This document shows positions 1-64,000 of a DNA stretch of 64,000 nt, in pieces. The position numbers and the translations under genes are program-made. The stretch spans positions 20,607,386-20,671,385 of the forward strand of contig OX344752.2 in the NCBI GenBank assembly GCA_947034885.2. Reading direction: 5' to 3'. The DNA is from Thuidium tamariscinum (lineage: Eukaryota > Streptophyta > Bryopsida > Hypnales > Thuidiaceae). Within the stretch, counting starts at the first letter, position 1, and each line of letters starts with the position of its first letter. The notes under the pieces are model-generated. The model was not told where the DNA came from. It ran no database searches and saw only the letters and a list, made by a program, of their open reading frames with translations.

Positions 1-240
1 TACAGTTTGTACATTTAACAAAAAATGTACACTTCAAGTACTTCAAATTTTTGCCTAAAGTGTACCTAGTGTAGTGTGCTTCCACCCACTAGCTAAAGCA
101 ATCAATGTCACCATATGTGCTTACATCTATGGTGGAACCATAACAAAGTTACCTTAACCACTGATGAGTACAGTGCTTCAAGGCAGAACTTTCGAGCCCT
201 CTATGATTGAACCACAGCTATTTGAATAACTTGCAGTGCT

Positions 241-3200
241 TCAAGTATTTTTGGATACAAATTCATCTAGCACCTGTCGGTCAGTCTCTCGTAGGGTATA
301 AACATTGCTATTAGAATTGAATGACAATGCAATAATGCAAATCACACTCTCTATGTCAATCCATTGGGTGTCTGTTACATCATATTTATACTTATTCCTC
401 CCTGGTGTTGATTTGAACTAATTTAGCATTATTTGAATGGATGGTGAAGAACTTACCTTCTTACCTGTTGAGTTGTGAGCCATGAGGTCGATGGGGTTCC
501 TACACAGCCCCCAGGTTTTCCCAACCCTCCTACGCATTTTCTGCACTCGGCCCAGCCACCAAGTGCCAATGTCCGGGGCAGCAGTCACAGCAGTTGGGTG
601 TCCCACCTGAGCACCACCACGGTTACGTTTCTGTGCTGCTCTCACTCCAGAGCTTTGCCCTAGACTTGCTGATTGCATGAACAGCACACCGCAATCAGTG
701 CCAAGTCCGAGCAAAGCAGTGGTTGTTGAATTTGCAATAGAAAGGTAATCCTCTGCGTTGTTGAAGTAGATAGAGTGCTTGATGCGAGTCAACCGATCCT
801 TGGACAAGAAGGGATTCCCATTCAATTCACCTACCAACGTTGATTTGTAAATGGCCTTGCCCATGTACTCCACCACCGGCTCTATCTTCTGTGCAGGGTT
901 CCTTGAAGCTGGAGTCACTGGTGGGCTTGGCTCAACTGAATCCAACATTTGTGAGATTGCATCCCTGCATTCCTCCTCTACAACTCTTAAAGCTTCTCCC
1001 CTATCATCCAAAGAAGCATCCATAATACTGATATCTTCATCAATGTTGGCACTCTCACCATCTACAACACTCATATCCATGTTACAATCTGCACTGCCAC
1101 CATCTTCGCCATCTCCCTCTAGCTGCAAAGATTCGGAGTCCCTCATGACTTCAGCATCACCATCTTCGCCGGGGACAGGTTTTTCGGGAGCCACATATAC
1201 CCAATGCTTTGGATCCTCCCTCTCCATTGTCCAAGGCTGCAAGTACCACTGTTTATGTCTAGTATAAAAGGATGGAGCCATATTCAACGTCTTCAACAAG
1301 GTTTGGGCAGCCTTCAGACCTTCCTTCAATGCTAATACAAAGTCCTCATCTGTAGCAAGGGCACTATAATCTCCCAAATCTGTTGGTGACTCTCCCCATT
1401 CTAGAGGATGCAAATCAGCCCGGATGTTGTGTTGCTTGTTATGTGCTCTCCCAAATTGTAGTCCATTGGGTCCATACTCAATCGCAGCAAGCTAGTTCAC
1501 CGTGTTAGCACAACCCACAAGCTCCTGAAAATCATAAGCTCTCTCCATACCTTGCATCCCCCCCACTTTGCTAAAAAAAATTTCACATGAATCAGACCTT
1601 ATGAGGTACAGTGGAATTGATAAGTGAGAGAATGAATCCCTAAAATACCTTATCAATAAGACAACAAAATGGCAAGAGAGCTACACATCAAGATAGCACT
1701 GATTGCTCACAAAGCACTCCTGCAAGGTCAGATTCTTTGTATTTCCTCCTACACTATGGTTGCCATGGTAGAACCATAACTTCCATATTCTAAAAAAGAA
1801 TGACACTTTGCTAGCAAGAACCATCCTCTCCCTCAAAGTCAAAGACACAAAAAGGAAAATATCAATATAATCAGCACATATAGACAAGTACAATTCAGTC
1901 CCCAAAGTTCTCTCTTGATGAGCATCCCTACCAGTTCTAAGTTCCTGCAAGCAAGTCCTTGCCTTCTTTGCACAAATGCGTTGTACACTAGCCCGATTTT
2001 GTCTATCTGTGCGCTCAACATCTTCCTTTCTAAGACCATGCTTATCAATATCAAATTTTTGATAAACTTGACCAAGATGATCTAGGTAACAAACATCAGC
2101 CCCTAGTTGAAGATTCTTTACAACACTATCAAGTGGATTGATCAATTTCTTTCCATTATGGATGAAATCTTGATCACGTAAGCTTTTAACTTTATTCTCC
2201 CCAAGCCATTCACAAGATAAAGACGAGCCTTCCCATGGAATTTCATACCTGAATCCTACCTTGCTGTGGTAGTCTTGAAGCATCAGTTGCCTTCTCCTAG
2301 AGTCCCCATCTGAAGAATGCCCTACAATAGGTCCAAGAACAGGCCTACAAGTATCTTGCCAAAGAGTGTCAATGGTTTTCCACTGATTCCGGACCCAATC
2401 AGAATTAAAATGATTGCAAGTGCAGCTAACAACATGGACAAGTCTAAGCAACTTATCATGCAATGGGTTTACCATGATTACCCGAGAAAAACTTTCCTTT
2501 GCATTTAGCCGGAAAGAATCAAGTATGGATGAATATCCAGTTTCACCATTCCCTACTTGCGGTCCAAAATTAGAGAATGATGCACATATGATTCTCCTTT
2601 TGTCTACAGAAGCCCACCAGTCCATCAGACCGGGCATCCCAAGAAATACGAGACCTAACTTTGGTCTCATCTTCAGCCAAGATGACTGGGACCGGTCCTT
2701 CCACTCCATGAATCGATTTGGCCTCCCTGTAAATGTCAGCCACAACAACAAACAACGAAGAATGCTCCCCAGCAATGAACTAAATCCCTTTCTTGTTTTC
2801 CCGTTTAGTACAATCATACGATGGCCCACCAAAATTTAGAGCAAATAAATCACACATCCGTCTACCACCATAGATCCTCATAGCTTGAGCAAATGATTTT
2901 GAATTCTTTGAGAATTTGTGACCCTGCCTGACACGATTCAAGTTTGTGGCAACATCCCTGAGGAAGTCCCACAAAGCTGGCTTTCCCCCGAACGCGTTGG
3001 TTCTGTGAGCCGCCAAAATATTATTACAGAAAGAGAGCACATCTTTTCTATTAAAGCTTTCTACAACACTAAGTTTCAGACCATGTTGACTCACTTTCAA
3101 CTGTGCAACCCTAGCCTTCAAGATCCAATGCCAAGCCTTTTCTTCTCAATATTTCCTCGCTAAAATTCTAGACTGTGAGGCCAATTCGGCACATTGCAGG

Positions 3201-6200
3201 TAGCCTATCCTTCTTCCAGGCTGTATATCCCTCTGGCCACGCTTAACAATAGCCCGCCCTTTCCTCTGCATCCTAAGTCTGAAATCATTGGCCTATTCGA
3301 TTTCTAAGCAATTAGAACAAGTGAAATCTGGGAAGGGTTCGCTAGTGCCACACAAATGTTTACATTGTACAGTAGGGTACCAATCAAAATGGCGTTTGTG
3401 AATCCGCAATGAGAGAAATTTCAGTATTGCCAACTTTGAAAGCCTCCCGAGAGCTCAAAAATTGGCATTTTACCACGAAATTTTTACCACAGCATTATCT
3501 TTAAGTTAATTATATGCATGCCAAATTTCAAAGCCAAAAGATTCACAGAAAAAAAGTTATTCAAAATCTACCAACATGGGTAGTGGTGAGAAACATTTCA
3601 CTACTTTCAACTTTGACACCTTTCTAAGGATTGAGTTTTTTTTCTTTTTCCATGAAATTTTTTTCATGAAACAATATCCATGTTTTTAATATGTACAAAA
3701 AATTTCAAGTTAAAAAAAGTTTTTTTAAAGAAGATATTTGAAATCTCCCAACAGGTGTAGTTTTGAGAAAATTTTCACAATTGCCAACTTTGACACCCTC
3801 CCAAGGTCTGAAAATTTTGTTTCATACCATGAATTTTTTTTGTAAAGTCATCTCAATGTTAATAATATGTTCTCCAAATTTCAAGTTCAAATGAATTACC
3901 AAAAAAAAGATATACAAAATCTCCCAACATGTGTAGTTGCGAGGAAATTTTCACTATTGCCAACTTTGACACCCTCCCAAGGGCTGAAAATTTGTCTATT
4001 TTACATGAATTTTTTTGAATAAGATCAAATTTATGTTGATAATATATGTTCTAAATTTCAAGTTCAAAACACTTACTCAAAAAAAGATATTCAAAATCTC
4101 TCAACATGTGTAGTTGTGAGGTTGAGTTTTTACATTCGTGTCAAACTTTGCTCCACAAAATAACACTATACTAAGGGCTTAGAAACTCCTCACAACTACA
4201 CATGTTGGGAGATTTTGTATATCTTTTTTTTGGTAATTCATTTGAACTTGAAATTTGGAGAACATATTATTAACATAGAGATGACTTTACAAAAAAAATT
4301 CATGGTATGAAACAAAATTTTTAGACCTTGGGAGGGTGTCAAAGTTGGCAATTGTGAAAATTTTCTCAAAACTACACCTGTTGGGAGATTTCAAATATCT
4401 TCTTTAAAAAAACTTTTTTTAACTTGAAATTTTTTGTACATATTAAAAACATGGATATTGTTTCATGACAAAAATTTCATGGAAAAAGAAAAAAAACTCA
4501 ATCCTTAGAAAGGTGTCAAAGTTGAAAGTAGTGAAATGTTTCTCACCACTACCCATGTTGGTAGATTTTGAATAACTTTTTTTCTGTGAATCTTTTGGCT
4601 TTGAAATTTGGCATGCATATAATTAACTTAAAGATGATGCTGTGGTAAAAATTTCGTGGTAAAATGCCAATTTTTGAGCTCTCGGGAGGCTTTCAAAGTT
4701 GGCAATACTGAAATTTCTCTCACTGCGGATTCAAAAACGCCATTTTGATTGGTACCCTACTGTACATGGCGGAAGCAACCTTTCACGATGATAGTTTTGC
4801 CTTTGAATACAAAATCTGCAGTTGTGTTGGGGTCCGCCACCCACAACGATCCAGGTTTTGAATCATTGAGCAAAGAATCTACTCTATAACCCTTCCCAGC
4901 ATACTCAATGATTTTCTTCCTAAATCCCCAATACAACAAAGACAAAATAGAGTCTGAGTGTATACCTTATTGAGATTCGCCTCCTGTTACGGAATCTGCA
5001 CTGCCCGAACTGGTGAACCAAGAGTGCAGGTCGCGAATATTTCCAGTGGTCGACCTTGACCGGGCAGAAGGTCTCCCCCGTTTTCCGGAGCTAAATGCAC
5101 ATGATGACTTCGAGGAACTATTAGCTGCAGCCAAATCTTCATAGCACTTGGTATGTTGGAGCCCATGGACATGATTTTGTAGGTTAGCTCTGAGGTTCCC
5201 CTTCTGCAGGCACAGGTACAATAGTTCTCCGTTGATTTTGCAACGCACCTTGAACCAGAAGGATTTGAGTTGGGGAACATCCACATCTTCTACTATTACG
5301 AACGGAGGATCATCGGTAGGGATCGAGTCATTGAGGCTTTGAAGAATGCTGACACCTTCTTCTACGAGGCATTTGTGATCTGCTGGTGTCAAAATAATGG
5401 GCTTGCTCGAGTTGCCCTCCTTCTTTGGGTGATCGCTGTACAAGATTTGCCTCTTCTTGCACCACTGTTTGATGTGAAGAGCTAAGTGCAAGTGAGATTT
5501 CTTGAAATTCGCAAACAAATTTTGTATTGCATTCCGGGAATGATCATGGCTTGTACCCCCAATTTCTCTCTTGCACTCCCCGCAAAGAATCTTCACAACT
5601 GCCACGCCATGGTGATCGTAAGTCTTAAGGTTCTACGCATGATCTGCAAAATCCATGGACTGCAGCTCCCTTCTCAGCTTCTCAGCACCCCGCTTGTAAT
5701 TCTCAAGAATGTCAGCAGGTAAGAGTGTTGATTGCAGCAAAGTCTCTTCCTCTTCACAAACTTCAATTGGATTGTGTTGTGCGCCAGGTTTTGTTTCTTG
5801 CAATGTCGGGGCAGCACCAGCGCTCGCAACGTCTGCAAAACAGGGTTGGACAACTTCGGCAACCTGTATCTGCACTTGGGGCTCTGTTGGTAAGTCGGTG
5901 CTCCCTGTTTCAGGCGCGTTTACAATACGAGAGCGCTTGCGAAGTCCACCGTCGTCTTCCAGCGCAGGAATTACATACACTCGCTCTGCCACAAGGTTCA
6001 TACTCTCAAACGCCTTCAAGATTCGACATTCGTCTTAGAAGTCCCAAAATAGGAAGGGCCACTCTACGCATTCCCCGTTCTCCAAGCGCGTGCGCAAGTC
6101 AGCATAAGTGTCGCCCGAGTGACAAAAAAAGGGACTGAGGAGCTCCGGCCGCCCAACATCACTTTCCAATGAGTACAACCTAATCTTAAAATTAAGCGCC

Positions 6201-6203
6201 ATC
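241..6203 (-). pseudogene. Broken multi-exon gene of an uncharacterised, mobile-element-like family
   Basis: The reading frame starts at an ATG at 6203 (MALNFKIRLYSLE...) and continues in pieces through about 4757-5605, 3100-3310, 1681-2832, 418-1620 and a last exon near 241-400 ending in TGA. Landmarks in order: an N-terminal acidic region, a Cys/His cluster (CFRH, CKHLC, CSNC), a conserved helical block (GGRRMCDLFALNFGGPS), an AEDET motif, NPLHDKLLRLV, a GHSSDGDSRRR motif, TDRQNRASVQRIC, GNHSVGGNTKNLT and SCEIFFSKVGG. From memory, proteins with the AEDET, SSDGD and TDRQN motifs occur as multicopy uncharacterised genes in several animal and plant genomes; I know no named function. The copy is decayed, with about six in-frame stops, at least one frameshift and one inserted element. 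A terminal exon donor (AACAG/GTAAGA near 468) supports real introns. It could be the gene of an unclassified transposon or a dead host gene; no flanking terminal repeats were seen. Confidence 0.6.
3370..4762. mobile_element. Foldback Tc1/mariner-like element with long inverted arms
   Basis: The two ends are inverted copies beginning CAGTAGGGTACCAATCAAAA, flanked by TA at 3368-3369 and 4763-4764. Pairing continues for most of the length: arm one is about 3370-4130 and arm two about 4190-4762. Arm one holds four degenerate units of about 175 bp (starting near 3430, 3605, 3785 and 3958, each with a 'gccaactttga' core); arm two holds three in reverse. No coding capacity was seen. Removing the element and one TA rejoins the surrounding minus-strand gene in frame across a Cys/His cluster, which confirms the boundaries. 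Confidence 0.85.
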
Positions 6204-6649
6204 TTCCACGCCAAAAGCCCTAGCCCTCACACACAATTTTGTCGTTAGAGCCTGTGATAGAGTTGTGCATGAAACCCCTAAACCCTAACCCTCCACCTTA
6301 AACCCAAAGCCTAAAAACATTGATCACAGACTTCCAAATTCTTAAAACCTAAATACTGAAATCAGAAATACATGCAAACGATGATCAATGCAAAGATTAC
6401 TACCTGAAAAAAGAAGTCACCACCAAGGTTTCACCGCATGCTCACCGCATGTTGATCACAGCTCCCTTCTCAGGCACAATCTCGCGGACTCATAGCAATT
6501 CAAGGCGCACAGGAATCTCGATTGAATGCAGTAAGAATTTGAAAATCGAATACGCAAATCCGCACAACACCTTAACGTGGAAACTGTAATGCAGGTACCC
6601 TAAAAACCTCGTAATGATCTCCGCGCAACCACGCTGCCACAACGATGCC

Positions 6650-6920
6650 AGACACGCTGAGTTTCTTTCGTGGAAAACCTAAACCAAATTGCCCTCGAGA
6701 TCGCCAAAATCAACCAACACAAAAGCCAGTAACAGACACGTTGAGTTTGTTTTCGTGGAAACCCTAAACCAAATTGCCCTCAAGATCGCCAGAATTGAAT
6801 CAACCAACGGTAAAGCTGGTAAGGTAGACACACAGAGTTTTTTGGGTGAAACCCTAAACCAAATTCCCCTGGAGACCAGAATCGACCAACGGTACAGCCA
6901 GTAGACATGTGTTGTTTTCT
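6650..6920. repeat. Short tandem repeat, about 3 copies of an 80-90 bp unit
   Basis: Three successive units share 'aaaccctaaaccaaattgccct' type cores (near 6690, 6770 and 6855), each preceded by 'cagacac(g)ttgagttt' and followed by 'atcgcca-aat-caaccaac'. A partial fourth unit ends near 6920. It lies upstream of the broken gene and may be its promoter-proximal remnant. Confidence 0.7.
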
Positions 6921-7361
6921 GTAAGAGTATTATACTGTACTGTAGTACTAAGTTAGTCATTTGCTGAATTGTAAGGGTATTAAAGTCAGTGTAGGAATTC
7001 TAAATCACTATAAATGAACTAATGAAATTTATTTGGTTTAGTATAATACTATGTACTAATAAAAATATTTCTATTCTTTTATCTTGACTAATATGCTATT
7101 TGTTGGTAGCTGAGAAAGTAGCTTTTTCAGACTTTTGGCCAAAAAATTTAATATAAAGTGGGATATTTTAGGACTACTTCGTTTTCTAATGGGACCTATT
7201 ATTCCATACCCTATAGTACTTTAAAGACGTCCACTCACATTTTCTATACCCTACATTACTCTAAATCCATTTATAATTTTTAGCTCCCATGTTTTTAAAA
7301 TACCCTATCATTTTTTTGCTCCTAGTTTCCTACTCCCACCGTGCACTACACCCCCCGAGGC
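6921..7361. other. AT-rich gap with no recognised gene
   Basis: No coding or repeat structure was seen, apart from polyadenine and polythymine runs. Confidence 0.5.
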
Positions 7362-7655
7362 AAGTGCTCTACAAAGAAACAACATTTCACCAGTTCCGAT
7401 CACCTAGAGGTCTTGCACTTTAAAAAAACAAGGGTATAAATGACTTGCCTACAATGAGTAAAAAAGTCATCTCTTGTCCACAATTATTGCAAAACAATTG
7501 TTTTGTAGTCATTAGGAAGTTACAAACATTGTGAACACTTTTTTTTTGGTAGTCTTATTCAAGGATCATTTTTGGTTTTGATCTCATTATGGGAAATCCA
7601 ACCAACATTTTTGAATTTGTTGGAGATTTTGCAAATGTTGTAAAACTATAAAAAG

Positions 7656-9155
7656 GTGATTGCAAGAAAAGATGGTACTATTTTTTTCACACATTCAAAG
7701 TGACAAAGTTGTTTTTTGCTAGAACTTTTGAAGCATGGAGTTGATGTGTTTGAAAGTTTGATTGAATATGGTAAATTTATTTTAATCATATACCTTATTT
7801 TTTAGAAATTAAGAAATCATTGTATATTTAAAAAATTATTTTGTTAATTTGTCACAATGTAAGGTGTAGGATTTTTTAGTATTGGTGTGTAGTCAAAATT
7901 AATGATCTAGAGCTAAAAAAATGAACTAACATTTAACTAAAATTTCTTTAGTCTATTTCTATAGTAGGGGTCCATATATGTACCTATCAAGTGAAATTTA
8001 GATAACATTCATTTGCAACCTCTATGTTTGTGCAAATAAGGTCCCTTACTTGAGCACTTCAATCTAAACATTAATGGCATCATCTTCATTTTTTGGTGAA
8101 ATCTATTGACCATCAAGTCTTTACAACATCCAAATTTAAGTTTTTATATCCATGATTTTTTGTCTATTATTGATTTATACATCAATGTATGGGTCATTGC
8201 AAGAAAGACCTGCTGAAAAGCGTAGCGTCTTGCATAGTACTCACTTTTTTCTTTGGTAGTACTATATAAATAGTAAATCAATTTTTAAAAAAAGTGAAAA
8301 ATATGTTTGATGTATATACCTTTAAGAAGGAGATACCCTAGGAAGGAAAATCATAGAAAAATTCTCTAAGTAGGAGAACTAGAAAAGTGCTGAATTTCGT
8401 GAAAATTGTAACTTACACTATAGTTTCACATTTTAATTTGTAAAAAATAAGGAAAGTGATTTTTTTGTAAACTAAAAATTTTTCATTTGGGAAGACTTTA
8501 TCGTAAAGGTATTTCACCAAAATAAAGATCTAACAACTATCTTGATTGTTCAAAAATATGTGCGCAAGGGAGGCCTGCTAGCACACATGTAGAGGAAAGA
8601 GAATAATGATTTTTAAAATTTCTTTCAGTAGAAACATGCCTACTTAGTGTAGGAATAGAATTTAGAAATTCCATCTCTAAATTATTAATTTAAAGTAATC
8701 CCCAATACTAAAAACCCCTAAATCACAAAGTGTGACAAATTAGAGAAATTAGAATTTAAATATAAAATGATTTTTGAAATTTTTTGAAAAATAAGGGTAC
8801 TAATAACTATCAAGTTATCCATATTCAATAAAAATTTCAAGTTCAAAAAGTTAATTCTTCAAAAGTTAGAGCTCATGACAACTCTATCACTCAAAGTGTG
8901 ACGCCAAATAGTACAAGTCTTTCTTGCATTCACCTGTATCTATTTTCTCTGACACATTTGTTTTCCCTTAAATATTACTATTTTAGTATTTTTGAGTAGC
9001 CATAGTACTTCCAACAATACTATTAGCTATTGATTTTTTAGGTCAAAGACATATATTGTTTTGTTTCATAATACTCATAGTATTCCTAGTACAAAGCATA
9101 AAAACTACACTTTTGAAAAAAAGACTATAAAAAAGGGTTGCCCTTTCTTGCATCT
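7656..9155. repeat. Possible older inverted-repeat element within copy A
   Basis: The sequence 'ggtgattgcaagaaaagat' near 7656 and 'ctttcttgcatctatcct' near 9140 look like diverged inverted ends of the GGGTGAATGC MITE family. Both are also present in copy B near 37,670 and 38,810. The pairing is short and imperfect. Confidence 0.3.
8191..8934. mobile_element. MITE of the GGGTGAATGC family (copy 1)
   Basis: The left end is GGGTCATTGCAAGAAAGAC; the right end is the inverse, GTCTTTCTTGCATTCACC. The bases TGTAT flank both sides. The paralogous block has the uninterrupted site (atcaatgtatctattttc near 38,190), so this insertion happened after the duplication. No coding capacity. Confidence 0.85.
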
Positions 9156-9494
9156 ATCCTAAAATTGTTCCTAACAATATAGCTTGAGTTTATATGAAAT
9201 TATGGATTTTATAGCCATACATCAAATAGTGTTTGGTTATGAATTCTTTTGTGTTGCCACTAATTATCTAGGTGACCATAATTTACCCCCTTCACTAATA
9301 CAACAAACCAATGAAGTTTGAAAATCTTAAAAGCAGACTAAACTTAATGCCTATTCCACAGGATCATAGTGATTTTGACCCAAAATTGCTTTGAAATACC
9401 CCTATTCAATAGCCAGGGCAAATTTTTCATTTATTTATTTGTTCACAAATTCAACTATAATAGGACCTTTTAGTTTATTTCTTAAAATAAAATA

Positions 9495-9900
9495 TAAGGT
9501 AAAACCACCTATAACCAATCGGCAGCCCATGGCCAACCTATTGATGGATGTATTTCCAATCAAGGTTAGAAATTTTTTTTTTCTTATTTTTAAAGCTGGG
9601 ACTAAAAATTCATGGCATATATCCCAAAATATTGTGCAAGAAAGTAGGAAGGAGTGAGTAAAAAAGTAGTTTTTTGCATGATCAAAATTGGAAGACTCCA
9701 TAGATTGGCATTGGATCGAGCACACTTTTTGCCTTCCAAAATTTGTAATAATTTCAATTCATGTGATAAAATTACCAAAGTTTTTGCAATCTCCATCACT
9801 TTTATCTTTGCACCTTTGAGAGCATTTGTTTTGCTTTGTACTACACCTAATTATGTTTAGAATACCTTAAATGATTGATTGTACAGGGAGTTCTACTTTA
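9495..9900. mobile_element. TA-flanked MITE, about 400 bp (copy A)
   Basis: The ends are AGGTAAAACCACCTATAACC and its inverse (GTTCTACTT), flanked by TA at 9495-9496 and 9899-9900. A relative lies at 38,283-38,682. It sits inside a roughly 550-bp segment (9422-9975) that is missing from copy B. TA duplication and size fit a Tc1/mariner-type (Stowaway-like) non-autonomous element. Small open frames inside are not convincing genes. Confidence 0.75.
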
Positions 9901-10504
9901 CACCTTCCTAAATACAAGAGTGGAAAACCTTACTAGTTGTAAATCATGATGCTTGTATTTATAGAAATAAGCATTCATAACCCTTTCTAAATGGATACTT
10001 TGTCTTTCTAACATTTATCCAAAAATGTGAATGTCCTAAAAGTTGCGACTCTTTATAATATGTAGAAGAAATAAGTTTGGAATGTATATAACAATCATCA
10101 AAAAATATTTCATACTGATTTCATGATTGAAAAAAAATATGTAAAAAGAAGTACATTATGATTAAAAATTTTGAATTGTTAAGAATTTAAATACAAAATT
10201 GAAAAATTTCCATCCCAATGGTTGAAAATGTTGTGATAAACAATCTATATCTAATGTTTTCTTTTTCTTTTTCAAAAGTTACACACTAAGTTCAAAATTA
10301 AACTATGCAATTCATTTTTTAGTAGAGATTCTATGATTACCAACAATTAAAACTCCTCATAACTTTCACCTCATGAATCAAAAAAAGAAAATCAAGCATT
10401 TCACAAATATATAAATCTGGAAAATCAAATTTACTTTTTGATTTTTAAAAATGAATTGGAGTTTCTTATGTTGCCCAAACTTCTTGTGTTGAGGAAGAAA
10501 TTGT

Positions 10505-11239
10505 GGGTGAATGCAAGAAACACTCGTACTATTTTTTGTCACAATTTAAGTGATGATCTATTTTTTGGCCATAACTTTTGTAGTTTTGCTCTAAATGACT
10601 GAAGATTTCTAAAATAGGTACTCATGACTATCATAAACCTTAAATAATCTTTTCATAATTTCAAAAAATATTTTAATACTAAAATAGTACTAGTGATTAA
10701 ATGTCACAAATGACAATTTGGAAGTTTTTAGTACTAAAGAGTACCTTTTTTTTCAATGATTTTGAGATGAAATTTGGATGAGATGGTCTTTTAGTAGACT
10801 TACATCTCTCCACATGAGGAATTTTGAAAAAAGTTATTTTTATGTGGTGTCGAAGTCTACAAAATGAGCTTCTTTTTGCTTGAATTTTGAAACATGTAAA
10901 TATTATTTTGGTGGTTTTTTTGGTGAATGACCATCTCCATAGAGTTGTTGCCAAATGGCCACTTTTTATTTTTTTAATTTTCTTATTTTTACTATTTTTC
11001 CTGAATTAAAACATGAAGGTATGTTTTTTCTTGAGGTTTGGCACTTTTTAAGTTTTCCTACTTTGAAAAATTTTCTATCAATTTCCTTTGGTGAGAACCT
11101 TCATCTTAGAGTTGTATACATTATTCATATTTATTAAATTTCTTTCAAATTAATTTTCTAATTATAAAGTACTCTAGAAAAAGTAATGAGTATTGTAATA
11201 AAACGCAACAAATAGTACAAGTGTTTCTTGCATTCACCC
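10505..11239. mobile_element. MITE of the GGGTGAATGC family (copy 2)
   Basis: The ends GGGTGAATGCAAGAAACAC and GTGTTTCTTGCATTCACCC are flanked by TTGT on both sides (10,501-10,504; 11,240-11,243). It shares its whole 735-bp body with 19,945-20,677. The duplicated block has the same insertion with its right end deleted, so this insertion preceded the duplication. It landed within an older AT-rich repeat that resembles the element inside the LINE near 63 kb. Confidence 0.85.
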
Positions 11240-12002
11240 TTGTATGTCATACAAAGCCGTTGTAACCATATAGTCCAAACTTATGAGAATTGTTGCTCCT
11301 TAAGGCTATCTTTCAACTACATATTGAACAAAAATTTCAAAGAAAAAAAATTGGAAACTCCAAATGTAAATAGATAACTAAATACATCATGCAACCAAAC
11401 AATGTTATTTGGTCCTTTACAAGTTAAAGAAAAACTTCATAGGGTCTACCCCTAGAACTTCTGGCATATGTCGTGCAAGTGACAATGAGTGCTATGGAGT
11501 ATGAGAGAGGGCTCAAAAACACTTTGGGCATTAGGGATTGTTCTATAGGTGGTTGTGAAATGGACATGATATGGTTCTTTAATTGACCTTTCTAATCATT
11601 GAATGAATCAAAGAAAAAAAGTATTATTAATTGCAAGTGCCAATCAATCTCTTTTCTCTCCGTTTTCTTAAAAGTTGCAAGTGAATAGTTTATGGAAGAC
11701 CTAGGGTCATAAATAGGGACCTATGATACAACTTATTTAAAAATTCATAACTAATTCAATAATGCTTCAAAAATCATGAAACGACTTGTGTTACATTCCT
11801 CATCTATTTCTGTTTCACTGAAAAATGAGCCAAAAATATTCCCATAAAAGGAAATACATGAAAAAGGCGGATCAGCTCTTAAGTGAGCGATTTCTGAGCC
11901 TCTTACCTTAATCCTTGGTACCTTTTATTTCAAACTAAAACTGTGGAGAACAAGCTCTGATTCAGCTGCTAAAAGTTCTTCGCCAAGAGCAGGAGTAATT
12001 TC

Positions 12003-12310
12003 CTAAGGCACCAAGGATTGTGTAGTCCATGTAATGCAGTACGTGAGTTGATTGTCATTCATCAGTCTCGTGATAAGCTCTTCAACAATTGAAGTCCATT
12101 GGGGAAGTGTTCCTTTCAGGAGCTTGCCAAGACTATACACGTCTGAAAATGGCACAAATACAACGGATTCCAGCCGAAGAAGCACTGAAATTCATCCTCC
12201 ACTTTTGAAACGAAGATGTGCTGCGATTCAAGGTCGATGAGTAAGGACAGCCAAGGCCGTTCTACTGTACACACGCTGAGCCACCTCCTGCAATCCAGCT
12301 CAAACTTCAA
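12003..12310 (-). pseudogene. Protein-kinase-like relic (copy A)
   Basis: Two overlapping minus-strand frames read like pieces of a kinase catalytic domain. One has LIDLESQHIFVSK, comparable to the catalytic-loop pattern HRDLKxxNILV. The other, in a different frame, has PFSDVYSLGKLL, comparable to the subdomain IX pattern SDVYSLG. No glycine-rich loop or intact DFG/APE was seen. The duplicated block carries the same remnant near 41,106-41,400. It lies downstream of the DUF247 gene on the same strand. The call rests on two short motifs only. Confidence 0.35.
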
Positions 12311-13000
12311 TGAGCATCAGTTCCCCAAAGGTCTACACTTCAATCTGACCGGTTCTTAAAACTACTTCGAGTGGGCCATATCAATGCCTGAGGAACGAAC
12401 GGGAATCCTCTCACGTACAGCATTATCAGCCTCCTCTACGTCAAGAAAATAGTGTTTGGACAAGACTAGAACTATCAAAGTTTGGAGTACAATTCTCTAC
12501 TGTGAGTTTCCTCCTTTCCATCTGACGATAACTCAGAAAACATGGCGCGGCCACTAGATAGCCGGGACCAAGTTTGCCATTTTCTTTGATAACCATTAGG
12601 CATAACATACGATGCGTAAACACTCCCAGCGATCGGAAATATTCGACAGGTCAAGAGGTCGATGGATTCGAATCAGGGACTTTTCCACATTCCTTGCCAA
12701 TGCAGACCCACTGAAATGCTGTGTCTACTGCTTTCTAGTCTAAGAAGAAATCGCCTCTCCATGAAACATTGCATTAAGTGGCTCCATGTTAAACTCGAGA
12801 TCAGCTGGACTTCGGGTGAGCCATGGGTTCTGATTTGCGTGACTTGCTTGAATGGAAGGTTGTGGCTGACGGTTTGCATTGTTGATTGTGGGGGCAGGTT
12901 GCGGAGCTGGTGAGAGACTAGTTGATTTCTGACAATCCCTGCTAAATGACTCCATACAGCTTCCTGCCTCTCCATCTGTAATGTAAAGTCTCCAATCACC

Positions 13001-13362
13001 CATTAGAGAAAATCTGGACTCTCCAGAGGGTCGCTAAGAAGTGGCAGAAGCGACCCCTCATTACATTTAATTAGCATAAGGCAGAATTTTTTCCTATAAC
13101 TGTGATGTACAAGTGACATGTGCTCAACAGTGTAGCCAAACGTTAGAGCTTTGAAATAGGAGCTCTTCTATATCATACGACGAAAATTCTAAAAAACCGA
13201 CATATTTTGCGTGGCACTGAAGATATGCACAGAAGCTGAACTGCATCTTTTGTCATGAATTGGGCACTTTATACAGAAATCGGGCTTATACAAAAATCTA
13301 TATATAGACCGGCTTGTCAAAGTTAGGCGGCCGCCTCTCGAGAGTCCAAATTTTTCCTAATG
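13001..13362. mobile_element. MITE with CATTAGAG ends, present only in copy A
   Basis: The ends are CATTAGAGAAAATCTGGACT and, inverted, CATTAGGAAAAATTTGGACT, followed on both sides by CTC(C/G)AGAGG. Copy B has an uninterrupted site (aatcaccaaacagtaag near 42,927). At most one base looks duplicated. The terminal CATTAGAG matches the first eight bases of the 10-kb element at 21,021, so it could be a non-autonomous relative. Confidence 0.7.
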
Positions 13363-13649
13363 CATACAGTAAGGGAGAGCTTCCATCGACCACACATGTG
13401 CACTTCAAACCTTTCCCTACAACCATCTACAAATTGGCACCATCTACAATCTTGCACATTACTTATTCTGTGTCAAGCTACAAAACATTTGCAAAAGAAT
13501 AAACGTCAGGAGATGAAGTGAATTTTTCACAATTTCCACAATTTCCACAAACCAAAGCTCGTGAGTGTGGTCAATGGAGCCTCCATTGTACTGTATGATT
13601 GATGGAGCCGCTTCTAGCTCAATGTGTCCCTGGATGCACCACCATCACT

Positions 13650-16492
13650 TCAGCTTTCACTCGGCCATCGCCAACCCCTGCGATCCGAATTCACCACCGT
13701 GAACCACGTCTGCAACGCCGTGAGGAACAAGATCGTCAACGCTCCCAACAAGCTAAGAAACGTCCACGGATTGGAGAAGAAGAGCACACTCGCGTCTCTC
13801 CGCCATCGCTTCACCGGATTGCGACAATGGTTGTGGATGTCCTGGTAACACTGGAGCCACGAGGGAGAAGGCGTCGTATCGGACACGCCCTTCATGATGC
13901 GGTTCCACATTCCGTCGACCCCGGCGTTCCCCACCTTGTCGTCCACCACGCCGTGGTCGATCAGGAGGGCAACGTCTTCGGAGTTGTTGCTCAGGGAAGC
14001 CATGCACTGCAAGAAACATCGCATGTCACCACCTAATGGTGATGGGAAGATTGAGTTACTTTCGGAAAGGTTCGGACGATTGTGCATGCAGACCTTTGAA
14101 TCTAGACCTGTCTTTGTTCTCGAGGGAAAGAAAACACTACTGTGTATCTCGGTTTCCGTCCAGGGTTTTCATTGACTTCGCAGTGTTTTGTACGATTGTG
14201 CAGAGCTTGAATCCAAAGCTGTGCTAATTATCACAGGAAATACCACTTTCCTACATTTCATTTTTCGTTCAAGGTTTCAGGGTTTCAGGGTTTTCGAGTT
14301 AATATAGGGTTTAAAGTTTTCATTGATTTGACAATGTTTTGAACGACTGTGCAGAACCTGAATCTTGGCTAATCCTTGTAATCGTAGGAAAAGTCACTTT
14401 TTCGGCATCTCAATTTCGGTTCAGGAGGAAATCCAACATTTTGCATCTCATTTCAGTTTTAGGCTCAATTCCTTCATTTCAGGTGAAGTTTGGTACGATT
14501 GTGGAGACTTGAATCTGTACTTGCCCTTGAAGTCAAAGTAAAAAACATCCGCGAAACGGGAAACTGCGAATTGTCATACCTTTAGTGACTTGCTCGTGAA
14601 CCGCCAGGTTGTGGAACACAGTTTCGGTGAAGTCGTAGATATTCACTTTTGGTAAGCTCAGTGTGGCACTGGTGACGTACCCGAACCCTGTGAGCTTGAT
14701 CTGGTTCAGTACCGGCGCTTTGTCTGTGACTACGATGCCGATGGCTTTCAAACGAGACGCGGAAGGTATGGAGTCCAGGGGCAGAGATGGAGTGGGTTCA
14801 GGATCAGGAACAGGGAGCGAGTGACCACACACCACGACGTACACGCAATCAAGTATATGTTTGCAGTTCTGTAGAGAGTGCTCGGGTTTGTCTAAGGGAT
14901 ACTTCTCGTCCAAGTGGTCAAGAAATCTATCCGCCTCGCTTTCGTTTTTCCGTCTGCACAATACCGAAGATTAACAAACCTTCAACCTCGTATCGTGGAG
15001 GCCACCGCAGAAGTTCCTGATGCTACATGTCTCCCAAACTATCCTCACAAAACTGAACCCTGAACCCGAAATTCTTGAACAATCAAATTGCATGACTAGT
15101 GGGCTGGCGATGACCACTCTATTGCACCTCAGAGCGCAAGCACTTGAAGGATTTGGGTACAATGTGCGATAACCATACCGTTTTAGCAGCCAACAAGGCG
15201 TTGGTACTGGTTCATCAAGGTGTCTCAACGGGTAGAGATTGAACACAGCGACCTGCAGAACAGTTTCCAGCTCGACCTCCGCCGGCTTTCGAATCTCTTC
15301 AGCAGTATCAGTCGAGACAGCACGAATGGCTACCAACTCCGCAACCACGTTCTTGAGCAAGTACATTGGAAGCTGATTCTCCAGCAGCAGCAAGTCTGAC
15401 CTGAGGCAAGTTCCATAAATTGGCAATTCCCACTTAAATACATGGCAACTCTTAATGTACAGATTTTACGAACCTCAAATCCATCCACCTGTCCTTGTAG
15501 TCAAAACCACCTGTGCATCTCGTAATACCAAGCCTGGTGGTCAAGGCAACTGCGTCCGGTCTCATTTGCTAGTTATAATCAGAGGATCATTTCAACTATG
15601 GGCTTCGTTTTTTGCAGTACACTGTGCTCTTCCTCCATTACAGAGGACCATGACTGGTCCTCTTTCGGGTTGTATCGCTGAAAAATACCCTTCCCTTAGT
15701 CCTCGTCGTCCTAAATCCTTGGAATATCCAGAAAATACTGATCTAGATACTGTTAAAGCGAAAAATCCCACAGCAGGCAACGCCTGATATTTCGCTAGAT
15801 GCACGACCAAATGCACTGCACGTGGCAAAGCACACTGCAAGATGAATTGCACGGAGCAAGTATGCTTTGCAGTCTTCCCCGGTTGTGGGAATTTGATTCA
15901 TTAGAATGACTACATTCCATGTTCTCTATCAAGTATTAGGGTTCTGCAGGGGTTCAGGATTTACTCCACTCAAAGAAGAACTGCAAATTGGATGTGAATT
16001 CACTCACCTGATGAGAGTCTTTGCAGTGTCGAGCAGCCTCGGCTTCAGATGCTTAAACTCCTCCAGGAAGAACTTGTTGGAATTCAAAAACTGGAAGAAG
16101 ACAACAACAAAGAGAGCATCGAGAGCAAGCAGAAACGGCACCACTTCCTCTGCAATCACGCTGCTACTTGTATTCTTTTGGTAGTGTCCACGAGCAGTCC
16201 CTATATCTCCCACGACGGTGCGTGCAAAGGCTTCCCAGGAGCCACCACTGGAAAGGAGCTTCTCGTGGAGGGAGCGAGCGATGTCGACCTTGAGCAGCTG
16301 CGTTCCCGTCGTTTGCAGTGAGCGGCGGTGGAGGCCCAGTTGGAGCTCCTTCCGTTCGTGGTACGCTGGGGACGTGGATCGCACGAGGTCGGGGACGCAG
16401 AAGATGGTCACCGAGGGTTGTGGATCTGCAGGGAAGATTTGGAGTTTGACGGGCTCGTCACGGAGCTGTTGAAGCCATTCCTCATTGGTCAT
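13650..16492 (-). CDS. DUF247 family membrane protein, copy A (4 exons)
   Basis: Exons are 16492-16009/8, 15400-15179, 14953-14580 and 14032-13650, joined by GT-AG introns in compatible phases. They give about 487 residues ending in TGA with no internal stop. Family marks in order: IFCVPDLVR near the N terminus, DLLLLENQLPMYLL across the exon 1/2 junction (the typical DLLLLENQIPFF block), SASRLKAIGI and TETVFHNLAVHEQ in exon 3, and EDVALLIDHGV in exon 4. At the C terminus FFSNPWTFLSLLG opens a single hydrophobic membrane segment (about residues 449-470). DUF247 (PF03140) is a plant family of largely unknown biochemistry; some grass members sit at the S and Z self-incompatibility loci. The first ATG fits the usual short N terminus before the CVP motif. 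The role here is unknown; the family call is firm. Confidence 0.88.
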
Positions 16493-16664
16493 GCCTGATC
16501 TCTAGAAACTCGTCAGAGAAATGTTTGTTGGGTTTTTTGTAGACGAAGCTGAAGATGATGATGAATCACTCTTGCAAACCTTAAATTGACGATGAGAACC
16601 AATCAGGAAACCCTTACGAGCTGGAGAGAAAGGAAATGTGAAATTGCAAGCGATTTTGGCTCTA

Positions 16665-16850
16665 CTCAACTTGATCGTTACTGACAGAATTTTTTGGGGA
16701 CAATGTTGGTACGCTTCTCACGCAATTCCCTTCAAGTTGGGCTATTGGCCGGGGAGGTGCAAGTGGCTGGCTTGTTCACGTGGCTGGGGTGAGCTTAGTT
16801 TTTATTATCACTGGATCAATCCGTGTCTCCACAGGCTCACCTGCACAGGA
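16665..16850. repeat. Diverged dispersed repeat (one of three)
   Basis: The text 'caacttgatcgttactgaca ... gtgagctta-tttttattatcactggatcaatccgtgtctcc' is echoed near 35,540-35,760 and 52,568-52,770. No coding function was recognised. The stretch 16,850-17,400 shows nothing further that I recognise. Confidence 0.45.
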
Positions 16851-17431
16851 CTTTTAGGGCCTCCCTACATATAAAAAACCCGTCACATGGAGTGCTACAG
16901 TCGAAAATACTTAGTCTTTGCAGTTTCACGTGGACCTGTTGGGTGGGGAGGGAGGGAAACAATAAAAAATTCACATGTACTAGATTCTCTCAAGCATGAC
17001 TACTCCATCAATGGGATTCTCCACCGAAATTGGTGAAACTTCTCCTCCTTCCCGCTTGTCCACCCCGGCAAGACAATCGGCTGCCTCTGTTTTGTCTTGT
17101 TGTTTAGATGAGTCTTGTTCTTCCCCACGGGGCCAGCATGTAAGCTCGCCCTTATTCTGAATGATTTCCCATTTTCCCAGCAAGATGCTTCTGTTTTGTC
17201 TTATTGTTTGAATGGGTACTGTTCTTGCCCTGATGACTTATAGGTTACTGCAGAAGTGGTCTTCGACAAAGTCGATACGACTATTACGGAACTCCTTGTA
17301 AGTTGAAACCGACTACCGTGTGTTAGTAGCACAAATCCCCTAGCTCGTCTTAGAATTGGGTCTTGATGTTCCGGACTCAGGAGTTTTAGACTGTTGTTTC
17401 ATAGTAGAACAGATCAAGCACTGCCTACTCC

Positions 17432-18061
17432 ATGGTTGAGATGAAGAGCGGTGAAGTGGTATTGAGCTTGGCAGCGCAGTTGACATCTTGGAGGGCAATC
17501 CTCGTCCTCCTTCACACTTGGGCAACGTGCAAGTCATGGCAGCGCAAGGACATCTACAGGTATTTAATTTTCCTCGCAGATTGTTTGAACCAGTCACAGC
17601 AGCCCGTCCGGGAATCAACTGGTGCTGCGGCTGCGACAGAGATCCGGACATTTGGTAAGGGACGTCGGAAGCGACGGTATACAGATGTGGATGGGCCTGG
17701 CGCAAATCTTGAACCCGAACTCGGTCCGCATGGTCCTACCCTGAAGGGATCTGACTGCCTTGACCTGCGTCTGGGGCTCGAACGGAAGAGGGGGAGAAGG
17801 GCACGAGACGAGAAACGCTCGACTGATGAGTCCGCTCTCGCGTCCAGTTTTGCGGAACCAGAACTGGTGCCATTGACAAGTGAGAGGGAGAGAAGGGCAC
17901 GAGACGAGAAACGCTCGACTTATGAGTTCGGTCCAGCGTGCGGTAGTGCGGGACCAGAACTGGTGCCATTGAGACGTGAGAGGGTGGCGGGTACAAGTCG
18001 CCCTTCTGCTGCTCCTGTCCGTGGCTGGCGGAGATTTTCCTGGTCTGGAAAAGGCAAATGA
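17432..18061 (+). CDS. Hypothetical protein with internal RARDEKRST repeats
   Basis: An open frame of 209 codons begins MVEMKSGEVVLSLAAQ, a hydrophobic-to-amphipathic start, then turns basic. It contains two copies of a block of about 35 residues (RGRRARDEKRSTDES... and RERRARDEKRSTYEF..., each followed by a ..EPELVPL or ..GPELVPL segment). The start is supported because the first 32 codons reappear, with mostly conservative changes, at 18,891, and the last 25 codons have a relative at about 19,230-19,318. A CAG/GTATTT site at 17,560 and AG sites near 17,600 suggest a short intron is possible. I do not recognise the family. It lies just upstream of the DUF247 gene, on the other strand. Confidence 0.4.
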   Translation: MVEMKSGEVVLSLAAQLTSWRAILVLLHTWATCKSWQRKDIYRYLIFLADCLNQSQQPVRESTGAAAATEIRTFGKGRRKRRYTDVDGPGANLEPELGPHGPTLKGSDCLDLRLGLERKRGRRARDEKRSTDESALASSFAEPELVPLTSERERRARDEKRSTYEFGPACGSAGPELVPLRRERVAGTSRPSAAPVRGWRRFSWSGKGK

Positions 18062-18489
18062 ATCATGTACTGATTCACCTTCAATAAGTTTGCACACTTC
18101 AACTTCGAAGTTTGGCTATGCATTGCTACAACTCATACAAACGTTAGATTTGAAATTGTTGCTACTAGCTCGGGTACAAACTACAACATTCATTGCATGA
18201 GGTATTGATGAAATGAGAAGTTCAGGTTTGTCCATAGATTTCCCGTCACATAATTATTGTTTGCATTGATTCTATAAGTTCTTCCCTAATCTTAAGCATG
18301 GACTCATTCTAAATTTGCTCTTTCAATTCTTTTGACTAGTTTCCTATGGGTTTAACTGAAGGTCTTTTTTCAAAAAAACAAACTCAAAATTGCTATTTCT
18401 AATGCAAAGAGTAGAAAAAATTTAATTCTCTGCTGTAGTGATTAGTTTTTAGGCTTACGAGACTATCCTCGTTTGCTTGGGGTGTGTCT

Positions 18490-18630
18490 GATTCGTCATT
18501 CTGGGGATGGCAGAGACTCAAGCTGGAGTGTTGTAGGTCGAATTGCATATTGTTAGAGACGACATTACCTTCGAGAGTGACGAGGCTTGAGCCATAGTTG
18601 GCCATCATTCATGTCAAGTCGTTTTGTTGA
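18490..18630. repeat. Segment related to 36,280-36,420
   Basis: Shared text includes 'ggggatgg-agag', 'gagtgttg-aggtcgaattgcatatt', 'agagacgacat-accttc' and 'catcattc-tgtcaag'. The match shows that the surroundings of both duplication copies carry further related pieces. Nothing coding was recognised. Confidence 0.5.
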
Positions 18631-18890
18631 GAGTTACACTGTTTGTTTGATCAATGGACTTCAAGTCTACTCTGGCGGTGGAACTCGAACTGGGCGTTGT
18701 GGAGGTTCGGTGTAGCCTCCAGGTACCAATCTGTGTTATGTTATGGATACAAACTCACGCACGATGAGTAATTAAAACCATTACAGTATACTTTCATGAG
18801 GAGGAAGTGTTATTGTGTACTGATGTTTAGGACTGAGAAGTTTAGATTGCTAATTTACAGTAGAAAAAATCGCGCATTGCCTACTCCATG

Positions 18891-19318
18891 GTTGAGATGA
18901 AGAGCAGCGAAGTGGTATTCAGCTTGGCAGCGCAGTTGGCGTCCTGGAGGGCAGTCCTCGTCCTCGTCCATGCCTGGGTAACGTGCACCAGGGCTTTCTT
19001 TTGGCTTTCTAGTGTTAGATTGCACCCAAAAAAATAATCTGGCTAAAAAGTACTACAAAATGTCAAAAAACTTGGATGAATTGATCTAACCATCTTGACC
19101 TACGTGTGCGGCACGAACACGCGGAATCTGTTGATACCACCGAGTACTCATTCTCTCGGCATTCCTCATCGTTTTATAAGATATGCAGTTTGGATCCAGC
19201 AAGGGCGCCATCGCTAACTCGGAAGGTGGCGGATAGAGCTCGCTTTTCTTCGTCGTATCCTTCTGCTGTTCCACTCTCTGGCTGGCAGAGATGTTTCTGT
19301 TTTGGAAACGTTGAATAA
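18891..19318 (+). pseudogene. Partial copy of the 17,432 gene
   Basis: The text at 18,891 repeats the first 100 or so bases of the gene at 17,432 (MVEMKSSEVVFSLAAQL...) but the frame soon ends. A second piece near 19,230-19,318 matches its C-terminal part (..SAVPLSGWQRCFC.. against ..SAAPVRGWRRFSW..). The central RARDEKRST repeats are missing. It may be a remnant, or a two-exon gene whose exons I cannot join with confidence. From 19,320 to 19,940 I see only AT-rich sequence. Confidence 0.4.
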
Positions 19319-19944
19319 AACATATAGAGTAATTCATCCATTTCCAACCACTTAAGCAATTACACACATGTAGAGTGAAGCTTTTTTGAATGCAAATTTT
19401 TTTCATGTATAGAAATAGAATTTGGAAAGATGCCACATTTTTTCAGAATTTTATTACACAAATTGTAATTACTATGAATTTTTTAGTAGAAAACTATCTT
19501 TCTTATAATGGTGATATAGGCTAATTGCAACACCAATCAAGGACTAGATGCATTTAAGAGAACCTTGCAACCAATCATAATGTGCTACAATTGCTCTAGG
19601 AACTATACAACTTCACAAAAAGGAAACAACCTTATTGATTGGAAATGGGGGTTGATTAGGAATGGGTTGTCATCTTCTACAACCACCTTCAATAAAAAGT
19701 GTGCACACTTTCTATTTCAAAGTTAGTTTGTTGTGTATTGCAACAACTCATACAAACATAAGATTTGAAAGTGTTGCTATTTGCTCAAAAATGCGTCAAA
19801 CTAAAAACTAGAAAGTACATTAGAATAGTCATTCAAGTAGTCTATTTGTAAGATACAAAACATTTGAATACTAAGCTTTTCGGAAAGAATACAAGAATTG
19901 AGCTTTGTATTGCTACATGTGTAGCATTTAGTACTTTTGCCTTA

Positions 19945-20677
19945 GGGTGAATGCAAGAAACACTTGTACTATTTTCCGTCACAAGCTAAGTGCTGATCTG
20001 TTTTTTGGCCATAACTTTTGCATTTTTGCTCGAAATGACTCAAGATTTCTAGAGAAGGTACTCATGTCTATCATACACCTTACATAATTTTTTCATAATT
20101 TTCAAAAATAGTTTAATACTAAAATAGTACTAGTGATTAAATGTCACAAATGAGAATTTGGAGGTTTTTAGTACTAAGGAGTACCTTTTTTTAATGATTA
20201 TGAGATGAAATTTGGATGAGATGGTCTTCTAGTAGATTCACATCTCTCCACGTGAGGGATTTTGAAAAAAGTTATTTTTGTGTGGTGTAGAAGTCTACAA
20301 AGTGAGCTTCTTTTTGCTTGAATTTTGAAACATATAAAATATTATTTTGGTGTTTTTTTTGGTGAATGACCATCTCCATAGAATTGTTGCTAATGGCCAC
20401 TTTTTATTTTTTGAATTTACTTATTTTTACTATTTTTCCCAAATTAGAACATGAAAGTATGTATTTTCTTGAGGTTTGGCACTTTTTAAATTCTCCTACT
20501 TAGAGAATTTTTCTATCAATTTCCTTCAGTGAAAACCTTCATCTTAGAGGTCTATACATTGTTCATATTTTTCAAATTTATTTCAAATTAATTTTCTAAT
20601 TTTAAAGTACTCCAGAAAAAGTCATGAGTATTGTAGTAAAACGCAACAAATAGTACAGGTGTTTCTTGCATTCACCC
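19945..20677. mobile_element. MITE of the GGGTGAATGC family (copy 3)
   Basis: The ends GGGTGAATGCAAGAAACAC and GTGTTTCTTGCATTCACCC are flanked by CTTA on both sides (19,941-19,944; 20,678-20,681). The 733-bp body is closely similar to 10,505-11,239 and has no coding capacity. The segment 20,682-21,020 to its right shows no feature. Confidence 0.88.
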
Positions 20678-21020
20678 CTTAGGCTCAAATTACAACATTC
20701 ATTTTGTAAGGCATTGATGAAATGAGAACTTCAAGCATGTCTATAGATTTTCCTTCTAATTTGGTGGGTATTAATCCTATGAGGATGCTACAAACAAGAG
20801 TAGTCAAATGGAAGAATTCACTATTGACTTTAACCTCAAAAGGCTAATTGTCTGTTGAACCAAAAATGGAAAATTTTGGTAGATTTCTATGGGCATTCAT
20901 AAAATTTCGACACAAGGTGCAAATATGTACCTCTTGAGAGGAGATATAATTTTTTTTAATGAATTGCTCAAATCAAAAGTTAAGCTACCTTCAACTCTTT
21001 TAGCATCTTGAGCAATTTGG

Positions 21021-21052
21021 CATTAGAGCAAAATTGGGGTTTCCAGATGCCT
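21021..21052 (+). repeat. Left terminal inverted repeat of the 10-kb element
   Basis: It begins CATTAGAGCAAAATTGGGGT and ends ATGCCT. It pairs with 30,990-31,021 with three mismatches. Confidence 0.88.
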
Positions 21053-21553
21053 AAGTTGGCTCCTCTATTTTCTGGCTTGGAAATTGCTGAAAATGCCACC
21101 TTGCACGTTGCCAACGTGGAGTATAAGGCGATGACATCAGATTAGGCAGCTGTTGCCACCAATGGGAGCAAAGTGTTGGAAACAATATTTTAATGGTGTA
21201 CCATTGTCCCCTGTCCTGTGTGTAGAGTTAGAAAACAAATTTCTCTCGGGCTGTACCAAACGCAGGACTAGTCCTGCATCCGGACCAGTAGTGGAGCCGC
21301 CGGATGTCAACAATGATGCGATGTGGTTTCCAGTTTGGAGGGAATTTCGAATTTGGCATACATGTGGCCCATCTCCAATTTCAGAATTGGTTGAAACCTC
21401 ACTAGGTTGTTCAAAATCACAATTCCATGCAGTGTTGTTCCATGCATTGTGTGAATGCCAGTGCTGTCAATTGCTGCCCACTTTGTGTGATCGTTGGCAA
21501 CTCGGTCTGTGATTGCTAGTTGAGAGATTGTGCGTTCGCATAGGTGATCAGGA

Positions 21554-23059
21554 ATGGAAAATCGCAGACCGCGTTCGCAGGTGGCAGCAGTGACGCTCCA
21601 CAACACGCACAATGACCAGGGAGACTGGATTCCAACGAGATACGAGAGGTGGTCCTGGGTGAGGTTGAACCCTGGTAGAAATGGAACTTGGGCTAGAGAG
21701 GCTCGTCGCCATGGAGGTGACAGCATGAGGGGATCTTACAAGGCTCAAATTGTGGACTTCCGGTTCAAATTTGATGGGCGCAGGCCCGTTTCCAACAAAC
21801 CGGAAGTGGAGGCCGTGTTGGTTAGACATGCTTACCACAGGCATCAAATGCTCCTAGATCCAGAGATTCGCTACGACCGGGTTCCATGCAACTGTAAGAG
21901 TAGATGTTGCTTTGTTTCCACCTTCGATGAGTTCCTGTCTGTTTCCTACAAGTTTGCTTTCCATCGAAGTTCACGTGGCTGTGGCTTCTCACTGGTTTGC
22001 TAATTTCGTTTGTGGTATTGTTTGTTGGAAACAGTTCTGTATCGGTCCTATTTTGAAGACTAGGTGGACCCACTTTCTATACTTGGAGTCATCGTCGTTG
22101 TGCATAGCAAAATTGGTGAAGCCAGTCGGAATGGGAGGTCCCACAACGACCTTCTTGAGAATGGAATATTTTTTTCTAATATGGTCTATGTGCCACCTAC
22201 GCCAGGAGTTCTTTACGGATCAGTTGAGCCACTGCTGTTGCCAACTTTGAGTGATCCCCAGTGGCCTCTCCCGGACATGCATACCAGCGAAGCGTTTCGA
22301 TTCAAGCTTCGGCCAGATTTTCAAGCTGTCACCAAGGCCACCACTGGCAGCCGCATGGGCCACCTCCAGTGGTTTATACCCTTGCATGTGTTTGTGGATC
22401 TTTTTGCGTGTGAGGAAGAGAGTATCAGACGCACTGCCGTCCTCTACGTTGTCAACAGTCCATCTGACGAGTTGTTCACGAGCCTCATGGATGCAGGTTG
22501 GCATCAGAAAGTCGTCTTTGGTAAGGACATCGTCAGGTGCACAATCTCAATGGACACTGTATCCTTCAGGTAAGGACACTTCTGTTGCCAACAGTTTGTT
22601 GCGTGTGCCATTGTCGACTGCTTCCTTGATTTTCAGTGCTTTTGGATTGTTGCGCACGTAGAGGATTGCCTTGCTCTAACGTGTCGTATGCGCTGCAGAT
22701 ACCATGTTGGGCGAGAGACGTTGTACACTAATTTCAAGTATGGCCGAGAGCGTTTGGAGCCAGATGGAGTTACTTGGAAATAGATAGACGAAGTGCAAGA
22801 GGAAGACATGGTGATTTTGCCATGTGTGTTTGAAGGTGTGACGATGGCAAGGTTCCAAGTGGGTCGAACATGGCCGTTGTCACACATTCGCAGAGAGGTT
22901 GTTATCACCTTGTTCGGTATTGTTCCAGAAGACTTCCGCTTCAGAGTCCATCAACCAGGGTTTCCCGACGTGTATGTGAACCGCAGACAGGAGGGTGGCA
23001 ATACGGTAGCACAAGTCCTTCCTCCGTGGACATTCGAAATAGTAGCCGTTACCAGCTAA
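21554..23059 (+). CDS. Unknown gene of the 10-kb element (3 exons, two in-frame TAG)
   Basis: Exons 21,554-21,893, 22,035-22,569 and 22,699-23,059 join through GT-AG introns in compatible phases (1,236 nt, 411 codons plus stop). They begin MENRRPRSQVAAVTL and end IVAVTS-TAA. Two TAG codons lie in frame, after SYFED and after GVTWK; each position could have been glutamine. The middle exon has LSILGVIVVVHSK and a hydrophobic WFIPLHVFVDLFA stretch. The last exon (MVILPCVFEGVTMARFQVG..., WPLSHIRREVV, FRFRVH) is regularly hydrophobic and may be a beta-rich fold, possibly ubiquitin-like; that is a guess from pattern only. The first intron's acceptor sits directly on a motif copy (GTTGGAAAC-AG). I do not recognise the family. 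An earlier exon before 21,554 is possible. Confidence 0.55.
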
Positions 23060-23800
23060 GAGAACTATCAGTTTATAGCTTAGAGAAATTTTAGCACTTA
23101 CATTCCTACAAGTGCCTCTTTGACAGGCACGTTGGGAACAGGGCAGTGCTTAAAAGGATATACAGTTAGAAACGAACTTATATGTAACCAACAACCGTAA
23201 AAGGAAATACTCCAAGGCGAAATTTTGATTAAAAAAAATTCTTTTTTGACACACAATGTATTGCCTGCTTGGGTCTTTGGGACATACTCTTCTTCTCAAA
23301 GTTTGTTGCCACTCGGTTCATGTGACCCTAAATACATGATAGAGTTGTCCTTAACATCTACAGGGCCATTTCCTTGCTAAAGACCCCGTGTTTCCAATGC
23401 TGCCCTGTTGTGTACACTATCCTGTAAGTCCGACGACGTTGCCAACAAGGAAGTAATCACAGAAACTCCCTAACTGTAATGCACAATGATTTGTCAATGC
23501 CTAAGGGAAGACTTGCAAGTGAAGGATGGTGTCCAACTTGTGGCCAGTGCCAACATTGGTACTTCAGAACTCCGAGTTAAACAATTAAGGCATGAAAAAT
23601 GCAAAAATGCTCAACATGTGAAAATGGATATTTTTATTATTGAAGAGGGTTGTCCAAAAATGTGATGGAAACATATGTGGTCAGAACAACTCTATGACTG
23701 TCCTCAAAAGAGAGCAGTTCCCAACACACTAAATCTACAAAAACGCCCCTGTTTCCAACACTGTCTACACTTACACTATCCTCTAAGTTCGAAGGCGTTT

Positions 23801-26083
23801 CTATACAATGGCAAGTCCTAGTTTGTCAACAAGCGCATCTAGTACTTCTACATGATCAGAAACCTCGGAGGATTCTAAAGAGGGTGACCCAGGCTTGCCA
23901 ACAAGTTCAGCTTGTTGGCAACTCTCCAGCTCCACTGGTTCCGATGGCGCGCCCCCTGCTTCAAGTAACTTGGAATCTTCACGCCCTGCCACCATAGGTT
24001 CCTTCCCGCGCCTCGCCGCGGCCAACGTCGTTCCTCTGTCAACAGACACCGAATCTTCCGCCATAGGATTGTTGTTCTTCTCCTCTTCACGCTTCTTCGG
24101 CACGTCCGGGCTTCTTTCGGGCTTCTTCTCCCCCCTTCTGGCAGCTACTGCTTCATTGTCTGTTTCAAACAGAGCAAATCACGCATAAGCAACTTTGTAA
24201 CAACACAACACAATTCCAACAAGAAGAACTACAATCACGAAGCTGGAAACTGGCAATCTTCATCTCATTGTTCACATAGATGCCAACAAACATGTGCTTA
24301 GACTAGAATTGCTATGCATGCAGTACTTACTGTGATTAGCTAAAAATTGCACAGCTGCAGCAACCGCTTCTGTGTAAGGAGATCCTCGAGGCCGGTTCAT
24401 GAAACAAGGCATTGGCCAAAGGTAATCTAATGGAGCGATGTCAGATAGCACTTTATGCTGGGCCTTACCAACTATGGGTGATGGACCTAGTGACGTCTTT
24501 GCCATCTTCGGAGGAATTTTATGGTCAGGCATCAGAGACGCTTGCCTCTTCCGCACTGTGAAGGCAGAATCATGTGCCGCTGGCACCTCGCTACACTCAC
24601 AGAGCTCGGCCGGTTTCTTTGTTTCCAACACGTCAAAGCCCCATACTTCCAGCCACTGAGAGTCAGCTACTTTCTTGCACCGTGGACACACACGACTCCC
24701 CGAAAGAATTTCTGACCACAAACACCAAGGGTGAAACAAGCAACCACACGAAAAGGGCACAGCGGTGTTGGAAACAAAGAGGAGCGAGCATTGTGCGCAG
24801 GGTGCATCCACTTGAAGAATTGGCGAAACACCCGTTGCCAACGCCTGTGCCTGAGCAGGCTTCTTCGGCTTGATGGAGTATTGGGATGCTCTCTCAGCGT
24901 TGCATTGCTTCTGGAACTCGTTGAGTGCTTGCTCGCTCAACATCTGTGTGCACTCCTCGTTGGCAAGAGTCTTTGCCTTCGCTGCAACTAAGTCTTGACA
25001 TTCCTCCAACTTGTCGTTGTTGGCAGTGATGTCCTTGGAAATCTGCCGCTGCTCCTTGTCCACCGTTGCTTTCTCTTCCATACTCCCGGCCACTCCGAGT
25101 TCCTTATTCTTCTTGCGCAAGAAATCCTTCACAGAGTTGAGGCGTTCATCTTCTGCTTCCAAGTCGAAGACTTGGCCTTCCAATTCCTTCAAGGTACCCC
25201 ACAACCGCTGAATTCTCTGAGCTTGCTTTGTCACTTGACGAGTCTTCTTGTTCACCATCTCCAACAACTCGTCCAGCTTGTTCCCTCCACTGTTGCCAAC
25301 GCCCCCTGCTTGAGGCCCAGCATCTCGCCCGCCACTCTTGCCAACGCCATGTTCCTGAATGTCGGCCTTCTGTCGCTTGCCACTGCTGGCAACAGAAGCG
25401 GGCTGAACTCCACCTTCTCTTTGGAAGTAAGCGCTGATTTCTTTAAGTATGGCAAACAATTGCTCCCTCAATGCTAGAGGTCCCAACTTCAAAGGATTGA
25501 GGCCCGCATGAGCTCGGCGTTCTTCAGTCAATTGCGCCGCAGCCGCTGCCCAATTCACCTTGTTCTTCTTCACACCATCTTTGTAGAAGAACACACACGC
25601 GCGTAGAAAAGTCTGGCTGAAGGCTTTGTTATCGGGCGCATCGCCATAGACTCTAATATATAACCTGAGGTACAGATCCCTCGTCATTGTGTCTCTACAC
25701 CTATCCAACAAGTACCTCGTCCTATTCGCACCTTCCCCAGGCATCCAAATGTGCTCGTACGTGTGCGTTCGAACCATGACTTCGGTCACCTCTTTGGGCA
25801 TGATTCCCTCTTTGCAGAGCCCATACACCCTATGGAAAAAATCCGCGTCATAAACTGCCTTGAATCTCCCTAACAAACACGGTGCCAACACAGGTAGCCT
25901 CTTCTGCAACACGTCTGGAAGTCCCTCTAAATCAAACGGGGCTGACCAGGATCCGAATAATGGATCAGAAGGGAGCAGAACTTCCTCGGGCGTGTGAGGA
26001 GCATTGTCTCTAAGAATCTCAGCGAGGGCCGCTTTGCCTTTGATAAGGCTTTTCGAACGCCCTTTTCTGCTGGAAGAGCTCAT
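23801..26083 (-). CDS. Coiled-coil protein with RING-like zinc finger, in the 10-kb element
   Basis: Exon 26,083-24,331 and exon 24,159-23,801 join across a GT-AG intron in phase (2,112 nt, 703 residues) with no internal stop. The start MSSSSRKGRSKS is preferred. An in-frame ATG at 26,197 adds 38 residues of poor quality. Order: a basic N terminus, a conserved-looking globular part (about 40-210), glycine-rich linkers, a long charged coiled coil (about 265-410), then a zinc-finger-like Cys/His block at about 429-470 (CAQC, SCGCLFHPWC, CPRC). The block is spaced like a RING-type finger but with an unusual C-x-C-x2-H middle. The acidic, Ser/Glu-rich C terminus lies mostly in exon 2. It could be an E3 ligase or a DNA-binding or accessory protein of the transposon; function is not shown. 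Four exact GTTKCCAAC copies lie inside exon 1 in different frames. Confidence 0.7.
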
Positions 26084-26933
26084 GTTTCTAACAACGTACG
26101 ACTCTAGAAACCAACGTGAAGTAACAAGCAGGAGAGAAAAAGTGCGATGGAAACGACGACAGAAGCGGAGAGCAAGTAAGCAGGAGGTGAGTTTCACTGA
26201 GGAAGAAGATGGAGTTTGGGTTTAGGGCTTCACGACGCGTTTGTGATGGGCCCGCCGCCACTGTTGCCAACAAGCCAATGAAATGCCATTGGCGTGCATA
26301 ATGGTCTGACACGTGGCCGCCATTCAGGAAAACAAGTCCATCATATCACACGCTTCTGGGTACTGAGTACTTGTTTCCATCAAGGCTCATGGCTTCTTCA
26401 GCATCATGGAAATGTACTCTTTTTTTGTTTTCATTTCTGAAATTTTAATGTGTTTTTTTCTTTTGTTTATCCCGATAAATTTACCTTTTTAATTTGTTTG
26501 AGTCTGTTTTCATTATTAGTTACTGTAATTTCGAATACACCATGGTTTAATATTACTCTAATTATAGAATCAAGAAATTGATTAGAAATTGATTTTACAA
26601 AAAATGTTCAACGTATTGGCTAAGTCTTTGTAAATAAAACATGTGTACATTTTAGAATACTGTAGAGACTCTTTTCAGTCATCTTGGAAATTTACTTCAA
26701 AGATTTGTTACAAACTCATAGTTTGGCAAACCCACTGTTGCCAATTGTTTCTGACATGTCAAGAAGGCAAAGTTGCCAACGCCTGTCATAGGCTCTAATA
26801 CCTTATATGCTCAATCTCAACATGTATCACCAAAGCCCTCCTAGACTAAACTGTTGGTAAATGGCCTCGTTACATGAATGGGTCCCACTTTGTTGCCAAC
26901 AGCCTAAACTGAGCAGTTCATGACATGCTGCCA

Positions 26934-29900
26934 CTACAAGATGTTTGCCTCATCACTGCCACTGTTTACCACACCCTGGATTTCAACTCCTTGCACCCAA
27001 GCTCGGCCTACTCGTGATCTCCCTTCCCTCCAGATTCTAGCTGCATCCATCGCATTTGACGTGTTGTAGGCCATCCTCTTTTTCTCTGCCGATGCCGTGA
27101 TGATCGCATCATCTTCCATTGATCTGGCGTTGGCAACGTCCTTTTGTCGTTCCTACTTGGCAAACCTGTGTTGTATGTTTCTGTACCAATGTGCATATTG
27201 TTGAACAATGGAGCTTGTTCTCTCTTTAGTGCCTCCATGCTGAGTGTGATGCTGATTAGCAGCCTTAGCTGCATGATGCGATTTTTCCATGCCCTGGTTG
27301 TTCCAAACAGCAAGGCTCCCGTACGTTTCCACGTACCAAGGACCATGGCGCACCAGGTTATGCTAGCAAGCCACAGCATTGAAGTAAATAAAAGAGCATC
27401 CAAAAAAACATGCTTCATGTTGCTACCCCACCCCAAAACCCGTTTCCAACAGCCTAAACTTCCCACATGACAAGAAGCAAAATAGCACCATGTTGGCAAC
27501 AGACGCAACTTACCATATAATGAGTGACGTGGTCTTCTCCAAAGCATTTTACGTAAAGTCTCCCCCATCTCTCAATTTTACCTTTGAAAGTCTCCCTTTG
27601 CTCTTGATCCAAGGAAAGGCCAACCAAATATGGGAACACTGTTTCCAACGCCTTCCACATTTCTACCCTGTCTAGATATTGCCTCTCTTGATCAAGAGTG
27701 TTACTTTCTGAGCGCAAGACATCCTTCCATACTCGATCCTGCCCTGACCAAGTCGATGGTTGGAACATCCTACCTGCAGTCACACCACTGAGGGAGGGTT
27801 TGATGGGAACACTGTTGGAGGCGCCACTGAGTGTTGGGTCCTTCATGATGCGCACGTTGCCATTGTGAAGACCAGCTGCTGACAAAGTCTTCTCCATATT
27901 CTCAATGGCATGTTGTTGACGCTCCTCATTCTTCATGTTCCAAATGAACATGAAATGGAGGTGAAGAATCTTCTCCATCATTCTGGTTAATGCATGCAAG
28001 GTACAAATATGTACCCTCTGAAGTGGAATGGGTAGAATAGGCTTCCACCGTGCTTCTTGGTCAATGTCTAGTGGTTTACAGAGGACATTACCTGCAAATA
28101 AACCTCCCGTCCACGTATGTTTTCTTCTCCTAGCCTCTGTAGTAGCAGATGCCGCTGTTCCCAACACTGGTTTTGTCTGCTGTTGGTTACAGTATATGCA
28201 TGAGTGTGTCGCATTCGCTCCATATTTCAGCCTTGTAGAGACACTTTATGGTCTTCATATCTGCTGACAAATGCCACTCTACTTTGAAGTTTCCAACACC
28301 CTCTACTATTAGCAACTAACCTTCATCCTGTGCTTTGATGAGTGCAGGGAACTGAGTTTGTTGGAACACCCAATGGAGAACTTCATAGGACTCCTTGGCA
28401 ACCTCAAAGCAAGCTATAGGCCAGATTTCAGTTTCAGATTGGACTGAAAAATACCTATCATCGGTTTTTTGTATGCTTGTGTCTAACACACGATTCATGA
28501 GCATCAAACTGACCCTTTCAAATTTCCTCCCATGCACAATCTCTGCTTCGTCCATCTTCAATACAAAAAGGAGGGGCTTGTTTCCAACTTCTGCACATGC
28601 AAGTTCAGTTTGCAACGTCTCAGCAGGCCCCCTTGATGTAACCAACGAGATAAGTCAGCATCATGTACAAGTACTGTTTCAGCATGAATGCATTTTTTTG
28701 GAAAGAAGATTATTCACCTTCAGTGGTAAATTTGTAGAGCTTCACCATTGTCCTCTGTACAACTTCGATGTCAACAAACAAAGAATTCTTTGTTGTCAGG
28801 ACAACTCTAGAAATGTCTGGTTTCTTCTTTCTTCCTTTTCCATTGGTGACTGAAGCTGGTGCCACCAACTCCAACGTACTATCAATGTGGTAATAGTCGC
28901 CAACAAGATCCTTCAACCTCGAATTTAGTTCTATTCGCAACAAACTGACCTGCTCAACAAAATCCATGTTGTCAGAACACCCTGTAACCCTAAATCCTAT
29001 GCTTATATGTCGTGTTCAGATTTTCGTTATTGAAGTTATGCACGATGCAAAGAACCCTGAACCCTAGAACCGCATTGTGTGACAACAAGATGTAGGGTTG
29101 TTGCCAACTAAGGCCCATGTGTCCAACTCGCTACAATTATCTTTTTGCGTGTTCTAGTCGACTATACGTTGCCAACAACCCTACAATTCGCTATACTTTG
29201 AATTGAATGAACTCGTTTCCAACAAGGCATAGACAAAATTCATGGAATGGGGACAGTAACTAGTACCTTGTATGGGTTTGGCAAGAATGTTGGCTTCAAG
29301 CGCTTGTCAACGAGCTGCACTCGCCCTTTGATCGTCTTGTAGATCTCACCATATCCTTTGTGTGACACTCCAGTCATATCACAGGCTGCTAGAATTGCCT
29401 CTGTTCCCAACTCCGTCCCAATTTTGTCGAGGTAGTAGTTTGTCATGCTAGTTGCAGCATCACTATTTTGCGAACTCGAAACCAACGCTAGTGTCTCTCC
29501 TTTTGACAATAATCGTCCTATCGCTTGCCCAGTCCCATCTAGCGTATCTTTATCGCCATACAAACGTTTCCTTTTGCTAGACGTACTGTTTCCAACGTGT
29601 ATAGATTGAACTACCAGCAGCTGCAACAAACTTCGGATTTTTGCTATACGAGCCCTTGCAGTGCCACCACGCTTTGCTAATTCTCTGAGACCCTTCGATG
29701 CTCTCAGTTGTGTCCCTACTGGAGTACTCACCATTCTTTCTATTTTCCTTTGGAACTTCAATACGGCCTTTTTAGCTTCCATGAGTTCCTGCTCCAATCG
29801 GCTCAACTCCTGATGCGTACCTTGTCGTCCTTGTTCTTTCGCCATGGTTAGGTTGTTGTTGTAACTATCCTCATTCCTGGACAACTCTTCTTCAAGTGTT

Positions 29901-30463
29901 ACACATCGAGACCTCAATAAGTCAGATTCGCTCTTCAATGTTGCAATCTCTTCTCTACTTCCTACAAGAAGTTCCGCTGAACGCTGAGCCCAACCACTGT
30001 TGGCAACGTCTAGTTCCTGCTTCAGCAACGCGATGGAATTCTGCAAGCCCACAGTTTTCCGAAGAGCATCAGCTTGTGTCTCCTCTAATTGTTGTTCCAA
30101 TCCCTTCACTGAGTCACAGGTGCTAACAAGGTGTCTACAGTATCCTAGGAGTCCAGATTCACCGTGACACAAGAATTCCAAGTAGCTCTTCACTGTTTGA
30201 AACTGTGGTGGCTTCCCCGTGACAGGATCTGTTGGGTACAAATTGCCATCCAACCATAAATCAATGTTGGTGGCTCCAGAATCTCTCAAGGCTGGAAACT
30301 CTGCTTTTGACGGTTGTTGATCAATTCGAACACCTTTTTTCACAATAGGGGCGAATTTACTATCCAATACTACAACTGCTGTATACAAATTGCCCTTTCC
30401 AATGTTGGTAATCTCTTGAAGTGCCATCGTCCCAAACTCTCTCAAATCATGTGCTTCAGCCAC
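26934..30463 (-). pseudogene. Candidate transposase gene of the 10-kb element, interrupted
   Basis: Pieces run right to left: about 30,463-29,267, 28,949-28,718, about 28,645-28,321, about 28,240-27,514, then 27,422-26,934. Several have clear GT donors (NPYK/GTACTA, ACTGAAG/GTGAAT, CATTATATG/GTAAGT). The first exon has a globular region (about 1-130), a coiled coil (about 135-260) and a basic SKRKR. A later piece has RVHICTLHALTRMMEKIL. The last has HNLVRHGPWYVETYG followed by LAVWNNQGMEKSHH and a HHTQHGG segment. From memory, the order 'H-LV-H-P...YG....QG-EK-N/H' recurs in multicopy uncharacterised proteins of many animals. The conserved E could be a catalytic acid of an RNase H-like transposase, but this is inference. 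Two in-frame TAG codons lie in the last part. Some exon joins could not be fixed. Confidence 0.55.
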
Positions 30464-30989
30464 AGCAAAACCAGTTGAAGGATGTCAATGAGCATGTTGG
30501 CAACGTCCATGAGGCCAACTCATTTGGCGGGAAGCAATTCCATCGCATTGTACAATGTGCACCTTGTGAGCATCTCCACGTTGACCTGCTATGAATCTTT
30601 TCACATTCCTTTGTGCTCGTCAACTTCTGTGTACAGTGGGGGTACAATAATTTTAGGAAGTGGATTGTAAATTCCAACCCCTAAAACCCTGTCTACACTT
30701 ACATCAATAGCCATATGGTACTTGTAACTTGCAATAAAATAGTTGCCAACATACAATATTCAATTGCAAACGTTCATTGCAGTTAGTAGTTGAGGTTCCA
30801 ACAAGGACCTGCCGGTACACCCAACGTACGCACGGCTGTTGCCACCTAGACCAAACTTCGCCTCCCCGTTGCCAACTCGGCCCATGCCGCCTTGTTTCCA
30901 TTGGACTACAGACTTGATGCCAACGTCTGAAAGTGACTATTTTATGCTTTTCCAAAAATCAAACAATTCATTTCCAAGGCAAAAGTACC

Positions 30990-31021
30990 AGGCATGTAGA
31001 GACCCCAATTTTGCTCTAATG
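30990..31021 (-). repeat. Right terminal inverted repeat of the 10-kb element
   Basis: Read on the minus strand it begins CATTAGAGCAAAATTGGGGT, as on the left. The next bases differ at three positions and then agree on ATGCCT. Confidence 0.88.
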
Positions 31022-31789
31022 GACATTTTGGAGACATCTTTTGTTGAAACCCTCATCAACTTTTGAAATTTGGTATGTTTGTAAATATTAAAAATAGCAC
31101 ACAATGGTCAAAAAAGAAAAAGTTTCATTCTCGAATCACAGTCTAAGAGAAGTCAAACTTTGTTGGCTATATCACATTCAATGATTTTGAGAGGAAAAAA
31201 AAGAAATCTTTTAACTTTGAGCGCAATTATCTTACAATCTATGAGGTAAAAAATCTTGAAATTTATTCCGCATACTCCAAATTTTGTCTCTAAATTTTCA
31301 TCATTTAGATTTCAGAGAAAAAGACTTCTTCATTGCATAAGAAATCATCAATAGAAGAGTCCTAATGTATTGTTAGTTTGGTTAACCTATTTGCATTGTA
31401 GTCAATGATTTTGAAAAGGTTAGAAATCATGGTTGCATCTAAATTTTCAAATGAGTGAATCCAACATTACAAAATTATGAATAATCAAAATACTCATACT
31501 TTTGTAGGACAAAAATGCTCAACCAAAGGAGCTCAAGGTTTACCAAAACTTGTTTTGCAAGAATGAGAAATAAATTTATTTTCTTACTTCAAACATTATA
31601 ATCTTTCGAAGTACATGCCTCAGATGGGTTGAATTTTTTTCACATATTGCCTAACTTTTTTTAATACACTTCATTATATTCTATATGGTTAGAATTCAAA
31701 GAAAAAGTTTTGTTAATGATTTTAGACTATACATCATAAATTGACAATTTTGAACTTTCCTTCTTCTAAAATATCCTCTATCCTAGAGG

Positions 31790-32230
31790 AATTAAAGAAG
31801 CTAATTGCATCCAAATGCACTCTAATTAGCAAGTGTGCTTTATTCCCAATTTTGTACTATTGAATTGAACGTTTCAATATTTTTTTAATTTTTTGTTGTA
31901 TCTTGCAGGAAGTCCAAAGAGTGTTAATTCTAAGTTTCTTTATGAAAATGAACAATAAAATCTCGAAATCTTGAAAATAGGTGTATGATTGTAAAAGAAA
32001 TACTAAACTCTTATAATTATAAAGGATACATTTTAGGCAAAAATCTATGGATGTCCATTTTTGAAAGAGGCTAGAATTAAGTGCAGCTACATTAATTTTT
32101 AAAAGACTACGGTTGTCTTTTAAAAGAAATTTGCAAAAACCTAAATCTTTGGTGTGTTGAATGCAATTGAAAATAAAAATAATAATCCAATTAAAAATAC
32201 AAAAATGTAGTAGACCATTATAGCAAATAG
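31790..32230. repeat. Dispersed repeat, related to 34,620-35,060
   Basis: Both segments run through 'ctaattgcatc', 'ttgtt-gatcttg--g-agtc-aaag--t-ttaattctaa', 'ttgaaaataggtgta', 'ggatacattttaggcaa' and 'aagtgcaattac-ttaatt'. Further partial relatives lie at about 33,420-33,640 and 33,950-34,080. It is a low-identity old family with no coding sense. Confidence 0.55.
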
Positions 32231-33764
32231 AGGAAAATATTTCAACTCAATATGATCTCATGGATTGCAAGATTATTATCTTTGACACAACAAAAAAATA
32301 ATTTCTTGCCTTCATGTGTAGTGCAACATCGATATCTACATCATTGAGCACTAGATTTTGTTATATACAATCATGTTAAATTTTAGAAGCAAATGAAGGG
32401 GCTACTTTCCTTTAACCCCTCAAAGACAAAGAAGACACAATGTGTCCTCTTCAAAGTTTTCAATGGCAATTTCTTGGAAGGGTGAAACAAATCTTAATAT
32501 CTTGGGAACTTAGATTTTGTACAAACAGAAGTTTACATACTTTTTTCATTTTTTGATTCTCTAATTTTGAATGTCAAAAGTAGTTAAAAATTCATTTACA
32601 AAATGTAGTCAAGCATGTAGTCTAGTAGGAAAAGAGAGCAAGTATAATGTTTTTTCATGAAAAGAATAGCAAAGATGGAAAAATATATATTTTCATATAC
32701 AATTCTATTCTATAATCCACTGAAACAAAAAAAATTTGAAAAAAATTTGAAATTCTTGTTTTTAACAATTTTTTGAATAAAAGATTCAATCAAGTGTTAT
32801 TCATGACACAAAATAATTAAAACAATTTCAAATTTTATAAGATATTCCAAAAAAATTTATAATAACATTCATTGTAAAATTTCAAAAATTTATCCATATA
32901 TAATTTTTAAGAATTTTGTAGGATCTAATTTGTTTAGAATTGACTTTCTAGTCTTCATGTTTGAAAATGTGTACAAATTTGAGAGATTTCTTTTTCCTTC
33001 AAATTTTCAAATACAAAAATACAAAATTTGCTTTAGATTCAAAATAATTTTTTTGGGGGTGTTGAAAAATATTTATTCCTCTTTTTATTAAATTTTTTCT
33101 CCAAAACCTATAGTTTAGGCCGATGAAGTTAATCATCCAAAATTGCTATAATCTAAAGATCTAACAGTCCAAATTTTCTAAATTCATTTCATGCATACTA
33201 GATAAAGTAATATTTACTTTTGTATGGTTAAAATTAAGAAATTTATTCACATCTATGTGCAAAAAAATATCAAAATGCTAGAATTCATTGAAAACCTCAA
33301 TTGTCAAAACCATATTAGTCCTTAAAGGATTCAATCATCCTACACATTGAAGGGATCAAGATACCTTGAAAATTCAAGGATAATAGACATCTTGAAGGAT
33401 GAAGGATAAGTGGCCATGGATCCATACACTCTTGTGACAAAAATTCTCTCTTCATCTTGGTCTCACCAAGTGATTTGACAAAATACTTGGGTTTGAAGAG
33501 TGGTTTTGAGCTAAAAAAGGAGTTTATGTAAGGTAAGGTAATTGCACTTAATCTCATCTCAATAAGCAAGTGAGCCATGTTCCTAATTCTACATTGAAGT
33601 TTCAATTTTCTTAAGAATTTGATGAAAGTCAAAAGGGCATTCTACATTAGATGTTTTTTTTGCTAGTAACAAGATTGTGAGTTCTCAACTGTGGGAACGT
33701 TGGGGAACACTGCCACGTCTGCGATCTGATGTGGCCAAGAGATTTCCACGTCATATTATAATAA

Positions 33765-33875
33765 TAATAAAAAATTAAATTTTTTTTTTTGAAAATAATT
33801 AATTTTTTTTTTGAAAAAAATTAATTAATTTTTTTTTTGAAAAAAATTAATTAATTTTTTTTAATTTTTTATTCT
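33765..33875. repeat. A/T low-complexity tandem repeat
   Basis: Three to four units of a pattern of about 24 bases built from 'gaaaaaaattaattaat' and a run of T. Confidence 0.75.
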
Positions 33876-34619
33876 GACTGATTCTAGCATAGGAAACGAT
33901 CGTGAAACAGTCTTCTAATCTCTGAAAAAACATCCAATGGGTGCAAATACCTTAACTTCCAAAGGATTGGTTTTTTTTTAAAGTGAATTGGCCCAAATTG
34001 CCATCTTTGGTTTGTTGAACACATTTGAAGATAAAAACAAATTTTTCATGCAATTATAATAAAGTGTAGTAGACCATTATGGCAATGGTGTATGATGTAG
34101 TGGTGAAATGACAACTTCAAAAATGTTCATAGGTTTCCCTTCCCATATATTTTGTAACAATTCAATGAGTTCTTTTCTATTCCTAGGGTTGTTTGACTCA
34201 ATTCAAATTTGGTCTTTTAGTTCTTTCAATAGTTTTCTATAGGATTAATGTCTAGGAAGCTTGCTAGCCAAACACACTAAGTAAGTTCTGGAATGATATT
34301 TAATGAGAACTCTACAAGCTCTTGCCAAAATTGAAACTCCTTTATTGCAAATAGTTGAGATCCAATATTCTAATTGATTTGTTTAAGTGAAGTACTTGGC
34401 AATTGTAAGAGGGATGCTCACTAGAAATTGAAGGTGACTATGTCGTACAATTTAAAATTTTCCTTTTTTGAATCCATAGGTTTTATTTATTCAAATTTTC
34501 TCATCTTGTTTTTGTGAATGGGCTCATGTATGTGTTAGTTTGTTGTGTTGTATGAATTGATTTGATAAGTTACTTGGAGGTTATAGAGTGGTTATGAGGT
34601 TCAAGTGGAGTTTGACTAA

Positions 34620-35060
34620 GGTAACTATACCTAATTGCATCTAAGTATTCAATTGATCATTGTTCCTAGTGTTGAATCAAATTTTTAAATAATTTCCTAA
34701 ATTTTTTGTTCGATCTTGTTGGTAGTCAAAAGAATATTAATTCTAAATTCTCTTCATATAGTATTGGGTACACCACTACACCATAGGAATGAACAATGGA
34801 TATTCAAATTGTTGAAAATAGGTGTATTCATCACAAACAATCAAAGGCTCTCATGACTAAAGGGGGTACATTTTAGGCAAGAATATATAGGGGTAAGTTG
34901 TAGAAAGGGATTAGATTCAAGTGCAATTACCTTAATTAGTGAAGGACTCCAAGGTTGTTTTCTAAGAGAAATAGTCAAAAACAAACATTTTTTGGGTGCA
35001 TTGACTACAATGAAAGTAAATAAAAACAACTATTTCTTTCTACCATAGTAGGCAGTGTGG
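34620..35060. repeat. Dispersed repeat, second copy
   Basis: Related to 31,790-32,230 over its length. Just beyond it, 'gatcgatacactctcgtgacaaaaat' near 35,346 echoes 33,420, so the family probably extends on both sides. Confidence 0.5.
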
Positions 35061-35539
35061 TAAAGTGTGAAAAGACTTTGAGACCATGTGACTACATGCA
35101 TTGCAAAATTGTAGTGTTACAAGTGAGTGAAAAAGTCCTTTTTAGCCCTCATGAGTATGGAAACTTTGAACTCATTTTGAATGGGATTCTTATTCTTCTC
35201 AAAACTCACATTTGCATTTATTTAAGTTCCCTCTAAATCACTATGCAAAACCAAGAGGTGAAGGTAACTAACTAGTATACACCACCACCATTCTGACTGA
35301 AGTCTGATGGAGCTGGTGGAGCCATTGCTGGATGGCCATGGCAGATCGATACACTCTCGTGACAAAAATATCTTGTGCGATTTCTGTTGACACTCATGAA
35401 AGTTTAGAATTGATGACGGCCAAACAAGAAATCCACCTTTATTAAGAGCTCAATGATTGCTCATAGAGGATGGAAATTCAGAAATGTACATGCAATGTGA
35501 GCTTGCTTATAGGGTTTAGGGTTTTAGGATTTAGGGTGA

Positions 35540-35760
35540 AGGACTTGATCTACTCATCTGGATCATTACCGACAAGACGAATCTGGATTCACTGTCACTA
35601 TGAGTTTTACACAATTAATCCCAAATTTCACCCTGAGCTCTTGGCTAGGGAAGTGTGGAAGTAGCAAGTTGGCTCACTTGTCTACTGAGGAAAGCTTTGT
35701 TTCTGTTTTTACTTATTTAAGGGCAAAACACCCATTCCCGCACCTGTTCCTTGGAATGGA
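35540..35760. repeat. Diverged dispersed repeat (second of three)
   Basis: Shares 'gacttgatctactcat-tggatcattaccgac', 'tatgagttt-acac' and 'gagctcttg' with 52,568-52,770, and weaker text with 16,665-16,850. No coding function was recognised. Confidence 0.45.
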
Positions 35761-38282
35761 CCATAGATTCACCCAATTGTGTCAGTTGACTTTCCTTAAT
35801 GTGTTCGCCACATGTGTAATTATAATTAGCTAACACACTTGAAGGATACATAGGAGAATCTGGTTGGCTAAGTGCTGATTTTTGCAAGGTTCAATTTTGG
35901 GGGCATCTACCAGACAGTTTCACAGGTCTAGGGAGCCAACACTTTGAAAATTTGTAAAAATTACATATTGTATCGTAAAAATCTCTTTTTTTGTTTGAAT
36001 ATTCATGATTTTCACTCGCTAATACTAAAAAAATATCATATTTAGAAAACACTGCCTCCAACTATGTTGAATTCTTTATTTGCACGGTTTTGGGTGTTTC
36101 CACTGTATCTGTGTTATTGCAGGCTCTATCACCTTTCAACGCGTTGGAATTTCATTTTGAATGATTTTCCAATTTCCCGGCATGATGTGCGTTTATGAAG
36201 ACAGAGTAACCCTCTAAATGCCCTGCTTCACTACTGCAGTGATTCGTTGACAAATTGCTGAGACTGTTCAAGTGGCTAATGGACGTCGTTTCGGGGATGG
36301 AAGAGATCTATTTGAGCTTGAGTGTTGGAGTTCGAATTGCATATTGGTAGGGACGACATAACCTTCTAGAGCGAGAAGGCACGAGACATTTGATCAAACA
36401 TCATTCTTTGTCAAGTTTATTCTTTCATTGAGATTTTTGTAGATTGATATTGTTTGGTTGATCTAGTTTACCCAAACCCCTCTAAGCCTTGAATGGACCC
36501 AATCCCATCAAAACAAGGACTTTGTATTTTATAGATTTGGTGTAGCTGTCATTGCTGTTTTTATTTCTTATGACACTTGCATTACTTATATGAATGTGTA
36601 TGAAGCAACTAAGTTTAAATGGAAAAGAGCATGGACAAAATGTAAAGACATTTGGCATCCTTAAAAATATATGGATGTAGTAGTTTAGTGCTTCATAGTA
36701 TTTTAAACCAAAGTACCATCTTGTCACTTTCCTTTAATAGAGAATAATCAATGAGCATGTCCATGCTCCAATCTTTTGACACTTGTACCCTGAATTGCAT
36801 GCACGCTTCTCCTAACTTATGTCTATGCTTCGAAAGTGTTAGTGCCCTTACAAAATTTTATCCATAACATCTCTTCAATTTGTGCTTCTTTAGAATTATT
36901 TCCACATTTTCATGACTATCCACTCCCCCAACCAACTTTTGTTTTAATTAGCTCACATCAATGTTGGAAGCTAGATGGTGGTGAAGTAAATCCATGTTGA
37001 TTTTCATTTACCTTATCAAAAAGTTAAATATATGATGACTACATCAGATGAGCGGAACCTCTATTGAATATGAGATTGGACAAACAAGCAAGTGGGTGGT
37101 TTGTCCAATATGACAACACTTGTAGAAGAGTCTTTACGTTAAAGTACCTAAAATTGAAGAATTATTATTGAAACTAAATGACCTTTGTACTATACATCTA
37201 ACCTTGATAGAATTTGTTCATGCCCTCCATTGTTGTGAATGTTAGTTCTTGAAAGATCATATGACCCCCTCTCTTGTACTTAATCAATTTAGAGTAGAGT
37301 CATACTCATCATACTACCACCCATCAAGGTTGGACATCATAGATTTCTTACATAGATAAATACCTGCAAGTGCAAGTGCTTTGCAAAGAAGCAACATTTC
37401 ACCAATCCCAATCATCTAGAGTTCTTACACTTTAAAAAAACAAGGGTATAAATGACTTGCCTACAATGAGTGTAAAAGTCATCTCTTGTCCACAATTATT
37501 GCATAACAATTGTTTTGTAGTCATTGGGAAGTTCCAAACATTGTGGACACTTCTTTTTTGGTATTCTTATTCAAGGATCATTTTTGGTTTTGATCTCATT
37601 ATGGGAAATCCAACCAACATTTTTGAATTTGTTGGAGGTTTTGCAAATGTTGTAAAACTCTAAAAAGGTGATTGCAAGAAAAGATGGTACTATTTTTTCA
37701 CACATTCAAAGTGACAAAAATGTTTTTTGCTAGAACTTTTGAAGCATGGAATTGATGTATTTGAAAGTTTGATTGAATATGGTAACTTGATTTTAATCAT
37801 ATACCTTATTTTTTAGAACTTAAAAAATCATTGTATATTTGAAATTGAATTTTGCTAATTTGTCTCAATGTAAGGTGTAGGATTTTTTAGTATTGGTGTG
37901 TAGTCAAAATTAATGATCTAGAGCTAAAAAACTGAACTAACATTTAACTAAAATTTCTTTAGTCTATTTCCATAGTAGGGGGCTATATATGTGCCTATCA
38001 AGGGAGATTTAGATAACATTAATTTGCAACTTCCATGTTTGTGCAAATAATGTCTCTTATATGAGTACTTCAATCTAAACATTAATGGCATCATCTTCAT
38101 TTTTTGGTGAAATCTATTGACCATCAAGTCCTTACAACATCCAAATTTAAGTTTTTATATCCATGATTTTTTGTTCTATTATTGATTTATACATCAATGT
38201 ATCTATTTTCTATGACACATTCGCTTTCTTTTAAATATTACTATTTTAGTATTTGTGAGTAGTCATAGTACTTGCAACAATA

Positions 38283-38682
38283 AGGTAGAACCACCTATAA
38301 CCAATCGGCCCCCCATAGCCAACCTAATGATGGACGTATTTCCAACCAAGGCTAGAATGAGTTTTTTTCTCATTTTTAAAGTTGGGACTAAAAGTTCATG
38401 GCACATGTTCCAAAGTAGTGTGCAAAAAAGTAGAAAAGAGTGAGTACAAATGTAATTTTTTGCGTGATTGAAATTAGAAGACTCCATAGATTGGCATTTG
38501 GTCAAGCACACTTTATGCCTTCCAAAATTCATAGTGATTTCAATTCATGTGATAAAATTACCAAAGTTTTTGCAATCTCCATCATTTTTATCTTTATACA
38601 TTTGAAAATATTTGTCTTACTTTGCACTACACTAGATCATGCCTAAAATACCTTAAATGATCGGTTACGGGTGGTTCTACCT
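38283..38682. mobile_element. TA-flanked MITE, about 400 bp (copy B)
   Basis: The ends AGGTAGAACCACCTATAACC and GGGTGGTTCTACCT are flanked by TA (38,281-38,282; 38,683-38,684). Copy A of the duplication shows the empty site 'caacaaTActattagc' near 9018, which proves the TA duplication and a date after the block duplication. Related to 9495-9900. Confidence 0.88.
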
Positions 38683-39620
38683 TACTATACATTAGCTATT
38701 GATTTTTAGATCAAAGATAGATATTGGTTTGTTTCATAATACTCATAGTATTCCTAGTACAAAGCATAAAAACTACACTTTTGAAAAAAGACTATAGAAA
38801 AGGGTTGACCTTTCTTGCATCTATCCTCAAATTATTCCTAACAATATAGCTTGAGTTTATATGAAATTATGGATTTAATAGCCATTTATCAAATAGTGTT
38901 TGGTTATGAATTTTTTTGTGTTGCCACTAATTATCTAGGTGACAATAATTTACCCCCTTCACTAATACAACAAATTAATGAAGTTTAAAAATCTTAAAAG
39001 AAGACTAAACTTAATGCCTATTCCACAAGACTATAGTGATTTTTAACCCAAAATTGCTTCAAAATACCCCTATTCAATAGCCAGGACAAGCATTCATAAC
39101 CCTTTCAAAATGGATACTTTGTCTTTCTAACATTTACCCAAAAATGTCAATGTCATAAAAGTTGCGACTCTTTATAATATGTAGAAGAAATAAGTTTGGA
39201 AGGCATATGAAAATCATCAAAAAATATTTCATATTCATGATTGAAAAAAAGAATATGTAAAAAGAAATACATTATGATTTAAAATTTTGAATTGTTAAGA
39301 ATTTAATTACAAAATTGAAAAATTTCCATCCCAATGGTTGAAAATGTTGTGATAAACAATCTATATCTAATGTTTTCTTTTTCTTTTTCAAAAGTTACAC
39401 ACTGAGTTCAAAGTTAAACTATACAATTCATTTTTTAGTAGAGATTCTATGATTACCAACAATTAAAACTCCTCATAACCTTCACCTCATGAATCAAAAA
39501 AAGAAAATCAAGCATTCTACAAATATATAAATCTGGAAAATCAAATTCACTTTTTGATTTTTAAAAATGAATTGGAGTTTCTTATGTTGCCCAAACTTCT
39601 TGTGTTGAGGAAGAAATTGT

Positions 39621-40327
39621 GGGTGAATGCAAGAAACACTTGTACTATTTTCTGTCACAACTTAAGTGATGATCTGTTTTTTGGCCATAACTTTTGTAGT
39701 TTTGCTCTAAATGACTGAAGATTTCTAGAATAGGCACTCATGACTATCATACACTTTACATAGTTTTTTCATAATTTCAAAAAATATTTTAATACTAAAA
39801 TAGTACTACTGATTAAATGTCACAAATGACAATTTGGAAGCTTTTAGTACTAAAGAGTTCCTTTTTTTTCAATGATTTTGAGATGAAATTCGGATGAGAT
39901 GGTCTTCTAGTAGACTTACATCTCTCCACGTGAGGGATTTTGAAAAAAGTTATTTTTATGTGGTGTAGAAGTCTACAAAGTGAGCTTCTTTTTGCTTGAA
40001 TTTTGAAATATGTAAATATTATTTTGGTGGTTTTTTTGGTGAATGACCATCTCCATAGAGTTGTTGCAAATGGCCACTTTTTATTTTTTGTATTTACTTA
40101 TTTTTACTATTTTTCCTGAATTAAAACATGAAAGTATGTATTTTCTTGAGGTTTGGCGCTTTTTAAGTTTTCCTACTTTGAAAATTTTTCTATCAATTTC
40201 CTTTGGTGAGAACCTTCATCTTAGAGTTGTATACATTATTCATATTTATTAAATTTTTTTCAAATTAATTTTCTAATTATAAAGTACTCTAGAAAAAGTC
40301 ATGAGTATTGTAATAAAACGCAACAAA
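39621..40327. mobile_element. GGGTGAATGC-family MITE, right end deleted
   Basis: The left end GGGTGAATGCAAGAAACAC is intact after TTGT. The body matches 10,505-11,239. About 35 bases spanning the right terminus and duplication are missing compared with copy A. Confidence 0.85.
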
Positions 40328-41105
40328 TCATACAAAGCCGTTGTAACCATGTAGTCCAAAGTTATAAGAATTGTTGCTCCTTAAGGCTATCCTTCAACTA
40401 CATATTGAACGAAAATTTCAAAGAAAAAAAAATTGGAAACTCCAAATGTAAATAGATAACTAAATACATCATGCAACCAAACAATGTTATTTGGTCCTTT
40501 ACAAGTTAAAGAAAAACTTCATAGGGTCTACCCCTAGAACTTTTGGCATATGTCGTGCAAGTGACAATGAGTATGGGAGAGGGTGCAAGTGACAATGAAT
40601 ATGGGAGAGGGCTCAAAAACACTGGGCATTAGGGACTGTTCTATAGGTGGTTGTGAAATGGACATGATATGGTTCTTTAATTGACCTAGACTCTAATCAT
40701 TGAATGAATCAAAGAAAAAAAGTATTATTAATTGCAAGTGCCAATCAAGCTCTTTTCTCTCTCCATTTTCTTAAAAGTTGCAAGTGAATAGTTTATGGAA
40801 GACCTAGGGTCATAAATAGGGACCTATGACACAACTTACTTAAAAATTCATAACTAATTCAATAATGCTTCAAAAAACATGAAACGACTTGTGTTAGATT
40901 CCTCATCTATTTCTATTTCACTGAAAAATGAGCCAAACATATTTCCATCAAAGGAAATACATGAAAAAGGCGGATCAGCTCTTCAGTGAGCGATTTCTGA
41001 GCCTCTTACCTTAATCCTTGGTACCTTTTATTTCAAACTAAAACTGTGGAGAACAAGCTCTGACTCAGGTGCTAAAAGTTCTTCGCCAAGAGCAGGAATA
41101 ATTTC

Positions 41106-41400
41106 CTAAGGCACCAAGGATTGTGTAGTACATGTAATGCAGCACGTGAACTGATTGTCATTTATCCGTCTCGTGATAAAGTCTTCAACAATTGAAGTCC
41201 ATTGGGGAAGTGCTCCTTTCAGGAGCTTGCCAAGACTACACACGTCTGAAAATGACACAAATACAACGGATTCCAGCCGAAGAAGCGCTGAAATTCATCC
41301 TCCACATTTGAAACGAAGATGTGCTGCGATTCAAGGTCCATGAGCAAGGACAGACTGTCCACGCACTGAGCCACCTCCTGGAATCCAGCTCAAACTTCAA
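41106..41400 (-). pseudogene. Protein-kinase-like relic (copy B)
   Basis: Counterpart of 12,003-12,310 inside the duplicated block, with the same order of the catalytic-loop-like and SDVYSLG-like pieces but further small changes. The call depends entirely on the copy A reading. Confidence 0.3.
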
Positions 41401-41909
41401 TGAGCATCAGTTTCCCAAAGGTCTACACTTAAATCTGACCGGTTTTTAAAACTACTTCGAGTGGGCCATATCAATGCCTGCGGAAGGAACGGGAATCCTC
41501 TCACAGCATTATCAGCCTCCCCTACGTCAAAAAAATAGTGTTTGGACAAGACTAGAACTATCAAAGTTTCGAGGACAACTTTCTACTGTAAATTTTCTCC
41601 TTTTGATGTGACGATAACTCCTCAGAAAACATGGCGCGGCCACCTAAGATAGCCGGGACCAAGTTTGCCATTTTCTTTGATAACCATTAGGCATAACCTA
41701 CGGTGCGTAAACACTCCAAGCGATCAGAAATATTTGACAGGTCAAGAGGTAGATAAACTCGAATCAGGGACTTTTTCGCCATCCTTGCCAATGCACACCC
41801 ACTGAAATGCTGTATCTACTGCTTTACAGCCTAAAATTAAATTGCCTCTCCCCATAAAACAATGTATTAAGGGGCTTCATGATGGACCCAAGATCAACTC
41901 GAGCAGCAT

Positions 41910-42690
41910 GCAAGTCATCAACCTTCTCTTCATAAAAAGGTGCATTCAGATGCTCCGACAATCGTATCAAGCCTAGACCTGGGTTCGATACTATGGGTAC
42001 CAATTTTCCGAAGCATTCAAAACAAGAAGCGACGGCAAAATGGTTACTAAAAAAACCCAAAGAGTGCCTCGAGCTGGCCTACAACGAGGACTTTTGAATC
42101 CGTATCGGTGGTTGCAGGATGGAATTCTCACCAGGAAGATTCCTACAGCGCAAGGAAAAATTGAACCAATTGTCTTGTTCAAAAAATCCCTCACCGTCTA
42201 AGACATCGATGCACAAAGCGGCTGGTAGATCACCTTCACGACAGGAAGCATCCCAAGCTGCTGCTGGTCAATTAATAAACCCTTTTCATGGTCAGACTCA
42301 TTTCGAGGGAGATCAGGTAGCTGTGGGAGCACCAGATGGCCGATCCAAGTCTCGGAACGGTCTCTAACCTCACCTACAGGAAATTCACAAAAATCGCTTA
42401 GGAACGACAGTAAGTGCGTTCAGATGGCACAAAGTACAAGAACTGGAGCTTCGTCGAGTCAACCCCTTGTCCTCTCGAATGATATACAACAAGAATTCAC
42501 AAAGCGGTGAAGAAAACAATGCCTGCAAAACGCTAAGAAGACGAGCACAACGTTGAAAAAGAATTATTCAATCACGAAGGAAAGCCCACAATTCAACGGC
42601 GAATGTGACTGCAAACGTCCGACAGCTAGAGAACTAACGCTCAACAAATGTAATCTGATCCGATTAATACCTCAATAAGCAGCTGGCGAG
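41910..42690. other. Segment specific to copy B, unidentified
   Basis: Copy A runs straight across this point ('ctcgagatcagctggacttcgggtg' near 12,795). Here about 770 extra bases intervene, moderately GC-rich, with a frame at 42,119-42,367 rich in Lys, Ser and Gln. No terminal repeats and no recognised protein. Confidence 0.5.
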
Positions 42691-43206
42691 GAGAGGTGTT
42701 GGATTCCTTCCGATTGCTTGGCTTCGGGTGAGCCATGGGTTCTGATTTTCGTGGCTTGCTTGGATTGAAGATTGCGGCAGACGGTTTGCATAGTTTGATT
42801 GTGGGGCAGGTTGGGGAGCGGGTGAGTAACTTACTGAATTCTGAGAGCGTCCCTCTTACAATCGCTGCTAAAACAACTCCTTGCAGCTTCCTGCCTCTCC
42901 ATCTGTAGTGTAAAGTCTCCAATCACCAAACAGTAAGGGAGAGGTTCCATCGACCATACACGTGAACTTTGAGTCTTTCTCTACAACCGTCTAGAAATTG
43001 GCACCATCTTAAAGTATGCACATTTAGTACGCTACAAAACAATTGAAAAAGAACAAACGTCAACAGATTAAGTCAATTTTCACAATTTTCACAATTTTCA
43101 CAGTTTTCACAAATCAAAGCTCGTGAGTGTGGTCAATGGAGCCTCTAATGTAATGTACAATTGATGGAGCTTCTACCTCACTGTCTCAGGATGCACCGCC
43201 ATCACT

Positions 43207-46200
43207 TCAGCTTTCACTCGGCCATCGCCAACCCCTGTGAGCCGAATTCCCCACCGTGAACCACGTCTGCAACGCCGTCAGGAACAAGATCGTCAACACT
43301 CCCAACAAGCTTAGAGACGTCCACGGATTGGAGAAGAACAGCACCCACGCTTCTCTCCGCCATCGCTTCACCCGATTGCGACGATGATGGTGGATGTCAT
43401 GGTAGCACTTGAGCCACAACGGGGAAGGCTTCGGAGTGTACACGCCCCTCATGATGCGGTTCCACATTCCGACCACCCCGTCGTTCCCCACCTTGTCGTC
43501 CAACACCCCGTGGTCGATCAAGAGGGCCACGTCTTCGGAGTCGTTACTCAGGGAAGCCATGCACTGCAAGAAACAACGCATCTCACCACCTGCTAGTGAT
43601 GGGAAAATAGAGTTACTTTGGGAAAGATTTGGACGATTGTCCATGCAGACCTTGAATCTAGACCAGTCCTTGACCTCGAAGGAAAAAGAACACTACTGTG
43701 CATCTCGGTTTCGGTTGAGGGTTTTCATTGACATGGCAGGGTTTTGCACGAATGTGCAGAGCTTGAAGTCAAAACTGTGCTAATATTCACATAAAATACC
43801 ACTCTTCTGCATTTCATTTTTGGTTCAAGGTTTCAGGTTTTCAGTTTCTATAGGGTTTTCAGGGTTTTCATGGTTTTCATGGTCTTAGGGTTTCAGGGTT
43901 TAGGGTTTTCACTTAATTGACAATGGTTGGAACAACTGTGCAGAACGGGAATGTACGCTAACCCTGGTAATCAACGGAAAAGACACTTTGGGGACATCTC
44001 AATTTCGGTTCAGGGTTTGAGGGTTCAGACTGTCGGGTTTTCACTGATTTGACTGTGTTTGAAACGATCGTGCAAAACGTGAATACAGAGCTGTCCTAGT
44101 AATCAAAGAATCTCCTACTTTTTACTGGTTCTAGGCTAAATTTAGCCATTTCAGGTGAACTTTGGTACGATTGTGGAGACTTGCATCTGGACTTGCCCTT
44201 GAAGTCAAAGTAGAAAACATCCGCGAAATGGGAAACTGCGAATTGTCATACCTCCAGTGAGTTGCTCGTGAACCGCCAGGTTGTGGAACACAGTTTCGGT
44301 GAAGTCGTAGATATTCACTTTCGGTAAGCTCAGTGTGGCACTGGTGACGTACCCGCATCCTGAGAGCTTGATCTGGTTCAGTGCCGGCGCTTTGTCTGTG
44401 ATGGTGATGCCGGTGGCTTTCAAACGAGAGGCGGAAGGTATGGAGTCCAGGGACGGAGACGGAGTGCGTTGCGGAGCAGAAACAGGGAGTCAGTGACCAC
44501 ACACCACGACGTACACGCAATCAAGTAGATGTTTGCAGCTCTGCAGAGACTGCTTGAGATTGTTTAAGGGATACTTCTTGTCCAAATGGTCAAAAAATCT
44601 TTCCGTCTCGCTTTTGTTTTTACGTCTGCACAATGTCGAAGATTAACAAACCTTCAACCTCATATCATGGAGGCTACCGTAAAAGTTCCTGTTGCTACAT
44701 GTGTCCCCAACAATCCTCACTAAACCCTAAGTCCTGAACCCTGAACACTTGAACAGTAAAATTGCATAACCGGTGGGCTGGTGGTGACCTCTCTATTGAA
44801 CCTCAGAGCGCAAACACTAGAAGGATTTCGGTACAATGTGCGATAACCATACCGTTTGAGCATCCAACGCGGCGTTGGCACTGGTTCATCCAGGTGTCTC
44901 AACGGGTAGAGATGATTCACATCAACCTTCAGAATGTTATCCAGCTCGTTCTCCGCCCGCTTCCGAATCTCTTCCGCAGTATCAGTCGGGGCAGCACGAA
45001 TGGCAACCAACTCCGCAACGACGTTCTTGAGCAAGTACATTGGAAGCTGATTCTCCAGCAGCAGCAAGTCTGACCTGAGGCAAGTTCCATAGATTGGCAA
45101 TTCCCAGATAAATATACCGCGACTCTTAATTTACAGATTTTACGAACCTCAAATCTATCCACCTGTCCCTGTAATCAAAACCACTTGTGCATCTCATAAT
45201 ACCAAGCCTGGTGGTCAAGGCAACTGCGTCCAGACTCATTTGCTAGTCATAATCGGAGGATCGTTTCAACCATGGGCTTCGTTTTAGCAATACACCGTGC
45301 TCTGAAATATGAGTGGTCCTCTTCTGGGTTGTATCGCTCAAAAACGCCCTTCCCATAGTCCTCCTTGTTCTAAACCTTTGGATAAACCGAAACATACTGA
45401 TCTAGATACTGTTAGCTAAAATCCCACGGCGGGCAACGCCTCATATTTCTCTAGACGCACGAGACAGTGCACTGCACATGGCAAAGCACAGTGCAAGATG
45501 ATTTGCATGGAGCAAGTATGCTTTGCAGTCTTTCCCTGTTGTGGAAATTTGAATCATTAAAGTGATTACGTCCCATGTTCTCTATCAAGTATTAGGGTAA
45601 TCTAAGGGTTTAGGGTTTAGGGTATAGGCACTGCGTTCTCTTTCAGGTGATAGGGCACTGTAGAGCTTTAGGATTTACACGGTTTGCACTCAAAGAACAA
45701 CTGCAAAATTGAATGTGAATTCACTTACCTGATGAGAGTCCTTGCAGTGTCGAGCAGCCTCGGCTCCAGATGCTTAAACTCCTCCAGGAAGAACGTCTTG
45801 TAATTCAAAAACTGGAAGAAGACAACAACAAAGAGACCATCGAGAGCAAGCAGAAACGGCACCACTTCCTCGGCAATCACGCTGCTACAATTCTTTTGGT
45901 AGTGTCCACGAGCAGTCCCTATATCTCCCACGACGGTGCATGCAAAGGCTTCCCAGGAGCCACCACTGGAGAGAAGCTTGCCGTGGAGGGAGCGAGCGAT
46001 GTCGACCTTGAGCAGCTGTGTTCCCGTCGTTTGCAGTGAGCGGTGGTGGAGGCCCAGTTGGAGCTCCTTCCGTTGGTGGTACGCTGGGGACATGGATCGC
46101 ACGAGGTCGGGGACGCAGAAGATGGTCACCGAGGGTTGTGGATCTGCAGAGAAGATTTGGAGTCTGATGGGCTCGTCACGGAGCTGTTGAAGCCATTGCT

Positions 46201-46210
46201 CAATAGTCAT
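43207..46210 (-). CDS. DUF247 family membrane protein, copy B (4 exons)
   Basis: Exons are 46,210-45,729, 45,074-44,853, 44,625-44,252 and 43,589-43,207 (482, 222, 374 and 383 nt). They join in phase into 486 residues ending in TGA. This is one codon shorter than copy A in exon 1 (HYQKNCSSVIAEE against HYQKNTSSSVIAEE). The same marks are present: IFCVPDLVR, DLLLLENQLPMYLL, SASRLKATGI region, HNLAVHEQ, EDVALLIDHGV, FFSNPWTSLSLLG and a C-terminal membrane segment. Splice donors GTAAGT, GTATGG and GTATGA and acceptors CAG are conserved. Introns have diverged more than exons and differ in length (654, 227 and 662 nt). Both copies keep open frames, which suggests that both were under selection after duplication. 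Substrate and partner are unknown. Confidence 0.88.
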
Positions 46211-47189
46211 GCCTGATCTTTTGAAACTCGTAACAGAAATGTCTGTTGGGATTTCTGTAGACGAAGCTGAAGATGAAGACGAATCACTCTTGCGAACATG
46301 AAATTGACGATGAGAACCAAACAGGAGACCCTGACGAGCTGGATCACTCCTTACGTTATGGAGAAAGGAAATGTGAAAGTGTGGGCATTAACCGCTCAAA
46401 GCCCGTGGCAGAAACATGTTCAAAAATATTATAGCTTTTGAAGCCTTGTATGGTAGTATGCTCAAAAAGCGTCTGGGCTTTAGAAATCGCCCATGTAGGA
46501 TGCTCTTGAAGAATGCTTTTCATGTCCTAGAAGGCGAAGATTGGCATTGAATGGGTGAGAGTGAATCAGTAGGATGTTTTAAGGAACAATGTGAAGTAAT
46601 AAAATGTACTGTAAGAAGTGCTTTGATCAAGTACTATTCTTGGAAATAGAGATATAGTTTTATATGCATTTTTTTCAGAGTCGGAGGTACATACTTATTT
46701 ACTTGTACTACTGAATTGAATATGTAGCTTGTACAATTCATTTTCGTAGACATCTGCATTGGACAGTGTAATAAGTGCAAAGCACTCCACGAAATGGGTA
46801 GTATTATTTTAGGTAAAGTGGCCGCCAGTTTTACAACTTCATCCGCTTAATTTTTTTCACGTCATTTTTTGTCATGAAATTTTTCAAAAAAGTAAAGCGG
46901 TTGATGACGAAGAAAATCATCTTGAAATTAGCAAACTTCAATTACAGAGAAATTTGTGGTGGCTGACGACAGAAGCATTAATCATGCAAGTCCTAAGGAC
47001 ATACAGGAGTGAAAAATCACAGAAATTACTGCAAGGAGCTTATACAAAGCATTCACCCATTTCCATGAGTTCCTTTGCCAGAGAGCATTAGAACACATAC
47101 TGTCTTCAAGGTATCAATCTGTGTAGAGAGGAAATTGCAAACAACAATAGAGATTGCAAAGTGTAGATCAGCCATAGCACTTATGGACA

Positions 47190-49944
47190 ATGGGTTCGGA
47201 TAGCATTTCGGAAGATGGCAGCGAGGGAAACAGTTCCATGAAACGGAGGAGAACGGAGAGTAGTGACTCTGAATATAGTAGAACTGACGATGAGTACGGG
47301 GATGATGAAGAAGAAGAAATACTCACTTTCGCCACTGAACTGCAGCAGGAGTCCCTACCGAATCTAGGAGGAAATGCTGTACCAGTGGGGCATTTGGTGA
47401 ATGCCACACAGATGGGATGTCCCGTCAACCTGGAAGGAAGGCGAATTTTACGATCAGCACCCAGCGAAGGTGGCAGCAAAAGCAAGAATGGTGCTGATGA
47501 AGAGGCGGCAGCCATACTGAGTATGCTTCATACGGATGTCATGACGACCACAGAAGTCAACAATGAGGCGGGCCCATCTAATCGAAGTCGTTGTCCGCAG
47601 TTCCTGCAGGAGGGAGGCATGCTAGAGGCGAACCAGAGCATACTTGTCGTTCTGCGGCCACGTCCGCAGCGAGCAACATCAAAAAGAAGAGCAGCGGCCC
47701 CTCCAAGCCCGACGTTTGACTCAGAAGGAACGATGCAGCAGAAAGGGAAGAGCGTAGTAGAGGAAGACACTGAAAACGACAATTTAGGAGGTGCGAGGAA
47801 TGCACGAGGTAAGTCTCCAATGGAGTGTTCCCCTTCCATTCATCCTGTGAGCTCTGGAAAGCAGAAACGCGCTGCTAAGTTAAAGAAGAACGGAAACTAG
47901 TCTTACGAGGAACTACAGAAGGCCTTAGCTGCGGTAGATGAGGGTACCCCAGTGCGAGTTGCCGCTAGAGAATTTGGCATTCCTTCGTCTACTCTCCGCG
48001 GCCATCTGTACGGAACCACAGTACATAGACGTAGGGGAAAGAAGAGCATACTAACTAACAAAGAAGAGCAGCAACTAGTAGTTTTCCTCATGGAAATGCA
48101 AGACTTAGGATTCCCATACAATCTAGGACAGTTACAAGAGAAAGTGGGCATTTTGACACAAGACAGAGTCACTCCCTTCAAGAATGGAGTTCCTGGTCCT
48201 GGTTGGGTTAGAAGCTTTAGGAAGAGACATCGAGAGTTAGCACTGAGGAAGCCACAGTCATTAGACCAAAATCGGGCCAAGAACTTGTGTCCACAGACTG
48301 TGGGATCTTTTTATGACAACTTGTTTACATTATATGGAAATCAAGATTATGAAGCCCAGCAAGTGTGGAACTGCGATGAAAGTGGTGCTCAAGTTGGTAG
48401 AGATGGTGGAGGGTACGTTCTTGCAAGAAGAGGCTCTAGAAACGTCCCAAAAGTCACTCCTGATCAAAGAGAGTGGCTCTCTGTGTTAAGCTGTGCCAAT
48501 GCTAGAGGTGACAAGATACCAAACTTCTACATTTTTAGAGGCAAAAGAAAGAGTAGAGATTTCTTGAAGAAGACAGGGGAGGCAACTGCTATTTTCTCTA
48601 TGCAACCCAAAGCTTGGATTACTAATGAACTCTTCAGAGCATGGATGGTCCATTTCCTGACTATTGTGTCCAGCAAGTATGACATGTCACCCACAAACAG
48701 GCATCTGCTGATTTTGGACGGCCACAAATCTCATGTGACCATGGAAGTGATCAAAATGGCTATGTCTAAAGGATTGGACTTGCTCACTCTTCCTGCTCAC
48801 ACCTCTCATGCCTTACAGCCACTTGATGTCTCCTGTTTCAAACCATTTAAATTTGCCTTTAGAGCCTACAGGGATAAGTGGAGTCTAAGTCACATTGGTG
48901 GCTGCCCTTTGAAGGAAGACCTAGCACAATGGGTATCTCATGCATTGAAGCGAGCTATGACTGCAGAGAACATTATGAAAGGTTTTCAAGCTACTGGTAT
49001 CTATCCTTTCAATAGGAGAGCCGTGGACTCGAAAATGGGGCCTAGTAGAGCTTACAGAGGAGAGGAAGGACAATCAGATGCTAGAACATGCCCACCAAGT
49101 GCAGGAAACTAAAGACCTACCAGCATGGGAAATACAAGAAATCATGGATGAAGTGCCCACTCATTTGCCTAACTACCAGCACTACTATGTTGAAATGGAG
49201 ACAGATGAAGAGAACAATGAGACAAGGCATGAAGATGGATCCAGCAGTGAAACCTCTACAGAAGAAGATGACTTCGCATCACAGTTGCAGCTACCTCGAA
49301 TGCAAGTACCTGTAGTGCCCAAATCTAGAGTTGAATCAAAAGTAGACTACGTGAAGTCTATACTACTCACTGAAGTTGACCATGTCCAACACCTAGAAGA
49401 GTTGGCCGCAAAGAAGGAGTAGGCTGCACAAGAAAGAGAGAGGAAGCATTTAGAGAGAGAAGCTAACAAACTTCTGAGAGCAGAACAGAAGAAACAGAAG
49501 CTGAGAGCGAAGTAGGAGAAGGCTGAACTCGTAGCATCAAAGAGAAAACACAAGGAGACATGGAGTGTCAAAAACGTGAAAGCTCTTGGTGACAAACTAC
49601 ATGCAGCTATCAAGGCTAATGCTCCTATAAGTGGCTATCAAGTACCGTATTGTGGAAATGCTCCCCTTGTTTGCAGACAAAATCAAAGACTGGCATTGCA
49701 AAGACAAGCTGCGAAAAAGAAGGGACAGGATACGAGTCTCATACCACCGCTGCAGGAGGTGAGGCCATGGTTGCAGGCAAGGGCGTTCTATGGCCAAGCG
49801 TTCTATGGCCAGCCATTCCATGGCGACCTATTCTTTCCTAGTGCTCCCATGTTCAACTTCCCGGCGCCGTCACTGTGGATGCTTCCACCTGCAGCTGCAA
49901 CAACAAATGTTAATGCTACAGTTCCTGACAATGCTGAACATTAG
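47190..49944 (+). pseudogene. Tigger-like DDE transposase, broken
   Basis: An acidic, Ser-rich N-terminal extension (MGSDSISEDGSEG..., about 236 codons) ends at a TAG. Translation in the same frame then gives a Psq/CENP-B-type helix-turn-helix (SYEELQKALAAV, AAREFGIPSSTLRGH), a second DNA-binding part (GPGWVRSFRKRH) and the DDE domain. The acids are in VWNCDESG, LLILDGHKSH and QPLDVSCFKPFK; the second and third are separated by 35 residues (DD35D), as in pogo relatives. A frameshift near 49,070 moves the frame to LEHAHQVQETKDL. A charged, coiled-coil tail follows, interrupted by two more TAG codons near 49,420 and 49,513, then a Pro/Phe-rich end at 49,944. The N-terminal extension is longer than in animal pogo or Tigger proteins. 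Confidence 0.85.
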
Positions 49945-50195
49945 CGAGCAAGAGAAGAGAATGAAACATCAGTCATGAGAGAGCATGCAAGGAAATATAG
50001 CACTGTACAGATGCTTCTAAAACTACAAAGATGGCAGTAGCGGAACTTGTGTACAGTTTGTGGAATTTACATGATTGGCATACACTTCACACCTTCAGCA
50101 CAAGCGCTGAACTACATCCTGGCGTTGCGGCAATGAACCAGCGAAGAGCAATACGGCTGCAAGCACCGAAGGAGGCGGACAGATGATGACCGCCA

Positions 50196-50540
50196 CAGTC
50201 GATGGGAGGCGGAAAGAAGTCCACCTAGGGTTTTTGATACCGAAGGCGCCGGGCTGCGGATGAATGCGGCAGCTACTGGGACTCTTGGGAGGCGCGAAGA
50301 ACTGAAGTCCGCCTACGCTTCGTGATTTCAAACGCACCGGACGAACTGAGGATGAACGCGGCAGCTGCTGGGAGGCGGGAAGAAGTCCGCCTGCAGTTTC
50401 AAATTTCGGAGGCGCATCTCAACTTTGCTCCTGCTGCCGCTGCGGAGAATCCGAGGGAGGCGTGCCTTCAGCGCCGCTCCCAACGGCCACTTGTGGATGA
50501 ACCCAGCATGGACAGCCGCTCCCAACGGCCACCTCCCGCC
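50196..50540. repeat. GC-rich tandem repeats in the 3' part of the Tigger element
   Basis: The phrase 'gggaggcgg-aagaa-gtccgcct' recurs about three times at roughly 90-110 bp spacing, with 'gatgaa(t/c)gcggcagct(a/g)ctggga' between copies. A second phrase, 'gctcccaacggccac', occurs near 50,475 and 50,518. The base composition contrasts with the AT-rich surroundings. Confidence 0.7.
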
Positions 50541-51439
50541 GGATGAGCTTCCCCGCGGATGAGCCCCGCATCGACAGGCTTCTGCAGTTCCAGAGGTAGA
50601 GAAGCAGGGGCCCAGCCTTTCTTTTTTTGATTTTTCCAGTATCTGTGGTCACTGCGCACACATTTCGTTAACTCCTTCATGAAATGATGCTGCTCAGATT
50701 TTGGACGTTTTGCAGACACCTTATCAGTACGCCTAGCACTTATTTTATGCAGTCACTGTGCCATTTGTCAAACGAGGGGACCTGACTTTATACATAAACA
50801 TGTCAGTATTAGGACATGGCCAAGATCCCATTTTCTTTTTTTACTGAACGCCATATATACATGGCTGAACTTTTTAGTACTATGTAATTATCTTTATTAA
50901 AGGCTACTTCTGTTTGTTTAAAACAGCAGTCTATACACATGAATAGGTCCCTACTGTCCTTCCACTTTGAAAAATCACTGTAAATTCATTTTGCCTCCAA
51001 AAATTTCACTGAGAATTGCTTGATGACCACTGCCACTTTCTGCATCAACCCAAAATTCTGAAACTGTGTTTCCATATTGTGATTTGCCCACAGACCTCCA
51101 CTTTCCCTTATCTGGACGCTTTTTGAGCAGACTACCATAGATCTAAATGTCACTAAGCTATACAAATCTCAACCGTACAATCTTGTAGATGACATGTACA
51201 AAATTTGGAGTCATTTGACTGCATATATTGCAAGATTATAATGTTTTAGTGCTGAAAATGGATGCTGAAATTTCCCAAAAAACACATTTTGAGGTGAAAT
51301 TTGATTTCTAAACCTACTCAAATGAAAAAACTTTACACCACAAAGTGATTCAAAACTAGTATACAAACACATCAATGAAAAAAGAATTCACTCAATCAAC
51401 TCATTGTGTCTACAAAAGAGCATTGAAATGTCAAAAATT

Positions 51440-53412
51440 AGCAAGAAAAGCCACAAAAACTACATCTAAGGTTGAACCTCCATTTACTAGAACGCTTCTT
51501 AGTCATTCATTACTTCTTGGATTGACATGAAACTTTAGTCATACAAAGTAGACTAGTATGCTCAACTTTTCCAACAAATTTGATTGAAAATGGGCTCTGT
51601 ATGAAGAAGAAACAGGCCGTCAAAGTTTACTATATTCCAAAAATGGCAGGGTTTTGAACTTTGAATTGCTCCCAAACATTCAAAACAACTTGAATTGACA
51701 CGAAAATTTTCCCACACAAACTAGACTTCAAGGGAAACAAAACCTAGAAAATTTTATTGAAAATGATCATTTGATGAAAGAGAAACAAGCCCCCGAAGTT
51801 GCATCCCCAAAATGCAATTTCTGAACTCAAATTGAACCTGTGAACTTTGATTGACTGCCAAAAAATCATCACGTTTTGGATCAATCTGAAAATTTTACCA
51901 CACAAACTAGAAGACAACATGCAACTTTCCCAACAAGTTTTGTTGAATTCGGACATTAGATGAAAAATTTATAGCACTTTGAATTTGACTAAAAACTTTG
52001 AAAGGTGCTATTTGTGCCCTTTTGGGCATTGAGGGGTTAACCCCTAAAAGCCCTAGGGGTTAGGACAAAACATAAATGTGTTATAAAATGTAAGTTATGT
52101 AACTTTTTTGAAGTTAGTATCAAAGAAGATAATGTAAAGCACAAAATGTAGAAAGTATCCGTACAGTCAAAATTATAAAATTATTTTTAGATTCTCTTCA
52201 AATGAATTTTGAAGATATAACTTCAAAAACTCACCAAAAATACAATTTCTTTATTTAGTATATGAATTTTTTTTTATTGGTCAAATTTGTGGTTTCTATT
52301 GATTTGTGAAAAAATGCAAAAGATCTAGTAATGAGACCATAAACACTTTTCCAAAATAATATGTTTGTCAACACTAAGCAATTCTAAACCTTTTGTGCTA
52401 TATCTCTTATAAATTTTGTTTGACCGTACTGATCTTAGTTTTGAATACAAGTGTTGAAAGAAAACCCAATTTTTTCAAAACTCGATAAAAAAAATCTGAA
52501 AAAAGTTTTTTTTTTGCCTGAAAATTTGGCCCAAAGTCAAGTAACGACCAAAAAATGGTCGTTTGAACGCTTAGAGGTTAAGAACTTGATCTACTCACCT
52601 TGATCATTACCGATAGAAAGAATTCTGCAACTCTATCCGTATGACTTTCACACTACCACTTCATCCTAGGCTCTTGATTGGGGAGCTATTGTCTTACTTG
52701 GCCAGGGTGAACTTTGTTTTGTTATCACTCGATCAATTTGTGTCTCTGTAGAAGGACAACTTTGGAAGACAATTTGATAGCACTATGCAAGTCACACAAG
52801 TCATATGGCAACCAATTTAGCTTGTAAATAACCTATGGAACCAGAAGTGTCCTCACATAGTCTAAGGTCCAATTCAAAGTGCTATAACTTTTGTATCTGA
52901 TGTCCAAATTCAATGAAACTTGTTGGAAAAGTTGCACATAATAGTCTAGTTTGTGTGATAAAAATTTCAAATCAATTCAAGATGTGAAATTTTTTTTGGA
53001 GCCAATCAAAGTTCATAGGTTCAATTTGAGTCCACCAAACTGCAATTGATGGCTGCAACTTCAAGGGTTTGTATTTCCTTCATTCAATGTTTGTTTTTCT
53101 TAAAATTTGTTGGTTTTTGTTCCTTTAGAAGTCTAGTTATTGTAGTCATATTTCCATGGCAATCGAAGTTGTTTTGAATGTTTGGTAGCACTTCAAAGTT
53201 GTAAATCTTGACATTTTTGGATTATAGTGACTTTGGTGGCTTGTTTCTTCTTCATACAATGTTCGTTTGCAATAGTTTTTTTTAGAAAAGTTGCGCATAC
53301 TAGTCTAGTTTTTGTGGCTAAAATTTAATATTAATCCAAGAAGTTAAAAGTGACTAAGAAGCATTCTAGTAGAAGGAGGTTCAGCCTTACATGTGCTTTT
53401 TGCAACTTTTCC
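51440..53412. repeat. Long inverted repeat (foldback), arms about 550 bp, 880-bp centre
   Basis: Arm one (about 51,440-51,985) and arm two (about 52,870-53,412) are diverged inverted copies. Examples are 'ctagaacgcttcttagtca' against 'tgactaagaagcattctag', and 'cattcaaaacaacttgaatt' against 'aagttgttttgaatg'. The centre is AT-rich and includes 'ggggttaacccctaaaagcc' near 52,032 and the third copy of the dispersed repeat at 52,568. No coding. Exact ends and target duplication were not found. Confidence 0.65.
52568..52770. repeat. Diverged dispersed repeat (third of three)
   Basis: Shares 'acttgatctactcac-ttgatcattaccgata', 'tatcactcgatcaattt' and 'gtgtctctgta' with the 35,540 and 16,665 copies. 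Confidence 0.45.
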
Positions 53413-53414
53413 TA

Positions 53415-53705
53415 CAAAACCCAAAATTTATCTTTCAAGTCTAAAGCTAGAGTGCAATTGAAGCATTCAAGTGATGCAAATCAAACATACAAAACCCAAA
53501 TTTTATCTTCAAAGTCTCAAATTGGATTGCAATCAAAGCATTCAAGTCATGCAAAAGCCAAACTTCACCTTACAAGTCTCATACAACATGGCAAATGAAG
53601 CCCACAAGTATTGCAAGAAATCGAATTTCATCTTCAAAGTCTCAATCTAGAACACAATCAAAGTATTCAAGTGATGCAAATTTGAAATTTCACCTTCAAT
53701 TCACC
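53415..53705. repeat. Tandem array, 4-5 degenerate units of about 60-75 bp
   Basis: Recurring text is 'acaaaacccaaa-ttt(a/c)(a/t)c(t/c)tt', 'caaagtctc' and 'gcattcaagt(g/c)atgcaaa'. The array starts at the outer edge of the right arm of the foldback and reads open on the plus strand for 82 codons, which I treat as incidental. From 53,706 to 54,600 I see no feature. Confidence 0.6.
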
Positions 53706-54639
53706 TAGTGCCTCAACTCCTTGCACCAGCCTTGCCAGTTACCATGACTACACTAGAACTTCACAAAGTACTAGTACCTTGTTGACTTTGTTTGAAGTAC
53801 ACATAGAAATATAAGGAAACACCCCGCTTTGTGTAGGCATAGAATTTTCATATTGAGTCAAATTAGTTCCTGAAAAATTCCTAAATTTTATTCATGATTG
53901 TACCTAGAAGACAACCGTTCCAAATTTGCCAAATAAAGTCTTATTCATGTAAAAAACTCATGTATCCAAAGTTGTAGGCCATTGTGGGCCACAACCTCTT
54001 TCAAGAGTTAAAATGGCCCCTACAATTGAGGATAAAAAAGACATGATGTAATTTTAAAAGGAAATAGTGATTGATAGTAAATGGCCTGAAGAAGAAGTGA
54101 GGGTGCATTAGGTTGTAGTGTGGATTGATTTAATATGCGATGTGGTCCATTTCAAAAAGTTGTAACATGTGTACATTAAAAAAATTTAAAATCAAATTTG
54201 GATGGCCAACAACCACTGAAAATAGTATATAGAATCTAAAATCCTTAAAACTATCAGTGGTCACATTAATTCTTGAACAATGGACTGGTCACATTAACCC
54301 TTGAACAATGGACTGGTGACCATGGAAATCATGCATTTTGATTCCATGTGACGTCACCTACTTTGGAAAAGCCAAATATATTCATTGGAAGTCAAAGCCC
54401 TACGGAAGATCTCCCCTTTCCACCCCTAAACCAAGGACCAATAGTTGCACTTCCATTCTATAAAGGAAGATTCTCTCTCATTCAGTAGACACAAAACATC
54501 TTCTTCGGCGTTTAAGCTAAGGATTAAGGACCCTCCCTTGTTCTTTAAAGGAAGTTAGCAAGCTCCTTCTTGATTTCCCCATCTCTCTTTACATACCACA
54601 TGTGTTCCCATTTTGTCAAGCCTACAGGCACAAATAGGT

Positions 54640-55120
54640 ACCTAGGACTGCCATCTTTGAAAAATCACAACTAATTCAGTATTGCTTTGAAAATTATGAA
54701 ACTACTTTTGTTGCATGCAGAATCCATTTTTCTCTCTCTCAAAAATAAGAAAAAAAAATTTCTCTCCACATGCAGAAGCCCATGAGAAAATGCAACCAGC
54801 CCTTAAATGGTTGGTTCTATGGGAGGAGGTCCAGAAACCGACCATGTAAGGGCTGGAACAGAATTTTGGGCAGGTCAAACATCTTGAAATATTTTTCAGA
54901 GAATTTTCCTTGAAAGACAGCTTGAATAGGCATCTAACCCAAGTCGTTTCATATTTTTTGGAGCTCTCTAGAATTAGTTATCAAATTCTGAAGTTGAAAG
55001 GGCATAGGGCTCTAAAATGGTGCCCTAGCTAAAATGTACACGGTCAGTACATTGCTGAAGGCTATGAAAATGCAACATGTACAAGTACTATACATTTAAG
55101 ATAGGGCACCATTTTAGAAC
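54640..55120. mobile_element. Small inverted-repeat element
   Basis: The left half resembles 'agggtcataaatagggacc...aactaattca...atgaaac(g/t)ac' found at about 11,690-11,900 and 40,795-41,010. The right half (54,880-55,030) repeats the same pattern inverted. A short hairpin, GGGCTCTAAAATGGTGCCCTA against TAGGGCACCATTTTAGAAC, lies at 55,009-55,119. No coding and no clear target duplication. Confidence 0.45.
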
Positions 55121-56059
55121 CCGCTCCATTCAAGAGCCTCCTCCTATAGAGCAGAGTACCTTACACGAAGATTGCAGACAAAGTAATCGTGTTCACTTAT
55201 TGAAAAAGGAGTAGTATGCAAGTGAAGAGGAGGCGGAGCGGCGCGGCTGAAGCAACCAGCGATGGCGGCTCGTAACTGATCTCTTGCGCTTGGTGCTGCT
55301 TGGATGGAGCTGCGCAGCACTCTGCATGCCCAAAGACTACCCAACAACCAATGAAGCAGCTGATACTCCAGTTCTGTGCCGATCTCCTTGGAAATTGAGA
55401 TCCGAAATTCATGGACCTTGGAAGCTCCGTCTGTTGCACGTGATGGAGTTTGGAACTTGCCTGATCTGAGCGGCTGGGGAGGCAAGGAGTCACAGGCAAC
55501 TCGAGATCTTCCAAGTACCAGTGATGACGGACGAGTACAACAAGGAGATCGACACTTAACTGGAGATCAATCCTCCAAGAGCAGCATCATCGCGTCACCT
55601 ACTCCAAATCAAACAATGCAGCTTGGGAAGGTTCCGCTACAATCAAGTTGTCAAGCACTAGCTGTCTATTTTTTCTTAAATTCTTGCTGCTTTTTTCTTG
55701 TTCCAACTAGCACACTGCCACCATAAGCATGCACCCCAAGGTCGGAACTTGCAGTCCGCTACTCACAACTCGATCTAGTATGGAGATCTGGCAGATCTGG
55801 CAGTGACAGATATCTTTCCCAAAAGCTAAATGCACATACCAAAACTAGCGCACAAAGACAACAATACAACGCCTTGAAACCACAAACTAGTGACCCCGCT
55901 CCCAAACCAGATTTATGCTTATGTACTCACAATACGAATCACTCCCTTGTGTTTGTGGTTGAACTTGAGCGGCAGGTCTGCAGGTTCTCTCCCCGCATGC
56001 ACTCTGTACACCCAGCGCATCGCAAGACAGCTCCCCGAATCCTGCACCGCATTGGACTT

Positions 56060-56480
56060 CACTACGCGCCACCCCCACTGAAGCGGAGATTAGCCCAGCA
56101 GTCCAACCTTACCACGCAGAAGCGGAGATCAACGCAGCAGTTCAACTTTACCAAGCAGAAGCAGAGATCAACGTAGCAGATCAGTCACAGCGAGGAGAAG
56201 CGGACACCAGCGCACCAAGATCCAGTAAGTTTAGAGTGACCCCACCGAGGAGAAGCACAACTCAGCGCACCGAGGAGAAAAGATCAACCCACCGCGAAGA
56301 AGCAGAGATCCCCGAATCAAAGCGACCCCACCGAAGAGAAGCGGCGATCAGCGCGCCGAATCGACCCCACCGAGAATACCAACGTCACCGAAGCAGACCA
56401 ACCGAATCGTGGAAATCTACCTCACCGAAACCAAGATCGACCTCACCGAGCCACACATCGACCCCACCGAATCAAAGACC
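56060..56480 (+). repeat. Degenerate short repeats in the LINE leader
   Basis: The phrases 'gaccccaccga', 'gagaagcgg(a/c)' and 'gcagagatca(a/g)c' recur every 20-45 bases. This region lies upstream of ORF1, where LINE promoters commonly carry repeats. Long open frames here (for example 56,236-56,592 and 56,483-57,235) are probably by-products of the repeat composition. Confidence 0.6.
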
Positions 56481-57715
56481 GATTGTACCTCCAACGCAAG
56501 CAGCTCGACCCCACCGCAACCACGCCCTGCTCCGCAAGTTTGTCTGCACGATCGGTAACCAGGGAAAACGGCACGCTCTGCACCTCCAGTAGGAAGACGC
56601 CACGCAACAGGACAACGCGCCTGAGAACCAGCGGCAGGCAGGCAGGCACCCTTGTTGTCAATTCGGAGTCCCTGCCACAGTGCATCCCTCACCACAACCA
56701 GGTCAACATCAGAATTATTTCAAAGGAGCTGAAGTCTCCATCTCGTTGCAGCCAACCTCAGAGAACAAAGCAACGTCAAGGACGCATCAAGCACTCTGCC
56801 AGTTCAACGCCAATTCCGCACCAGACACTCAGGTATCCGTTGCAACCATATAAATTATTTCAATTTTACAGCTTGTCAAAATTCCAGGTCCCAATGCAAG
56901 ACAAGGCGCGACACAAGGTGTACCAATACTTATCACATCTAGTTAGCCCAATTCAATCCCATCGCTTGCTTAATTTTCAGGCTACAGTGTGTTGTGGACA
57001 GAGATACCCAAGAAGGATTTACATTGCATTCAACTGCTTCTTCATTGCTCCATCAAATAACTATCTATTACTCCATCTAAATCGAAACTGTATGAAGACC
57101 AAACCTCAGGATCAACTGGTGAATCCCAAACGGAGTGAGAAGGACCTTAGACCGCGTCCATTGTCCAAGGCTCCATCGAACGCAAAGAGACAATCAAGCC
57201 GAAGCTCAAAGACAGCCACAGGTTCTTCCAGTTAGGCACAAAGCACCACTCAATCCACTGCGCCAATAAATACTGAATTTCGTATACAGAGTCGCACAAC
57301 CACAACCACTCCTCCACCTCCGAATTCACAACGAGTACAACTTACTACCAGAGGTATGCTAATACACTTACACTCATTTTATATTATCTTTTTGCACATG
57401 AATATTTGCCACATGCATATGAACACAAAGAAAGACACCCTTTCTCTGTGTGTGTACTGTAATCCCAATCATGCCCGGAAGATTATTGCTCCCGGGAGGG
57501 CTCTTACTTTACACTTTGATTGGTTCCAAACCAATACCAATCCCATTGAAATACATAGAAACTTCTATTGCATTACTTCTAACACTACATCCAATTCTTT
57601 AAAACAAATCACATCTTTCAAATCTTTAGTTTTGCTTCTAAGCAATGCACCCTTCTATATCATAAATGCTCAATATATCCTATGGTTTCCTAAAAAAATA
57701 TTATATGTAGATACA

Positions 57716-59398
57716 ATGTCAGATCCTCCACAAAGCAACAAAGTTCGAAGACACATGGCTTATCCAGAAGAAATTGAGATGGAAGAGGCCTCTGGTTCAC
57801 ACAAACGCACCACACCAGAAACTGACAAATCCATACCAAAGAAAACCAAAAGCACCGTCACCACCATGGCCATACTCGATGATCCAATACCATACGAATT
57901 TTGGTACGGGTTTCCTACTATGGAAACCCTTGCCTATGAAGCCAGCATGCCACCATTCATCAACAAAGCATCGGTAGCTGAACTCATTTCGCAGGGATAC
58001 ATTGTAGAGGAAGCAGCTGACCTTTCAAAAGCTCGAATGTCATTCCCCCGAGTCCAACAAAAACTATGGCCAACAGCTAGACCCGACAACATCGCAGGCC
58101 AGCATTTCAACTTAACCCAAGTTCCTTTTGACGTGGAGGTAAACATGCATACCCAACTAGCTCTGGATAACCACATATTGCTCCATTTTGAAAAACCTTT
58201 GTTTCCATTAACCCAAAAACAAGTCATGGCAAAGGTTTTGTCTTGTTTCCAAAAGATGAATATCCAGTTAGGAGACAGCATTGCTGATCCTGTAGCAATC
58301 CTATGTCATGGTGCCAAAAACTCCAAAGTCTGGTCAGGGATGGCTAGAGTTCACTTGCAGAACCCAGAAGTTGATGGCAAAGCCTTACTCCGTGGTACTA
58401 GAGTGTTCGCAATCCCGCTTGACAATGACATACTAACAATTGCCAAAGTAGCCAAATCATTCGATCCTATAACCTCCAGTACCTTACTCTCCATCAAGAT
58501 CAACAATGAAACCATCCGGAATATGGAACCCCATCACCTTTTCAAACAGACACTGGAAGAAAGTTTTCGCCGGGGCTTTGAATTTGAACTGACACAGGTT
58601 CAAAAGCCCACTGCCGAACCTTATGGCTGGTTGACAACAACATCACCTGAGCAACTAGCAAAAATCAAGCAACAACAAATTGCAGTATTGGGAGAACTTC
58701 TACAACCAGTCAACCGAGACTTGAATCAACTGACTCGAGAGGAGGTGAACAAAAGAAATTGCCTAGTGCTCATTGTCAAAAACATCAACGTTACCAAATC
58801 CGTTGCTGAAGTAACCCAAGGATTGCAAGATTACATCGGAGCCAAGAATATCAAATCTATCTTTTTCCCACGGTATAAAGGAGATGCTCATAGTGGCGTA
58901 GCCAACATCGAATGTCTCAACGTCGCGGTCTATAAGCAACACGTGAAGAAATCGACACGCTTTCAACACAAATGGGTGGAGTTTCAGCCCCATCCTAATT
59001 CCTTAGATGGGGCGGCCAAACCTAATGATGAAACTCTTCAGAAATGGGGTTTTCTGGACATCAACACTGCTCTGGTTGGTACAGTCGAAGAAATGCAAAA
59101 CACAGCATCATCCTCGGCTCCAAAACAATCTCTGCAGAGAGAAGAACTATCAGTTTTGATAGGAGAACTAGTAGTTTCTAAAGAAAACTCAAAACTTAGG
59201 ATTGAATTCAAATCCGACATGAGTCAAATGAAAAATGAATTGTCAATAGAGGCACAGAGCTATGCAGACAAGGTAGATCATGAGCTCAGAGGGAATCTCA
59301 CGAACCTAGAATCCCTCCTAGCTCAGAGCATGCAGATGATTAAAGGCTTGACTCGCCCAGCCATTAGAGCCCCAGAACCTCCTTCTCCGCCAAACTAG
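57716..59398 (+). CDS. LINE ORF1 protein
   Basis: The start MSDPPQSNKVRRH at 57,716 gives 560 residues. The same frame is open back to an ATG at 57,356 (680 residues), but the added part is hydrophobic and looks like leader. There is no internal stop. The middle contains two stretches resembling RNA-recognition folds (around residues 90-240, and about 345-430: NCLVLIVKNINVT, IKSIFFPRYKGD, GVANIECLNVAVY). The C terminus has a helical, charged region ending in a Pro-rich tail. Such proteins bind element RNA as nucleic-acid chaperones. The G content is ordinary, unlike ORF2 immediately downstream. The RNA-recognition call comes from pattern only. Confidence 0.6.
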   Translation: MSDPPQSNKVRRHMAYPEEIEMEEASGSHKRTTPETDKSIPKKTKSTVTTMAILDDPIPYEFWYGFPTMETLAYEASMPPFINKASVAELISQGYIVEEAADLSKARMSFPRVQQKLWPTARPDNIAGQHFNLTQVPFDVEVNMHTQLALDNHILLHFEKPLFPLTQKQVMAKVLSCFQKMNIQLGDSIADPVAILCHGAKNSKVWSGMARVHLQNPEVDGKALLRGTRVFAIPLDNDILTIAKVAKSFDPITSSTLLSIKINNETIRNMEPHHLFKQTLEESFRRGFEFELTQVQKPTAEPYGWLTTTSPEQLAKIKQQQIAVLGELLQPVNRDLNQLTREEVNKRNCLVLIVKNINVTKSVAEVTQGLQDYIGAKNIKSIFFPRYKGDAHSGVANIECLNVAVYKQHVKKSTRFQHKWVEFQPHPNSLDGAAKPNDETLQKWGFLDINTALVGTVEEMQNTASSSAPKQSLQREELSVLIGELVVSKENSKLRIEFKSDMSQMKNELSIEAQSYADKVDHELRGNLTNLESLLAQSMQMIKGLTRPAIRAPEPPSPPN

Positions 59399-59484
59399 TT
59401 CAGTTATACAACGCCATCACCCAAAAACAGAGTGCCATAGTCATATACCTTAGTACTACATCATCCCTTATTTGTATTACATTA

Positions 59485-62400
59485 TTGCACACTACCACTG
59501 ATTGGCAATATTATATATATACTTTGCTTTCTCTCATGTTTTCATCAAATTCTCACCTTTCTTTTGACATTCAATCTCTTATACAACAATTAAATACCTA
59601 TAAATCACACTTATATACACAAAAATACATTATAATTGCTAACAAACATATTCAAATACTTAGAAAAATCTCCCAATATATTCAAGTAAAGTTAAAAACT
59701 AACTATCTCACTTCAAAACACCAAAAATTCCCCTTGCACATTACAACTCTCTTATGTGGTGATATAGAAACAAACCTAGGACCCATGCCCGATATACTCA
59801 CAACACACCCACATCCACATAAAAATAGATATAAAATGTATTTTATACCATGTACAATAAAACTACAACCCGAATACCAACATTTAGCAAAACAATTTTC
59901 ACCCATAATAAACGTTACACACCCTCACCACAACAACACCACCATAAATTATCCTTACATATCACGATACATTCATCAAAACCAACACCACCCACCACCA
60001 AGACTTTTATTTGTATTCATTGTTACAATTAGCCCACAACTCGAAACATGTAACCAACTACTAATACAAACATCAACCCCAGACTAGACCACACTACTAT
60101 TGGGAAAAATGGACCTCCTACAAAATCCACCAGAAAGACATATCACAACGATGCACCCATACACTCAATTTAAAAATCTAAACCAAGATATCATTAAACC
60201 TCCCAATTCCATTCACAAAGAATTATATAGTTTCATTAAGCAAACAACTGAACCACTAAACTTACAAATTATGCTTCACAAATTTCCATATCTACTCGAG
60301 AAACTACTCCTAGAAGCACTAAAATGCAATGACACCTTGATAGAATACTCCCACCCCACTCCTCTATCCAACTTATCCAGCACAGACACCACAAGTACAC
60401 AAACTACTAACTTCAATACATACATTACCACATGGAATGCTACATCAATCAATACAGCATTACCAAGCCTTCAACAACTTACATCACATACACCAACTAC
60501 CCCCGCAATAATAACAATACAAGAAACCAAAATAACTGCAACTAAATCCACTAAATATATCCAAAACTTATTTCCACAATACAAATTAATATTTAATAAC
60601 ACACATGCACTAACTAGATGTATGCAGCAAAGAAGGCCATATACACCGGGACGTGGTGGACTTCTTACTCTCGTAAATAAAAAATATGCATACCCAGGGA
60701 ATATTACCAAAATCCCAACTCCTGTTGAATTTTCACCATATTTACAAATGATCAAAATCAACAATCACCCTTTACAACCATGGCTACTACTCCACATGTA
60801 TATGCCATCGCACATAGATGATTTACAACTGATACCAAAAATTCAACAATGTATAACTCAACAAATCTCCCTACACCCACAATACACTTATATTCTATGT
60901 GGCGACTTCAACAGAGACATTGCACTCATTGGTAGACAAAATGAATTTAATATCATTCCGCCACAAACAGAAGATATAGAATGGCGTACATTTACAGACA
61001 ACCTGCACCTCACATACATACCTACTAACAGCCCTTTTTCTAGACAAGGTGGCCAAAATTATACTCAAACTAGCCTAATAGATGGGTATTATATAAACGC
61101 ACCTAACTCTGCCCTATATACAGCAACCACAAACCATAACCACAACCTCAATTCAGACCATTCACCAGTAACACTACATATACCACCAAATACATTACTA
61201 GCAAGACCTATAATACCAATAATAAATAAACCACCACGAATACTTAACCCTATTCCCCAAGAAAATATAGAAATATTCAAAACAAATTTTTTTGAAGAAC
61301 ACGCAATTCAAATAAATGAACTAACCACCACTCTTACAAATGAAAATATAACAAATGATCAATGGCATGTGGCATGTAATACTTTAGACCACCTCATACA
61401 AAGTATATCCCATAAAATACTTGAGAATTGTAGTGCGCCACCATTACCTCATCTAACAAACCGTACAGCCCAACAAGGTGGCTTTTTACCAAGAAAAATA
61501 CAAAAAAAATGGAAAGCCCACCTCTCTACTTACCACCTCATTCGGAAAGCAATATACATATCCAAACACGTAGCGAATTGGACAACTCACCCAATAATAA
61601 CAGAACTATGTAACCACACCCATGTCAACATTCCACCACCTGACAGGCATGATACAAACCAACAAGAATGGATTAAAACAATAGCCAATCTAACAAGAAA
61701 CGCAAACATACAAGCTCGAAAAATAACTACACAATATACTCAAAAATGCATCAAAAAGGCAATCTCAAAATATAGACAACTCTATGAAAAAAGTCCCAAA
61801 ACAATAAATAAAAAAGTGTTCAAAAAACAAAATAACCCCCCACTAGACTGCATTTTGGATAGACAAAACAATATACTAACTAACCCTGAAGACATTGCGA
61901 AAGAAATACACATTCAACAATCAATTAGTAATAGCCCTATAGTTCCAACATGCTACTATCTACCAGAGCATCCATCACATTGTACATGTGCAGTGAGACA
62001 ATACTCCTGGCATGATTTAGATGGTTTTGTCATAGACAAACGTGGATCCCCGGACATTCCTCTACATACTTACTTCACCAAAGAAACTTATGACATATGC
62101 TTGAAATACCTATCTAATAACAAAACCCCTGGTCCAGACTCAATCCCAAATATAATCCTTAAAAATGTGCCACAATGTTTTCAAAACCTTCTATTTTTAT
62201 TTTTCAAACACTGTTATAAACTAAAACAAATCCCAGCATCCTGGAAAACTAGTCTTACTATATTACTCTATAAAAAAGGAGATCCTTCCCAATTATCAAA
62301 CCATAGACCAATCGCACTTGCAAATACGATCTACAAATTTTTCACTAGTACTCTCACTTTAACTCTTTCAAACTATGGTGAAAAATATCAAATCCTCCAT

Positions 62401-64000
62401 GATAGCCAAGAAGGATTTAGAGCAGAACGCAGCACATCACGTCAACTATAACTTCTCATCGTAGCTTTAGAAGATGCACGCTTCACTAATCAAGACATCT
62501 ACATATTATATATAGACTTCAAGAACGCCTTTGGTTCCATAGACCACGCAAGGCTTTTAGCTATAATGTTAGACCTTGGCTATCCAATAGATGCGGTAAC
62601 ACTAATAGGAAACATTTACTCACACTCCACTACAATTTACACAGGAGACCATTTTGGTACAACCAAACCAATACAAATACAAAGAGGAACCATTCAAGGT
62701 GATACCCCTAAACCCCTAACAACGTTTTCACCAAAAAAAACTGCTCCAAAACTGCCATTTCTAATACAAGAGCAATTTTTTTTTTAAAACACATTTTTGA
62801 CTCATGTAACCGTAGGATCTTGTAGTAAGGTGGTTTGTAAACAAGTGGAAAAAATTTCAGAAATTTCCACCATGTAGATTGCAAGATATAAGCATTTGAA
62901 TTGACAAAAACTGTTTTTTTATCCCTGCGAAAATCCAGGCAGCTGCACTTCACAAGGTCACATTTGTGTGAAAAAAATTCAAAATGGTGGTTACTCTTTG
63001 AATTTATACTTCAATGCAAGTTGGATACATTCTCAAAAAATTTCAAACCATTTGGAATTGTACAACATATAGGAAAAAATAAGTAAGTAGAAAGAAGTAA
63101 AAAATGAGCCAGAATACTAAATTGTGAACATTTTATTCATGGAATTGAAAATTTTCAATCCCAATGGTTAAAATGTTGAAATAAACAATCTACACCTTTT
63201 GTTTCTATTTTTTTCCAAAAATATGAAAAATTGAATTAAATGAAGAATTTCAAACTTTTTTTGTGCTGTGGAGATTCTGTAACTGGCCACAAACTACCCC
63301 AAACTCAAAATCTTCATAACTTTTGACTCATTGATCGGAATGGATTGATTCAAAGCTTACCATGTCTGTATAAACCTAAAGAACCAATTTGAAATTTCAC
63401 TTTTCAAAAAAAAGTTTTTTTGAAAAAGTTTTTTCAGCTGCCCGGTCTGCCCGCCGAGCAAACAAAGTGACATATCATGCCATAACTTTTTATCTACAAA
63501 GTCAAAAGTTATAAAAATTGTTGGGCCTTAAAGCTACTCCTCGGACACACATTGTATCAAAATTTCAAAGAAAAAAAACAAAAACTCCATCCGTAGTGAG
63601 CTGCCCAGAAAATCTATAATCTCAAAAAACGTTGTTTAGGGGTTTAGGGGCTAAGCCCATACCTCTTCCTTATTTTTCTAGAACCTCTACTTAGATGGCT
63701 CCAAAGAGGTAATAATGGCTATAATTTTGGTACATCCTAGCTAACTATAAGTTCCTCAGCATATGCAGATGACTTAGCCGCTACATCTACTAACCCCCAA
63801 GCACTTCAATCTCAACTAAACAAACTAGATAAATATTGTGAATGGGCAGGAATGGATTTAGGAGTACCAAAATGTGCTATCACAGGTTGCCCAAATAAAT
63901 CAAGAACAAAACCTGGCATTTTTAAAACTCAAATATTAAACATGAACATTAGCTATAGAAACCAACAAATACCAGTCCTACACCAAAATGAACCTTATAC
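59485..64000 (+). pseudogene. LINE ORF2: 2A-like motif, endonuclease, reverse transcriptase
   Basis: One frame runs from 59,485 with single in-frame stops at 60,088 (TAG), 62,449 (TAA) and near 63,738 (TAG). Near residue 90 is LLCGDIETNLGP, close to the 2A consensus D-x-E-x-N-P-G-P but with Leu in place of the Pro at the skip site. An exonuclease-endonuclease-phosphatase domain follows: TWNATSINTAL, IQETKI, LCGDFNRD and NSDHSPVTL. The reverse transcriptase has TPGPDSIPN, SNHRPIAL, EGFRAERSTS, YIDFKNAFGS, TIQGDT, then, after the inserted element, LSPYLFLIFLEP and SSAYADDLA. The gene is strongly depleted of G on the coding strand. Its end is outside the window. Confidence 0.85.
62705..63650. 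mobile_element. 946-bp element with telomere-like TIRs inside the LINE
   Basis: The ends are CCCCTAAACCCCTAACAACG and, inverted, CCCCTAAACCCCTAAACAAC. The insertion splits reverse transcriptase between TIQGD-T and LSPYLF. The flanks GATA and CTAAGC show no clear duplication. The interior has no gene but resembles sequence flanking the MITE near 10.1-10.5 and 11.28-11.4 kb, and its copy B counterpart ('gaaaatttt/tccatcccaatggtt', 'caatctatatct', 'aagaattgttg--ccttaa'). Confidence 0.8.

Follow-up and report, generated by a model that had tools for sequence, protein, structure and literature searches.

Why would a mobile element carry the same nine-base word from one end to the other, even inside its own genes? 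The window, meaning the whole 64-kb stretch of DNA that was analysed, poses this question in a compact form. A preliminary description had reported 31 copies of GTTKCCAAC on both strands, about 325 bp apart and confined to a 10-kb element, and had proposed that an element-encoded protein binds them, either for transposition or to protect the element from silencing. All 31 exact copies in the window do fall within 21107-30876 (22 plus, 9 minus), with a mean gap of 325 bp, and the remaining 54 kb contains none. The strand imbalance is modest (binomial p = 0.03). Allowing one mismatch adds 35 places in the element, for a total of 66, while sites with up to one mismatch occur outside it at 4.3 per 10 kb. 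After masking of all sites with up to two mismatches, the top 9-mers of the element reach only 3-4 occurrences, giving no second enriched motif.

Base composition does not account for these numbers. Markov simulations built from the element yield mean counts of 0.34, 0.59, 1.26, 4.29 and 12.4 copies for orders 1, 2, 3, 4 and 5, with maxima of 3, 3, 4, 11 and 24 (100 runs each), where orders 4 and 5 are controls that already contain much of the motif itself. The sole point in favour of chance is that the pattern was chosen post hoc. A matching control therefore took the best 9-mer with one two-fold position in any sequence, with low-complexity words removed and palindromic sites scored on both strands. 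By this measure the element scores 38, which corresponds to 19 sites of GTTGSCAAC with both strands counted per palindromic site. Simulated sequences (30 per order, orders 2-4) never exceed 12, and elsewhere in the window eight 10-kb stretches, which overlap in part, score 7 to 15. Together with the synonymous-codon control described below, these comparisons rule out chance or composition for all practical purposes as the source of the copies.

The form of the word suggests what might read it. A weight matrix fits an odd palindrome, about H-GTTKSMAAC-D, that is, a T/A-flanked GTTG-S-CAAC with C or G at the centre. Position 4 tolerates T for G, or the mirror position A for C, and almost no signal extends past one flanking base. 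With sites oriented as GTTKCCAAC, the base before the motif is G in none of the 31 and the base after it is C in none. Because the motif is an odd palindrome, its presence on both strands, although correct as a count, largely describes one kind of site. Deviations from the palindrome are usually confined to one half, and a palindrome with one deviant half is strong, if sequence-based, reason to suspect a putative homodimeric DNA-binding protein.

Coding sequence offers the most direct view of the selection involved. Eight open frames (5646 bp), assigned from sequence without transcripts, were treated as exons, and codons were shuffled synonymously within each frame, which keeps both the protein and its codon usage. 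The frames contain 11 exact copies against a mean of 0.80 in the shuffles, none of 5000 shuffles reaching 11 and the highest reaching 5. With up to one mismatch, seven of the eight frames (B4 omitted) hold 28 sites against 7.8, the maximum in 1000 shuffles being 17. A further five open frames from the window, 7953 bp together, contain no exact copy and five with one mismatch. This excess beyond what the protein sequence explains indicates selection on DNA, which favours the word even at the expense of the protein's freedom. The 11 exonic copies are distributed 6, 1 and 4 over the three phases, and this spread, together with the palindrome and the unrelated flanks, supports the earlier claim that exonic copies lie in different frames and that the constraint acts on DNA, as is typical of binding sites. 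Exons are nevertheless 2.4-fold poorer in exact copies than the rest of the element (1.95 versus 4.59 per kb, p = 0.028), as expected if constraint on the protein works against the motif; for the 66-site set this contrast is no longer significant (p = 0.083).

The sequences around the sites speak to how they spread. Flanks of 12 bp on each side show 26.7% identity, compared with 25.1% at random places, and this slight surplus is probably due to the base preference directly next to the motif on each side. On average, the best match for the flanks of a site reaches 11.4 of 24, near the random value of 10.7. Since the flanks are unrelated, the sites were not multiplied within longer repeats or by tandem duplication, and duplication was rejected as the main cause of their spread. 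The sites thus appear to have arisen mostly one by one. A possible exception is the pair at 26892 and 27442, which shares 10 further bases of 3' flank and may have been copied; three other pairs share 6 to 7, and an 18-nt inverted pair lies at 29091 and 29168. These pairs are what a neutral process would offer in its favour, such as micro-duplication or gene conversion without function. Such copying would leave related flanks and would not respect gene frames, which makes it a very improbable origin of the pattern.

Placement along the element is nearly featureless. The 31 positions do not depart from uniformity (KS p = 0.94), and their spacing is a little more regular than random (CV 0.73, p = 0.034), a regularity that falls short of significance once one-mismatch sites raise the set to 66 (p = 0.09). 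No strong period appears that would point to nucleosome or helical phasing. Copies within 300, 500 and 1000 bp of the ends number 4, 5 and 7 of the 31, against 1.9, 3.1 and 6.2 expected, so clustering at the element ends is not significant for the exact copies. The coordinates of these sites and of the other features are collected in Table 1.

Table 1. Features of the element, in window coordinates. Motif rows are exact GTTKCCAAC matches; a gene label marks a copy inside an open frame taken as an exon.
Feature	Position	Strand	Basis	Remark
Whole element	21021..31021	.	inverted-repeat ends and motif confinement	10,001 bp, 5'-CA..TG-3' ends
Left terminal inverted repeat	21021..21052	+	inverted-repeat pair, 91% complementary	32 nt
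Right terminal inverted repeat	30990..31021	-	inverted-repeat pair, 91%	32 nt
Gene C open frame 1	21554..22000	+	open frame	no Pfam family at E up to 5
Gene C open frame 2	22064..22570	+	open frame	no Pfam family
Gene C probable last piece	22700..23059	+	open frame	in-frame stop
Gene A possible second exon	23804..24178	-	open frame	
Gene A long open frame	24275..26083	-	open frame	603 codons from ATG
Gene A RING-like finger	24677..24799	-	residue pattern and weak matches	C-x2-C .. C-x-C-x2-H-x2-C .. C-x2-C
Gene B last box with E	27231..27293	-	by eye	GMEKSHHAA .. HTQHGG; GMEKSHHAA at 27267-27293
Gene B open frame with C(2)C and H(4)H boxes	27514..28245	-	open frame and boxes	
Gene B H(4)H box	within 27973-28011	-	assigned by eye	HICTLH (HICTLHAL)
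Gene B C(2)C box	28189-28206	-	assigned by eye	HSCIYC
Gene B second D box	28247..28273	-	assigned by eye	HLSADMKTI; frame differs from next box
Gene B third open frame	28319..28654	-	open frame and box	holds first catalytic D box
Gene B first D box	28538-28570	-	assigned by eye	LFVLKMDEAEI
Gene B second open frame	28713..28967	-	open frame	
Gene B first exon	29243..30427	-	open frame	long helices and HTH-like end; model mean pLDDT 43 only
Motif	21107..21115	+	exact match	
Motif	21175..21183	-	exact match	
Motif	21493..21501	-	exact match	
Motif	21788..21796	+	exact match	gene C frame
Motif	22024..22032	-	exact match	
Motif	22237..22245	+	exact match	gene C frame
Motif	22584..22592	+	exact match	
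Motif	23438..23446	+	exact match	
Motif	23751..23759	+	exact match	
Motif	23914..23922	-	exact match	gene A possible second exon
Motif	24621..24629	+	exact match	gene A
Motif	24767..24775	-	exact match	gene A
Motif	24834..24842	+	exact match	gene A
Motif	25292..25300	+	exact match	gene A
Motif	26263..26271	+	exact match	
Motif	26772..26780	+	exact match	
Motif	26892..26900	+	exact match	10 nt of 3' flank common with 27442
Motif	27129..27137	-	exact match	
Motif	27442..27450	+	exact match	flank common with 26892
Motif	27492..27500	-	exact match	
Motif	27641..27649	+	exact match	gene B
Motif	28289..28297	+	exact match	
Motif	28580..28588	+	exact match	gene B
Motif	29100..29108	+	exact match	
Motif	29168..29176	+	exact match	
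Motif	29215..29223	+	exact match	
Motif	29588..29596	+	exact match	gene B
Motif	29999..30007	-	exact match	gene B
Motif	30496..30504	-	exact match	
Motif	30742..30750	+	exact match	
Motif	30868..30876	+	exact match	

The element that carries the motif resembles the CACTA/EnSpm-related (CMCT) clade in its boxes and its termini. Members of this clade, to which CACTA/EnSpm belongs, are described as having transposase boxes D, D, C(2)C, H(4)H and E, together with CA..TG termini (PMC12730594). Gene B (27.2-30.4 kb, minus strand) presents these boxes in that order, split over frames, the catalytic roles being an assignment by eye. The ends, CATTAGAG..CTCTAATG, show the CA..TG termini of most CMCT members and read CATTA..TAATG. 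Pfam recognised no transposase family for gene B at E up to 10, whether the protein was searched whole or in pieces, and no related PDB chain was found. A KDZ/Zisupton assignment was also considered and dropped, given the lack of a profile match and the fit of the boxes to the CMCT pattern.

Two further genes accompany the putative transposase. The product of gene A combines a long coiled coil with a helical N-terminus and with a RING-like zinc finger, which weakly matches RNF8 (E 0.034) and Ring1B/RING2 (E 0.14-0.47); the structure model of this protein is poor (mean pLDDT 45). A match of its long helical stretch to LcrV (Pfam E 4e-6 to 5e-6; PDB E 3e-6) was put down to chance similarity between coiled coils. 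On the plus strand, gene C (21.5-23.1 kb) shows no likeness in Pfam. Pfam recognised no DNA-binding domain in the proteins of genes A, B or C.

Two families of known systems invite comparison, and the preliminary description had named both. The first is CACTA/EnSpm, in which TnpA-type proteins are described as reading repeated motifs near both ends of the element (PMC2613891). The likeness extends to the CA..TG ends, the box order, an accessory gene beside the transposase and a short repeated motif. The differences are that CACTA/EnSpm sites are subterminal, compared with the whole length here, that the ends read CATTA rather than CACTA, and that no Pfam CACTA transposase and no 2-5 bp target-site duplication were found. 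The En/Spm parallel is thus strengthened by the CMCT box pattern of the transposase, but the motif shows no significant subterminal clustering. In Ac/Ds, subterminal AAACGG words are bound by the transposase for synapsis. This system also places many short words in one element, subterminally there and element-wide here. Another candidate relative is Lanisha, a proposed cut-and-paste superfamily, whose authors reportedly work on moss genomes. By box pattern, Lanisha and this element would fall in a common CMCT clade (PMC12730594).

The other comparison is with the Mutator-like VANDAL elements of Arabidopsis and their VANC proteins, which likewise involve a 9-bp motif repeated in one multi-gene element. 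VANC21 of VANDAL21 is described as reading YAGTATTAY in non-coding DNA, and VANC targets as tending toward tandem repeats (PMC5735166, PMC10398659). VANC21 demethylates whole elements (PMC5735166), and a reader protein acting on the whole element is the parallel proposed here by analogy. The short motif repeated through the element supports this comparison, yet the parallel is looser than the preliminary description implied, since the sites themselves differ: VANC sites are non-coding and tandem-prone, whereas those described here are palindromic and non-tandem, have unrelated flanks and lie in open frames in 11 of 31 cases. VANDALs are Mutator-like, whereas Pfam recognised no Mutator transposase here, with no MULE match in any open frame tested. 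The available text of PMC5735166, PMC10398659 and PMC2613891 offers no description of VANC or TnpA-type sites running through exons. Among the entries listed by literature searches, none matched a comparable whole-body exonic motif pattern, which does not prove its absence, and among the matches listed for the exact motif word none looked related by title.

These observations can be joined in a single model of a CMCT-like DNA transposon whose motif is the site of its own homodimeric protein. Gene A, with its coiled coil, would be the first candidate for this protein and gene C the second. Sites would be gained one by one under selection on DNA, the protein would coat the whole element and not just its ends, and this coating would, much as VANC or TnpA does, hold the element's chromatin in an open or regulated state. 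The parts of this model differ in firmness. The step from DNA selection to a putative dimeric binder is strong. That the element encodes this binder is a moderate step, given that the surrounding 54 kb lacks the motif, and anti-silencing, drawn by analogy, is a weak one. Several observations weigh against the model. A symmetric dimer site leaves the 22:9 strand imbalance unexplained, no DNA-binding domain is recognised in A, B or C and both structure models are poor (mean pLDDT 43 and 45), the CpG ratio is ordinary, and the copy looks broken. We regard the model as an even proposition. A more specific version, in which the motif forms a self-identity code, a 9-11-bp palindrome read by the element's own dimeric protein, gained site by site even within genes at the price of amino acid changes and marking the whole element, is put forward tentatively and would more readily prove wrong than right.

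Other functional readings draw on the same data. The motif might serve cut-and-paste transposition, bound by the transposase or a TnpA-like helper for synapsis, with internal copies tolerated or adding binding strength. The helper-binding repeats of CACTA elements favour this reading, as does the small surplus of copies within 300 bp of the ends. Its supporters could add that one soybean CACTA element has a TTGGCAG core (PMC2613891), which shares TTGGCA with GTTGGCAAC, a resemblance to which we give no weight. Synapsis, however, needs no sites in the middle of exons, yet the exonic excess is strong, and the counts within 500 and 1000 bp show no significant end clustering; a role confined to cut-and-paste seems rather unlikely. 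A host protein could instead read the sites, either as a transcription or open-chromatin signal exploited by the element or as a means of recognising it. Sequence analysis fits a host and an element binder alike, and short palindromes with CAACA arms presumably resemble plant transcription-factor sites.

Against a host binder stands the lack of any exact copy in flanking DNA that holds other genes and elements. Enhancer use would prefer promoters to exons, and a site of host recognition would be expected to be lost, not gained, so that this explanation is unlikely. A function of the word in transcripts, such as a role in splicing or in the stability of RNA, draws on the strand imbalance: the minus strand carries the main genes A and B, the plus strand most of the copies. 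A palindrome is expected of a DNA dimer and not of an RNA word, however, and copies also occur outside open frames near the ends (21107, 30742, 30868) and beside genes of both strands. An RNA-level role is accordingly quite improbable, and binding of DNA by an element-encoded dimer remains the reading that we prefer.

The interest of the locus lies in sites that are countable, restricted to a single element and traceable in coding sequence as a measurable footprint. To our knowledge, few systems are known in detail in which a transposon labels itself from end to end for a protein of its own. If a protein of the element does bind the sites, they would amount to a code for anti-silencing or regulation with an origin separate from that of VANC, and the protein would be a new sequence-specific reader for targeting chromatin. 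A self-identity code, if true, would mean that a transposon with no relation to VANDALs has evolved an anti-silencing or chromatin system of its own, free of tandem repeats.

The state of this particular copy is a separate matter. No clean 2-5 bp target-site duplication, a further trait of the CMCT clade, borders it: next to the CA..TG ends stand two unlike flanks, TTTGG and GACAT, and the nearest substitute is CAATTTGG/CATTTTGG, an imperfect 8-bp pair with two bases left over. No empty insertion site was found within the window, where duplicated DUF247 segments do not span the insertion point. The DUF247 genes identify the host as a land plant. Scans of viral and prokaryote contig collections gave no true relative, and the one locus that they picked up, a Thalassospira match (18 of 44 residues), was taken as chance. 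The CpG observed/expected ratio is 0.62, inside the 0.21-0.77 range of 4-kb bins of the window; it shows no sign of escape from methylation and, being ordinary, lends no support to anti-silencing. In gene B, a change of frame separates the second-D box from the C(2)C box over only 41 bp, a distance too short for a usual intron. This frame change without room for an intron, combined with the in-frame stop in gene C, suggests that the copy is probably no longer autonomous.

The 31 exact copies of the 9-bp word GTTKCCAAC, all inside the CACTA/EnSpm-like transposon, split 22 to 9 between the plus and minus strands (p = 0.03), an imbalance that is unexplained for a near-symmetric site. The product of gene A, a minus-strand open frame of the same transposon, includes a RING-like finger. 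It would be unusual for a transposon to bring its own ubiquitin ligase, and such an enzyme, if real, could target chromatin proteins of the host.

On both sides, the transposon is flanked by a copy of a DUF247-type gene segment. The two copies are mostly 85-95% identical, with the weakest blocks at 81-82%, and the element's insertion point lies outside the duplicated segment.

The window also carries other repeats and mobile elements. A ~0.7-kb repeat looks like a MITE: its three copies are 91-92% identical, and the one at 19945-20677 has 30-nt inverted ends (97%). Shorter repeated units make up a foldback-like inverted repeat, whose arms span 580 bp and are 98.8% identical. A Pogo/Tigger-like transposon gene contains Psq HTH, Tc5 HTH and DDE_1 domains, and a probable non-LTR retrotransposon includes an endonuclease-like domain.

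Positions of the features in the window
Feature	Position
GTTKCCAAC copies	21107-30876
Gene A	24275-26083
DUF247-type segments	7360-16625; 37372-46343
~0.7-kb repeat	19945-20677; 10505-11239; 39621-40328
Foldback-like inverted repeat	3366-4766
Pogo/Tigger-like gene	47178-49941
Probable non-LTR retrotransposon	57236-62448
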